Assembly: GCA_019116045.1 (NCBI GenBank)
Contig: DXCK01000073.1
Location: forward strand, 1 to 50,472
DNA length: 50,472 bases
Direction: 5' to 3'
From: Candidatus Bacteroides merdipullorum
GTDB lineage: Bacteria; Bacteroidota; Bacteroidia; Bacteroidales; Bacteroidaceae
Shown here: positions 1-50,472 of the stretch, one piece after another
How positions within the stretch are numbered: the stretch's first letter is position 1
Layout of the letters: each line of letters begins with the position of its first letter
Notes under the pieces: model-generated
The model's input: only the letters and a program-made list of their open reading frames with translations
Database searches by the model: none
Told to the model about the DNA's origin: nothing
Position numbers and translations under genes: made by a program

Positions 1-42
1 CAAGAAGGAGATGTTTCGACTTCGCTGCGCACCCCCTCTTAC

Positions 43-63
43 CTCCCCCGTTTGTCGGGGGAG
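43..63. repeat. Perfect 8-bp GC-rich hairpin upstream of leuS
   Basis: CTCCCCCG and CGGGGGAG pair around the loop TTTGT. No T-run follows on either strand, so it is not an obvious terminator of either strand. The remaining bases from 1 to 201 hold no gene that I can support. This could be the 3' hairpin of a gene lying left of the window or a dispersed intergenic element. Confidence 0.6.
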
Positions 64-201
64 AACAATGCTCAACATGACAGATACTACACAATGTATA
101 AACTAAATTTCAACGCCTACTTAAAAATAACTCATACAACCTAATTCTCTACTATTGCGTGTTTTTTCCCGCCTACCGTACTGAATCTGAAAATAATACT
201 G

Positions 202-209
202 TAAATTTG
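202..209 (+). promoter_or_regulatory. leuS promoter, -7 element
   Basis: TAAATTTG followed by C fits the Bacteroidota -7 consensus TAnnTTTG. No clean TTTG -33 element is seen about 20 bp upstream. It predicts a leader of about 45 nt for leuS. Confidence 0.6.
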
Positions 210-260
210 CAGCGTTTAAAGCAACTAACCAAGTATTTAACCCTATCATAATAAGACGAC

Positions 261-3098
261 ATGGAATATAATTTCAGGGAAATTGAAAAGAAATGGCAAA
301 AACGGTGGGTGGAAAACCAGACTTACCGCGTGAAGGAAGATGAAAGCAAACCCAAATACTACGTACTCAACATGTTCCCCTACCCCAGCGGCGCAGGGCT
401 ACACGTGGGGCATCCGTTGGGCTACATTGCTTCGGACATCTACGCGCGCTACAAGCGACTTTGCGGATTCAACGTGCTGAATCCCATGGGCTATGATGCC
501 TACGGGCTGCCCGCCGAACAATATGCCATACAGACCGGACAACACCCTGCAATTACGACCGTCAACAATATCAACCGCTACCGCGAACAACTGGACAAGA
601 TTGGTTTTTCGTTCGACTGGAGCCGCGAGATACGCACCTGCGACCCGGAGTATTACCACTGGACGCAATGGGCCTTCCAGAAAATGTTCAACAGCTATTA
701 CGATAATTCCAAACAGCAGGCACGCCCCATCGAAGAACTGACACAAAAGTTCGCGGAGACAGGCACAAAAGGCTTGGATGTGGCTTGCTCGGAAGAACTT
801 TGCTTCACGGCCGACGAATGGAACGCCAAGAGCGAAAAAGAACAGCAGGAAACGCTGATGAACTACCGCATCGCTTACCTGGGCGAAACGATGGTGAACT
901 GGTGTCCGCAACTGGGCACGGTGCTGGCCAATGACGAAGTGGTGGACGGTGTCAGCGAACGCGGCGGTTATCCTGTGGTGCAGAAGAAGATGCGTCAATG
1001 GTGCCTGCGCGTGTCGGCCTACGCCCAGCGTCTGTTGGACGGGTTAGACAACATCCAATGGACAGATTCCCTGAAAGAGACCCAGCGCAATTGGATTGGC
1101 CGGAGCGAAGGTGCGGAAGTGCACTTCAAGGTGAAAGACAGCGACATGGAGTTTACCATCTTTACTACCCGCGCCGATACGATGTTCGGCGTCACCTTCA
1201 TGGTATTGGCACCGGAGAGCGAACTGGTACCCCAACTGACCACGGAAGCCCAGAAAGCTGAGGTAGAAGCCTACCTGGATCGGACGAAAAAGCGCACCGA
1301 ACGTGAACGCATCAGCGACCGGAGTGTGACGGGCGTCTTCTCCGGTTCGTATGCCGTCAATCCTTTCACGGGCGAAGCAGTGCCCATCTGGATAAGCGAC
1401 TATGTGCTGGCCGGATATGGCACAGGAGCCATCATGGCCGTGCCTGCGCACGACAGCCGCGACTATGCTTTCGCCAAACACTTCGGATTGGAAATCCGTC
1501 CGCTGGTGGAAGGATGCGACGTGAGTGAAGAAAGTTTCGATGCCAAAGAAGGCATTGTATGCAACTCGCCCCGCAAGGATGCCACGCCCTACTGCGACCT
1601 GAACCTGAACGGGTTGACTATCAAAGAAGCCATTGCAGCCACCAAGAAATATGTGAAAGACCATAACCTGGGACGCGTAAAGGTGAACTACCGCCTGCGC
1701 GACGCCATCTTCAGCCGTCAACGCTATTGGGGCGAACCTTTCCCGGTATATTACAAAGACGGGATGCCTTATATGATTCCCGAAAACTGCCTACCGTTGG
1801 AATTGCCCGAAGTGAGCAAATTCCAGCCCACAGAAACAGGCGAACCTCCTCTGGGACATGCCACCAAATGGGCTTGGGACACGGTGAACAACTGCGTGGT
1901 CGAAAACGAAAAGATAGACAACACGACCATCTTCCCCCTCGAACTGAACACCATGCCGGGCTTCGCCGGCTCCAGCGCCTACTACCTGCGCTACATGGAC
2001 CCGCACAACAATCAGGCTCTGGTGGACAAGAAGGTGGACGAATACTGGCGCAACGTAGACCTCTACGTAGGGGGCACGGAGCACGCTACGGGACACCTGA
2101 TTTATTCGCGTTTCTGGAATAAGTTCCTGCACGACCTGGGCATTTCGGTAGTGGAAGAACCCTTCCAGAAGCTGGTGAACCAAGGCATGATTCAAGGACG
2201 AAGCAACTTCGTTTACCGCATCAAGGACACCAACACCTTCGTATCGCTGGGATTGAAAGAACAGTATGACACTACCCCACTCCATGTGGATGTGAACATC
2301 GTGCAGAACGACGTATTGGATATCGACGCTTTCAAAGCCTGGCGCCCGGAATATGCCACAGCCGAATTCATCCTGGAAGACGGCAAATACATCTGCGGAT
2401 GGGCGGTGGAAAAGATGTCGAAATCCATGTACAACGTGGTGAACCCCGATATGATTGTCGAGAAATATGGTGCCGACACACTCCGCATGTATGAGATGTT
2501 CCTCGGCCCGGTAGAGCAGTCCAAGCCTTGGGACACGAACGGCATCGACGGCGTGCACCGCTTCCTGAAGAAATTCTGGTCGCTCTTCTATGACCGCACA
2601 GGCAATTGGCAAGTGATGGACGGAGAAGCCACTCCGGAAGAACTGAAGTCCCTGCACAAACTCATCAAGAAAGTAACGGGTGACATCGAAGCCTTCTCCT
2701 ACAATACCTCCGTCAGCGCCTTCATGATATGCGTCAACGAATTGGCAGCCTTGAAATGTAGCAAGCGCGAAGTGCTGATGCCGCTGGTCGTTACCCTGGC
2801 ACCGTTTGCCCCGCATGTCTGCGAAGAATTATGGGAACAGTTGGGTGGCGAAAGCTCGGTATGCGACGCGCAGTGGCCGGCATGGAACGAAGACTACCTG
2901 GTGGAAAACTCGGTAAACTACACCGTTTCCTTCAACGGAAAGGCACGTTTCAACCAGACCTTCCCTGCCGACGCACAAGCCGATGATATACAAGCCGCCG
3001 TCCTGTCCGACGAACGCTCTGCCAAGTGGATGGAAGGCAAGCAGGTAGTCAAGGTGATTGTCGTGCCGAAGAAGATAATCAACATCGTATTAAAATAA
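261..3098 (+). CDS. leuS: Leucine--tRNA ligase
   Basis: This cytoplasmic class I aminoacyl-tRNA synthetase charges tRNA-Leu with leucine. The 945-residue protein has the class I signature HVGH at residues 48-51 and KMSKS at 718-722, with a large inserted editing (CP1) domain between them and a C-terminal anticodon-binding region. Length is normal for Bacteroidales LeuS. The ATG lies about 45 nt after a good -7 element. A YitT-family gene begins only 4 bp after the stop, so the two are probably co-transcribed. The coding sequence is intact, with no odd features. The assignment is secure. Confidence 0.98.
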
Positions 3099-3102
3099 AT
3101 CT

Positions 3103-4005
3103 ATGCGCTTAAAGAAACCAACAAGAGCCGAAATTTTGCGAGAGAGCCGGGACTATCTGTTCATAGCCCTGGGTCTCTTCAGTTATGCGCTGGCCTGGGC
3201 GGTGTTCATGATTCCTTATCAGATCACAACAGGTGGAACTACCGGTATCGGAGCCATCATTTATTATTCTACCGGTTTTCCCATCCAGTACACGTATTTC
3301 TTGATTAATGCGGTACTGATGACACTGGCCATCAAGGTCTTGGGGCCAAAGTTCAGCATTAAGACCACATATGCCATCATTGTGCTGACGCTGATGTTGG
3401 AGTTCACCCAATGGTTGGTGAAAAATCCAGACGGCACTTTCCCTCTGCTGCTGGGCCCGGGACAAGACACCATGGCTTGCCTGATTGGGTCGGTAATGTG
3501 TGGTGCAGGATTGGGCATTGCGTTCAACTGCGGAGGCAGTACGGGCGGCACGGACATTATTGCTGCCGTAGTGCACAAATATAAAGATGTGGCACTGGGG
3601 CGTATGGTAATGCTGGTAGACTGTCTCATCATCAGTTCCTGCTACTTTGTGTTCCACGACTGGAGACGCGTTATTTTCGGCTTTGTGACGCTGTTCGTCA
3701 TGGGCTTTGTCATAGACTACATTGTAAACAGTGCCCGCCAATCGGTGCAGTTTCTCATTTTCAGCCATAAATACGAAGAAATAGCCGACCGCATCACCCG
3801 CGAGACGCACCGAGGTGTGACGGTATTGGACGGTACTGGCTGGTATAGTCAGAATCATGTCAAAGTATTGGTGGTACTGGCTTACAAGCGTCAGTCGAAC
3901 GAAATCTTCCAACTGGTGAAAGAGGTAGATCCCAATGCATTTGTGTCTCAAAGCTCGGTCATCGGCGTCTATGGCGAAGGCTTCGACCGGCTGAAAGCCA
4001 AATGA
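3103..4005 (+). CDS. YitT family membrane protein (DUF2179 C-terminal domain)
   Basis: This 300-residue inner-membrane protein has about five hydrophobic segments in residues 15-210 and a soluble C-terminal DUF2179 domain (about 215-295). The family hallmark GGSTGGTDI lies in the middle of the membrane part, just before a conserved cytoplasmic loop. YitT proteins are widely annotated as putative transporters, but no substrate is established. It follows leuS by 4 bp and has no promoter of its own that I can see. A diverged paralogue lies at 7216-8178. Family assignment is firm; function is unknown. Confidence 0.9.
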   Translation: MRLKKPTRAEILRESRDYLFIALGLFSYALAWAVFMIPYQITTGGTTGIGAIIYYSTGFPIQYTYFLINAVLMTLAIKVLGPKFSIKTTYAIIVLTLMLEFTQWLVKNPDGTFPLLLGPGQDTMACLIGSVMCGAGLGIAFNCGGSTGGTDIIAAVVHKYKDVALGRMVMLVDCLIISSCYFVFHDWRRVIFGFVTLFVMGFVIDYIVNSARQSVQFLIFSHKYEEIADRITRETHRGVTVLDGTGWYSQNHVKVLVVLAYKRQSNEIFQLVKEVDPNAFVSQSSVIGVYGEGFDRLKAK

Positions 4006-4150
4006 GCAGAGTTGGGTGCAAATAACATCGCATCAGGAATGGCATGACAAAAGTTACCGCCATGCGCAAACTGCTATATGGCAGCTAACTGATGCCCTCG
4101 TATAGATTTAGATTTACCAATAGCACATTAACTGAAAACGTCATCTACAT

Positions 4151-4732
4151 ATGAAAAAGTTTGTATTTGCCACCAACAACATCCACAAGCTGGAGGAAGT
4201 AGAAGCTATCATAGGAAAAAAGATTGAAATCTTCAGCTTGAAAGATATCGGTTGCGTGACCGATATTCCCGAAACATCTGACACGTTGGAGGGAAACGCT
4301 TTGCAGAAAGCAAGATTTATCTACGAGAAGTATCACAAGGATTGTTTTGCCGACGACACGGGACTGGAAGTGGAGGCATTGGGAGGAGCACCCGGTGTGT
4401 ATTCGGCTCGTTATGCCGGCGAAGCGCACAATTCGGAGGCCAACATGCGCAAGCTGTTGCTGGATTTGGAAGGTGTGGAAAACCGGAAAGCTCGTTTCCG
4501 TACGGTATTCGCCCTTATCCTGAACGGGAAAGAGCATCTTTTCGAAGGCATTGTGAACGGAGAAATCACCAAGACGCGGCGCGGCACGTCGGGATTCGGC
4601 TATGACCCCATCTTTGTGCCGGACGGCTACACGCAGACTTTTGCCGAGATGGGCGATGCGCTGAAGAACAAGATAAGCCACCGTGCCATCGGGGTGCAGA
4701 AGCTCTGCAAGTTTCTCAACACGCTGCAATAA
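4151..4732 (+). CDS. rdgB: Non-canonical purine NTP pyrophosphatase (RdgB/HAM1 family)
   Basis: This enzyme hydrolyses ITP, dITP and XTP to monophosphates and so keeps deaminated purines out of DNA and RNA. The 193-residue protein starts with the substrate-binding motif TNNxHKxxE (residues 8-16), has the acidic pair D68-D69 in FADDTGL, and carries the C-terminal GTSGFGYDP signature. Length is typical. It sits 145 bp after the YitT gene with no clear TAnnTTTG element in the gap, so it may be read from the leuS promoter or from a weak one. It faces nadA across a shared hairpin terminator. Confidence 0.96.
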
Positions 4733-4774
4733 ACCTGAAAACGGGACATCACAGTCCCGACCAGTATCTATAAA

Positions 4775-4818
4775 GAAAAAAGCCTGACGGTGCTTTAGAG
4801 CGCCGCCAGGCTTTTTTT
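4775..4818. terminator. Bidirectional terminator between rdgB and nadA
   Basis: An A-run leads into AGCCTG and CGG, a short loop, then CCG and CAGGCT followed by seven Ts. The stem is flanked by A and T runs on both sides, so it can end transcripts from both converging genes. A smaller hairpin, GGGAC/GTCCC, lies just upstream at about 4743-4758. Confidence 0.9.
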
Positions 4819-4836
4819 ATGGAACCAACTTAGGGT

Positions 4837-5775
4837 TTACAGCCCCAGCCGGGCAGAAATCTCCAGCATCCGCTCAATGGGTCTGACGGCGCGGGCGGCG
4901 ATGGCAGGGTCGACGGTGATTTCGGGCGATTCGTCGCGCAGGCAGTCGCGAAGCTTCTCCAGCGTATTGAGGCGCATGTAGCTACATTCGTTGCAGGCAC
5001 AAGTACTGTCCGACGGAGGGGCGGGGATGAAGGTAGTCTGGGGACATTGCTTGCGCATCTCGTGCAGGATGCCTGCCTCGGTGGCCACGATGTAGGTATG
5101 TTCGGGATGACGGACGGCATACTTCAGCAGGGCAGCCGTAGAGCCTACGACGTCGGCCAGCTTCAAGACCAGGGCTTTGCACTCGGGGTGTGCCAGGACG
5201 AGCGCGTCGGGGTGCAGGCGTTTGATTTCAGTTATCTTTTCCACCGAGAACTGCTCGTGCACGTGGCACGCTCCGTCCCACACCAGCATTTGGCGGCCTG
5301 TGACGGCGTTAATATAGTTCCCCAGATTGCGGTCCGGGCCGAAGATGATTTTCTCGTCCTGCGGGAAGCTTTCGACAATCTGGCGGGCATTGGTGGAGGT
5401 GACCACGACATCGGTCAGTGCCTTGACGGCTGCCGTAGTGTTGACGTAAGAGATGACCGTGTAGCCCGGATGCTCGCGGACGAAGCGTTCGAAGGCGTCG
5501 GCGGGACAACTGTCGGCCAGCGAACAGCCGGCTGCCAGGTCGGGCACGAGGACTTTCTTCTGGGGGCAGAGCACCTTGGCCGTCTCGCCCATGAAGTGCA
5601 CGCCGCACATCACGATGATGTCCGCCTCCGTTCGTGCGGCCCATTGCGCCAGGGCCAGACTGTCGCCCACGAAGTCGGCCAGGTCTTGCACTTCGCCGCG
5701 CTGGTAGTAGTGGCCCAGGATGACGGCGTTTTTCTCTCGCTTCAGTTTTTCGATTTCTTCTCTGATGTCAGTCAT
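4837..5775 (-). CDS. nadA: Quinolinate synthase A
   Basis: NadA condenses iminoaspartate (from NadB) with dihydroxyacetone phosphate to give quinolinate for NAD synthesis, using a [4Fe-4S] cluster. The 312-residue protein keeps the three expected cluster-ligand regions: C57 in MCGVHFMGE, C170 in WDGACHVH and a C-terminal CxCxxC at residues 259-264. The GSTAALLKY segment is also family-typical. Its partner nadB lies elsewhere in the window (23515-25086), so the pathway is split between loci. Upstream, no promoter close to the ATG is visible; the nearest -7 candidate on this strand is TAACTTTG at 6010-6017, which would give a structured leader of about 230 nt. Confidence 0.97.
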   Translation of the reverse strand: MTDIREEIEKLKREKNAVILGHYYQRGEVQDLADFVGDSLALAQWAARTEADIIVMCGVHFMGETAKVLCPQKKVLVPDLAAGCSLADSCPADAFERFVREHPGYTVISYVNTTAAVKALTDVVVTSTNARQIVESFPQDEKIIFGPDRNLGNYINAVTGRQMLVWDGACHVHEQFSVEKITEIKRLHPDALVLAHPECKALVLKLADVVGSTAALLKYAVRHPEHTYIVATEAGILHEMRKQCPQTTFIPAPPSDSTCACNECSYMRLNTLEKLRDCLRDESPEITVDPAIAARAVRPIERMLEISARLGL

Positions 5776-6224
5776 AATCCATTATATTTATTTCTTTTTA
5801 TTTCTTTGAATAAAAATCTCTATGCTGATGATGATGGGCTGTTAATTCGGTAAATAACTTGTCGGCCTTTTTCTTGCGCAAGAAGTTATTGTGTCGGGGG
5901 GATGTTGTTTTCCCTTGGTTACTAACACGGTGCAGTGTGCACAAAGTGTTGGATAAGAAGCGGGAAAGCACTGCCTCCTCGATGCTATTAACGCCCTGTC
6001 AACAACCGACAAAGTTAATAACTTTCGAAGGATAAAGCCGTATCGGACGGCGGAAAAATCTGTTTAATACGCTGTCAAAACTTGGGTTTCTTTTTTTTGG
6101 AATGTTCATAGAGGTGTTTGTATGGCGGTAGTTATGAGATATGCAAGCGGAATCTTTTAAAATCTTTCCTCACAGTATTGACAGGTTTTCCCCGGTTATT
6201 AACACAGATGTGAACAGAATGGAG
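5776..6224. other. Gene-free region between divergent nadA and the TrmH-like gene
   Basis: This stretch begins with an A/T-rich segment (5776-5830), then holds a nested inverted repeat (5853-5890), a possible nadA promoter on the minus strand (6010-6017), and several nonamers resembling TGTTRATAA (5919-5927, 6196-6204, and weaker ones near 5947 and 6014). I see no open reading frame with a plausible start and no tRNA. See the findings for the DnaA-box question. Confidence 0.5.
5853..5890. repeat. Nested inverted repeat upstream of nadA
   Basis: AATAACTT (5853-5860) pairs with AAGTTATT (5883-5890). Inside lies the perfect palindrome TTCTTGCGCAAGAA (5871-5884). The arms share two bases, so the full inner and outer stems cannot both form. 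If nadA is read from the distant -7 at 6010-6017, this falls in its leader. It could equally be a binding site for a dimeric regulator. Confidence 0.5.
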
Positions 6225-6232
6225 TATCTTTG
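6225..6232 (+). promoter_or_regulatory. Promoter -7 element of the TrmH-like gene
   Basis: TATCTTTG matches TAnnTTTG exactly. Its last base is the G of a GTG codon that could otherwise be taken as an upstream start, so the true start must lie further downstream (6241 or 6253). No clear -33 element is visible. Confidence 0.7.
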
Positions 6233-6252
6233 TGGCCGTAATGCTGAAGAAT

Positions 6253-6783
6253 ATGCGTAAGCTTAAGATAACAGAGTTGAACCGCATCAGTGCGGAGGAA
6301 TTTAAGGCGGCGGAGAAGTTGCCGCTGGTCGTAGTGTTGGACAACGTGCGTTCCTTGCACAACATCGGTTCGGTGTTTCGCACGTCGGACGCTTTCCGCA
6401 TAGAGTGCATTTATTTGTGCGGCATTACGGCTGTCCCGCCCCATCCCGAGATGCACAAGACAGCGTTGGGGGCGGAGTTCACAGTCGATTGGAAATATGT
6501 TGATAACGCGGTGAAAGCTGTTAATAACCTGCACGAAGAAGGCTTCACGGTCTTGGCGGTGGAGCAGGCCGAGGGCAGCACGATGTTGCAGGACGTAATG
6601 CTGGAGCGCGGCCGCCGCTATGCCGTGGTGCTGGGCAACGAGGTGAAGGGCGTGCAGCAAGAAGTAATTGACCGCTGCGACGGCTGCATCGAGATACCGC
6701 AGTTTGGCACCAAACACTCGCTCAACGTGTCTGTCACGGCGGGCATCATCATCTGGGACTTGTTCCGGAAACTTCATTTTTAA
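6253..6783 (+). CDS. TrmH/SpoU family RNA 2'-O-methyltransferase
   Basis: This SPOUT-class methyltransferase should transfer a methyl group from SAM to a ribose 2'-OH in tRNA or rRNA; the target nucleoside cannot be read from the sequence. All three family motifs are present in the 176-residue protein: motif 1 NVRSLHNIGSVFRTSDAF, motif 2 VVLGNEVKGV and motif 3 IPQFGTKHSLNVSVTAG. There is no separate N-terminal RNA-binding domain, as in short TrmH/TrmL-like members. I chose the ATG at 6253 because the -7 element ends at 6232; an in-frame ATG at 6241 would make the message leaderless. Two TGTTRATAA-like nonamers lie inside the gene at 6498-6506 and 6519-6527. Confidence 0.93.
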   Translation: MRKLKITELNRISAEEFKAAEKLPLVVVLDNVRSLHNIGSVFRTSDAFRIECIYLCGITAVPPHPEMHKTALGAEFTVDWKYVDNAVKAVNNLHEEGFTVLAVEQAEGSTMLQDVMLERGRRYAVVLGNEVKGVQQEVIDRCDGCIEIPQFGTKHSLNVSVTAGIIIWDLFRKLHF

Positions 6784-7160
6784 CACCCTTGTTAATTGTT
6801 TGATTAGCAATCTCCTGTCGGTTGATTGCTTCTTGTCCGTACGGGGCGTGGCTCTTGTTCGGAAGAGCCGTGCTTCTTGTTCGTGCGAAGCATGCCTCTT
6901 TCGGACTGAGAGTGTTGCCGTCGGGCAAGACTTGTTTTTTCCCTTTTCTTCACAGCAGTGTTGATAATGTTTTTCACCGTTGGTGAAGAAACGGGTGGAG
7001 CGATGACTTTATGAACAGGCTGTTCATTTCTTTTGAACCAGGTAAACCTTTCTTTTAAAGGATGATGAACTTTCCACGGCAGTGTTTGTTAACAAGATAT
7101 TGACTGCGGCTGTTTATTGACATCGTCCGGTGAATAACTACCGTTTGATAAGCTCAGGTT
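6784..7160. other. Gene-free region between the TrmH-like gene and the second YitT gene
   Basis: The region holds the 22-bp-pitch repeat array at 6828-6915, a TGTTGATAA nonamer at 6959-6967, TGTTAACAA at 7087-7095, and a GTGAATAA-type motif near 7130. The inverted pair GTTCATTT / TTTGAAC near 7020-7040 is short. I see no coding or RNA gene. Confidence 0.5.
6828..6915. repeat. 22-bp-pitch intergenic repeat array, locus 1 (four units)
   Basis: Four consecutive 22-bp units begin at 6828, 6850, 6872 and 6894. The second unit contains GGCTCTTGTTCGGAAGAGCC, a perfect 7-bp hairpin with a six-base loop. Units differ from one another at many positions but keep the pitch exactly. The family consensus begins GCTTCTTGTTCGGAAGAGCC and ends GT. 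Related arrays occur at four other intergenic sites in this window. Confidence 0.8.
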
Positions 7161-7195
7161 TTTGCCGGATGTTTCAGAAACTTTTTGTATATTTG
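7161..7195 (+). promoter_or_regulatory. Promoter of the second YitT gene
   Basis: The -33 element TTTG (7161-7164) and -7 element TATATTTG (7188-7195) are separated by 23 bp, within the Bacteroidota range. The start codon is 20 nt downstream. Confidence 0.75.
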
Positions 7196-7215
7196 CCGCA
7201 TAAATATGAAGTGCT

Positions 7216-8178
7216 ATGACGAAACAAATACTTTCTTGGGTGAATATCTTTGTAGGCTGCACCATCATGGCGGCTGGTTTCGTGTTTTTCATCAATCCGT
7301 ATAACATCGTTCCCGGCGGTGTGTACGGCGCCAGCATCGTGTTGCACAACCTCTTCCCTTCCATTCAGGTGGGAACCTTCGGTTATATGTTCGACATTCC
7401 CCTGCTCATCCTTTCCGTCTTGCTTCTGGGGGCTAAGCTCGGAGGCCGCACCATAGCAGCCGCGCTGACCACTCCCCTTATCATGAACGTCATATCGGCT
7501 CTGTCCTACCCCACGAAGGAAGCTTTGCATGCCCTTGACCCGTCGCAACTGTTGGGCGGTGCCTTCGACATGACGGACCATCTGATGCTGACCACTGTCA
7601 TCGGTGCGGCGGTCATCGGCATCGGCCAGGGCATCGTGGTACGCAATCAGGCTACGACGGGCGGAACAGACATAGTGGCGATGATTCTGCAAAAGTACGC
7701 GCACATCCGTTTCTCGAACGCCATCCTTCTGGTCGACGGACTGGTTGTCTGCTTCGGTCTCGTGGTCATCGGTTTCGGGGTGGGCAATGCCGAAGACGTC
7801 AGTCAACCCTCCTGGCATCTGTCGTTCTATTCGCTCATCGCCATCTTTATCTGTTCGCGTGTTTTGGCCAGGGTGATTAACGGCGAGAAAAACGACAAGC
7901 TTCTCTTCGTCATTAGCAACAAGAAACTGCCTGACCTGCATCAGTACATCATCGAAGAAATGGACCGCACGGCTACCTGCATTAAGAGCAGCGGCCTCTA
8001 TACGAAAGAAGATAAGGAAATGCTCTTTCTGGTGGTCAGCTATAAGGAAGTGGCCGGCCTGAAGGCCAAGATAAAAGAAGCCGACCCTGCCGCCTTCGTG
8101 GTCGTCACCGACGCTTACGACACCTTTGGCGAAGGCTGGAAACAGTTGCCCTCGAAGAACGAATTGCAGCCGGAATAG
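7216..8178 (+). CDS. YitT family membrane protein (DUF2179), second copy
   Basis: The 320-residue protein has the same plan as the one at 3103-4005: about five membrane segments in the first 220 residues, a TTGGTDI hallmark with a conserved loop after it, and a C-terminal DUF2179 domain. It differs throughout, so this is an old duplication rather than a recent one. The start is fixed by a promoter whose -7 element ends 20 nt upstream. It converges on the DUF4294 gene with only 10 bp between stops. Substrate and role are unknown. Confidence 0.9.
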   Translation: MTKQILSWVNIFVGCTIMAAGFVFFINPYNIVPGGVYGASIVLHNLFPSIQVGTFGYMFDIPLLILSVLLLGAKLGGRTIAAALTTPLIMNVISALSYPTKEALHALDPSQLLGGAFDMTDHLMLTTVIGAAVIGIGQGIVVRNQATTGGTDIVAMILQKYAHIRFSNAILLVDGLVVCFGLVVIGFGVGNAEDVSQPSWHLSFYSLIAIFICSRVLARVINGEKNDKLLFVISNKKLPDLHQYIIEEMDRTATCIKSSGLYTKEDKEMLFLVVSYKEVAGLKAKIKEADPAAFVVVTDAYDTFGEGWKQLPSKNELQPE

Positions 8179-8188
8179 AAAGGCGGGA

Positions 8189-8794
8189 TTACAACTGTCC
8201 GTTTTCCACCATCAGCACCACCTGTTCCGTCAGCGCGTCTTCTCCCTGTGGGTCATATTCTTTCTTCAGGCTGGCGCCGAACAGCGCGGCAAACGCCTGG
8301 TAGAACCCCGCGCGGAAAGGACCGAGAAATGCCTTCACCAGTTCGTATCCCGTGGAGTTGGTCTGGCGGTCTACCAGTTTGATAAGCAGCTTGCCTTGCG
8401 AGAAAGTCAACTTCTTCATGCGGGGCGTGTATTGTTCCTTCACGCTTTTCTCCACCGCCTTCAGGTGACGCTGGCGCGCTTTGTCGTCGGGCAGGGTCAT
8501 GATGTATTCGTAAGTCTCGATGACGGCGTTCTTCACTTCGTTGGCTATCGGGAGGACTTTCTTCACGTCTCGTACTAATTTATTATACCTCCTCTCCTGC
8601 CGCTTGTTCTTGAACGTGACCGGCTTGAAGATATACACCGCAGGCAAGGCGACGTAGGGTATCGTGTCGCCCTCATGTACGTAGGTAGACGTCAGGTAAG
8701 CCGTCGTAGGCTCGCCTTTCTCTTGGGCCAGGCAATCCGTTCCTGTCAGCAAGGACAGGAAAGCCAGCAGTGCTATGTAGACAAACTTTTGCAT
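8189..8794 (-). CDS. Exported DUF4294 family protein
   Basis: The 201-residue protein begins with a clear signal peptide (MQKFVYIALLAFLSLL, cleavage near residues 22-24, before EKGE). The mature part has a conserved N-terminal block with VALPAVYIFKPVTFKNKRQ, followed by a charged helical region. This is the Bacteroidota-specific DUF4294 family, whose function is not known. Two further in-frame ATGs upstream (8812 and 8815) lie at or beyond the -7 element and are rejected as starts. The -7 element ends only 7 nt before this ATG, so the transcript is probably leaderless. Confidence 0.85.
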   Translation of the reverse strand: MQKFVYIALLAFLSLLTGTDCLAQEKGEPTTAYLTSTYVHEGDTIPYVALPAVYIFKPVTFKNKRQERRYNKLVRDVKKVLPIANEVKNAVIETYEYIMTLPDDKARQRHLKAVEKSVKEQYTPRMKKLTFSQGKLLIKLVDRQTNSTGYELVKAFLGPFRAGFYQAFAALFGASLKKEYDPQGEDALTEQVVLMVENGQL

Positions 8795-8801
8795 CGTAGG
8801 A

Positions 8802-8809
8802 CAAAAGTA
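8802..8809 (-). promoter_or_regulatory. -7 element of the DUF4294 gene
   Basis: Read on the minus strand the site is TACTTTTG. It ends 7 nt before the start codon at 8794. No clear -33 TTTG is present. Confidence 0.65.
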
Positions 8810-8885
8810 CATCATTCTGTGGAATAACGCTTCTGTCGCACGACTTTATTTTTCTTTTTCCGGCAAATCTAATTTCTTCTTTCTT

Positions 8886-8919
8886 TTTGAGGGCAGTCTG
8901 ATTCTTTTCCTTATCTTAG
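8886..8919 (+). promoter_or_regulatory. Promoter of the HhH/beta-barrel gene
   Basis: TTTG (8886-8889) and TATCTTAG (8912-8919, one mismatch to TAnnTTTG) are 22 bp apart. The start codon lies 28 nt after the -7 element. Confidence 0.6.
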
Positions 8920-8947
8920 CCGTCCGAAACATACATATAGAATATCC

Positions 8948-10954
8948 ATGAAAAACACCGGGCGCTACATCGCCGTCATCATCCTCTTAACGCTGGCTGC
9001 GGCATTGCCTGCCCAAGGGCTGCTTCTTCTGGAAGACAATCTGGAGGAACTGGCCGGGCAAACCGACCCCACCGCCTGGGAAGATGAGTTGCAAGAGCTC
9101 GCCTACCTGCTCGAACAGCCTTTGGATTTGAACACCGCCACCCGCGAACAGTTGGAACAGTTTCCGTTCCTCACCGACCAACAAGTGGATAACATCCAGG
9201 CTTATGTCGGTCTGCGCGGGCCGATGCAAAGCGTCTACGAACTGATGCTGGTGCCGGGGATGAACCGCCTGACTGCCGAACTGCTGCAACCTTTTGTGTG
9301 CGTGAAGCCTGTCGATACTCCAAAAGGTTTCCCTTCGTGGAAAGACATCTGGCGTTACGGCAAGCATGAGCTGTTGGCGCGTTTCGACCAGCCTTTCTAC
9401 CGCCGCAAGGGTTATGAGAAGGACTACCTGGGCACTCCCCTCTACCATTCCCTGCGCTATGCCTTCCGTCGGGGCGAATACGTGCAGGCAGGCTTTGCCG
9501 CCGAGAAGGATGCCGGCGAGCCGTTTTTCGCTCTGCACGATGCGAAAGGCTACGACCACTATTCCTACTACGTCTTGCTGCGCAACCTGGGTCGCCTGAA
9601 GGCATTGGCACTGGGCACCTACCGCCTGGACTTCGGGCAAGGCCTGGTGCTGGGCAACAGCTTCGGCCTGGGCAAATCGTTCTCACTGGCCACGTCCGAC
9701 CACCGCAGCCTGGGCATCCGCAAGCACGGTTCGACAGGCGAATACGACTATTTCCGCGGATTGGCCGCGACCGTGCAGGCCGCCCGCCGCGTGGAGGTCT
9801 CTGCCTTTTACTCGCATCGCACGCTGGACGGACGGGTGGAGGACGGCGCGCTGGTGTCCATCGACGAATCGGGCTTGCACCGCACCCAGTCCGAAGTCGA
9901 AAAAATGCACGCCGCCACCCTGCAACTGGCCGGGGGGAACATCGCCTACCGGGGCAACCCCTTCCAGGTGGGGCTGACCGGCATCTATTACTTCTTCGAC
10001 CGCCCTTACGAACCCCGTCTGCGCGAATATGCCAAATACAACCTGCGCGGCAACCATTTCTATAATGTGGGACTGGACTATCGCTACCGCCTGGGTCGTT
10101 TCGGTTGGGCAGGTGAAGCGGCGCTGGGCAAACAGGGTTGTGCCTTCCTCAACCGCCTGAGCTACGACTTCTCGCCCGACTACCGGCTGTTGCTGATTCA
10201 CCGCTACTACGCCCACGACTATTGGGCCTGGTTCGCCCACTCCTTCGGCGAAGGCAGTACGCCCCAGAACGAGAACGGCTGGTACCTGGCCGCCGAGGTG
10301 GCGCCCTTGGCCCGTTGGCGTTTCTTCGCCTCGGCCGATTTCTTTTCCTTTCCCTGGTGGCGCTACCGCATCAGCAAGCCTTCGCAGGGCGTGGACGTGC
10401 GTTTTCAGGCCACCTACACCCCGCGTGCCGACCTGTCCATGTACGCCAACTACCGCTTCAGGCGCCGCGAGCGCGACGTGACGGGCACGGGCGGCGAAGT
10501 GACCGTCCCCACCCTGCACCACCGCACGCGCTTTCGCCTGACCTATGCCCCCGGCATCTGGCGTTTCCAGACCACCGCCGACTACAACGTCTTCGTCCAG
10601 CAGGGACTTTCCTCCTCGCCGGGCTGGCACGTCACCCAGTCCGTCGCCTGCGTGCTGCCCGCACTTCCGTTGCGCATCTCGCTCCAAGGCAGCTATTTCG
10701 ACACAGCCGATTACGACTCGCGCGTCTTTATCTCCGAAAAAGGCTTGCTTTATACGTTCTATTCTCCTTCGTTCTCGGGAAACGGCTGCCGCTGCTCGCT
10801 CCACCTGCGTTACGACCTGGGCAAGACGCTGATGTTGTTGGCCAAGCTGGGGCATACGGTTTACCGCGACCGGGACGAAATAGGCTCGGGCAACGACCTG
10901 ATACGCGGCCGCACCAAGACGGATTTGCAACTACAGCTCAGGCTGAAGTTCTGA
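8948..10954 (+). CDS. Exported helix-hairpin-helix protein with predicted outer-membrane beta-barrel
   Basis: The 668-residue product starts with a signal peptide (hydrophobic residues 8-22). Residues about 55-115 hold two HhH repeats of the ComEA type (LDLNTATREQLEQFPFLTD, then the YELMLVPGMN half). From about residue 130 to the end the sequence is a series of amphipathic strands rich in Tyr, Arg and Gly, closing with LQLQLRLKF; a terminal Phe after alternating residues is the usual outer-membrane barrel signal. ComEA-like domains bind double-stranded DNA, so a surface or periplasmic DNA-related role is possible but is inference. Neither half has catalytic motifs that I recognise. It is common in Bacteroidales under the bare name of helix-hairpin-helix protein. 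Confidence 0.85.
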   Translation: MKNTGRYIAVIILLTLAAALPAQGLLLLEDNLEELAGQTDPTAWEDELQELAYLLEQPLDLNTATREQLEQFPFLTDQQVDNIQAYVGLRGPMQSVYELMLVPGMNRLTAELLQPFVCVKPVDTPKGFPSWKDIWRYGKHELLARFDQPFYRRKGYEKDYLGTPLYHSLRYAFRRGEYVQAGFAAEKDAGEPFFALHDAKGYDHYSYYVLLRNLGRLKALALGTYRLDFGQGLVLGNSFGLGKSFSLATSDHRSLGIRKHGSTGEYDYFRGLAATVQAARRVEVSAFYSHRTLDGRVEDGALVSIDESGLHRTQSEVEKMHAATLQLAGGNIAYRGNPFQVGLTGIYYFFDRPYEPRLREYAKYNLRGNHFYNVGLDYRYRLGRFGWAGEAALGKQGCAFLNRLSYDFSPDYRLLLIHRYYAHDYWAWFAHSFGEGSTPQNENGWYLAAEVAPLARWRFFASADFFSFPWWRYRISKPSQGVDVRFQATYTPRADLSMYANYRFRRRERDVTGTGGEVTVPTLHHRTRFRLTYAPGIWRFQTTADYNVFVQQGLSSSPGWHVTQSVACVLPALPLRISLQGSYFDTADYDSRVFISEKGLLYTFYSPSFSGNGCRCSLHLRYDLGKTLMLLAKLGHTVYRDRDEIGSGNDLIRGRTKTDLQLQLRLKF

Positions 10955-10995
10955 GTGGCTTGGCCCGGTAAATATGAGGGGAGGGGTTTCTGTTA

Positions 10996-11027
10996 TTTGT
11001 CTTTTTGGTTGATATTCGCTATTTTTG
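10996..11027 (+). promoter_or_regulatory. Promoter of the GH115 gene
   Basis: TTTG (10996-10999) and TATTTTTG (11020-11027) are separated by exactly 20 bp, a strong match to the Bacteroidota consensus. It excludes start codons upstream of about 11034. Confidence 0.8.
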
Positions 11028-11068
11028 CCCTTGAAATGAAAATCATATATAGTAAAAACGAAGGAACC

Positions 11069-13912
11069 ATGAAGAAAATTTCCCTATTGACCTTTCTTTT
11101 AGTTATTAGTGTGGCAGCGCTTGCAGCGTCTGCAAAATCTTTTCCTCGAGTCGTCGAGCAAAGCCGGGCGGGCTACTTTCCCCTGGCTTCGGCAGACGGG
11201 ACGGCCGTCATCTGTACAGATTCCAAAGACTATAAGGTGGTTGAAATCGCTTCCGGCATGTTGGCGGCCGACGTCGAGCGGGTCACCGGCCGGAAGCCGG
11301 TGCTGACAACGGCCGATGCCTGGGAAGACATACCGGCCGGGGCAGCCGTGGTGGCAGGCACCTTGGGCCACAGTGCCCTCATCGACGGGCTGGTGGAGAA
11401 AAAGCTGGTCTGCGTGGACAGCCTGGCCGGCAAGTGGGAGTCTTTTGTGCTGGCCACCATCGAGCATCCCACACACCACACTCCGCTGCTTGTCATCGTG
11501 GGCAGCGACAGGCGGGGCACGGCTTACGGACTGACCTCGTTGAGCGAGGCCATCGGCGTCTCTCCCTGGTATTGGTGGGCCGACGTCACTCCCCGTCACC
11601 GCAAAGCACTCTATGTGGAACCGGGCCTGTTCAGGCAAGGCGAACCTTCGGTGCAATACCGGGGCATCTTCATCAACGACGAACGCTTTGGCGGCTGGGC
11701 TTTGTGGGCAGAGCGGAATTTTGAGAAAGAAACCGGCAAAGTCGGTCCCAAGACCTATCAAAAGGTATTTGAATTGCTGCTTCGTTTGAAAGCCAATTAC
11801 TTGTGGCCTGCCATGCATCCGGGCACTCAGGCTTTCAACGCCAATCCGGAAAATGCCCGGCTGGCTGACGACTACGCCATCGTGATGGGCTCGTCGCACT
11901 GCGAGCAGATGTTGCGCAACAACGAAGACGAGTGGAAGAAGGCAGGAACGTATGGCGATTTTAATTATGTAACGAACCGCCAAACGATGATTAATTACTG
12001 GGAAGAGCGCGTCAAGACCAACAGTCAGTATGAGAACATTTACACGTTAGGCTTGCGAGGCATCCACGATTACCCCATGGAAGGTGCCAACACCACTGCC
12101 GAACGGGTAGCCTTGATGCAACAAGCCATCGACGACCAGCGCGACATCCTCCGCCGTAATATAACTCGGCCCGTGGACGAAGTTCCACAAATACTTTGCA
12201 CCTACGAAGAGGTACTGGATGCCTATCACAACGGACTGAAGGTGCCGGAGGACGTCACGCTTCTTTGGTCGGACGACAAGCACGGCTACACCCGCAACCT
12301 CTCGAACCCTGCCGAGCAGCAGAGAAAAGGCGGGGCAGGCATCTACTATCACCTCTCGTACCACGGCGACCCCGCCAGTTGGATATGGTTAAGTCCGCTC
12401 TCTCCCGCTTTTCTTTCGACTGAGTTGAGCAAGGCTTATACGTTTGGTGCGCGGAAGATATGGATTTTCAACGTGGGAGACATCAAACCGGCGGAAAAAG
12501 AGATATCCTTCGTCATGGATCTGGCCTGGGACATCGAGAAGTGGAAGCCGCAACAGGCTGCCGGCTACATGAAGTATTGGTTCGGAAAGACCTTCGATCG
12601 GTCGCTGGCCAAGGAGATGGCCGACTTGCAGGCACGCTACTATCGCCTTCAGGCAGCCGGGAAGGATGCGCATGTCTACTTCGTCGATTATACGGAACAG
12701 GACATCGCCCGGCGCATCGAAGCGTTCCGCAAACTGGATAAAGAGGCATCTGCCTTGTGCGAACGGATTCCCGATGCGTGGAAGGATGCTTATTTCGAGC
12801 TCGTACTCTATCCCATCCGCGGAGCGGGCATGTTGAACGAATATCAGTTGTTGGCCCGTCGCAGCATGGTACGTGCCACGGCAGGCGACAGCATAGGCGC
12901 GATGGCCGATGCGCAAAGGGTGGAACAGACCTTCGATGCACTGAACCAGTGGACGTACCATTACAACGAGGAGATAAAGAACGGCAAGTGGGCTGAGTTC
13001 TTCAACTGGCAACCCTACCACTGGGTCCGCTCCGAGAAGATAGACCCGCCTTACTGCACGCCTTCAGTGTATGAAGCAGCCCGGAAGTCCCCCCGGCCCC
13101 GCTTCCTGTCGGTTGCAGACGCCCTTTCTGATGAGGGAGTGAAGATAGATAGTGAGAAGTCTGGCGAAGTCTCTCTTTGGATGGAAGCACTCTCGCCAGT
13201 CCGCAACTTCTCGAAAGCGCCGGAAGACAACGTCTTTTGTCACGTGACGGCAGGCACCGACTCTTTCGATGCGTCCGCCACTCCTATTAATAATGTCTGG
13301 CACTCTCCCCTTATCGGGCCGATGTGGAGCAAAGTGGGAACCCTGCATCTGAAGAAGGGAGAAAACCGGCTCCGCGTGACAGACCTGAAGCCGAACGCCC
13401 GCATCGACCACATCTTTATGGGGCTGTATCCGCCTTTCCCGCCCGAACCCCGTCTGACCATTCCCGCTTACGCCTATCAGCATAAGCACGACAGCCGCGA
13501 GGGACACCTGGTGCGGGTGGAGCAACTGGGCTTTTCCGACGGCGTGCTGGTGCAGCCTTTCGACACGCCTTCTTATTCTGAAAAAGACCTGGAAAGCGCA
13601 CCGTACGTGGAGTATACCCTGGATTTGAAAGAAGGCGATACGACGATTGAAATCCGCACCCTCCCCACGCTGCACGTCTACGAGGGTCGGGACGCGCGCT
13701 ATGCCGTGCGGTTGGGCGATGCAGCGTCCGCCCCGGAGGTGTTCTCTATCCATGCCGGCGACTTTTCGGCCGAGTGGAGGCGGAACGTCTTGCGCGGTTA
13801 TGCTTCGCGCACCATCCGCATCCCGTCTTCCTGCATCGGACGGCAGCACCTGAAGATATACTTGCTGGACCCCGGCATTGTGTTGCAGGAGATTCTGGTG
13901 CACGCAGACTAA
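11069..13912 (+). CDS. Glycoside hydrolase family 115 protein (alpha-glucuronidase type)
   Basis: GH115 enzymes remove (4-O-methyl-)glucuronic acid side chains from glucuronoxylan. The 947-residue protein has a signal peptide (MKKISLLTFLLVISVAALAA), an N-terminal domain, the central catalytic region with family-typical blocks YRGIFINDERFGGWALWA and LRLKANYLWPAMHPG, and the GH115 C-terminal beta-rich domain (about 775-947). An in-frame ATG at 11036 would add 11 charged residues before the signal peptide, so the ATG at 11069 is preferred. It is monocistronic, faces a GH27 gene, and has no SusC/SusD pair or sensor nearby, so it is not part of a complete polysaccharide utilisation locus here. Confidence 0.92.
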   Translation: MKKISLLTFLLVISVAALAASAKSFPRVVEQSRAGYFPLASADGTAVICTDSKDYKVVEIASGMLAADVERVTGRKPVLTTADAWEDIPAGAAVVAGTLGHSALIDGLVEKKLVCVDSLAGKWESFVLATIEHPTHHTPLLVIVGSDRRGTAYGLTSLSEAIGVSPWYWWADVTPRHRKALYVEPGLFRQGEPSVQYRGIFINDERFGGWALWAERNFEKETGKVGPKTYQKVFELLLRLKANYLWPAMHPGTQAFNANPENARLADDYAIVMGSSHCEQMLRNNEDEWKKAGTYGDFNYVTNRQTMINYWEERVKTNSQYENIYTLGLRGIHDYPMEGANTTAERVALMQQAIDDQRDILRRNITRPVDEVPQILCTYEEVLDAYHNGLKVPEDVTLLWSDDKHGYTRNLSNPAEQQRKGGAGIYYHLSYHGDPASWIWLSPLSPAFLSTELSKAYTFGARKIWIFNVGDIKPAEKEISFVMDLAWDIEKWKPQQAAGYMKYWFGKTFDRSLAKEMADLQARYYRLQAAGKDAHVYFVDYTEQDIARRIEAFRKLDKEASALCERIPDAWKDAYFELVLYPIRGAGMLNEYQLLARRSMVRATAGDSIGAMADAQRVEQTFDALNQWTYHYNEEIKNGKWAEFFNWQPYHWVRSEKIDPPYCTPSVYEAARKSPRPRFLSVADALSDEGVKIDSEKSGEVSLWMEALSPVRNFSKAPEDNVFCHVTAGTDSFDASATPINNVWHSPLIGPMWSKVGTLHLKKGENRLRVTDLKPNARIDHIFMGLYPPFPPEPRLTIPAYAYQHKHDSREGHLVRVEQLGFSDGVLVQPFDTPSYSEKDLESAPYVEYTLDLKEGDTTIEIRTLPTLHVYEGRDARYAVRLGDAASAPEVFSIHAGDFSAEWRRNVLRGYASRTIRIPSSCIGRQHLKIYLLDPGIVLQEILVHAD

Positions 13913-14070
13913 AGTCTTTTGCTTCGGTTCAGCGCCTCAGGGCGTAAACGGCGGGACGTTGCGTTGCCCGAACCGGCAACGCAACATCCGCGCGGTGAAG
14001 CCGGAAATCTTCCGAAAGCATTGCGATGGGTGTGTGAAATATGGCTGTTTCTACCCATCGTCTGACAAAA
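13913..14070. other. GH115-GH27 intergenic region, left part
   Basis: About 314 bp separate the two convergent CAZyme genes. Apart from the two hairpins listed separately, one without a T-run and one a clear terminator, I see no coding sequence or RNA gene. A further minor dyad lies near 14120-14160. Confidence 0.5.
13958..13985. repeat. Perfect 11-bp hairpin after the GH115 gene
   Basis: GTTGCGTTGCC (13958-13968) pairs perfectly with GGCAACGCAAC (13975-13985) around a six-base loop, starting 46 nt after the stop. There is no T-run, so it is not a textbook terminator. It may protect the 3' end of the message or be a mobile palindromic element. Confidence 0.75.
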
Positions 14071-14117
14071 GTGACTGCCTTGACTCGGACGAGTGTCAAG
14101 GCAGTCACCGTGTTTTT
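14071..14117. terminator. Terminator between GH115 and GH27 genes
   Basis: GTGACTGCCTTGAC pairs over all 14 bases with GTCAAGGCAGTCAC across a 10-base loop, followed by a six-T run (14112-14117). On the other strand the stem is followed by a TTTTGTC stretch, so it may also end the convergent GH27 transcript. Confidence 0.9.
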
Positions 14118-14226
14118 TGAAACGGGTTCGGATGATTAGCCCGGTTCGAAATCAGTAAACAGTTCTTTCGACTACCCGGTCCTGCGGATGCCGGATAAGG
14201 AATGCTGCGGGGTAAGGCGTTACTCC

Positions 14227-15468
14227 TTATTTATCCCCATGAGCAATCAGCCTGTACGACACCACGTCGCGGCTCTTGACCGTCAGCTTGCGTTCTACTT
14301 TGTTTTTCAGACTGGTTTTTCCCTCTGTGCGATGCGTCCACAGGTTATATACCTTATATACGATAGAATCGAACGCAGTCTTCCGTCCGCTCACTTCCTC
14401 GTCGCTCAGGTTGAAGTCCTGCCAGTTCAGTTCCACGGGGATGTCGTGTTTGGTCGGGTTCAGGATGGTGAATGCCCAGTCGCCTCCGGCCAGGGGTTTG
14501 AACCAGAACTGGAGCCCGTCCCGGTCGCAGAAGTGCAGTCCCTGTATGCCCAATGTGTCTTGGTCGATGGCAATCATTTCTTTGTTCAGGATGATGCGGC
14601 GCGTTGCCTCGTTCATCGATCGTAAGTCATTGCCCAGAATCAGCGGGCTGCTCATCATGCACCACATGGTGAAGTGTGCGCGGTCCTCGTTTTCAGTCAT
14701 GCCGTTGCCCACTTCCAGCATGTCGGGGTCGTTCCAGTGCCCTTTGCCGGCATATTGCCGCAGTGAGTCGTTGAACTGGATGCACTGCATGACGCCGAAT
14801 TGGGTGTAGCCGGGGAAAACGCGCAACGAATCGAAATTGCACCAGATGTCCGGAGTCGTGCGCCAGGAATGCCCTATCTGTTTGGCCCATCTCCAAGGAC
14901 GGCTGCTGCCCCACTCGCACATGCTGAGGAAGATGGGCCGTCCCGCCGAGCGTAGTGCATCGCTGATAAGTTGGTAAGCTCCGCGCGGATTGATGTCTGT
15001 AGTGTTGCACCAGTCGTATTTCAAGTAATCGACACCCCAGCGGGCGTACTGAATGGCATCTTGGTATTCGTGGCCGAGAGAACCGGGCATGCCGCCACAG
15101 GTTTCGCTACCAGCGTCACTGTAGATGCCCAGCTTGAGGCCCTTGCTGTGTACATAGTCCGCCACGGCCTTGATGCCGTTGGGAAATTTGGTCGAGTCTG
15201 CTTGGATAAAGCCATTCTCGTCGCGTGGTCCGTGCCAGCAATCGTCGATGTTGATGTAAGTGTAGCCTGCGTCGCGCAGTCCGCTCTCTACCATGACGTC
15301 GGCAATGCTCTTTACTATATCTTCCGAGATGTTGCCCTGAAACTTGTTCCACGTACTCCAACCCATCTGTGGCGTGTCAGCCAGATGTTCCCATTTCTGT
15401 GCCTGTGCAGGCATTGCCAAGAGGGCAAACAGGCTGCCCGTCATGGCTATTCTTTTCAGTGTCTTCAT
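14227..15468 (-). CDS. Glycoside hydrolase family 27 alpha-galactosidase
   Basis: The enzyme should release terminal alpha-galactose, for example from galactomannan or raffinose-type sugars. The 413-residue protein has a signal peptide (residues 1-23, ending AQA), a catalytic TIM barrel from TPQMGWSTWNKF onward, the predicted nucleophile D152 in YLKYDWC and acid/base D207 in SWRTTPDI, and a C-terminal beta-sandwich of about 100 residues. It was exported to the periplasm or surface. A -7-like element (TAACTTCG on the minus strand, 15491-15498, one mismatch) lies 22 nt upstream of the ATG. No transporter or regulator gene accompanies it. Confidence 0.95.
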   Translation of the reverse strand: MKTLKRIAMTGSLFALLAMPAQAQKWEHLADTPQMGWSTWNKFQGNISEDIVKSIADVMVESGLRDAGYTYINIDDCWHGPRDENGFIQADSTKFPNGIKAVADYVHSKGLKLGIYSDAGSETCGGMPGSLGHEYQDAIQYARWGVDYLKYDWCNTTDINPRGAYQLISDALRSAGRPIFLSMCEWGSSRPWRWAKQIGHSWRTTPDIWCNFDSLRVFPGYTQFGVMQCIQFNDSLRQYAGKGHWNDPDMLEVGNGMTENEDRAHFTMWCMMSSPLILGNDLRSMNEATRRIILNKEMIAIDQDTLGIQGLHFCDRDGLQFWFKPLAGGDWAFTILNPTKHDIPVELNWQDFNLSDEEVSGRKTAFDSIVYKVYNLWTHRTEGKTSLKNKVERKLTVKSRDVVSYRLIAHGDK

Positions 15469-15490
15469 AAAGCTAATTTTGTATGATGTG

Positions 15491-15498
15491 CGAAGTTA
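15491..15498 (-). promoter_or_regulatory. Possible -7 element of the GH27 gene
   Basis: TAACTTCG on the minus strand differs from TAnnTTTG at one base. No -33 element is clear. Confidence 0.4.
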
Positions 15499-15567
15499 AG
15501 AAAATATCTGTTAACTTCTTCCTTTGCTGGGCTTTTATCCGGAAAAAGCGATAAAACGCCGCGGCTG

Positions 15568-15598
15568 TTGGCATTTCGGCATAAAACCTCTACTTTTG
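15568..15598 (+). promoter_or_regulatory. Promoter of the radical SAM gene
   Basis: TTG (15568-15570) and TACTTTTG (15591-15598) are 20 bp apart. The ATG follows 23 nt after the -7 element. Confidence 0.75.
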
Positions 15599-15621
15599 TT
15601 CCGGAAAACAAACCTTGAATT

Positions 15622-16395
15622 ATGACAATTATTTATCCGTCTCCCATCTTCGGCCCTGTACATTCCCGCCGGCTGGGAGTTTCTTTGGGAATCAACCTGA
15701 TGCCGGCCGACGGCAAGCTGTGCACTTTCAACTGCATCTACTGCGAGTGTGGTTTTAACGAAGATTTCCGCCCACGGCTGCCGCGTCCCACGCGCGAGGA
15801 GGTGCGCGCCGCCCTCGAAGCGCGCTTGCTGGACATGCAGCAGAACGGACCGGCGCCCGACGTGCTGACGTTCGCCGGCAACGGCGAACCGACGGCGCAT
15901 CCGCACTTCCCGGAAATCATCGACGACACGCTGGCGCTGCGCGACCGTTATTTCCCGAAAGCAAAGGTAAGTGTCTTGAGCAATTCGACTTTCATTCACA
16001 AGCCTGCCGTGTTTGACGCGCTGGACCGGGTGGACAACAACATCCTGAAGCTGGACACGGTGGACGAGGAATACATCCGCACACTGGACCGTCCTACGGG
16101 CCATTACTCGGTAGAGGCCATCATCGAGCGGATGAAGGCTTTCCGCGGCCGGTGCATCGTGCAGACCATGTTCCTGAAGGGTGGCTATTTGGGCCGCGAC
16201 ATGGACAATACGTCCGACCGCTACGTCCTGCCCTGGTTGGAACGGGTGAAAGAGATTGCCCCGCGCAGCGTGATGATTTATACTATCGACCGCGAGACGC
16301 CAGACCACGAACTGCGCAAGGCTTCGCACGAAGAGCTGGACCGCATCGGAGACTTGGTGCGCCGCGCCGGCATCGAAGTGAGCGTTTCTTACTAA
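15622..16395 (+). CDS. Radical SAM protein (COG0731-like)
   Basis: The 257-residue protein has the radical SAM cluster motif CxxxCxxC at C34, C38 and C41, followed by the GNGEPT motif (GGE-like, SAM binding) near residue 93. The N-terminal block IFGPVHSRRLGVSLG is typical of a group of small radical SAM proteins annotated as Fe-S oxidoreductases related to the tRNA-wybutosine enzyme TYW1. No SPASM or TRAM domain is present. It is monocistronic with its own promoter. The substrate cannot be inferred from sequence or neighbours. Confidence 0.88.
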   Translation: MTIIYPSPIFGPVHSRRLGVSLGINLMPADGKLCTFNCIYCECGFNEDFRPRLPRPTREEVRAALEARLLDMQQNGPAPDVLTFAGNGEPTAHPHFPEIIDDTLALRDRYFPKAKVSVLSNSTFIHKPAVFDALDRVDNNILKLDTVDEEYIRTLDRPTGHYSVEAIIERMKAFRGRCIVQTMFLKGGYLGRDMDNTSDRYVLPWLERVKEIAPRSVMIYTIDRETPDHELRKASHEELDRIGDLVRRAGIEVSVSY

Positions 16396-16403
16396 AGCCA
16401 CGG

Positions 16404-16515
16404 GCTACGGGTTACAAGCCACGAGTCAGCATGATTCTGCCCGTATTCTCACTTGTAGCTTGTAGCTCGTAACTGTGCCCTATTTTCATTCGTCACTTGT
16501 AGCTTGTAGCTCGTA
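16404..16515. repeat. Inverted and direct repeats of a TTGTAGC-type element
   Basis: Two identical 23-bp copies (16449-16471 and 16493-16515), containing ACTTGTAGCTTGTAGCTCGT, are 44 bp apart. A diverged inverted copy lies at 16404-16426 (GGGTTACAAGCCACGAGT). Each copy is built from three heptamers of the type TTGTAGC. RNA from this region could fold into alternative long hairpins. It lies between two convergent genes and is the only thing in that gap. Confidence 0.85.
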
Positions 16516-16524
16516 GCTATACTC

Positions 16525-17430
16525 CTACTCCATCGGCCACAGGCTGAGGTCGCACTCCGCCTCTACCCGGTCTTCCACCTCGTCGGGCAGGGCGGGAAAG
16601 AAGTCTATGCCCGTGATGCGCTCCACCTGGTCTACGGAGTTGACATAGCTGTCCAGCGGATGATTGCCCGCCGTGTTCTTATAGATGAAGCCGATGGCCC
16701 TGGGCGGCGTACTGCCGGGACAAAGCACAACCTTGAAGAAAGCCTCAGGCACGGTGATGCGGTGTTCGTGTCCGATGGTCTGGTGCTTCTGCCGATACAG
16801 GATGGGTCCGCACACGATGTATATTTTCCCTTCTTTCTGAGCCCAGTCGCGGCACGCATCTTCCAGTTCTTTCCAGTCGCCACGGTTCAGGTTATGGTGC
16901 TGCGGACAGATGTTCGTCATGAAGAAGCTCTCTTGCATCGCCCTCCAGTGCCAACGGTTGTCTGCCGCAGGACACATGTGTCCTCTGTCCCAGCCCGAAC
17001 GCTTGTAGTCGTCGGTTGTGACGGCCTTGTCCGCAGGCAGGTCGGGGTCTGGGAGGAATTTGTCCGTCCGGCTTTCGCGCTCGATGAGCTTTTCCGGCGT
17101 CAGTTCCCAGGCCACCCAGTTGGGCAGGTTGTGCTCCAGGTTGTAAGAGACGGTGTAGCCGCGGCGCACCAGTATCTTTTCCGGGGTAGATTTCAGCGGT
17201 GCGGGCAGCAGCACGCCGTCGGCTGTCAGGTCGGCATAGGTAGTCTGGGTTGTTTCGGCCGATGGTTCCGGCAGGCGTTGGCGCAATGCTTCGACCACGG
17301 CGGGCAGGCCTTGGTCGGGGTCGACGTGCAGGGCGCGCGTCAGCGGCTCGTAGCCCAGGCAGGCAAGGATGACGGCGATGAGCGTATAGAGCAGTCCCCG
17401 CGATTTCTTTTGTTTCTTTCTTCTGGCCAT
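16525..17430 (-). CDS. Membrane-anchored DNA/RNA non-specific endonuclease (NUC1 family)
   Basis: This beta-beta-alpha-metal nuclease of the Serratia NucA type should cleave both DNA and RNA using Mg2+. In the 301-residue protein the basic N terminus is followed by one membrane segment (about 12-27), then a low-complexity linker and the nuclease domain (about 85-300). Catalytic signature DRGH is at 148-151 (H151 the general base), with metal and catalytic residues N182 and E190 in NxxxWxxxE spacing. The anchor places the nuclease in the periplasm. It starts 12 bp after the SulP gene on the same strand and is probably co-transcribed. No immunity gene is seen. Confidence 0.92.
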   Translation of the reverse strand: MARRKKQKKSRGLLYTLIAVILACLGYEPLTRALHVDPDQGLPAVVEALRQRLPEPSAETTQTTYADLTADGVLLPAPLKSTPEKILVRRGYTVSYNLEHNLPNWVAWELTPEKLIERESRTDKFLPDPDLPADKAVTTDDYKRSGWDRGHMCPAADNRWHWRAMQESFFMTNICPQHHNLNRGDWKELEDACRDWAQKEGKIYIVCGPILYRQKHQTIGHEHRITVPEAFFKVVLCPGSTPPRAIGFIYKNTAGNHPLDSYVNSVDQVERITGIDFFPALPDEVEDRVEAECDLSLWPME

Positions 17431-17442
17431 ATCGGTAAAGGT

Positions 17443-19134
17443 TTACGGGCGTTGGATGAGTTGGTTGGCCCTGTCCAGTGCCACGTTGATGTTCGGACAG
17501 ATGTTTTCTTCGCCCAACAGTTCGTAGAAGCCGGATTTTTGCAGAGCCTGGTGCACTTTCTCGTTCACGCCGCTGAGCACGATGGTTATCTTTTCCTTTT
17601 GCGACATGCGGCAAAGGCTCTCCAGGTTGTGGATGCCCGTTGAGTCGATGAAGGGCACTTTGCGCATCCGCACGACGCGTACCTTCGGTCGGTCACCCAG
17701 CCGTGCCATGACTTCTTCGAACTTGGTGGCGATCCCAAAGAAGTAGGGGCCGTTTATCTCATAGACTTCCACTCCTTCCGGGATGACGATGTGCTCCTCG
17801 TGCGTATCGGCGCCGGTGTCCTTGTTAGGGTCGATTTCGTCTTTAATAACAGAGATTTCCGTCGTCTCCATGACGCGGTGCATGAAGAGGACACAGGCGA
17901 TGACGAGTCCCGCTTCGATAGCGACGGTCAAGTCAAAGACGACGGTCAGGAAGAAGGTGATGAACAACACGGTGACATCGGCCTTGGGGTTGCGCAGCAG
18001 TGCTTTGAACGTGCGCCATCCGCTCATGTTGTAGGCTACCACCGCCAGCACGCCTGCCAGGCAGCCCATTGGGATGTATTGCGCCAGGGGCATGAGCAGC
18101 AGCAGGATAAGGAGCAGGACGACGGCGTGTATGATGCCGGCCACGGGCGTCCGCCCTCCGTTGTTGATGTTGGCCATGGTGCGGGCGATGGCTCCTGTCG
18201 CCGGGATGCCGCCGAAGAGGGGTGCTACGATGTTGGCTGCCCCTTGCGCGATGAGTTCGGTGTTCGAGTCGTGGCGGTCGCCTGTGGCACCGTCGGCCAC
18301 GGTGGCCGAGAGCAGCGATTCGATGGCTCCCAGCACGGCGATGGTCAGCGCGACGGGGAAGAGGTTTTTCACTGCCTCCCAGTCCAGGGCGGGTATGGCA
18401 GCGTCGGGCAGCTCGGCGCGGATGCTGAAGCGGTCGCCTATGGTGTCGATGCCTGTGATGCCCGCATGGGTCTTGAGCAGCCAGACTGCCAGCGTCACGA
18501 CGACTATGGCTACGAGCGAGCCGGGTATCTTTTTGGAGAAGCGCGGGGTGAGGACGATGAGGACGATGCTGGCGAGGCTGACGGCCGTGTTCCACCAGTT
18601 GACCGTGTCGAAGTGGCGGAAGTAGAGCAGCCACTTGCCCACGAAGTCGCCAGGCACCTGCTCGCCGCCGAACTTCAGTCCGAAGATGTCGGCCACCTGC
18701 GTGGTGAAGATGGTGAGGGCGATGCCGCTGGTGAAGCCCACGATGATGGGGTATGGGATGAACTTGATAACGGCGCCCAGGCGGAAGATGCCCAGCAGGA
18801 CGAGGATGACGCCGGCCATGAGCGTGGCGGCGATAAGGCCCGCCTCGCCGTATTGCTGGATGACGCCGTAGACGATGACGATGAATGCACCCGTCGGCCC
18901 GCCTATCTGCACGCGGCTGCCGCCCAGCAGCGAGATGAGGAATCCGGCGATGATGGCCGTGATGATGCCTTTTTCGGGCGATACGCCCGAGGCGATGCCG
19001 AAGGCGATGGCGAGCGGGAGGGCCACGATGCCTACGATGATGCCGGCCATGAGGTCGGACACAAAGGTCTGTTTGTCGTAGTGTTTCAGTGTTTCAAATA
19101 GTTTCGGTCTAAATTCGAAAGCTTTCATAAGCAA
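17443..19134 (-). CDS. SulP family anion permease with STAS domain
   Basis: The 563-residue inner-membrane transporter has the SulP core of 10-14 membrane helices (about 25-420), including the GLYTAI-like start segment VALPLAIAFGIASG and the conserved ANI-APLFGGIPATGAIARTMAN block, then a cytoplasmic STAS domain (about 445-555) with the DSTGIHNL phosphorylation-type loop. SulP members move sulfate, bicarbonate or other anions; which one applies here is not decidable. The promoter lies 25-53 nt upstream. It is the first gene of a two-gene operon with the nuclease at 16525-17430. Confidence 0.94.
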   Translation of the reverse strand: MLMKAFEFRPKLFETLKHYDKQTFVSDLMAGIIVGIVALPLAIAFGIASGVSPEKGIITAIIAGFLISLLGGSRVQIGGPTGAFIVIVYGVIQQYGEAGLIAATLMAGVILVLLGIFRLGAVIKFIPYPIIVGFTSGIALTIFTTQVADIFGLKFGGEQVPGDFVGKWLLYFRHFDTVNWWNTAVSLASIVLIVLTPRFSKKIPGSLVAIVVVTLAVWLLKTHAGITGIDTIGDRFSIRAELPDAAIPALDWEAVKNLFPVALTIAVLGAIESLLSATVADGATGDRHDSNTELIAQGAANIVAPLFGGIPATGAIARTMANINNGGRTPVAGIIHAVVLLLILLLLMPLAQYIPMGCLAGVLAVVAYNMSGWRTFKALLRNPKADVTVLFITFFLTVVFDLTVAIEAGLVIACVLFMHRVMETTEISVIKDEIDPNKDTGADTHEEHIVIPEGVEVYEINGPYFFGIATKFEEVMARLGDRPKVRVVRMRKVPFIDSTGIHNLESLCRMSQKEKITIVLSGVNEKVHQALQKSGFYELLGEENICPNINVALDRANQLIQRP

Positions 19135-19158
19135 ATCCTTAATTTATGTAACGGGCTG

Positions 19159-19187
19159 CAAAGGTAGTTAAAATAGGCCGTCGCAAA
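19159..19187 (-). promoter_or_regulatory. Promoter of the SulP-nuclease operon
   Basis: On the minus strand TTTG (19184-19187) precedes TACCTTTG (19159-19166) with a 17-bp spacer; an alternative TTG gives 22 bp. The -7 element ends 24 nt before the ATG. Confidence 0.7.
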
Positions 19188-19242
19188 ACAATCCGGCTGC
19201 TTTTTTTGTTCTATTTCATGAGGTTTCTTTCGGACAAAAGCT

Positions 19243-19250
19243 TAACTTTG
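19243..19250 (+). promoter_or_regulatory. -7 element of the rubrerythrin gene
   Basis: TAACTTTG matches the consensus exactly and predicts a leader of about 50 nt. A clear -33 TTTG is missing, which may mean activation is needed. Confidence 0.65.
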
Positions 19251-19306
19251 TACGCAAGAGAAATCTTTCTACATTATTTATTTACCAAATAACAATCGAA
19301 CAGATT

Positions 19307-19885
19307 ATGGGAAAAAGTATCAAAGGAACACAGACTGAGAAGAACTTGTTGACATCGTTTGCCGGAGAATCGCAGGCGCGGATGCGTTACACGTATTTCG
19401 CCAGCGCGGCCAAGAAGGAAGGCTACGAGCAGATAGCCGCCATCTTCCTGGAGACGGCAGAGCAGGAGAAGGAGCACGCCAAGCGCATGTTCAAGTGGCT
19501 GGAAGGCGGCATGGTGGAAATCACGGCCAGCTATCCGGCGGGTATCATCGGTACGACGCTCGAAAACCTGCGGGCTGCCGCAGCCGGCGAGAACGAGGAG
19601 TGGACGCTGGATTACCCCAAGTTTGCCGATGTGGCCGATGCCGAAGGCTTCCCCGAAATCGCGCTGATGTACCGCAACATCGCCACGGCTGAAAAAGGAC
19701 ATGAAGAGCGCTACCTCGCTTTCGTGAAGAACATCGAGCAGGGCAAGGTCTTTGCCAAAGACGAGGAAGTGGTGTGGCAGTGCCGCAACTGTGGATACAT
19801 CTACGTGGGCAAGGAGGCTCCGCAGACGTGCCCGGCCTGCCTGCATCCCCAGGCTTACTTCGAGGTAAAGAAAGAAAACTGGTAA
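19307..19885 (+). CDS. rbr: Rubrerythrin
   Basis: Rubrerythrin reduces hydrogen peroxide in the cytoplasm of anaerobes. The 192-residue protein has an N-terminal ferritin-like four-helix bundle with di-iron ligand motifs (ESQARMRY, EQEKEH, and a later EKGHEER) and a C-terminal rubredoxin-like domain with two CxxC pairs (CRNCGYIY and CPACLHP). Length and domain order are standard. It is monocistronic; a repeat array begins about 110 bp after the stop. An oxidative-stress role is well established for the family. Confidence 0.97.
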   Translation: MGKSIKGTQTEKNLLTSFAGESQARMRYTYFASAAKKEGYEQIAAIFLETAEQEKEHAKRMFKWLEGGMVEITASYPAGIIGTTLENLRAAAAGENEEWTLDYPKFADVADAEGFPEIALMYRNIATAEKGHEERYLAFVKNIEQGKVFAKDEEVVWQCRNCGYIYVGKEAPQTCPACLHPQAYFEVKKENW

Positions 19886-19992
19886 AATGTTTCGGTCTTC
19901 CGGCTCACCTGTTGGGTCGGAAGATTTTTTTTGCAGGCGGTTTCCCCGTCTTTTGTTTCCCATGCTGTTTTCCCCATCCTTTTGCGGGCTGT

Positions 19993-20102
19993 GGCCCGTG
20001 TCCGGAAGAGCCTTGTTTCCAGTTCGGAACAGCCGCGCCCGGTGTTCGGAAGAACCGTGGCTGTTGTCCGTCGCAGGCGCCCGCCTTTGGTGCGGACGCT
20101 TT
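19993..20102. repeat. 22-bp-pitch intergenic repeat array, locus 2 (five units)
   Basis: Five consecutive 22-bp units start at 19993, 20015, 20037, 20059 and 20081. The first three share the core TTCGGAAGA or a close variant (TCCGGAAGAGCC, TTCGGAACAGCC, TTCGGAAGAACC) at the same place in each unit. The last two are more diverged but keep phase. The array ends 57 bp before the -7 element of the TM2 gene. Confidence 0.85.
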
Positions 20103-20159
20103 TTTTCGTCCGATTGGTAAAAAAATGATTGATTCATGCGGCGTTTAGGTGGGATTCGT

Positions 20160-20167
20160 TATCTTTG
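20160..20167 (+). promoter_or_regulatory. -7 element of the TM2-DUF2752-DUF4870-M48 operon
   Basis: TATCTTTG is an exact match. An in-frame ATG at 20149 lies upstream of it, so translation must start at 20200. Confidence 0.7.
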
Positions 20168-20199
20168 CGGCATATTCACTGACTAAATCTTCTTATATT

Positions 20200-20535
20200 A
20201 TGGATTCACAGAAAGTAGACGCCTATATCATGGCGAACGGAAAGTTTTTCCACGACTATCAAATCGGAGCCATCCGCGAGCTTCTGCTGGGAGCTGACGA
20301 TGCCAAGTGGCCGATGTTACAAACCCTGCAGTTCAAGGATCCCACCATCACGTTGATAATCTCCATCATCGGCGGTTCGCTGGGCATCGACCGCTTCTTC
20401 GTGGGCGACATGGGCCTGGGCGTCATCAAGCTCATCACGTGCGGCGGCTGCGGCATCTGGACCATCGTCGATTGGTTCCTCATCATGGGCACGGCGCGCG
20501 ACCGCAACATGCAGAAGCTCCAGGCGTTGTTATAA
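20200..20535 (+). CDS. TM2 domain membrane protein
   Basis: The 111-residue protein has a short soluble N terminus (about 1-45) and a C-terminal TM2 domain, made of two membrane helices joined by a tight turn (GGSLGIDRFFVGDMGLGVIK, then a glycine- and cysteine-rich second helix ending IVDWFLI). The position of the promoter fixes the start at this ATG. It is the first gene of a four-gene operon of small envelope proteins; the next begins 10 bp later. TM2 proteins have no agreed biochemical function. Confidence 0.9.
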   Translation: MDSQKVDAYIMANGKFFHDYQIGAIRELLLGADDAKWPMLQTLQFKDPTITLIISIIGGSLGIDRFFVGDMGLGVIKLITCGGCGIWTIVDWFLIMGTARDRNMQKLQALL

Positions 20536-20545
20536 ATAAGTACCC

Positions 20546-20944
20546 ATGACGCGGCGGGCGTTCTACCTGTTGGCGGCGGGCTTGTGTGCCTTGGGTTATG
20601 CGTGGGTGGCTTTTTCGGGAGCAGTTTCCGAGGCGGGCAGCCCATGCCTCTTCCGCTGGCTGACGGGGGTGCCGTGTCCGGCATGTGGCTCCACGCGCGC
20701 GCTGCGGGTGTTGTTGCAGGGCGATGTGGCGCAAGCCTTCCTCATCAATCCCAATGGCATCGTGCTGGCCGTGCTGCTGGTCGGGGTGCCCGTCGGGTTG
20801 GTGGCCGACGCCGTGCGGCGTCGTGCGTCGCTCTACGCTCTTTTCTGCCGGATAGACACGGCGTTGCGGCGCCGGGTATGGTTCGTCGCAGGGGCAGTGC
20901 TGGTGCTGCTCAACTGGATTTGGAATATATATAAAGGAATATGA
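20546..20944 (+). CDS. DUF2752 membrane protein
   Basis: The 132-residue protein has three predicted membrane helices. The family signature GVPCPACGSTRAL lies between the first two, with its CPxCG motif probably at a membrane face. DUF2752 proteins are often found beside TM2 and other small membrane proteins; function is unknown. The stop overlaps the start of the next gene by four bases (ATGA), which indicates translational coupling. Confidence 0.88.
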   Translation: MTRRAFYLLAAGLCALGYAWVAFSGAVSEAGSPCLFRWLTGVPCPACGSTRALRVLLQGDVAQAFLINPNGIVLAVLLVGVPVGLVADAVRRRASLYALFCRIDTALRRRVWFVAGAVLVLLNWIWNIYKGI

Positions 20945-21363
20945 AAGACTACTACGTCCCCCAAGAACACGAACGCGAGGCGGCTGCCCAAAGCTACCTC
21001 ATGTCGCTGCTGGTGGTGATGGTGGGTCTCCCCTTCCCCATCGTCAACCTGGCTGCCACGCTGATTTTCTACCTGGCCAACAGGCACAAGACTTACTTCG
21101 TGCGCTGGCATTGCACGCAAGCGCTGGTGTCGCAGGTGCCGCTCTTCCTCGTCAATTGCGTGCTCTTCTGGTGGAGCGTGCGCATCCTGCTCGACCTTCA
21201 GCCGCTCTCCTCGTTCTATTTCGCCTACCTTTTCACGGTGGTTTTGTTTAACCTGATAGACTTCATCGCCACGTTCCACACCATGGTAGCCGTCAACAAA
21301 GGCCGCCAGGTAGACTGGTATGTCTATGCCCCGCTAACCGACTTGTTATGCAGACCGAAATAA
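20941..21363 (+). CDS. DUF4870-like membrane protein
   Basis: The 140-residue protein has three or four hydrophobic segments and the family-like block YFVRWHCTQALVSQ after the first hairpin. It overlaps the preceding gene by 4 bp and the following protease gene by 16 bp. I place it in the DUF4870/YccF-like group by layout rather than by a strict motif, so the family name is moderately certain and the function is unknown. Confidence 0.8.
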   Translation: MKDYYVPQEHEREAAAQSYLMSLLVVMVGLPFPIVNLAATLIFYLANRHKTYFVRWHCTQALVSQVPLFLVNCVLFWWSVRILLDLQPLSSFYFAYLFTVVLFNLIDFIATFHTMVAVNKGRQVDWYVYAPLTDLLCRPK

Positions 21364-22115
21364 CCAAGACGTTGAAGCAGGCGGCCGTGTCCGTCCTGAT
21401 GTTTGTCGCAGTGCTTTTCGCTTTCTCGCGCGTGGATTGGCTGAATACGTTCGGCCTGAAAGAAACAGTGGTCGAAGATAAGTTGGGCGAACTGTGGTGG
21501 GATGTCTACTCGTCGGACGCTGCCTTTGTAGACGATTCCCTGCGGGTACTCCCCGTCGACTCATTGCTGGACGCGCTGTGCCGCGCCAACGGCATCGACC
21601 GTTCTGCCATCTTTCTCCACCTGGTGGAAGACGAAGAAGTCAACGCCTTCGCCTGCCCCGGCAACCACCTCGTGGTGAACACTGCCCTGCTCGACTCTTG
21701 CCACAGCGCAGACGAACTGTCCGGCGTCATGGCGCACGAACTGGCTCATTTGACGCAGGGACACGTGATGCAGAAACTCGTGAAAGAAATCGGGCTGTCC
21801 GCCCTGGTGGTGATGACGTCTGGCTCTGGTGGCACGGAGACACTGGGCGAAGTCGCACGCGTGCTCACCTCTACTGCTTACGACCGGACGCTGGAAAGCG
21901 AGGCAGACGCCCTGGCTGTGCACTACCTGCTGGCTGCCGGCATTGATCCGAATGCCTTGGCCGACTTCTTGCTCCGCCTTTCTGCCGAAGAAGACTTGCC
22001 TGCCCTGGCCGAGTGGATAAGCACACATCCCGGTTCCGCCGAACGTGCCCGCCGCATCCGCCAACTGGCGGCCGAAGGAAAACAAGCGGAACCCCTCGGC
22101 AAGTTTGCCTTTTGA
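21348..22115 (+). CDS. M48 family metallopeptidase, membrane-anchored
   Basis: This zinc protease resembles the BepA/LoiP/Oma1 group that works on envelope proteins. The 255-residue protein has one N-terminal membrane segment (about 11-27), the zinc motif HELAH at 130-134 and the third ligand E183 in ESEAD (183-187). Its small size, without TPR repeats, is closest to LoiP-like members. It overlaps the upstream DUF4870-like gene and ends the TM2 operon, which suggests that its substrates or partners are the small membrane proteins encoded ahead of it; this is inference. Confidence 0.92.
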   Translation: MQTEITKTLKQAAVSVLMFVAVLFAFSRVDWLNTFGLKETVVEDKLGELWWDVYSSDAAFVDDSLRVLPVDSLLDALCRANGIDRSAIFLHLVEDEEVNAFACPGNHLVVNTALLDSCHSADELSGVMAHELAHLTQGHVMQKLVKEIGLSALVVMTSGSGGTETLGEVARVLTSTAYDRTLESEADALAVHYLLAAGIDPNALADFLLRLSAEEDLPALAEWISTHPGSAERARRIRQLAAEGKQAEPLGKFAF

Positions 22116-22154
22116 AAGCATCCGCCACTCCGTCATCCGGCTCAGCTCTTCCGC

Positions 22155-23528
22155 TTATTGCTCTTCCGGCTTCAGTTTCCCGAGAATCTTTGGAAATTGC
22201 CAAGCGAACAACAGCGTGCAACAGATGGCGGCCGTGGCATCCGAGATGCCCTCGGCAGCAAACACGCCCATGACTCCCAGTCCGTGCGGCAGCACCAATG
22301 CCAGCGGGATGAGCAGAAAGACTTTGCGCAACAGCGCGATGAACACCGAAATCTTGGCTTGACCCAACGCGACGAACATGTTCTGGCACGCCCGCTGCAA
22401 CCCGAAGATGGTCATGCCCGCCAGAAAAACAGGCATCGTCTGGCGAACCGTCGCCAGCAATGCAGGGTCGGTGGTAAAGGCCGATGCCACCACGGTAGGG
22501 AAAAGTATCATCAGCAACATCAGCACCAGGTTGAAGGAAAACATCACCGCCACCGCCACCCGGAAACATTGCTTCACGCGTGCCCTGTCGCCATGTCCGT
22601 AGTTATAGCTGGCTATCGGCACAAAACCTTGTGCAAAGCCCGTCAGCGGTACAGAGGCAAACTGCATGGCACTTTGCAGAATAGCCAATGCGCTGACGTA
22701 GATGTCTCCAAAGCGTTGTAGGCTTCCGTTCAGTACGAATCCAACCATGCTTTCCGTGCTGGCCATGATGAATGGAGATACGCCCAAAGCAAGGACGGAA
22801 AGAATGACACGCCGGTCGGGCTTTAAAAACACACGTTCCAACCGTAGGGAGGCCCTGCGGGAACACAGAAACCCCAGCACCCATGCCGCGCTGCACGCCT
22901 GCGAAACGACCGTGGCAATAGCCGCTCCGCGCACCCCCATGTCCAACACGAAAATGAACACCGGATCCAGCGCGATATTGAGCAAAGCTCCTATCAATAC
23001 CGAATACATGCCGATGGCAGGCCGTCCTTGGGCGTTGATAAACGTATTCAGCCCCACAGACACTTCTACGAAAAGCGTGCCTGCCAAATACACCGACAGA
23101 TAGTCTACCGCATAAGGCAGTGTGCGCTCCGACGCACCGGTCAGCAGCAAGATGGGTTCCATGAACATGTATGCCACCAGCGATGTCAGCACCGTAAAGC
23201 CCACCAGCATCACGAATCCGTTTCCCAAGATACGTCCCGCCCGTTCACGGTCGCCATGTCCCAGTGCCATGGCGGCCAGCGGTGCGCCTCCCCCGCTCAC
23301 GATGGCAGAAAAAGAAGAAATGAGCACAATCACCGAAGTAGTGACCCCTACGCCGGCCAGCGCATCAGTGCCTATGCCGGGGATGTGCCCGATGTAAATA
23401 CGGTCTACAATGGCATAGAGCAGGTTGACGAACTGAGCCATAACTGCAGGCAGTGCCATCCTGAAGACCAGCGGCAGCATCCGTTCGGTGCCCAGCCGCT
23501 CTTCGTAAACTCGGTTATTGGGCAGCAT
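22155..23528 (-). CDS. MATE family efflux transporter
   Basis: The 457-residue inner-membrane protein has 12 predicted helices in two homologous halves, with MATE-typical segments such as FRMALPAVMAQFVNLLYAIV at the first helix and PLTGFAQGFVPIASYNYGHG in the second half. MATE proteins export drugs or metabolites using Na+ or H+ gradients; the substrate is unknown. Its start overlaps the end of nadB by 14 bp, so it is the second gene of a nadB-led operon. It converges on the M48 gene with 39 bp between stops. Confidence 0.95.
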   Translation of the reverse strand: MLPNNRVYEERLGTERMLPLVFRMALPAVMAQFVNLLYAIVDRIYIGHIPGIGTDALAGVGVTTSVIVLISSFSAIVSGGGAPLAAMALGHGDRERAGRILGNGFVMLVGFTVLTSLVAYMFMEPILLLTGASERTLPYAVDYLSVYLAGTLFVEVSVGLNTFINAQGRPAIGMYSVLIGALLNIALDPVFIFVLDMGVRGAAIATVVSQACSAAWVLGFLCSRRASLRLERVFLKPDRRVILSVLALGVSPFIMASTESMVGFVLNGSLQRFGDIYVSALAILQSAMQFASVPLTGFAQGFVPIASYNYGHGDRARVKQCFRVAVAVMFSFNLVLMLLMILFPTVVASAFTTDPALLATVRQTMPVFLAGMTIFGLQRACQNMFVALGQAKISVFIALLRKVFLLIPLALVLPHGLGVMGVFAAEGISDATAAICCTLLFAWQFPKILGKLKPEEQ

Positions 23529-25086
23529 GCGGATAGTCGATGGTGTAGTGCAGTCCGCGACTCTCCTTACGTTCCATGGCTTGTTTGGTGATAAGATACC
23601 CCACGTTTATCATATTGCGCAGTTCGCACAGCTCGCGCGTGGCCTTGCAACTCTTGAACAGGCGTTCCGTCTCTTCGTAAAGGATGTCCAGACGATTCCA
23701 CGCACGGGTCAGGCGGACGTTGCTTCGCACGATACCCACGTACGATTCCATGATTTGGTTCACTTCTTTCATACTCTGGGTGATGAGCACACGCTCTTCG
23801 TTGCTGATGGTTCCCTCATCGTTCCATTCTGGGATATCGGTGTTGAAGTCGTACCGCTCCAATACGCTCAAGGCGTGTTTGGCTGCCGCGTCAGCATAAA
23901 CCACAGCCTCGATGAGCGAGTTGCTCGCCAGACGGTTGCCTCCGTGCAGTCCCGTACATGAACATTCACCGATGGCATATAGCCTGCGTATCGAGCTCTG
24001 TCCGTCCAGGTCGACTTTGATGCCTCCGCACAAGTAATGCGCGGCAGGTGCCACCGGAATATAATCCTTGGTGATGTCGATTCCGATGCTCAGGCACTTC
24101 TGGTAGATGTTGGGGAAATGTCGCTTCGTTTCCTCGGCGTTCTTGTGTGTCACATCCAGGTAGACATGGTCTTCGCCACGCTGCTTCATCTCGCTGTCGA
24201 TGGCTCTTGCGACAATGTCGCGTGGCGCAAGCGAAAGACGCGGGTCGTATTTCTGCATAAATTCCTTGCCGTCAAGCGTGCGGAGCACGGCTCCATAGCC
24301 ACGCATGGCTTCTGTGATAAGGAATGATGGACGGTCGCCCGGGTGGTAAAGCGCTGTCGGGTGGAACTGTATGAACTCCATGTCTTTGACTGCTCCTTTG
24401 GCGCGGTAGACCATGGCGATGCCGTCGCCGGTGGCTACCAACGGGTTGGTCGTATGCCGGTAGACTGCCTCGCAGCCACCGGTGGCCATGACCGTGACTT
24501 TCGAGAGGAAGGTGTCTACTACGCCGGTTTCTTCGTTCAGCACATAGGCGCCGTAGCATTTGATGCCGGGCGTGTGTCGGGTTACGATGATGCCAAGGTG
24601 ATGCTGGGTGATAATCTCCACTGCATAGTGGTTGGTGAAGACCGTGATGTTCGGATGAAGCTTGACCGCTTCGATGAGGCTGGTTTGTATCTCCGCGCCC
24701 GTATTGTCCTGGTGGTGAAGGATGCGGAATTCCGAGTGCCCGCCTTCGCGATGCAGGTCAAAGGTTCCGTCATCTTTCTTGTCAAAGTTCACGCCCCAGT
24801 GGATGAGTTCCTGGATTTGTGCGGGAGCGTTGCGCACCACTTTCTCCACCGCAGCGCGGTCGCTTATCCAGTCACCGGCAATCATGGTGTCTTCGATGTG
24901 TTTCTCGAAGTTGTCCACTGCGAGGTTGGTTACTGAGGCAATACCGCCTTGTGCGAAATACGTATTGGCTTCTTCCATTCCGGCTTTGCAGATAAGGGCC
25001 ACCGAACCTTTGTGCGCCACTTTCAGCGCGAAGCTCATCCCGGCTATTCCAGAGCCGATGACGAGGAAATCGAATTGTCTGACCAT
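23515..25086 (-). CDS. nadB: L-aspartate oxidase
   Basis: NadB oxidises L-aspartate to iminoaspartate, the substrate of NadA, using FAD. The 523-residue protein begins with the dinucleotide-binding motif GSGIAG (11-16), has the flavoprotein signatures HREGGHSEFRILH and EFIQFHPTALYHP, the GGNRLASNSL active-site block, and the C-terminal helical domain found in the succinate dehydrogenase/fumarate reductase flavoprotein superfamily. An in-frame ATG at 25224 is excluded because the -7 element (25108-25115) lies downstream of it. The gene leads an operon with a MATE exporter. nadA is 18 kb away. Confidence 0.97.
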   Translation of the reverse strand: MVRQFDFLVIGSGIAGMSFALKVAHKGSVALICKAGMEEANTYFAQGGIASVTNLAVDNFEKHIEDTMIAGDWISDRAAVEKVVRNAPAQIQELIHWGVNFDKKDDGTFDLHREGGHSEFRILHHQDNTGAEIQTSLIEAVKLHPNITVFTNHYAVEIITQHHLGIIVTRHTPGIKCYGAYVLNEETGVVDTFLSKVTVMATGGCEAVYRHTTNPLVATGDGIAMVYRAKGAVKDMEFIQFHPTALYHPGDRPSFLITEAMRGYGAVLRTLDGKEFMQKYDPRLSLAPRDIVARAIDSEMKQRGEDHVYLDVTHKNAEETKRHFPNIYQKCLSIGIDITKDYIPVAPAAHYLCGGIKVDLDGQSSIRRLYAIGECSCTGLHGGNRLASNSLIEAVVYADAAAKHALSVLERYDFNTDIPEWNDEGTISNEERVLITQSMKEVNQIMESYVGIVRSNVRLTRAWNRLDILYEETERLFKSCKATRELCELRNMINVGYLITKQAMERKESRGLHYTIDYPHAAQ

Positions 25087-25107
25087 GATGTTAACGAGTT
25101 TATGGCG

Positions 25108-25115
25108 CAAAGTTA
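25108..25115 (-). promoter_or_regulatory. -7 element of the nadB-MATE operon
   Basis: TAACTTTG on the minus strand ends 21 nt before the nadB ATG. No clear -33 element is seen. It lies back to back with the promoter of the PH-domain gene. Confidence 0.7.
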
Positions 25116-25132
25116 AGGATAAAGCGCTTTTC

Positions 25133-25166
25133 TTGTACTCGCGTGCAGGGAAAATGCGTATCTTAG
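25133..25166 (+). promoter_or_regulatory. Promoter of the PH-domain gene
   Basis: TTG (25133-25135) and TATCTTAG (25159-25166, one mismatch) are 23 bp apart. The ATG follows 19 nt later. Confidence 0.5.
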
Positions 25167-25185
25167 CGCACAAAATCTTTCGTTT

Positions 25186-25596
25186 ATGAATCGTACTTTC
25201 CACGCCCGGTTGTTGCCCGGGCACTGTCTGTTGCTTCTGTTAGTCGCTTTTCTGGCGGTGTGGTGTCTCTGGGAGAAGCGGCCTGTGCTGGCTGCCGTGT
25301 GGTGCTTGTGGCTGGTGTTTCTGATAGAACGTCTCATCCACACGACTTATACGGTGACGACCGACGGTACGTTGCGTATTGACCGGGGGCGCTTCAGCCG
25401 GCGTCGCGAGCGACCTTTGTCGGACATTGTGGGTGTGGAGCGTGCGTCGTCCATGCAGATTGCCGGGCGTGCATTGGTGCGTTATGTGCTGGTGCGTTAT
25501 TCGGACGGCAAGTTTGATGCATTGTCGCCTGTCAACGAAGAGGAGTTCATCCGGGTGTTGGAGAAACGCTCTCCTACCTCTTTCTCGACGAAGTAG
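25186..25596 (+). CDS. Bacterial PH-domain membrane protein
   Basis: The 136-residue protein has two adjacent hydrophobic segments (about 12-29 and 34-50) followed by a beta-rich domain of about 80 residues that fits the bacterial pleckstrin-like (DUF304/YdbT-type) fold, with the typical TVTTDGTLRIDRGRFSRRRE start. The function is unknown. Its last 100 bp overlap, in antisense, the 3' end of the convergent GT2 gene, so the two C termini are encoded by the same DNA. Confidence 0.8.
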   Translation: MNRTFHARLLPGHCLLLLLVAFLAVWCLWEKRPVLAAVWCLWLVFLIERLIHTTYTVTTDGTLRIDRGRFSRRRERPLSDIVGVERASSMQIAGRALVRYVLVRYSDGKFDALSPVNEEEFIRVLEKRSPTSFSTK

Positions 25597-26504
25597 TGCG
25601 GACGGCGTTTCACTTCCTTGTACATCTTTCCCACGTATTCACCGATGATGCCGCAGGCCAGCAGCACCGAACCTCCGACGAACCAGACAGACACAAGCAG
25701 CGATGTCCAACCGGGCATGACGTCGTGGTTCATATAAGAAAAGAGCGCGTAGGTGATGGTGGCTATGGAGATGAGTACGAACAGCAGACCGAGATAGGTG
25801 ATGTAGCGCAGCGGGCGGGTGGAGAACGAGGTGATGCCGTCGATGGCGAAGCTCAGCATCTTCTTCAGCGGATATTTCGATTGCCCGGCGAAGCGTTCGT
25901 GGCGGTCGTACCACACCGTGGCCGAGGGGTAACCCACCAACGGTACCAGCCCGCGCAGGAACAGGTTGCGTTCGGGAAACGATACGAGAGCCCGGACGGC
26001 GCGGCGGCTCAGCAGGCGGAAGTCGGCGTGGTTGTAGACGATTTGGCCGCCCAGGGCATTCACCAGGCGGTAGAACAGCAAGGCAGTGTTGCGTTTGAAG
26101 AACGTGTCCGAAGCACGCTCCTTGCGCACACCGTACACCACATCTATTCCTTTGCGGAAATATTCCATCATCGGTACGATGGCCTCTACGTCGTCTTGCA
26201 GGTCGGCATCGATGCTGACGGCGGCATCGGCGTGGTTCGCCGCCCATTCCAGTCCTGCCCACAAGGCCCGTTGATGTCCTTCGTTGCGAGATAGTTTCAA
26301 TCCGCGCACCAGCGGATTGCCGATTGCGTACTGCTCGATGAGCGTCCAGGTGCGGTCGCGGCTTCCGTCGTCTACGTAGAGGATGCAGCCTTCGCTGATC
26401 AGTTCCGCTTGTTGCAGGCGGTTCAGGACGTCGGTCAGGCGGGAGGTGGTCTCCGGCAGGACCTCTTCTTCGTTGTAGCAGGGTACGATGATGGCTAAGT
26501 TCAT
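25497..26504 (-). CDS. Family 2 glycosyltransferase (GtrB/DPM1-like)
   Basis: The enzyme should transfer a sugar from a nucleotide donor to undecaprenyl phosphate on the cytoplasmic side of the inner membrane. The 335-residue protein has an N-terminal GT-A domain (about 1-225; DDGSRDRT and the SIDADLQD motif) and two C-terminal membrane helices (about 235-300), as in GtrB and ArnC. It is the third gene of an operon; the ATG overlaps the GtrA stop. The final 25 or so residues beyond the usual family end are read from the opposite strand of the PH-domain gene. Confidence 0.93.
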   Translation of the reverse strand: MNLAIIVPCYNEEEVLPETTSRLTDVLNRLQQAELISEGCILYVDDGSRDRTWTLIEQYAIGNPLVRGLKLSRNEGHQRALWAGLEWAANHADAAVSIDADLQDDVEAIVPMMEYFRKGIDVVYGVRKERASDTFFKRNTALLFYRLVNALGGQIVYNHADFRLLSRRAVRALVSFPERNLFLRGLVPLVGYPSATVWYDRHERFAGQSKYPLKKMLSFAIDGITSFSTRPLRYITYLGLLFVLISIATITYALFSYMNHDVMPGWTSLLVSVWFVGGSVLLACGIIGEYVGKMYKEVKRRPHYFVEKEVGERFSNTRMNSSSLTGDNASNLPSE

Positions 26505-26896
26505 ACGTGTTCTTTCTCCTTTCGTTTAAAAACAAATCTTACCAGTAAGAAGTTCACCGGCACGGCTATGGCAAAGACGGGCAGCGGTGCCCATTCGTTG
26601 CTCAGCCCCACCCAGAGGAAGAGGTTGAGCAATGCGAGGTGCAGGCCGTAGTTCACCGCGTGCGCAGCACCCATGCCGAACAGCTTCGTCCACGACGGAC
26701 GGGTGCGAAACGTGAAGCGTGCCGTCAGGTAGAAGTTGAGCACGAAGCCCGCCAGATAGCCTGCCGTATAGGCGACGTTGACGTTCAGCACATGCTGCAA
26801 CAGCCAATAGACAGCATAGTGTACGCCCGTGGCTGTCACGCCGACGACGGCAAAGCGCACAAACTCACTCCCGATGTCTTTCCGAAGCAGTCTCAT
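26501..26896 (-). CDS. GtrA family membrane protein
   Basis: The 131-residue protein has four membrane helices with the GtrA-typical start FVRFAVVGVTATGVHYAVYW and the GFVLNFYLTARFTF block. GtrA proteins are thought to flip polyprenyl-phosphate sugars across the inner membrane. Its start lies 32 bp inside the end of the GT39-like gene and its stop overlaps the GT2 start by 4 bp. The pairing of a flippase with a GtrB-like enzyme and a GT39/ArnT-like enzyme makes a complete lipid-linked sugar route. Confidence 0.92.
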   Translation of the reverse strand: MRLLRKDIGSEFVRFAVVGVTATGVHYAVYWLLQHVLNVNVAYTAGYLAGFVLNFYLTARFTFRTRPSWTKLFGMGAAHAVNYGLHLALLNLFLWVGLSNEWAPLPVFAIAVPVNFLLVRFVFKRKEKEHV

Positions 26897-28637
26897 CCGG
26901 GGAAGTAATGGTGTTGTCCGGTTTCTTATGGAACTTGCAAAGCAAGATTATCTGTTTCGAGTCGCAACTGCGGTGGCCGCTGTTCCACACCTCTTCCGTG
27001 TCGTAAGTACTTCCGTAGCGTTGCTTGAAGGCTGCGATGTCTCCGTCGCCGGCCACCAGGTATCCCTCCGTGGGGAAGAAGGCGCCGAACGGCACAATAC
27101 GGTTGTCGAGGTAGAAATTCAGCGTGAAGGGGTGCAGGATGTTGTACGACGGATAGTCCGGATGGCAGGAGTAAAGCTCGGCATCCGCCGGCACCAGCGT
27201 AGCGATGTGTTCGGCCACGGGCTTGTCCGACTTCACGCTGAGCACGGCAGGTTGGAACAGTCCGTCCAGCGAGAAGAAGATGGCCAGCGTCAGCCCTGTT
27301 ACAGCGTAGGGCAATGCCTGTGCGTTGTTCCGCCGTGCATGGCGGTAGAAGACGGCAATGCCTGCCACCAGCACTGCCAGCACCAAGATGGCCAGGGGGC
27401 CGATGGGCAACGTTTCGAGCGCTTGCTTGAAAGCGATGTTCTGCGCTGCGTGGCGGCCTGTGCCGAAGATGCTGTCGGGCACCAGTCCGGCTTGCAAGGC
27501 GGCAAACAAGGCCAGCAGGATGACGGACAGTCCGGCGAGCACGTGGCCGAAGGCGCGTACTACGACGCGGTGGTTGCGGCACAGCCACAGGATGTATTCG
27601 GCCAGGAAGAAGGCGATGAACGGATAGATGGGGAGCAGGTAGACGCTCCGTTTGCTCTTGGGGATGCAGTAGAAGACGAAAATCAACACCGTGGCCAGGA
27701 GGGAGAGCAACCGTGCGTCGTCCATGCGGCGGACGGAGTCGCACAAACGTTTCCAAGCGGATTTCAGACCGCCGCTTACCTTTTTGTTATACTTCAGCAC
27801 GAAGAGCGACATCAGCCCCAGCAGCGTGTAGGGCGTCCATCCGGCGAGGACGGTCACTACGTTGTACCACCACGGGTTCTCGTGCGACTCGTAGCTCATC
27901 TTGCCCAGGAAGCGCCAGACGTTTTCTTCCAGTACCAGCGTCAGAAACTCGTCGCCTCCCTGGCGCCAGGCTGCCACGTACCAGAGCATGGGCAATATGC
28001 ACGCTGCCAGCGCGGTGGCGGCGAACAGGCCCAGCAGCCGCCAGAAGTTCCGCCCGCGAATCCACAGAAAGACGGCCACTACCAGGCAGGGCAACACCAC
28101 GCCCACGGGTCCTTTGGTGAGGAACGCTCCGCTCATGCACAGGATGCCCGTCCACGGGATGCCCCGCAGCCCGCGTTCGCCCCACTTGTAGAGCTGGTAG
28201 ATGGCCAGGACGATGAGGGCGGACAAGACCATGTCGACGCGGCAGTTCACGCCCGCGCGGTGTACCTCGAAGTTGGTCAGCGTCAAGAGTCCCATGAGAA
28301 ACGCCACTTCGACCCCGCGCCGTTTGGCAAAGAAGACGTAGCCCACCAGTACCATGACGGCCAGCCAGAAAGCCGAAGGGAAGCGCGAGGTGTATTCGTT
28401 CACTTCGCCTGCCACTGTGGACACGGCGGCGATGCACCAATGGAAGAAAGGCGGTTTGTAGGCCATGTCCACTCCGTTGTTGATGGGCAATGTCCAGTTG
28501 TCTTGTTGCAGCATGGAGAGGGCGACCACCGCTTCGCGCGGTTCGCCTTTGGTGTGGAACGGGGTCTGCCCCAGGAAGAGGAAGAGAGACAGGAAGGTGA
28601 TGGCTGCCAGCAGCCAGAAAAACTTCGTTCGTGTCAT
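26865..28637 (-). CDS. GT39/ArnT-like membrane glycosyltransferase
   Basis: The 590-residue polytopic protein has about 12 membrane helices and the periplasmic first-loop motif HTKGEPREAV, where GT39/GT83 (ArnT, PMT) enzymes carry their catalytic acidic residue. Such enzymes transfer sugars from polyprenyl-phosphate donors to lipid A, glycans or proteins at the periplasmic face. The open frame extends far upstream, antisense to the dihydrolipoyl dehydrogenase gene, but the hydrophobic start MTRTKFFWLLAAI and the -7 element at 28682-28689 place the start at 28637. It leads an operon with GtrA and GT2. The acceptor is unknown. Confidence 0.92.
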   Translation of the reverse strand: MTRTKFFWLLAAITFLSLFLFLGQTPFHTKGEPREAVVALSMLQQDNWTLPINNGVDMAYKPPFFHWCIAAVSTVAGEVNEYTSRFPSAFWLAVMVLVGYVFFAKRRGVEVAFLMGLLTLTNFEVHRAGVNCRVDMVLSALIVLAIYQLYKWGERGLRGIPWTGILCMSGAFLTKGPVGVVLPCLVVAVFLWIRGRNFWRLLGLFAATALAACILPMLWYVAAWRQGGDEFLTLVLEENVWRFLGKMSYESHENPWWYNVVTVLAGWTPYTLLGLMSLFVLKYNKKVSGGLKSAWKRLCDSVRRMDDARLLSLLATVLIFVFYCIPKSKRSVYLLPIYPFIAFFLAEYILWLCRNHRVVVRAFGHVLAGLSVILLALFAALQAGLVPDSIFGTGRHAAQNIAFKQALETLPIGPLAILVLAVLVAGIAVFYRHARRNNAQALPYAVTGLTLAIFFSLDGLFQPAVLSVKSDKPVAEHIATLVPADAELYSCHPDYPSYNILHPFTLNFYLDNRIVPFGAFFPTEGYLVAGDGDIAAFKQRYGSTYDTEEVWNSGHRSCDSKQIILLCKFHKKPDNTITSPDETASERHRE

Positions 28638-28681
28638 GAGGTTCGGGTTCTGCTTAAAGTCTTTATAATAGGGATACTGCG

Positions 28682-28689
28682 CAAAGTTA
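28682..28689 (-). promoter_or_regulatory. -7 element of the GT39-GtrA-GT2 operon
   Basis: TAACTTTG on the minus strand predicts a leader of about 38 nt. No -33 TTTG is clear. Confidence 0.65.
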
Positions 28690-28783
28690 GAGAGTATTCG
28701 TTTACCGTGTGTCATTTTTTTCGTTTTTTTTCGCACTGCGGCCTTCTTTCCTGCTGTTTTCGGTTTCTCCTTGCCGGGGCGTC

Positions 28784-28849
28784 GGCTCTTGTCCGGAAGA
28801 GGCGCGCTCCGTGCGGACAACAGGCACGGCTCTTCCGGACAACAGCCAA
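28784..28849. repeat. 22-bp-pitch intergenic repeat array, locus 3 (three units)
   Basis: Units start at 28784, 28806 and 28828. The first holds GGCTCTTGTCCGGAAGAG and the third GGCTCTTCCGGACAACAGCC, which is close to the reverse complement form of the same unit. A degenerate fourth unit may run to 28871. The array ends about 30 bp before the putative -33 element of the next gene. Confidence 0.8.
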
Positions 28850-28878
28850 CGCCCTGTAAAAACACTGCCGGACAGGGG

Positions 28879-28907
28879 TTGCGGACGGAATTTATTTCGT
28901 ATCTTGC
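28879..28907 (+). promoter_or_regulatory. Weak promoter of the dihydrolipoyl dehydrogenase gene
   Basis: TTG (28879-28881) and TATCTTGC (28900-28907) are 18 bp apart; the -7 element deviates from TAnnTTTG at two bases. Confidence 0.4.
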
Positions 28908-28934
28908 GCCCGAATTGTTTAAACGAAGCATATC

Positions 28935-30293
28935 ATGGATTACCAAGTAGCCATCATCGGGGGCGGCCCTGCCGGATACACGGCCGCCGAGGCCGCCGCA
29001 CGGGCCGGATTCAGTGTAGTGTTGTTCGAAAAGCGTGCCCTGGGCGGCGTCTGTCTGAACGAGGGGTGCATCCCCACCAAGACGTTGCTCTATTCGGCCA
29101 AGGTGCTCGACACGGCGCGTGGGGCGCAGAAATATGCCGTGAGTGTGACAGGCACGTCGTTCGACCTGCCCAAAATCATCGCCCGCAAGCAGAAAGTGGT
29201 GCGCAAGCTGGTGCTCGGCATCAAGTCGCGCCTGACGGCGGGCGGCGTGCACATCGTGGCGGGCGAGGCCGTCATAGTGGACCCACACCACGTGCAGTGC
29301 GACGGACAGGTGTACGAGTGCGACAAGCTGCTGCTCTGCACCGGGTCGGAGACGTTCATCCCTCCCATCCCCGGTGTGGACACGGTGCCCTACTGGACGC
29401 ACCGCGACGCGCTGGAGTGCAAGACGCTCCCCCACTCGCTGGTCGTCGTAGGCGGCGGAGTCATCGGCATAGAGTTTGCCGCCTTCTTCTGTAGTTTGGG
29501 CGTACCGGTCACTGTGGTCGAGATGATGGACGAAATCCTGGGCGGTATGGACCGTGAGCTTGCGGCCTTGCTCCGCGCCGAATACGCCAAGCGTGGCGTG
29601 CGCTTCCTCACCTCCACCCGTGTTGTCTCGATGGAAGGCGATGCCACGGGCGTGCGTGTTGCCGTGGAGAATGTCGACGGCCCTGCCGTGATTGAGGCCG
29701 AACGGGTGCTGCTCAGCGTGGGCCGTCGCCCCGTCATGCAAGGGTTCGGTCTGGAGAACCTGCCGCTGGAGAAGACCGAGCGCGGATGCCTGCGCGTCGA
29801 TGCCCACATGCAGACCTCCCTGCCCGGCGTCTATGCCTGCGGCGACCTGACGGGACAGTCGCTCCTGGCCCACACCGCCGTGCGCGAGGCTGAAGTGGCT
29901 GTGCACCACCTGGCCGGACAAGCCGACGAGATGTCCTACCGCGCCATCCCCGGTGTAGTCTATACGAACCCCGAGATTGCGGGCGTGGGCGAGACGGAAG
30001 ATGCGCTCCAGCGCCGCGGCATCCCCTACCGCGCCGTCCGCCTGCCCATGGCCTACTCCGGCCGTTTTGTGGCTGAGAACGAGGGCGTCAACGGCGTGTG
30101 CAAGCTGCTGTTGGGCGAGGGCAACGCCGTCTTGGGCGTGCACGTCCTGGGCAATCCCGCTTCGGAAATCATCACCCTGGGCGGCATGGCCATCCAGCTC
30201 GGACTGACGGCCGACGCCTGGGCCCGGATGGTCTTCCCCCATCCCACGGTGGGCGAAGTGTTCAAAGAAGCGTGTGCGGAAGGAATCCTCTAA
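28935..30293 (+). CDS. lpdA: Dihydrolipoyl dehydrogenase (E3) family flavoprotein
   Basis: E3 reoxidises dihydrolipoamide using FAD and NAD+. The 452-residue protein has the FAD motif GGGPAGY (9-15), the redox-active pair C40 and C45 in GGVCLNEGCIPTK, the NAD-binding GGGVIGIEFA segment, and the C-terminal FPHPTVGEVF with its catalytic His. No lipoyl domain is fused. No 2-oxo acid dehydrogenase, BCKDH or glycine-cleavage gene is adjacent, so the partner complex is not evident. A short DUF2007 gene follows 10 bp later and is probably co-transcribed. Confidence 0.93.
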   Translation: MDYQVAIIGGGPAGYTAAEAAARAGFSVVLFEKRALGGVCLNEGCIPTKTLLYSAKVLDTARGAQKYAVSVTGTSFDLPKIIARKQKVVRKLVLGIKSRLTAGGVHIVAGEAVIVDPHHVQCDGQVYECDKLLLCTGSETFIPPIPGVDTVPYWTHRDALECKTLPHSLVVVGGGVIGIEFAAFFCSLGVPVTVVEMMDEILGGMDRELAALLRAEYAKRGVRFLTSTRVVSMEGDATGVRVAVENVDGPAVIEAERVLLSVGRRPVMQGFGLENLPLEKTERGCLRVDAHMQTSLPGVYACGDLTGQSLLAHTAVREAEVAVHHLAGQADEMSYRAIPGVVYTNPEIAGVGETEDALQRRGIPYRAVRLPMAYSGRFVAENEGVNGVCKLLLGEGNAVLGVHVLGNPASEIITLGGMAIQLGLTADAWARMVFPHPTVGEVFKEACAEGIL

Positions 30294-30303
30294 AGAAACA
30301 GCC

Positions 30304-30738
30304 ATGGAAAAGACCGTAAAACTCATCACGTGCGATGATGCCTTCCGCGCCCACCTCATACAAGGGGCGCTGGACAACGAGGGAATCCCCTCCGTCATCC
30401 ACAACGAAAACACGTCCAACGTCATGCGCGGTTTTGTCAGCAACCTGTCGGGCGTCGACGTGCTGGTCTACGAAGCCGACTACCAGAAAGCCCTCGACCT
30501 GCTGGAGCAGAACCAGATGGTGGGCGAACAACTGAGGTTCTGCCCCGTCTGCGGTTCGGAAGACATCCGTTTCGGCTTGAAGAAGGGCAAACGTCTGAGG
30601 GCCTTCCTGGCCGCTGTCCTGGCTTTGTTTTCCATGACTCCCCCGGGCACCGCGCATTGGGAGTGGCATTGCCGTCGCTGTGGTGCGCGCTTCGAGCAGC
30701 CCGTGTCCCGGAGCCATCGGCCGGAACAGAAAGATTGA
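30304..30738 (+). CDS. DUF2007 domain protein with C-terminal zinc ribbon
   Basis: The 144-residue cytoplasmic protein has an N-terminal DUF2007 domain (about 1-70; the ferredoxin-like GlnB-related fold annotated as putative signal transducer) and a C-terminal split zinc ribbon with CPVCG near residue 80 and CRRCG near 125, separated by a hydrophobic stretch. I chose the ATG at 30304, 10 bp after the preceding stop; an earlier ATG at 30274 lies inside that gene and adds residues outside the domain. The function is unknown. Confidence 0.85.
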   Translation: MEKTVKLITCDDAFRAHLIQGALDNEGIPSVIHNENTSNVMRGFVSNLSGVDVLVYEADYQKALDLLEQNQMVGEQLRFCPVCGSEDIRFGLKKGKRLRAFLAAVLALFSMTPPGTAHWEWHCRRCGARFEQPVSRSHRPEQKD

Positions 30739-30767
30739 ATCACCGGATATATTAGATAAGTAAAGAA

Positions 30768-31970
30768 ATGAAGAAGATTTTTGCCGGCCTCTGTGCCGCA
30801 TGTCTGTTGGTTGCCTGCGCACCGAAGGTGCCCGACAACGAGTTTCTGATTGAGGGACGTTTGGAAGGAGTGCCGGACAGTACCGTCATAGCGTTGTATA
30901 AATTGGAACATAATTTAGGCCAGAGAGTACAACAAGATACGCTGATAGGCGGAAAGTTCACCTTTCGGGATACCATCTCAGCGTTGAAAAAGTTCGAGAT
31001 AATATCGTTCGAACCGGGCTTTCCGAATGTTTGGCTTACGGTCTGGGTAGCGCCGGGCAAGCGGATAGAAGTGAGCGGAAGCGGAAAACAGTTGGCTCTT
31101 TGGGACGTGAAGAGTGACCTGTTTGAACAACAGGAAGAGAAACGTTTTATTGACTGTACACGTGATCTTCTGCTTAAACAACATGATTACAGTGTGGCCG
31201 AAAAAGAGCTGTTCAGGTTGATGGACAGCAAAGAGCACGAAGGAGACCAGGCATTTGCGAAAGCGATATGGGCGAAAGTCGATTCCGTTCGCCGTTTATC
31301 GATGCCTGTAGAATGTGAAATAGGCAGGCGGGAAGTGGAGTGCATGAAGACGGCCCCGCTTTCGAAGGTATGGATAGGGCGCTTGGAAAAGTATGCCGGT
31401 ATATTGCCGTCCGCAACGAAAATCGACCTGTTTAAAGGCTTTACCGCTTTGGCCGAACCGTTGAGCGAACTCTATGGCAGTCTGCCCGACTCGGTGAAGC
31501 AAAGCGATGTCGGCAAGCGCGTGTACCACGCGCTCTACCCTTTCCCCACGGTGAACGTCGGCGAGAAGATGTTTGACAGCCCTGCTTTTGACGCAGAAGG
31601 CAACCGACACTTCCTGAGCGAATTCAAAGGAAAGTACATCCTGCTCGACTTCTGGAGCCAGGGATGTGGCCCTTGCGTACAATCCTTGCCCGAACTGGAA
31701 GAAGTCGCCACCGCCTATGCCGACCGTCTGGTCGTCGTCAGCATCAGTTCGGATCCTGAAAAGGTATGGAAGAAATTCCTCACCGAGAAAGGAATGAAAG
31801 GAAATCACTGGAATGAGCTTCGTCACGACGGGGAAGGACTGATCGCCGCTTACGGTGTGCGGGGCGTTCCATACTACGTGCTCATCTCTCCGGACGGTGT
31901 GGTGCTGGATACTTGGGGCGGATACGGCAAGGGCAGCATTCACGAGAAAGTAAAAGGAAATTTGAAATGA
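30768..31970 (+). CDS. TlpA-like thioredoxin-fold lipoprotein with DUF4369 domain
   Basis: The 400-residue protein has a lipoprotein signal ending in the lipobox LVAC (Cys near residue 17), an N-terminal DUF4369 domain (about 25-120), a helical middle, and a C-terminal TlpA/AhpC-type thioredoxin domain (about 260-400) with the redox motif CGPC at 300-303. It should act as a thiol-disulfide reductase in the periplasm, anchored to a membrane. Its stop overlaps the start of the PBP4-type gene (ATGA), so the two are translationally coupled. Confidence 0.93.
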   Translation: MKKIFAGLCAACLLVACAPKVPDNEFLIEGRLEGVPDSTVIALYKLEHNLGQRVQQDTLIGGKFTFRDTISALKKFEIISFEPGFPNVWLTVWVAPGKRIEVSGSGKQLALWDVKSDLFEQQEEKRFIDCTRDLLLKQHDYSVAEKELFRLMDSKEHEGDQAFAKAIWAKVDSVRRLSMPVECEIGRREVECMKTAPLSKVWIGRLEKYAGILPSATKIDLFKGFTALAEPLSELYGSLPDSVKQSDVGKRVYHALYPFPTVNVGEKMFDSPAFDAEGNRHFLSEFKGKYILLDFWSQGCGPCVQSLPELEEVATAYADRLVVVSISSDPEKVWKKFLTEKGMKGNHWNELRHDGEGLIAAYGVRGVPYYVLISPDGVVLDTWGGYGKGSIHEKVKGNLK

Positions 31971-33418
31971 GGAAACTACTTCTGCTGTTCGGCCTTCTTT
32001 CTGTAGGTATATGGCCGCTGTCGGCCCAGACGCCGCAGGCTGCCGACTCTCTGTTCGCCGCCCGTCTTGACTCCCTTGTCGCCGCCCGTCTGCCGCAAGG
32101 CTCGGAGGCAAGTATCGCCGTGTACGACCTTACTGCGAACCGCCCGCTCTACGCCCGCGGAGCCGACCGCCTGTCGCGTCCCGCCTCGACCATGAAACTG
32201 GTGACTGCCATCGCCGCCCTGTCCGAACCCCGTTTCGACGAGCCGTTCCGCACGGAGGTGTGGTGCCGGGGACAAGTAGAAGCCGACACTTTGCACGGAG
32301 ACCTCTACGTGGTCGGCGGATTCGACCCCGAACTGGACGACGAAGACCTCGATTCGCTGGTGGCAGCCACAGCACGTCGGGCGTCGTTCTCCGTCGTGAC
32401 GGGGCGCATCCTCGGCGATGTTTCGATGAAAGACTCGCTCTATTGGGGCAGCGGGTGGCTTTGGGACGACAATCCCGCTTCCTTCCAACCCTATCTGTCG
32501 CCGCTGATGTTGAACAAAGGGGTGGTTCAGGTTTCGGTCGCTCCCGGGTTGGCAGGCGATACGGCCACGGTGACGGTTCTTCCCTCCTCTACCTATTATA
32601 CTATATATAATACGGCCCGTACCCGCACGCCCTCGGCGGGCCCCCTGCGCGTCACCCGCCCGTGGATGGAGAACAGCAACGAGATTCTCGTGTCGGGCAA
32701 CGTCACTGCCCGACAGACGCGCACAATCAACCTGTATTCGTCGCAAGACTTCTTCATGCACACCTTCGCCGAACGGTTGCAGACGGCGGGCATCCGCTCG
32801 CTACGGGCAACGCCGGACAGTCTCTACGGCTTCTCTCCCTTGCAGCGCGACAGCCTCTGTACCCTGCTGGCCGTGCACGAAACCTCCGCCCAGCGCGTGC
32901 TGGACGAGATGTTGAAGGAGAGTGACAATCTGAACGCTGAAGCTGTCTTCTGCCGTCTGGGCCTGCACCACACGGGTCATCGTCCCGTCCGCGCCAAAGA
33001 CGGCATCAAGGCCATCCGCGCATTGATGGAGGCTCTGGGGCACAATCCCGTTCGCTATCGCGTGGCCGACGGATGCGGACTCTCCCACTACGACTATCTC
33101 TCGCCCGAACTGTTGGTGTCGTTCCTGCGCTATGCCTACGCGCACACCGAGGTATTCAGCAAACTCTACAAGGCTTTGCCTGTGGGGGGCATAGACGGCA
33201 CGCTGAAGCATCGCATGGGGCGTGGCAAGCCTTCGTACAGGAAGGTTTATGCCAAGACTGGCTCGTACACGGGCATCAACTGCCTGGCCGGCTACCTGCA
33301 AGCCCGGAACGGTCATTGGGTGGCTTTCGCCATCATGAACCAGAATGTGCTGTCGGGCCGTCGGGCGCGTGCATTGCAGGACGCCTTGTGTGACGAGCTG
33401 ATTCTGCATTGTCCGTAA
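31967..33418 (+). CDS. dacB: D-alanyl-D-alanine carboxypeptidase/endopeptidase (PBP4 type)
   Basis: This penicillin-binding protein should trim D-Ala from, or cleave cross-links in, periplasmic peptidoglycan. The 483-residue protein has a signal peptide (1-21) and all three active-site motifs: SxxK (S74-TM-K77), SDN (319-321) and KTG (430-432). The long insertion between the first two motifs is the S13-family (PBP4) hallmark. The ATG at 31967 overlaps the stop of the TlpA-like gene and is followed at once by the signal peptide, which settles the start. An intrinsic terminator follows the stop. Confidence 0.95.
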   Translation: MRKLLLLFGLLSVGIWPLSAQTPQAADSLFAARLDSLVAARLPQGSEASIAVYDLTANRPLYARGADRLSRPASTMKLVTAIAALSEPRFDEPFRTEVWCRGQVEADTLHGDLYVVGGFDPELDDEDLDSLVAATARRASFSVVTGRILGDVSMKDSLYWGSGWLWDDNPASFQPYLSPLMLNKGVVQVSVAPGLAGDTATVTVLPSSTYYTIYNTARTRTPSAGPLRVTRPWMENSNEILVSGNVTARQTRTINLYSSQDFFMHTFAERLQTAGIRSLRATPDSLYGFSPLQRDSLCTLLAVHETSAQRVLDEMLKESDNLNAEAVFCRLGLHHTGHRPVRAKDGIKAIRALMEALGHNPVRYRVADGCGLSHYDYLSPELLVSFLRYAYAHTEVFSKLYKALPVGGIDGTLKHRMGRGKPSYRKVYAKTGSYTGINCLAGYLQARNGHWVAFAIMNQNVLSGRRARALQDALCDELILHCP

Positions 33419-33437
33419 GGGTTTATCGGATAAAGTG

Positions 33438-33474
33438 AAAGCCCGCCAAGCTTGGTTTGCTTGGGCGGGCTTTT
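33438..33474 (+). terminator. Terminator after dacB
   Basis: AAAGCCCGCC-AAGC pairs with GCTT-GGGCGGGCTTT (one bulged base) and is followed by TTTT. It may also serve the convergent CoA-transferase gene, since the A-run precedes the stem. Confidence 0.9.
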
Positions 33475-33519
33475 GTGTGTGCGGTCCGTCGGCAGGTGCG
33501 ACGGTCGGGAGCGATGCCT

Positions 33520-35016
33520 TTAGGCGTATAGGCTCCAGTCCGTGTTGCGCATGTCGCCGCTCTTGGCCAGTTCGGCGTGCATGCCCAGTGCCGCCTGGAT
33601 GGCGTGCGGAGTCTGTGCTTTGCCGTCGGTCAGTTTGAGGTAGTCCCAGAGGATGTTCTTGTAGTCCGGGTGCACGCAGTGTTCGATGATGGCTTGTGCC
33701 CTTTCCTTCGGACTCTTGCCGCGCAGGTCGGCCACGCCCTGTTCGGTGACGATGACATTGACGTCATGCTCGGAATGGTCGTGATGAGAGACCATAGGCA
33801 CGATGGCACTGATGCGGCCCTCTTTCGCCACCGAAGGACAGGTGAAGATGGATATGTAGGCGTTGCGCGTGAAGTCGCCGCTGCCGCCGATGCCGTTCAT
33901 CATCCGGGTACCGCCGATGTGCGTGGAGTTGACGTTTCCGTAGATGTCTGCCTCGATGGCGGTATTGATGGAGATGATGCCCAACCGGCGTACGACCTCG
34001 GGGCTGTTGGAGATTTCGGACGGCCGGAGTACGAGTTTGTCGCGGAAGAAGTCCATGTCGTCGTATATTCCTTGCAGGCAATCGTTGGTCACGGTCAGGG
34101 AGCAAGCGCTGCCGAACTTGATGCGTCCTTCTCGTATGAGTCCGATGACGGAGTTCTGGATAACCTCGGTGTACATCTCGAAGGCGGGGATGGTCTTTTC
34201 ATGTCCCAGGGCACTGAGGACGGCGTTGGCAATGTTGCCCACACCCGACTGGAGGGGTAGGAACGTCGGGGGTATGATGCCGCGTTTCATGTCGGCCACG
34301 AGGAAGTCGGCCACGTTTCGTCCTATCTGGTCTGTCAGTGGGTCGGAAGCGGCGAACGAACGGGCTTCGTCGGGCCAGTTGGTTTCTACCACGCCGACTA
34401 TCTTCTTCGGGTCGACCTGGATGTAGGTGCTGCCGATGCGGTCGCTGGGTTTGTAGATGGGAATCTCGTGACGGCAGGGCGGGTCGAGCGGTTCGTAGAC
34501 GTCGTGCAGTCCCATGGCGGCTTTGCTGTGGGCGGCGTTCAGTTCGACGATGATTTTGTCGGCCAGGCGGCAGACGGTGGGTGCGATGCCACCGGCTGCA
34601 GTCAGGTATATCTTGCCGTCTTCGGTTACTTCGCAGGCTTCGATGATGGCCACGTCGACCTTGCCCATGAAGCCATAGCGCAGTTCCTGTGCCATTTGCG
34701 AGAGGTGGATGTCGTTATAGGAGATTTCTCCGTTGTTTACTGCCTTGCGGAAGTCGGTGTTCGTGGTGTAGGGTGCGCGGTAGCGGATGGCTTTGGCTCG
34801 TGACAGTACGCCGTCGCATGAGTCTCCTGTCGAGGCTCCGGTGAAGATGCCTATCTGGAAGGGTCGTCCGGCGGCGTGTTCTGCTTCGGCAATCTTGGCC
34901 AGTTCGGCGGTGACGGCTTTGGCCGTTCCGGCGGGTGTGAATCCACTGAGTCCGATGTTATAGCCGTGCTTGATGAGGCTGGCAGCTTCGGCTGCTGAAA
35001 TGTAATTGAGTGTCAT
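33520..35016 (-). CDS. Acetyl-CoA hydrolase/transferase family protein (succinate CoA-transferase type)
   Basis: The 498-residue cytoplasmic enzyme belongs to the class I CoA-transferases related to Cat1/AarC, which move CoA between succinyl-CoA and acetate or propionate. The glycine-rich family motif GIGGSGDF lies at about residues 375-382, and the N-terminal GLSGFTPAGTAKAV and SVIGL blocks are typical. In Bacteroidales this activity fits succinate and propionate fermentation, though the preferred acceptor cannot be read here. A small membrane-protein gene lies 48 bp upstream on the same strand and may share its promoter; none is evident in the gap. Confidence 0.92.
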   Translation of the reverse strand: MTLNYISAAEAASLIKHGYNIGLSGFTPAGTAKAVTAELAKIAEAEHAAGRPFQIGIFTGASTGDSCDGVLSRAKAIRYRAPYTTNTDFRKAVNNGEISYNDIHLSQMAQELRYGFMGKVDVAIIEACEVTEDGKIYLTAAGGIAPTVCRLADKIIVELNAAHSKAAMGLHDVYEPLDPPCRHEIPIYKPSDRIGSTYIQVDPKKIVGVVETNWPDEARSFAASDPLTDQIGRNVADFLVADMKRGIIPPTFLPLQSGVGNIANAVLSALGHEKTIPAFEMYTEVIQNSVIGLIREGRIKFGSACSLTVTNDCLQGIYDDMDFFRDKLVLRPSEISNSPEVVRRLGIISINTAIEADIYGNVNSTHIGGTRMMNGIGGSGDFTRNAYISIFTCPSVAKEGRISAIVPMVSHHDHSEHDVNVIVTEQGVADLRGKSPKERAQAIIEHCVHPDYKNILWDYLKLTDGKAQTPHAIQAALGMHAELAKSGDMRNTDWSLYA

Positions 35017-35064
35017 GGTCTTGTTCAGTATAATTTCTTTTGATGTGAATGTTCCGGTTGCTTC

Positions 35065-35454
35065 TCAGTATTTCCGTTTCAGTATTTCGCTCCAGACGAT
35101 GGCTCGGCGCACGTCGTCGGGCGAGCGCAGTTGGTAGTCGTCGGCATCCGTGTCGTTCGGTGTGCCGGGGGTGGGGGTGTACGGAGCCTTTGGCTGCGTG
35201 GTGGTGCGCAGGCCTTCGGGGCGCGTCACGGGCTTGGGCCGCACGGCAGGCTCCGGCTTGCTGGCGGGGCCGACGGGGATGTAGCCGCCGTACGTCCCGT
35301 CTTCTTCCTCCGGGGTGGGGAAGGGGGGCACGGTGTCGGCCTGCGGGCGGGGCGGTTGTTGTGCCGCCTTCTTTTTCGCTTCTTTTTGGCTTTGCCTGAC
35401 GATGCCGATTACCACGACTGCGGCAACGAGCAGGAATTTCAGAAAGTCTTCCAT
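35065..35454 (-). CDS. Small proline-rich single-pass membrane protein
   Basis: The 129-residue protein has an N-terminal membrane helix (about 5-19), a Lys/Gln-rich segment, and then a proline-rich, probably disordered tail. I recognise no domain; proteins of this plan are annotated as hypothetical in Bacteroides. It sits upstream of the CoA-transferase gene. Two -7 elements precede it, the nearer only 4 nt from the ATG. Coding potential is supported by the intact frame, the promoter position and the membrane helix right after the start. Confidence 0.72.
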   Translation of the reverse strand: MEDFLKFLLVAAVVVIGIVRQSQKEAKKKAAQQPPRPQADTVPPFPTPEEEDGTYGGYIPVGPASKPEPAVRPKPVTRPEGLRTTTQPKAPYTPTPGTPNDTDADDYQLRSPDDVRRAIVWSEILKRKY

Positions 35455-35458
35455 ACGG

Positions 35459-35487
35459 CAAAAGTACTGATTAATCGCCCAAAGTTA
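35459..35487 (-). promoter_or_regulatory. Tandem -7 elements before the small membrane protein gene
   Basis: On the minus strand TAACTTTG (35480-35487) and TACTTTTG (35459-35466) are 21 bp apart. The distal one gives a leader of about 18-20 nt; the proximal one would start transcription at or inside the ATG. Confidence 0.55.
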
Positions 35488-35730
35488 AGGAATATTTCCG
35501 TTTAAATTAAGGATTGATAATTAAAAATTGAAAATTGGCCGCAGAAGGTCTTCGACAGACGTCCGGCCGTCCCGAACACGGGGCGTGGCTACGTCGGACA
35601 CGAGGCACGCTTATTCCGAACACGAAGCACGCCCGTGTTGAGTAGGGGCCGAGGACCGCGTGCGGGGCGGGCAGGGCGGGGCAGAGGAAGTTGTGTCTGA
35701 ATGGTTTACAAAACGGGTGGGGCGGATACG
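35488..35730. other. Gene-free part of the 35455-35949 divergent region
   Basis: The 495-bp gap between the small membrane protein gene and miaB holds two -7 elements, an A/T-rich run with AATTAAAAATTGAAAATT near 35519-35537 (the same kind of run occurs, inverted, before metK), the repeat array at 35561-35648, the candidate small RNA and the miaB promoter. I see no protein gene that I would support. Confidence 0.5.
35561..35648. repeat. 22-bp-pitch intergenic repeat array, locus 4 (four units, inverted orientation)
   Basis: Units start at 35561, 35583, 35605 and 35627. The third reads GCACGCTTATTCCGAACACG; its reverse complement carries the family core GTGTTCGGAA. Pitch is exactly 22 bp throughout. 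Confidence 0.75.
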
Positions 35731-35807
35731 AAAAAAGGGCAGCTTCACAGCTCCCCTTCATCTTTTTAACCTAAACCTTAACTATGAAAAAATCTAATGT
35801 TTCTTTC
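35731..35807 (-). ncRNA. Candidate small RNA with own promoter and terminator
   Basis: On the minus strand a promoter (TTTG, 20 bp, GACCTTTG) is followed after about 75 nt by a terminator: AAGGG-AGCT, a four-base loop, AGCT-CCCTT and then six Ts. No open reading frame fits between them on this strand. The body is A/U-rich, with a central run around GTTAAGGTTTAGGTTAAAAA. Because both neighbours (small membrane protein and miaB) are transcribed away from this site, the terminator has no other transcript to serve. The predicted 5' end (about 35807) is approximate. It may belong to a multi-copy Bacteroides sRNA family; I cannot verify this. Confidence 0.55.
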
Positions 35808-35813
35808 AGCAGA

Positions 35814-35845
35814 CAAAGGTCGGAATTTGCTCGTGTTATACCAAA
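35814..35845 (-). promoter_or_regulatory. Promoter of the candidate small RNA
   Basis: On the minus strand TTTG (35842-35845) and GACCTTTG (35814-35821, one mismatch to TAnnTTTG) are separated by exactly 20 bp. Confidence 0.6.
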
Positions 35846-35916
35846 TTAACGTAAGAAAAACTGCGTAGAGTTAACACAAATTAATTCAAGACCGCCCGAT
35901 TGTGCTCGTGAAGCTG

Positions 35917-35924
35917 TATCTTTG
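35917..35924 (+). promoter_or_regulatory. -7 element of miaB
   Basis: TATCTTTG followed by C is an exact consensus match, 25 nt upstream of the chosen ATG. An in-frame ATG at 35902 is upstream of it and is excluded. Confidence 0.75.
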
Positions 35925-35949
35925 CACCGAAAAACCAATATTGCAACGT

Positions 35950-37329
35950 ATGATAAAGAAAGAAAGAAAGGAAGCGGACTTTAAATCCGCAACCGACGGA
36001 GGCGACAAAAAGTTGTACATCGAAACCTACGGCTGCCAGATGAACGTGGCCGACAGTGAAGTGATTGCTTCCGTGATGAAAATGGCGGGCTATGACACCG
36101 CCCCCTCGGCCGAAGAAGCCGACGCCGTGTTTCTGAACACCTGCTCCGTGCGCGAAAATGCCGAGCAGAAAATCCTGAACCGCCTTGAGGCGCTGCGCCC
36201 GCTCAAGAAGCGTCATCCGGGGTTGCTCATAGGCGTCGTAGGTTGCATGGCCGAGCGCGTGAAGGATGACTTGATAGAACACCACGGCGTGGACGTAGTG
36301 GCCGGGCCGGACGCCTACCTCAGCCTGCCCGACCTGGTGGCGGCGGCCGAGGCCGGACAGAAAGCCATCAACGTCGAGCTGTCCACCACCGAAACCTACC
36401 GCGACGTGGTGCCCCGCCGCGTGGGTGCCAACCGCGTATCGGGCTTCGTGTCCATCATGCGCGGCTGCAACAACTTTTGTACCTACTGCATCGTCCCCTA
36501 CACCCGGGGCCGCGAACGCAGCCGCGACGTGGAGAGCATCCTGCGCGAAGCCCGCGACCTGGCGGAGAAGGGCTACCGCGAAGTCACCCTGCTGGGACAG
36601 AACGTCAACTCCTACCGCTTCGAGCAGGCCGACGGCACATGGCTCAACTTCCCGGACCTGCTGCGCACCGTGGCACGCGCCGTCCCCTCGATGCGCGTGC
36701 GCTTCACCACTTCGCACCCCAAAGACATGAGCGACGAGACACTGCACGTCATTGCCGACGAACCCAACGTCTGCCGCCACATCCACCTGCCCGTGCAGAG
36801 CGGGAGCAGCCGCATCCTCCGCCTTATGAACCGGAAGTACGACCGCGACTGGTATCTGGAGCGCGTGGCGGCCATCCGCCGCATCGTGCCCGACTGCGGG
36901 CTCAGCACCGACATCTTCTGCGGCTTCCCCGGCGAGACGGAAGAAGACCATCAGCTTTCGCTCTCACTCATGGAGGAGTGCCGCTACGATTCGGCCTTCA
37001 TGTTCAAATACTCCGAGCGTCCCGGTACCTACGCTTCCAAACACTTGCCCGACGACGTGCCCGAAGAGGTGAAAATCCGTCGCCTCAACGAAATCATCGC
37101 CCTTCAGAACCGCCTTTCCGCCGAGGCCAATGCCCGCTGCGTGGGCCGCACTTACGAAGTGTTGGTCGAGGGCGTGTCCAAACGCAGCCGCGAGCAACTG
37201 TTTGGCCGCACCGAGCAGAACAGGGTGGTTGTGTTCGACCGAGGCACACACCGCATCGGCGACCGGGTACAGGTGCGCATCACCGCTTCCAGCTCGGCCA
37301 CGCTGAAAGGCGAAGAGGCGACCGCCTGA
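35950..37329 (+). CDS. miaB: tRNA-2-methylthio-N6-dimethylallyladenosine synthase
   Basis: MiaB adds a methylthio group to i6A37 of tRNAs reading UNN codons, using two [4Fe-4S] clusters and SAM. The 459-residue protein has the N-terminal UPF0004 domain with cluster cysteines C29, C65 and C99, the radical SAM motif CxxxCxxC at C173, C177 and C180 (RGCNNFCTYC), and a C-terminal TRAM domain (about 390-455). The MRGCNNFCTYCIVPYTRGRE block is diagnostic for the MiaB/MTTase family, and the TYGCQMN start favours MiaB over RimO or MtaB. The start follows a consensus -7 element. A GC-rich hairpin lies downstream. Confidence 0.96.
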   Translation: MIKKERKEADFKSATDGGDKKLYIETYGCQMNVADSEVIASVMKMAGYDTAPSAEEADAVFLNTCSVRENAEQKILNRLEALRPLKKRHPGLLIGVVGCMAERVKDDLIEHHGVDVVAGPDAYLSLPDLVAAAEAGQKAINVELSTTETYRDVVPRRVGANRVSGFVSIMRGCNNFCTYCIVPYTRGRERSRDVESILREARDLAEKGYREVTLLGQNVNSYRFEQADGTWLNFPDLLRTVARAVPSMRVRFTTSHPKDMSDETLHVIADEPNVCRHIHLPVQSGSSRILRLMNRKYDRDWYLERVAAIRRIVPDCGLSTDIFCGFPGETEEDHQLSLSLMEECRYDSAFMFKYSERPGTYASKHLPDDVPEEVKIRRLNEIIALQNRLSAEANARCVGRTYEVLVEGVSKRSREQLFGRTEQNRVVVFDRGTHRIGDRVQVRITASSSATLKGEEATA

Positions 37330-37417
37330 TTACGAACGGCCTTCCTGTTAAATCTCCTTAACGGATGGCCGGTAACTCGCATTTTATTTGTTCCTTTGCA
37401 CCAAATTTGCGATACAT

Positions 37418-37460
37418 GCGGCCTTTGCACAGGCAGAGGCCGCACTCTTTTCTCTTTGTA
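37418..37460 (+). terminator. Possible terminator or leader hairpin between miaB and the methyltransferase gene
   Basis: GCGGCCT (37418-37424) pairs with AGGCCGC (37437-37443), followed by the pyrimidine-rich ACTCTTTTCTCTTT. It ends only 10 nt or so before the next start codon, so it could end the miaB message or act as an attenuator for the downstream operon. Confidence 0.5.
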
Positions 37461-37467
37461 GTGCTGC

Positions 37468-38373
37468 ATGAACAAAGTCTCCTTAAATGTCTGTCCGCTG
37501 TGTGGAGGCACGCAACTCGAGCCCACCTTGACGTGCGTGGATCATTATGTTTCGGGCGAGGTATTCCGTTTATACCGTTGCCGCGACTGCGGATTCGTTT
37601 TCACCCAAGACTTTCCTGCGGAGACGGAAATAGGACGCTACTACGACACACCCGCCTACATCTCACATTCCGATACCCACAAGGGACTGGTGAACACCCT
37701 CTATCACTGGGTGCGTGCCTACATGCTGCGCCGCAAAGCAAGGCTGGTGGAAGACCAGGCACACTGCAACGGCGGCCGCCTGCTGGACATAGGGGCAGGA
37801 ACCGGATATTTTGCCCATGCCATGCAACGGCGCGGCTGGCAAGTGGAAGCTGTGGAGAAGAGTGCCGACGCCAGGGCTTTTGCCGAAAAACATTTCGGGT
37901 TGCGAATCCAGCCGGACAACGTCTTGCCAGACTTGCCCGGGCAGCAGTATAACGTCATCACCCTGTGGCACGTGCTGGAACACATGGAACATCTGAACGA
38001 GACATGGGCGCATCTGCGCCGCCTGTTGGCGCCGCGTGGCGTGCTGATTATCGCCGTCCCCAACAGCTCGTCGTTCGACGCACGCAAGTATGGCGCCCAT
38101 TGGGCAGCCTATGACGTCCCGCGCCATCTGTGGCACTTCACGCCGGACACCATGCAACGCATGGGTGCCAAGCATGGTTTTATCTTGTCCGGACACTATC
38201 CCATGCCTTTTGACGCCTTCTACGTGTCGATGCTTTCCGAAAAATACCTGCACCACAGCCTGCCCTTCGTGCGCGGCCTGATGACGGGGACGACAGCCTG
38301 GTTCAAGGCCTTGGCACGCAAGGAGCAAAGCAGTTCCATGATTTACGTCTTCAGAGGACGAAGTACTTGTTGA
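37468..38373 (+). CDS. Class I SAM-dependent methyltransferase with N-terminal zinc ribbon
   Basis: The 301-residue protein has a four-cysteine zinc ribbon (C9, C12, C38, C41) and then a Rossmann-fold methyltransferase domain with motif I LLDIGAGTGYFAHAM (about 107-121) and the WHVLEHM segment after strand 4. This plan matches a broad group of methyltransferases acting on sugars, polyketides or quinones; the substrate is not evident. It lies 21 bp upstream of ftsX and is probably in the same operon. A hydrophobic helix near residue 265 hints at membrane association. Confidence 0.88.
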   Translation: MNKVSLNVCPLCGGTQLEPTLTCVDHYVSGEVFRLYRCRDCGFVFTQDFPAETEIGRYYDTPAYISHSDTHKGLVNTLYHWVRAYMLRRKARLVEDQAHCNGGRLLDIGAGTGYFAHAMQRRGWQVEAVEKSADARAFAEKHFGLRIQPDNVLPDLPGQQYNVITLWHVLEHMEHLNETWAHLRRLLAPRGVLIIAVPNSSSFDARKYGAHWAAYDVPRHLWHFTPDTMQRMGAKHGFILSGHYPMPFDAFYVSMLSEKYLHHSLPFVRGLMTGTTAWFKALARKEQSSSMIYVFRGRSTC

Positions 38374-38394
38374 ACGAAGAACAAAACGGATGCA

Positions 38395-39279
38395 ATGACA
38401 GGAAGAAAGAATAGAAATAAAATGGTCTCCGGGGTCGACATGCAATTTGTCACCGCATCCATCAGCACTACATTGGTACTGCTGCTGCTGGGCATAGTAC
38501 TTTTTTCTGTATTGGCAGCCCGCAACCTCTCGGTCTATGTGCGCGAAAACATCAACTTCTCTCTCTTGCTGGACGATAACCTGCAGAACCACGACGTGCT
38601 GAACCTACAACATGCACTGGCAAAAGAACCCTTTGTGAAGGAAACGGAATATATTTCGAAAGAACAGGCGCTGCGGGAATACATCGACGAAACAGGAACT
38701 GACCCGCAAGAGTTTGTGGACTATAACCCACTATCTGCTTCCATCGAAATCAAGCTTCGTTCGGACTATGCCAATACCGATAGTTTGGAATACATAAAGG
38801 AACGCATCGGCCGGAACGCCATTGTCAAGGACATTGTCTATCAGCAAGAACTGATTGATGCCGTGAACCGGAACATCGGGCGCATCAGCCTGTGGCTGCT
38901 GGGGCTGGCCGCCTTGCTGCTGCTGATTTCCTTTGCCTTGATAAACAATACGATTAAACTGACTATTTACTCCAAACGTTTCCTGATACACACGATGAAA
39001 CTGGTCGGAGCAAGCTGGAGCTTCATTCGCCGGCCCTTCTTGTGGCGCAATTTCTGGATAGGCTTCCTGGCCGCCGTAATGGCCGATGGATTGCTTTGGG
39101 GGGCGGCTGCCTGGGTAGTGACCTGCGAGCCGGGGCTGGTACAAGTGGTGACGCCGGAGGTGCTGTTGCTGGTGTCGGGTGTACTGTTGGTGTCGGGTGT
39201 GCTCATCACGACCGTGTGCGCGCTGCTTTCTATTAATAAGTATTTACGCATGAAAGCCAGTACGCTGTACGCCGTGTGA
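38395..39279 (+). CDS. ftsX: Cell division protein FtsX
   Basis: FtsX is the membrane partner of the ATPase FtsE; the pair activates peptidoglycan hydrolases at the division site. The 294-residue protein has the expected four membrane helices (near 22-42, 165-185, 215-235 and 250-275), a large periplasmic domain between helices 1 and 2, and the C-terminal FtsX/MacB-type permease fold. No ftsE gene is adjacent, as is usual in Bacteroidales. The gene starts the conserved run ftsX-DUF3098-uppP-truB-queA-folK. Confidence 0.94.
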   Translation: MTGRKNRNKMVSGVDMQFVTASISTTLVLLLLGIVLFSVLAARNLSVYVRENINFSLLLDDNLQNHDVLNLQHALAKEPFVKETEYISKEQALREYIDETGTDPQEFVDYNPLSASIEIKLRSDYANTDSLEYIKERIGRNAIVKDIVYQQELIDAVNRNIGRISLWLLGLAALLLLISFALINNTIKLTIYSKRFLIHTMKLVGASWSFIRRPFLWRNFWIGFLAAVMADGLLWGAAAWVVTCEPGLVQVVTPEVLLLVSGVLLVSGVLITTVCALLSINKYLRMKASTLYAV

Positions 39280-39317
39280 CATTGGGTGTCGTTTGTAATT
39301 AAAAAGAAGAATGAGAT

Positions 39318-39554
39318 ATGAATAGAGAAAAATTTGCTTTTGACAAGGTCAACTTCGTTTTGTTGGCTGTCGGCATGGCCGTGGTGATTGTCGGTTTCTT
39401 TCTGATGACGGGACCGTCTTCTTCGCCCACGCATTTCGAGCCAGACATATTCAGTGTGCGCCGTATCAAGGTGGCGCCTCTTGTTTGCCTGTTGGGTTTC
39501 GTGTCCATCATCTATGCCGTGTTGCGCAAGCCGAAAGGGACGGGAGAAAAATGA
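39318..39554 (+). CDS. DUF3098 membrane protein
   Basis: The 78-residue protein has two membrane helices (about 14-32 and 55-72) joined by a short loop with the conserved FEPDIFSVRRIKVAPL. DUF3098 is a Bacteroidota family encoded next to ftsX. Its function is unknown; the constant location suggests a role in division or envelope assembly. Confidence 0.9.
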   Translation: MNREKFAFDKVNFVLLAVGMAVVIVGFFLMTGPSSSPTHFEPDIFSVRRIKVAPLVCLLGFVSIIYAVLRKPKGTGEK

Positions 39555-39682
39555 GACAGGCGTAAACTTGCCGATAGCCCGGGCGCTTGTTGCGAACCGG
39601 GTTGTTGGCTTCGTTCATAAAAACAGGCGGGGTGGATACGTTCTGTCCCGACAAGACAATTATTTACCATAAAAGAAGGAAA

Positions 39683-40534
39683 ATGGGAGATCTAACAATT
39701 TGGGAGACGATTATCATTGCTATTGTAGAAGGACTGACGGAGTTCCTACCCGTATCGTCGACGGGACACATGATTATTACGCAGAACATTTTGGGCGTGG
39801 AGAGTACAGAGTTTGTCAAGGCATTCACCTTTATCATACAGTTTGGCGCCATCCTTTCGGTGGTGGTGCTCTATTGGAAGCGGTTCTTCCGCCTCAACCG
39901 GACGCCGGCTCCTGAGGGAGTGGGGGCAGTGCGGAGCTTTCTGCACAAGTACGATTTCTACTGGAAGCTGTTGGTGGCTTTCATTCCTGCCGCAGTGTTG
40001 GGATTGTTGTGCAGTGACTTTATCGACGCGATGCTGGAGAGTGTCGAGGTGGTGGCTGTCATGCTGATTGTGGGCGGCGTGTTCATGCTGTTTTGCGACC
40101 GCATCTTTAATAAAGGTAGCGAGCAAACGGAGCTGACCGAGAAACGTGCCTTCTGGATAGGCCTTTTCCAGTGCATTTCGATGATACCCGGTGTGTCGCG
40201 CTCTATGGCCACCATCGTAGGCGGCATGGCTCAGAAGCTGACGCGCAAGGCGGCGGCCGAATTTTCCTTCTTCCTGGCTGTGCCCACGATGTTTGCTGCT
40301 ATGGGCTATAAGATGGCCAAGCTTTTTTTAGATGGAGGAACGGGAATCATCGTAAACAATCTGCCTGCGTTGTTTGTTGGTAATCTGGTAGCCTTTGTGG
40401 TGGCGATGCTGGCCATCAAGTTCTTCATCAGCTTTGTTACGAAGTATGGTTTTAAAGCTTTCGGCTGGTATCGCATCATCGTGGGAGTGGTTATACTTGC
40501 TCTGTTGTGGACTGGCCATACTTTGGAAATGTGA
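39683..40534 (+). CDS. uppP: Undecaprenyl-diphosphate phosphatase
   Basis: UppP (BacA) dephosphorylates undecaprenyl diphosphate to recycle the lipid carrier for peptidoglycan and other glycans; overexpression gives bacitracin resistance in other bacteria. The 283-residue membrane protein has both catalytic motifs: [15 protein letters not shown] (16-30) and [14 protein letters not shown] in the second half. I chose the ATG at 39683; an earlier in-frame ATG at 39587 would add a hydrophilic stretch outside the family. Its last base is shared with the start codon of truB. Confidence 0.96.
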
Positions 40535-41229
40535 TGGATTTTCAGGAAGGGGAAATATTGTATTTCGACAAGCCGCTGGGCTGGACGTCGTTCAAGGTGG
40601 TGGGGCATGTGCGCTATCACTTGTGCCGTCATTTGGGCGTTAAGAAGTTGAAAGTCGGACACGCCGGCACGCTCGACCCGTTGGCCACGGGTGTGATGGT
40701 AGTCTGTACGGGCAAGGCTACGAAGCGCATCGAGGAATTTCAGTACCACACGAAGGAGTATGTGGCTACGTTGCGCCTGGGGGCTACCACTCCGAGTTTT
40801 GATTTGGAGCATGAGGTGGATGCCTGTTATCCTACGGAGCACATCACGCGCGGACTGATAGAGGAGACTTTGCCAAAGTTCACGGGTGAGATTTGGCAGA
40901 CACCGCCAGCTTTTTCTGCCTGCATGGTGAACGGCGAGCGGGCTTACGACCTGGCCCGGAGGGGCGAGCAGGTGAACCTCCGTCCCAAGTTGTTGGTCAT
41001 TGACGAGATAGAGTTGCTGGACTGTCGCTTGGAGGTGCCCGAGGTGACTATCCGAGTGGTGTGCAGTAAAGGTACGTATATACGGGCGTTGGCCCGCGAC
41101 ATCGGCGAGGCTTTGCACAGTGGTGCCCATCTGACGGCTTTGCGCCGGACGCGGGTGGGCGACGTGCGGGTGGAGGATTGTCTGGACCCGTTGGCTTTCC
41201 GTGAATGGGTGGATGGATTGGAAAACTGA
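40534..41229 (+). CDS. truB: tRNA pseudouridine(55) synthase
   Basis: TruB isomerises U55 in the T-loop of tRNAs. The 231-residue protein has the catalytic motif [13 protein letters not shown] with Asp48, the YxA-type [10 protein letters not shown] strand, and the C-terminal [14 protein letters not shown] segment. The ATG at 40534 overlaps the uppP stop (ATGA); an alternative ATG at 40507 lies inside uppP and adds residues not found in the family. It continues the uppP-truB-queA-folK operon. Confidence 0.96.
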
Positions 41230-41260
41230 ATTTGATAACTACATTATTAATACACGATAT

Positions 41261-42319
41261 ATGAAACTGTCTCAATTTAAGTTCAAACTGCCTGAAGAGA
41301 AAATTGCCCTGCATCCTACGAAGTACAGGGACGAGTCGCGTCTGATGGTGCTTCACCGCAAGACGGGGGAGATAGAGCACCGTATGTTCAAGGATATTCT
41401 GGAGTACTTTGACGACCAGGATGTCTTTATCTTCAACGATACGAAAGTCTTTCCCGCCCGCCTTTATGGGAACAAGGAGAAGACGGGGGCGCGTATCGAG
41501 GTTTTTCTGTTGCGTGAGTTGAACGAGGATTTGCGTCTGTGGGATGTGCTGGTGGACCCTGCCCGCAAGATTCGCATCGGCAACAAGCTGTATTTCGGCG
41601 AGGACGATTCGATGGTGGCGGAAGTGATTGACAACACCACGTCGCGCGGACGGACGTTGCGTTTCTTGTATGACGGCCCGCACGATGAGTTTAAGAAGGC
41701 GCTTTACGCCTTGGGCGAGACGCCGCTGCCGCACAGCATCATCAATCGTCCTGTCGAGCCGGAGGATGCCGAGCGCTTCCAGTCCATCTTCGCCCGTCAC
41801 GAGGGGGCTGTGACGGCTCCCACGGCCAACCTGCATTTCAGCCGCGAGCTGATGAAGCGCATGGAGATAAAGGGCATAGAGTTTGCTTTTATCACGCTGC
41901 ATGCCGGGTTAGGAAACTTCCGCGAGATTGACGTGGAGGACCTGACGAAGCATAAGACGGACTCGGAGCAGATGTTCGTGACGGAAGAGGCGGTGAAGAC
42001 GGTGAACCGTGCCAAGGATTTGCACAAGCAGGTGTGCGCCGTCGGCACCACGGTGATGCGTGCCATCGAGAGCACGGTGAGCACCGACGGGCATCTGAAG
42101 CCCTACGAGGGTTGGACGAACAAGTTCATCTTTCCGCCGTATGACTTCACCGTGGCCGATGCGATGGTAGCTAACTTCCAGATGCCGCTTTCCACGCTAT
42201 TGATGATTGTTGCTGCTTTTGGAGGATACGAGCAAGTGATGAACGCTTACGACGTGGCTCTGAAAGAAGACTATCGTTTCGGTACCTATGGCGATGCCAT
42301 GCTGATTACGGACAAATGA
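41261..42319 (+). CDS. queA: S-adenosylmethionine:tRNA ribosyltransferase-isomerase
   Basis: QueA transfers and isomerises the ribosyl part of SAM onto preQ1-modified tRNA to form epoxyqueuosine. The 352-residue protein shows family blocks [13 protein letters not shown] near the N terminus, [10 protein letters not shown], and the C-terminal [18 protein letters not shown]. The start codon follows truB by 31 bp; in-frame ATGs further upstream overlap truB and are not needed. The stop overlaps folK by 4 bp. Confidence 0.96.
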
Positions 42320-42777
42320 TTTATTATCTCGGTTTGGGGACGAACCTGGGCGACAAGGAGGCTAACCTGCGCACGGCGGTTCGTCTGTTGGAAGAGCGGG
42401 TAGGGGAGGTGCTTTCCCTGTCCGCTTTTTATGCTACGGAGCCTTGGGGGTTTGCGTCGGAGCATGTGTTTCTCAACGCTGCGGTGTGCATCCGGACGGC
42501 TCTTCTGCCGCTTGAGGTGTTGGGGCGGACGCAGGAAGTGGAGCGGGCGATGGGGCGGAGGCACAAGTCGGTGGACGGGGTGTATGCTGACCGTGTGATA
42601 GACGTCGACCTGTTGCTGTGTTTCGACGAGGCCGGCGGGTTGGTGCGTATGGAGCAGCCGGAGCTGACGTTGCCTCATCCGCTGATGCATCTGCGTGATT
42701 TTGTGATGAAGCCTCTGGCGGAGATTGCGCCGGAGGTGGTCCGGAGGCTTTTCCCTGCCGCAGACGGGGGACGGTGA
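42316..42777 (+). CDS. folK: 2-amino-4-hydroxy-6-hydroxymethyldihydropteridine pyrophosphokinase
   Basis: HPPK transfers pyrophosphate from ATP to the pterin in folate synthesis. The 153-residue protein has the [12 protein letters not shown] start, the substrate loop with [11 protein letters not shown], and the signature [12 protein letters not shown] followed by [18 protein letters not shown]. Single-domain length is typical. It ends the ftsX-to-folK operon; the next gene is convergent after 20 bp. Confidence 0.95.
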
Positions 42778-42797
42778 GGCGTTGCCGGCTTCGGGTT

Positions 42798-43721
42798 TTA
42801 TTCTGTTCTTCTTCGTTGTTTCATCAGTTCTTCCACTCCTTTTTGCAGTTCGTCTGGGTTAATCCATTCGGTGGTGCCCGGGCGTTGCAGGGTGGGTGTC
42901 CATTGCCGGGCGGCGCTTTCGCCTATTTCCTGCATGGCGCGGTCGTATTTGCGGTTTCGGATGCCTTGGAGGCGGCTGATGCCTCCGGGGGGAGGGGTGA
43001 ATTTGCGGAGGGCTTTGGTCTTGATTTCCGTGAGCTCGTCATCACCGGGCCAAAGGCCTTCTTCGTTGATGATTCTTGTGAAGCGGTCCATGTCCCACCG
43101 GTTGTGGTTTTCTTTGTACAGTTCCAGGAAGCGTTCCACAATCCGTTTGTAAGGCGTCTGATAGTGGAGCAGCATTTCGAATGTCACGAAGGTGATGTAG
43201 GTGGTCAACCCGTTGCCTGCCACGTCGACGATGGCAATGCCGTGTTTCAGTACGACATACTTTTCGTGCGTCTTAGGGGTGATGAAGAGAAAGTTTCCTG
43301 AGTTCGACAAGTGTCGGCAGAAAGCCTCAACCGTTTCATCCAGTGTTTTGGGGAAGATGCCGCGCGGGTGCAGGAAGCGGGTACGTACGCGGTCGAGGAA
43401 GTGGGGCGTTATCCGTTCGCAGTCTTCCTCGCTGATGGTGTAGCAGCCTTTCTTTCCCTGCGGGTTGGTGTAGGGCGTGTAGAAGAAGTAGAAGGACGAG
43501 TTCGAGTCGCGCTCCGGATAAGTGTTCACCATGTGCCACTCCAGTCCCGTGCGCGACGAGATGAATTTCATCTGTCGCGACGTGGGAAACTCTTTCGCGT
43601 TCTGGCACAGGGTGGCCGAGTTCTTTTTGAATTTCCAGTATTTCTCGCTCAGCAGCGTCCAGTCGCGGGCCATTTCGGTTTCGGCGGCCAGGGGCAGCAT
43701 GTTATAAGGTAATTCTTTCAT
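42798..43721 (-). CDS. Hypothetical protein, unrecognised family
   Basis: The 307-residue protein is soluble, has no signal peptide or membrane helix, and is rich in Arg, Lys and aromatic residues. The middle part contains ITPHFLDRVRTRFLHPRG and a beta-rich block ending in FVTFEMLLHYQTPYKRIVER; the C terminus is charged. I recognise no domain or catalytic motif. The ATG at 43721 is the only plausible start: the frame is open upstream, but it has no other ATG below the -7 element (TATCTTTG on the minus strand, 43834-43841), which gives a leader of about 105 nt. It is monocistronic, convergent with folK and divergent from metK. Confidence 0.75.
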   Translation of the reverse strand: MKELPYNMLPLAAETEMARDWTLLSEKYWKFKKNSATLCQNAKEFPTSRQMKFISSRTGLEWHMVNTYPERDSNSSFYFFYTPYTNPQGKKGCYTISEEDCERITPHFLDRVRTRFLHPRGIFPKTLDETVEAFCRHLSNSGNFLFITPKTHEKYVVLKHGIAIVDVAGNGLTTYITFVTFEMLLHYQTPYKRIVERFLELYKENHNRWDMDRFTRIINEEGLWPGDDELTEIKTKALRKFTPPPGGISRLQGIRNRKYDRAMQEIGESAARQWTPTLQRPGTTEWINPDELQKGVEELMKQRRRTE

Positions 43722-43833
43722 GACATTTGTTTTTAGGGTTCCGTTATGCCTGTCCACACGGCCAGTGTCGGCTTCTCTGCCATACTTTGCCTGGGCGTTG
43801 CGGCATGTATCGACGTTTCTTGTCGAGTTTTCG
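43722..43833 (-). other. Long leader of the 307-residue hypothetical gene
   Basis: Between the -7 element and the ATG there are about 110 bases with no other start in frame. I see no strong hairpin in it. The rest of the gap up to metK holds the repeat array at 43903-43946, the metK promoter and the SAM-II-like leader. Confidence 0.4.
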
Positions 43834-43841
43834 CAAAGATA
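43834..43841 (-). promoter_or_regulatory. -7 element of the 307-residue hypothetical gene
   Basis: TATCTTTG on the minus strand is an exact match. A convincing -33 at the right distance is missing. Confidence 0.55.
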
Positions 43842-43902
43842 CGTATTGCTTCGCAAAATAGCAGTATCCGCCGCCGGCTTTTTTCTCTTTCGTGGCAGGC
43901 TT

Positions 43903-43946
43903 GCTTCTTTCGGACAAGAGCTGCGCTTCTTACGGACAAGGGACAA
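43903..43946. repeat. 22-bp-pitch intergenic repeat array, locus 5 (two clear units)
   Basis: Units start at 43903 and 43925, both reading GCTTCTT then a variable base and CGGACAAG. A degenerate unit may precede them (43881-43902). The array ends about 50 bp before the metK -33 element. Confidence 0.7.
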
Positions 43947-43998
43947 ATGCATCATTCTCAGTATGCTTCCTTCGCCCTTTATGTTAATCTCTGTAATC

Positions 43999-44032
43999 TT
44001 TGCACCACCTGTCGATTTTCTTCGTATCTTTG
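43999..44032 (+). promoter_or_regulatory. metK promoter
   Basis: TTTG (43999-44002) and TATCTTTG (44025-44032) are 22 bp apart. Transcription should start near 44038, giving a leader of about 170 nt that contains the SAM-II-like element. Confidence 0.8.
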
Positions 44033-44046
44033 CAGCCGATTACGAA

Positions 44047-44098
44047 ACAGTGGAAAGATTTGAGTAGCTTGCAACCACGGAAAAAAATGCTAAAACAC
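44047..44098 (+). promoter_or_regulatory. SAM-II (SAM-alpha) riboswitch aptamer in the metK leader
   Basis: The segment holds the conserved SAM-II features in order: P1 strand GTGG (44050-44053), GATTTG (44057-44062), CTTGCAACCACG (44068-44079) with CCAC closing P1, an A-rich linker, and GCTAAAA (44089-44095). TAGC in the loop can pair with GCTA downstream to form the expected pseudoknot. It begins about 10 nt after the predicted transcription start and precedes metK, whose product makes SAM, so feedback control is the obvious reading. The match is from remembered consensus, not from a covariance-model search. Confidence 0.85.
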
Positions 44099-44117
44099 AT
44101 CCTTTTCTGCCTGCACA

Positions 44118-44143
44118 GGCACCGCCCCTCCGACGGGCGGCCC
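44118..44143 (+). other. GC-rich hairpin between the SAM-II aptamer and metK
   Basis: CCGCCC (44122-44127) pairs with GGGCGG (44135-44140), and the stem can be extended by flanking GGC/GCC pairs with one mismatch. No T-run follows, so it is not a standard intrinsic terminator. It may be part of the riboswitch expression platform. Confidence 0.55.
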
Positions 44144-44210
44144 GCTCCGCATCCTACTCGCGCCTGTCCTCCGTTTCAATTTTTAATTTTCAATTCTTAA
44201 CTTAAAGGAA

Positions 44211-45503
44211 ATGGGATATTTATTCACATCCGAATCGGTGTCTGAAGGACACCCCGACAAAGTGGCCGACCAAATATCGGACGCTGTGCTTGACAAATTG
44301 CTGGCCTACGACCCCAATTCGAAAGTAGCTTGCGAAACGCTGGTGACCACCGGACAGGTGGTACTGGCCGGTGAAGTGAAAACCAAAGCCTACGTGGACA
44401 TGCCGCTCATCGCCCGCGAAGTCATCAAAAAGATTGGCTACACCAAAGGCGAATACATGTTCGAGAGCAACTCGTGCGGCGTCCTGAGCGCCATCCACGA
44501 GCAAAGCCCTGACATCAACCGTGGTGTCGAACGACAAGACCCCATGGAACAGGGTGCAGGCGACCAGGGCATGATGTTCGGCTATGCCACCAACGAGACC
44601 GAGAACTACATGCCCCTCTCGCTCGACCTGGCCCACCGGATTCTGCAAGTCCTGGCCGACATACGGCGGGAAGGCAAGCAGATGACATACCTTCGCCCCG
44701 ATGCGAAGAGTCAGGTGACCATCGAGTACGACGACAGCGGCGTCCCCGTGCGCATTGACACCATCGTCGTCTCGACCCAGCACGACGACTTCATCCAACC
44801 CGCCGACGACACGCCCGAGGCGCAACTCCGTGCCGACGAAGAAATGCTGGCCATCATCCGCTACGACGTCATCCACACACTGATGCCCCGCGTCATCGCC
44901 TCCCTGCATGCGCCGAAAGTGCTGGCCTTGTTCAACGACCAGATTAAGTACTACGTCAACCCCACCGGCAAATTCGTCATCGGCGGCCCCCACGGCGACA
45001 CCGGACTGACCGGCCGCAAAATCATCGTCGACACCTATGGCGGAAAAGGAGCCCACGGCGGCGGAGCCTTCTCCGGCAAAGACCCCTCGAAAGTAGACCG
45101 TTCGGCAGCTTATGCCGCCCGCCACATTGCCAAGAACCTTGTGGCAGCCGGCGTGGCCGACGAAGTGCTGGTGCAGCTCAGCTATGCCATCGGCGTGGCA
45201 CGCCCCATCAGCATCTACGTCAACACCTACGGCCGCAGCCACGTGCCCATGACCGACGGAGAAATCGCCCGCCGCATAGACCAACTGTTCGACCTGCGTC
45301 CGCGCGCCATCGAAGACCGCCTGAAGCTGCGCAATCCCATCTACCAGGAAACTGCCGCCTACGGCCACATGGGGCGCGAACCGCAGACCGTCGTGAAGCA
45401 CTTCCGCAGTCGTTACGAAGGCAATAAAGACGTCGAAGTAGAACTCTTCACCTGGGAGAAACTGGACTACGTGGACCGCATCAAAGAAGCCTTCGGACTA
45501 TGA
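44211..45503 (+). CDS. metK: S-adenosylmethionine synthase
   Basis: MetK makes SAM from methionine and ATP. The 430-residue protein carries [18 protein letters not shown] (His14 in the ATP site), GAGDQG at 115-120, and the glycine-rich [17 protein letters not shown] loop. It is longer than the E. coli enzyme, as in other Bacteroidota. It is preceded by a long leader with a SAM-II-type aptamer, so expression should fall when SAM is plentiful. The stop overlaps the LOG gene by 4 bp; at least two downstream genes are likely to share this control. Confidence 0.98.
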
Positions 45504-46087
45504 ACCCCATCCACTCCGTCTGCGTCTACTGTGCCTCAAGCACCAAGATAGATCCCGCTTATACGGACGACGCGCGCCGCCTGGGCACCCTGCTGGGCGG
45601 GCGCGGCATCCGCGTGGTCAATGGTGCCGGCCGCATGGGCCTCATGGCCGCCGTGAGCGATGCCGCCCTGGCTGCCGGAGGCCAGGTCACCGGAGTCATA
45701 CCCGGCTTCATGGTAGAACGGGGCTGGCAACACACCGGCCTGACCGAACTGCGCGTCGTGGCTGACATGCACGAACGCAAGCGTACGATGCTCTCCCTCT
45801 CCGACGCTGTCATCGCCCTGCCCGGCGGGTGCGGCACGCTGGAAGAACTACTGGAAGTCATCACGTGGAAACAGTTGGGGCTCTACCTTCATCCCATTGT
45901 CTTGCTCAACACCCGCGGTTACTACGACCCCTTGCTCCAGATGTTCAGCCGTGCTGTCGACGAACATTTCATGGGCCTGCGCCACGCTTCCATCTGGCAC
46001 GTAGCCTCTACGCCCGACGAAGCCCTCGAACTGATTCATTCCCTCCCGCAATGGGATTCCTCCGTTCATAAATTTGCAGCCTTATGA
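45500..46087 (+). CDS. LOG family protein (cytokinin riboside 5'-monophosphate phosphoribohydrolase type)
   Basis: LOG-type enzymes cleave the N-glycosidic bond of nucleoside 5'-monophosphates, releasing the base. The 195-residue protein has the family signature [16 protein letters not shown] and the upstream RMGLMAAV motif with the conserved Arg and Gly residues (TIGR00730 group). The cellular substrate in bacteria is uncertain. It overlaps metK at its start and DUF4271 at its stop (ATGA both times), so all three are translationally coupled. Confidence 0.93.
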
Positions 46088-46818
46088 CCGGCCTGGCAAT
46101 CAACAACCCTACCTTGCTGGCAACCCTGTCCGCCATGCCGATACCCTATACGTTGCAAGGCGACCCTTGGGTGACGGGACTTATTCTGGCCTGCTTTTTC
46201 CTTTCAGCCTGGGTTTTGGCGCGCAGTCGAGGCTTCTTGTGGCAGCGGGGCAAAGACTTCCTCCTGCATCGCGACCGTCCGGGCCTTTTTTCCACCTCGG
46301 TCGGGAATGACATCCCCTATCAGCTCCTGCTTCTGGCCCAGGCATGTCTCCTGACAGGTCTGTACCTTTTTGTTTGCTACCAGGCCATACATCCCCTTCC
46401 CCCGGTCCCCACCTCCTGGAAATGGATAGGAACCTATGTCATCTTGGCTGCGCTTTCTTTTTTTGTCAAATGGTTGTCCTACCTCTTCTGTGGTTGGATT
46501 TTTCTTGACAAAGAAAAGACATCGACCTGGGTAGAATCCTATGCTACGCTGCTTTACTACTTGGGATTAGCCCTTTTTTTCGTCGTGCTGTCAGTCGTTT
46601 ACTTTGCCCTTCCTCTTAAAATAATCCTAATAGCGGGCGTCGTATTGTTCCTTTTTCTTAAAATACTGACATTATATAAGTGGATAAAGCTTTTTTGCGT
46701 CAATTTATATGGCTGTTTCTTCGTTATTTTGTACTTTTGCGCCCTGGAAATAATCCCCTGCCTGCTGTTATATCGAGGCTTGGAACAATTGAACAACCAC
46801 TTGATAGTAAAATATTAG
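46084..46818 (+). CDS. DUF4271 membrane protein
   Basis: The 244-residue protein has about six membrane helices and belongs to a Bacteroidota family usually encoded just before hemD. The function is unknown. The 3' half of the gene is noticeably more A/T-rich than its neighbours (many Phe, Leu and Ile codons), which may only reflect its hydrophobicity. hemD starts 5 bp after the stop. Confidence 0.88.
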   Translation: MTGLAINNPTLLATLSAMPIPYTLQGDPWVTGLILACFFLSAWVLARSRGFLWQRGKDFLLHRDRPGLFSTSVGNDIPYQLLLLAQACLLTGLYLFVCYQAIHPLPPVPTSWKWIGTYVILAALSFFVKWLSYLFCGWIFLDKEKTSTWVESYATLLYYLGLALFFVVLSVVYFALPLKIILIAGVVLFLFLKILTLYKWIKLFCVNLYGCFFVILYFCALEIIPCLLLYRGLEQLNNHLIVKY

Positions 46819-46823
46819 GATAA

Positions 46824-47576
46824 ATGAAGATTAAGAAAGTACTTGTGTCGCAGCCCAAACCGACCTCCGAGAAATCTCCTTATTATGACATAGCCGAGAA
46901 ATATGGAGTGAAGATTGATTTTCGCCCTTTTATTAAGGTAGAAAGCTTGACGGCAAGAGAATTCAGACAGCAGAAAGTTTCTATTTTGGATTATACCGCC
47001 ATCGTTTTTACCTCCCGCCACGCCATCGACCACTTTTTCCATCTTTGCACGGAATTGCGTGTGACGATACCGGAAACGATGAAATATTTCTGCGTGACAG
47101 AAACGATAGCTCTTTATATCCAGAAATACGTGCAATACCGCAAGCGTAAAATCTTCTTCGGCAACACCGGTAAGTTTGACGACCTGCTTCCTGCTATCTT
47201 GAAACACAAGACAGAGAAGTATTTGGTGCCTATGTCAGACGTACATTCGGATGACATCAAGAACTTGCTGGACAAGAATAAAATCCAACACACCGAAGTA
47301 GTGATGTACCGCACGGTGAGCAACGACTTCACTCCCGACGAAGAGTTTGACTACGACATGCTGGTCTTCTTCAGTCCGGCAGGAGTAAGCTCGTTGAAGA
47401 AGAATTTTCCTAACTTCGAACAGAAAGACATCAAGATTGGAACTTTTGGCAGCACTACGGCCCAGGCAGTGCGCGATGCAGGTTTGCGTCTTGACCTGGA
47501 AGCCCCCAGTGTACAAGCTCCTTCGATGACTGCCGCACTCGACATGTTCATTAAAGAGAATAACAAAGGCAAATAA
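46824..47576 (+). CDS. hemD: Uroporphyrinogen-III synthase
   Basis: HemD closes hydroxymethylbilane with inversion of ring D, leading to haem, sirohaem and cobalamin. The 250-residue protein has the two-lobed HemD layout with family-typical AIVFTSRHAIDHFF, LVPMSDVHSDDI and the C-terminal VFFSPAGVSSL and GTFGSTTAQAVRDAG blocks. HemD sequences are poorly conserved, so identification rests on these blocks and on the conserved DUF4271-hemD-rnpA order. No other haem gene is in the window. Confidence 0.9.
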   Translation: MKIKKVLVSQPKPTSEKSPYYDIAEKYGVKIDFRPFIKVESLTAREFRQQKVSILDYTAIVFTSRHAIDHFFHLCTELRVTIPETMKYFCVTETIALYIQKYVQYRKRKIFFGNTGKFDDLLPAILKHKTEKYLVPMSDVHSDDIKNLLDKNKIQHTEVVMYRTVSNDFTPDEEFDYDMLVFFSPAGVSSLKKNFPNFEQKDIKIGTFGSTTAQAVRDAGLRLDLEAPSVQAPSMTAALDMFIKENNKGK

Positions 47577-47610
47577 GCACATTCTCTCCCGTTAAGGAGA
47601 AACCTGATGT

Positions 47611-48039
47611 ATGGCAAATACCCTGCACAAGACTGAACGGCTAAGCCGAAAGAAAGTGATAGAGAAAATGTTTGCGGGTGGTTCCCGCTCATTTTCTCTA
47701 TTTCCTTTACGGGTAGTCTACATGCCTGTCGAGGAACTTAATGCACCCGTTTCCATTCTGGTCAGTGTTTCGAAACGTCGTTTCAAGCGGGCTGTGAAGC
47801 GCAATGCAGTGAAACGCCGCATCCGCGAAGCCTATCGCCTGAACAAACAACCCTTGTTGGAGGCCGTGCAACAAAACAACTGCCGCCTGGCTGTTGCTTT
47901 CATTTATTTGTCCGATCGCCTTTTCGACTACTCGCTCATTGCCGACCGTATGCAACTGGCCTTAAAGCGTATGTCTGAAGCTTTGCAGTCGCTATCCGAC
48001 GATGTCCCATCGCCAGAGACAGGAGGCGAGCCATGCTGA
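47611..48039 (+). CDS. rnpA: Ribonuclease P protein component
   Basis: RnpA is the protein subunit that helps the RNase P RNA process tRNA 5' ends. The 142-residue protein has the [18 protein letters not shown] start and the RNR-type signature [20 protein letters not shown]. It is longer than most because of a C-terminal tail. The usual upstream gene rpmH is absent, in keeping with the Bacteroidota arrangement. It overlaps yidD by 7 bp. Confidence 0.95.
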
Positions 48040-48266
48040 AATGCTTGTCCCGTGCAGTATCCTTTCTGCTGTTGCTCCCCATCTATTTTTACCAAAAGTG
48101 CATTTCGCCTCTTACCCCGCCCTCGTGTCGTTTCACCCCCACCTGTTCGCAATATGCCGTCGAAGCCATCAAAAAGCATGGCCCACTGAAAGGCCTTTAT
48201 CTGGCCATACGGCGTTTGCTGCGTTGCCATCCCTGGGGAGGTTCGGGATATGACCCGGTGCCTTGA
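48033..48266 (+). CDS. yidD: Membrane protein insertion efficiency factor YidD
   Basis: YidD is a small membrane-bound helper of the YidC insertion route. The 77-residue protein has an amphipathic hydrophobic N terminus, the [20 protein letters not shown] signature with its cysteines, and the C-terminal [12 protein letters not shown] end that is nearly invariant in the family. It overlaps rnpA by 7 bp; yidC is not adjacent. Confidence 0.96.
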
Positions 48267-48295
48267 AAGCTTACGTCCAACATCCCTTATCCTTT

Positions 48296-48934
48296 ATGCT
48301 TGCCTTTCCCGACATACATACGCATCACGCCGCTCCTCTTTCCGGATTCAGCATTGTCAGTAGTTCGCCAGAGCACTTTATTCCCCAAGAAGGGCGTTAC
48401 TATTCGGTCGGTTTGCATCCGTGGGCATTATCTGCGGAATACCCTTCGGAGGCAGATTGGGAACAGCTCTCTCACCTCGTATGTCTTCCACAAGTCTTGG
48501 CCGTGGGCGAAGCAGGGTTGGACAAATTGGCTACAGCCCCACTTTCTCTTCAAGAAACAGTATTCGAGCGACAAGCCCGTTTGGCCGATGAAACAGGCAA
48601 GCCTTTGGTCATTCATTTGGTGAAAGCAGTAGATGAGCTGTTGCGCTTGCGCCGATCCCTTTCTCCCCGTGTTCCTTGGGTCATTCATGGTTTTCGGGGG
48701 AAAGCCCAGTTGGCTCAAACCTTGTTGCGCCACGGGTTCTATCTTTCTTTGGGCGAACACTTCCACGAAGCCACCTTGATGGCCATTCCCCTTTCCCGTC
48801 TGTTTCTGGAGACAGATGAAAGCTCTTTACCCATTATGGATCTCTATGCCCGTGCAGCCCGGATACTCCGGATGTCGCCGGAAGACCTGTCCGAAGCAGT
48901 CTATGCCAACGTCCAATCTGTCTTCTTACCATAA
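48296..48934 (+). CDS. TatD family metal-dependent hydrolase
   Basis: TatD enzymes are metal-dependent DNases of the amidohydrolase superfamily. The 212-residue protein has the metal-binding HxH at H8 and H10 (PDIHTHH), GEAGLD with its Glu ligand, the two later His residues in VIHLVKA and VIHGFRG, and LETDES near the C terminus. It is about 40 residues shorter than E. coli TatD. I start at the ATG 48296 because the family begins just before the HxH motif; a TTG at 48263, overlapping the yidD stop, would add 11 residues and cannot be excluded. Confidence 0.9.
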   Translation: MLAFPDIHTHHAAPLSGFSIVSSSPEHFIPQEGRYYSVGLHPWALSAEYPSEADWEQLSHLVCLPQVLAVGEAGLDKLATAPLSLQETVFERQARLADETGKPLVIHLVKAVDELLRLRRSLSPRVPWVIHGFRGKAQLAQTLLRHGFYLSLGEHFHEATLMAIPLSRLFLETDESSLPIMDLYARAARILRMSPEDLSEAVYANVQSVFLP

Positions 48935-48951
48935 TTTACCCGGCGTAAGAG

Positions 48952-48982
48952 TTGTTTCTTCTGATAAAGAGTCGTACTTTTG
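48952..48982 (+). promoter_or_regulatory. tyrS promoter
   Basis: TTG (48952-48954) and TACTTTTG (48975-48982) are 20 bp apart, giving tyrS its own start site with a leader of about 38 nt. Confidence 0.75.
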
Positions 48983-49025
48983 CAGCGTTAATCATTTAAA
49001 TATTTAAAAAACAATTACTCATTCG

Positions 49026-50318
49026 ATGAATTTTGTAGAAGAATTAAGATGGCGTGGCATGCTCCACGATATGATGCCCGGCACCGAAGAACTGCTGGCC
49101 AAGGAACAAGTTACTGCTTACATCGGTTTCGACCCGACGGCCGACTCTTTGCACATCGGTCACTTGTGCAGTGTGATGATTCTGCGTCATTTTCAGCGCT
49201 GCGGCCATAAGCCTTTGGCACTCATCGGCGGGGCTACAGGAATGATTGGCGACCCATCCGGCAAATCGCAGGAGCGCAACCTGCTGACCGAAGAAGTGTT
49301 GCAGCGCAACATTGCCGGCATGAAGAAGCAACTGTCCAAGTTCTTGGACTTCGATTCAGACGCACCTAACCACGCCGAGCTGGTGAACAATTACGACTGG
49401 ATGAAAGATTTTACTTTCCTGGACTTTGCCCGCGAAGTAGGCAAGCATATCACTGTCAACTACATGATGGCAAAAGACAGCGTGAAGAAGCGTCTCAACG
49501 GCGAGGCACGCGACGGCCTTTCTTTTACGGAATTTACCTACCAGCTCTTACAGGGATACGACTTCCTGCACCTGTATGAGACAAAAGGCTGCAAACTCCA
49601 GATGGGCGGTAGCGACCAATGGGGCAATATCACTACGGGTGCCGAACTCATACGTCGCACCAATGGCGGTGAAGCCTTTGCCCTGACCTGTCCCCTCATC
49701 ACCAAGGCCGACGGAGGTAAATTCGGAAAGACCGAGAGCGGCAACGTATGGCTGGACCCCCGATACACTTCTCCCTACAAATTCTACCAGTTCTGGTTGA
49801 ATGTGAGCGACGAAGACGCAGCAAGGTATATCAAGATATTCACGGCCCTTCCCAAAGACGAAATAGAGGCTCTGACAGCCCAACACCTCGAAGCACCCCA
49901 CCTGCGCGTCCTCCAGAAACGCCTGGCGCAAGAAGTGACGGTCATGGTGCACTCCGAGGAAGACTACCAGGCAGCCGTCGAAGCTTCGAACATCCTGTTT
50001 GGCGGAGGCACCTCCGAAGCCCTGAAGAAGCTGGACGAAGCCACGCTCTTGTCCGTTTTCGAAGGCGTTCCGCAGTTTGAAGTATCGCGCGATGCTTTGG
50101 CTGCCGGTGTAAAAGCTGTCGACCTCTTTGTGGAAAGCGCCTCTGTGTTTGCCTCCAAGGGTGAAATGCGCAAGCTGGTACAAGGCGGAGGCGTATCGCT
50201 CAACAAAGAGAAACTTACCGCTTTCGACCAGGTGATAAGCACCAACGATTTGCTGGACGATAAATACCTGCTGGTACAGCGTGGCAAGAAGAATTATTAC
50301 CTGATTATCGCAAAATAA
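49026..50318 (+). CDS. tyrS: Tyrosine--tRNA ligase
   Basis: This class I synthetase charges tRNA-Tyr. The 430-residue protein has HIGH at 43-46, the KMSKS-equivalent KFGKT at 232-236, and a C-terminal S4-like RNA-binding domain (about 360-425). The tyrosine-binding segment [13 protein letters not shown] and [11 protein letters not shown] are diagnostic. The gene has its own promoter after tatD and is followed by a tRNA gene. Confidence 0.98.
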
Positions 50319-50349
50319 AAAAGATAATCGTCAAAAAAACAACGAAAAG

Positions 50350-50381
50350 TTTGCAAGATTCCGAACAACCCCGTATCTTTG
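50350..50381 (+). promoter_or_regulatory. tRNA-Gln promoter
   Basis: TTTG (50350-50353) and TATCTTTG (50374-50381) are separated by exactly 20 bp, the best consensus promoter in the window. Confidence 0.85.
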
Positions 50382-50410
50382 CACCGCTTTTTAACAGAAA
50401 GCTCCGTGTT

Positions 50411-50472
50411 TGGACTATGGTGTAATGGTAGCACAACAGATTTTGGTTCTGTTTGTCCAAGTTCGAATCTTG
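50411..50472 (+). tRNA. tRNA-Gln (anticodon UUG), cut by the window edge
   Basis: The acceptor 5' strand TGGACTA is followed by a D arm (GTGTAATGGTAGCAC), an anticodon arm with stem ACAGA/TCTGT and loop TTTTGGT (anticodon TTG), a four-base variable loop and the start of the T arm (CCAAG, TTCGAAT, CTTG). The last T-stem base, the acceptor 3' strand and any further tRNAs lie beyond the window. Confidence 0.93.

Follow-up and report, generated by a model that had tools for sequence, protein, structure and literature searches.

The window, that is, the whole 50,472-nucleotide stretch of DNA analysed here, is contained in a 2.55-Mb draft genome of Candidatus Bacteroides merdipullorum that is 77% complete, and has a G+C content of 55.5%. 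Five short arrays of a repeated unit lie between its genes (Table 1), and the genes that adjoin them are functionally unrelated. The array at 19993 sits between a terminator-like hairpin and the next presumed promoter: the sequence TATCTTTG, which we take to be a Bacteroides-type -7 box, follows it and thus places the array upstream of the presumed promoter. In all five cases a TAnnTTTG-like box is found to the right of the array, at a distance of 51-287 bp. The original prediction had named five arrays, and five are present, with two corrections. At 19993 it counted five units, of which four score and the fifth (20081-20102) does not; the array reported to start at 35561 is real, but was read 4 bp off register and begins at 35565. 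Two of the arrays differ from their counterparts in the genome of Bacteroides sp. ET71, which is 99% complete. The middle unit of the 28784 array has the opposite orientation there, an in-place inversion among the matches listed, and the counterpart of the 43903 array has four units.

Table 1. Arrays and neighbouring features in the window.
Feature	Position	Strand	Description	Context
Array	6828..6915	+	4 units (6828, 6850, 6872; the fourth, 6894, weak and inverted), 22-bp pitch	Between SpoU-methylase gene and YitT-like gene; in place in G113 (Bacteroides sp. ET71)
Terminator-like hairpin	19896..19932	+	With T run; read by eye	3' of rubrerythrin gene
Array	19993..20080	+	4 units, 22-bp pitch	Between rubrerythrin gene (end 19885) and TM2-domain gene (start 20200)
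Presumed -7 box	20160..20167	+	TATCTTTG	80 bp downstream of 19993 array
Array	28784..28849	.	3 units (+,-,-)	Between divergent PMT_2 and Pyr_redox_2 genes
A/T-rich repeats	35504-35536		14-bp period	Adjoining a window array
Array	35565..35628	-	3 units, 22-bp pitch	5' of radical-SAM/TRAM gene starting 35950
Array	43903..43944	-	2 units	Upstream of S-adenosylmethionine synthetase gene (44211) and its SAM-II riboswitch
SAM-II riboswitch	44044-44103		63.9 bits	Directly downstream of 43903 array, 5' of S-adenosylmethionine synthetase gene
A/T-rich repeats	44174-44200		14-bp period	Adjoining a window array

The unit approximates GSYYCKT-GTNCGN-AMGRRSC, a 20-bp quasi-palindrome of two 7-bp arms around a 6-bp core, followed by a 2-bp linker, and we refer to the main dispersed family of the window as the TGTYCG family. 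Across the merdipullorum genome the pattern TGTYCGNA-N(2..32)-TGTYCG has 78 matches against 20 for its reversed control; 45 of these have a pitch of 22, every other pitch accounting for 4 at most, so that the periodicity is above chance. In a weight-matrix scan of 336 kb of stretches from this genome, the only distances within 120 bp that separate the starts of same-strand units are 22 bp (68 pairs), 44 bp (33) and 66 bp (2). For units on opposite strands the distances are 20/42/64 or 24/46/68 bp, so that the palindromes stay in the 22-bp register whichever way they face; two further pairs at 2 bp represent one unit scored on both strands. Self-comparison of the same genome's stretches without any motif gave 32 events at lag 22 (28 in main-family arrays and 4 elsewhere) and 13 at lag 44, with 0-3 at lags 19-21, 23-25 and 33. 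The exact 22-bp pitch first noticed in the window is therefore kept even across inverted units. Among the 53 multi-unit arrays, 35 have three units, 9 have two and 9 have four; the 25 single-unit matches, 16 of them inside genes, were left out of later counts. Units of the same array agree at 13.7 of 22 positions and units of different arrays at 13.0. This near equality speaks against recent local duplication, and is in line with the earlier proposal of selection on spacing rather than recent copying.

A home-made gene caller applied to the fetched stretches placed 52 of the 53 multi-unit arrays between genes, which extends to the wider genome what had been said of the window, where all five are intergenic. 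As the stretches were picked for holding the motif, densities derived from them are not genome averages. The 49 arrays for which both neighbours were called divide into 19 divergent, 28 tandem and 2 convergent sites; available intergenic positions are divergent, tandem and convergent in 40/53/7%. A preference for promoters was considered and rejected on these counts, and we claim no preference beyond the space available. Some DNA unique to the merdipullorum genome or to ET71 breaks off at the edge of an array or close to it (L062, L102, L007; in the merdipullorum genome L040 and L036), and the ORFs in one-genome-only DNA beside arrays (L062, L102, L081, L007) look ordinary by eye. The right flanks of L020:2781 and L033:2733 are alike over 97 bp at 95% identity, perhaps as a duplicated segment.

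Comparison with ET71, whose identity to the merdipullorum genome is about 94% in most syntenic stretches (86-97%), allows selection on the arrays to be assessed. Of the 53 multi-unit arrays, 37 were compared and 36 are in place in ET71. This figure includes 27 of 27 ET71 regions that were fetched for their motif and are thus biased by choice; in the regions located without the motif, by synteny or DNA search, arrays are held by 9 of 10, the exception being L036:2730. Overall substitution in the arrays (12.8%) resembles that at third codon positions (12.5%) and in 60-bp flanks (15.0%). Within the core, by contrast, 0.9-2.8% of units differ at positions 8, 11 and 12, and 30% at position 13. For 102 orthologous units, a set restricted to gapless units with at most nine differences, the motif score is 20.62 bits in the merdipullorum genome and 20.60 in ET71, against 13.09 +/- 0.40 in a neutral simulation. 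For the motif-blind arrays, where all gapless units were kept (10 arrays, 25 units), it is 19.1 against 12.9 +/- 0.9. The motif of the arrays is probably under selection, being retained between the two genomes beyond neutral simulation; gene conversion between arrays would also preserve it. When a strict two-unit pattern was run against named genomes, a set that may lack the closest kin of the window's genome, 20 of the 21 loci came from ET71 and the other from an uncultured Prevotellaceae.

Do the arrays act as DNA or as RNA? The 7-nt arms of many units could, as read from the sequence, pair around a 6-nt loop, and elements forming three stem-loops in transcripts would fit the hairpin role that had been raised at the outset. 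Arm-arm Watson-Crick pairing is at the shuffled expectation at every arm position (all z from -1.8 to 1.7), in 149 units picked by score as well as in 159 in-register units, and neither pairing between adjacent units nor outer pairing is any better. This absence of covariation indicates DNA rather than RNA pairing. Only the SAM-II riboswitch and a cut-off tRNA exceed the Rfam gathering score in the window, the arrays having no match, and transcription of the array between divergent genes seems improbable, so that we regard RNA hairpins as a highly improbable explanation. The half-sites favour the same alternatives on both sides yet vary independently, as the sites of a protein dimer would. Together with the retention of the motif, these symmetric half-sites suggest that the protein-binding role envisaged among other options is the likely one.

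Two further explanations dispense with a bound protein. Neutral minisatellites generated by replication slippage have the lowest probability of all in our estimation. Repeated slippage, which the original prediction had offered as an alternative, does occur, since exact 22-bp differences separate the merdipullorum genome and ET71 at L011/L087 and L038/L069 among the matches listed; it does not explain the pattern, in which the motif score is kept against neutral simulation, neighbouring units hardly resemble each other more than distant ones and inverted units stay in register. The arrays might instead be remnants of a mobile short repeat of the MITE, REP or BrickBuilt kind that spreads in bursts and is replaced by new families in other species. 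One family is common across the genome and families are species-specific, as such a history would predict, and tandem repeats of 22, 23 and 41 nt are reported in Porphyromonas gingivalis (PMC4596501). BrickBuilt of that species, a minisatellite/MITE with 19 loci, a 23-nt unit and up to 22.8 copies (PMC4596501, PMC5771137), which has a leader/tail and IS5-like terminal inverted repeats, is the nearest known repeat. On those accounts it shares with our arrays the intergenic, dispersed location, imperfect tandem repetition, a near-equal unit length and the order of bacteria, but its unit is 23 nt and here the unit is exactly 22 bp and mostly present three times. The 150-bp flanks of the 53 arrays contain no match to the BrickBuilt terminal-repeat pattern, and only two flank pairs are alike. 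BrickBuilt is thus set apart by unit length, flanks and terminal repeats, the features on which it was compared. The strict two-unit pattern has no match in viral contigs, and viral carriage was rejected as a candidate on that account. REP/BIME elements, which are associated with RAYT transposases, are short intergenic palindromes of high copy number and species-specific sequence, a description that suits the arrays as well; they differ from the arrays, which show an exact head-to-tail pitch and stems without compensated changes. The Y1 transposase (PF01797) has no match in the merdipullorum genome (77% complete) or in ET71 (99%) and has a match in one of 12 genomes, which agrees with the first impression that these are not REP sequences. 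Persistence in place in ET71 (36 of 37 regions compared, 27 of them picked for the motif) and retention of the motif also count against mobility, and we consider a mobile origin distinctly unlikely. Nor do the units resemble a CRISPR, again as first judged: they abut with 2-bp linkers, differ among themselves and enclose no unique spacers. Taken as a whole, these observations make it very probable that the arrays are DNA sites which bind a protein and are subject to selection.

In other species the words of the arrays change, and place and pitch stay. A G149 stretch (L129) is syntenic to positions 18227-37332 of the window at 82-85% identity, and all three comparable arrays (19993, 28784 and 35565) persist in place there at 22-bp pitch, with different arms and a similar core, GTGCGG. 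At the locus of the 28784 array, which was read in 22 other species, 22-bp-pitch arrays of other words are seen by eye in G149, G181, G121, G094 and G133, those beyond the five having been examined less closely. In motif-free counts, lag 22 is the most frequent in the merdipullorum genome (31 events), ET71 (29), G149 (6), G181 (5), G133 (5) and G094 (3) and is barely ahead in G121 (3 events against 2), where some stretches were picked for their array and the wholly masked contigs L136, L139 and L143 were left out. Twenty 20-kb stretches of other Bacteroides gave 8 events at lag 22; lags 23 and 46 follow with 5 and no other lag exceeds 4, which makes the signal weaker there; other families of the order have no peak at lag 22 (2 events). 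Beyond what the window alone had revealed, other Bacteroides thus carry 22-bp-pitch arrays of other words. In G123, another Bacteroides, TGTCCGNAGATATCTCCGTCCTTGTCCG and its variants are dispersed over 13 places, with TGTCCG at the same 22-bp spacing. L165 of G054, from another family of the order, has arrays of 23-bp pitch at 8227 and 9629 that have one word in common and a period near that of BrickBuilt.

Which protein might read such sites? HU-HIG proteins (PF18291) are a known family of HU-like DNA-binding proteins, described in Pfam as an HU domain fused to a wHTH, Ig, or Glycine-rich motif. A PF18291 search returned 12-27 matches in six Bacteroides genomes; two others have 23 and 33, and G059, which belongs to another family, has 17. 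Thirteen further genomes have 1-6 weaker matches each, and most of the ones that were read are canonical HU. Within 600 bp 5' of the start, 61 of 79 HU-HIG loci (22/30, 16/20, 7/9 and 16/20 in the separate batches) have an array with a pitch of 20-24 bp; five of these arrays are more than 300 bp away and may be due to chance (L192, L201, L204, L235 and L301, L235 being without a readable ORF). Two of the misses, L236 and L237, are a canonical HU and a weak PF14848-type match. The same search found an array upstream of 59 of 426 long control ORFs, some of which are not genes as both strands were used, of 6 PF14848 loci out of 24, with HU-HIG genes at two of these six, and of 1 of 21 canonical HU loci, where the start was misread in six, including the positive (Fisher p for HU-HIG against ORFs, PF14848 and canonical HU: 6e-29, 6e-6 and 1e-9). 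In 31 of 55 cases the HU-HIG arrays start near a -7-like box, against 7 of 55 for a control shifted 400 bp upstream, and this position suggests autorepression.

The words of the HU-HIG arrays are mostly gene-specific, close orthologues mostly sharing them and paralogues mostly not; the ET71 paralogues L217 and L233 do have words in common. Both GAATCATTGCCGATGATTC and TAAAGTATGATACTTTA are common to HU-HIG orthologues of the merdipullorum genome, ET71 and G149. Three of the four gene pairs that are more than 0.8 similar have nearly identical words (15.4-16.8) and one pair is weakly alike (12.0). For the 31 genes that have 22-bp arrays, protein similarity and array similarity show a rank correlation of 0.18, for which the closest pairs are responsible; 2000 permutations gave an sd of 0.057 and a maximum of 0.257. 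In the orthologues L212 and L221, which are 90% identical, the array words differ in part, as do residues of the N-terminal arm, and the promoter flanks are alike. A sequence search against solved structures gave no match for two HU-HIG proteins.

Some of these array families recur away from HU-HIG genes. In 41 x 131 comparisons between arrays of HU-HIG loci and other arrays, 17 exceeded the 0.999 shuffled quantile, where about 5 are expected. With arrays seen twice at one locus left out, three recurrences are strong (13.8-16.0; null maximum 11.8). The family of ET71 gene L234 recurs in the merdipullorum genome at L018:4772, that of G133 gene L191 at L140 and that of ET71 gene L224 at L101, which may be a remnant, as the merdipullorum genome has an HU-HIG gene at that place. 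The array at L018:4772-4940 comprises about seven 22-bp units of a non-main family and is flanked by two ORFs, presumably recJ- and recQ-like. The TGTYCG family itself was found beside no HU-HIG gene of the merdipullorum genome (17 matches checked by coordinates, the nearest candidate being a single 16.9-bit unit at L212) or of ET71 (all 23 matches read, single units of at most 14.3 bits), and the words of the G149 counterpart are absent from 15 further G149 HU-HIG loci among the 27 PF18291 matches of that genome. The proposal of an HU-HIG-type protein for the main family draws on shared geometry for this reason. The proteins at L229 and L231, two loci at which no upstream array was found, are candidates for such a reader. 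PF14848 proteins were tried as its binder and rejected, their 24 loci having no main array and a best single unit of 12.6 bits. The window arrays have the pitch of the HU-HIG-associated class (20-24 bp, mostly 22 bp); as no main-family words stand beside HU-HIG genes, we regard them as working like that class rather than as members of it. Two contrasts separate the groups: the words of HU-HIG orthologues are often the same in ET71 and G149, whereas those of the dispersed family have changed, and HU-HIG arrays start near -7-like boxes, whereas the window arrays lie well upstream of theirs.

The lack of main-family arrays beside HU-HIG genes, the different position relative to presumed promoters and the unrelated functions of the genes next to the window arrays favour a binder from outside the HU-HIG family, a dimeric regulator or nucleoid protein whose sites would share only their geometry with the HU-HIG arrays. 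The identical 22-bp pitch and palindromic units of the HU-HIG arrays, and the recurrence of some of their families elsewhere, weigh against it, and we hold such a binder to be rather unlikely. That most HU-HIG genes carry look-alike arrays upstream makes docking by HU-family proteins likely. Judged on sequence, the whole reading, in which the arrays are putative docking arrays with a selected motif for a dimeric, histone-like protein of the HU-HIG type, seems to us evenly poised between right and wrong.

What might HU-HIG docking arrays do? We propose that HU-HIG proteins may bind these arrays with one dimer per 20-bp unit, all on one helix face, and that binding beside HU-HIG genes would cause autorepression. 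The dispersed family of the window would then be the genome-wide target of an HU-HIG protein whose specificity shifts between species. Since the window arrays lie upstream of presumed promoters, a boundary or chromosome-organising role would fit them better than classical repression. More tentatively, and with less confidence than we place in docking itself, the dozen or more HU-HIG paralogues of a Bacteroides genome might be sequence-specific chromosome markers, each reading its own palindromic word every two helical turns and repressing its own gene. One member, or close kin, might mark dozens of transcription-unit boundaries, and when its reading arm changes the arrays would be rewritten genome-wide, position and pitch being kept.

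Repeated sites of one protein are familiar from operator arrays such as plasmid iterons and mycobacteriophage stoperators. They resemble the present arrays in a pitch near two helical turns, or in dispersed sites with group-specific sequence, and differ in that dozens of chromosomal loci are involved here and words are swapped between species while place and pitch stay constant. None of the open-licence papers that our searches returned deals with arrays of this kind, whether in Bacteroides or next to HU-HIG genes, or with upstream arrays of fixed pitch and paralogue-specific words. If the proposal is correct, a binding code would be at hand for a large HU-like protein family, without a study in the searched literature, in dominant gut bacteria, and HU-HIG specificity would become testable by simple DNA pull-downs. 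The arrays would also be a bacterial example of binding sites that change in concert across a genome while staying in place, a process comparable to the turnover of eukaryotic satellites, and a starting point for studying the organisation of Bacteroides chromosomes. Many HU-HIG and PF14848 proteins end in a common short tail, SGQGTFG (NPLG in G133).
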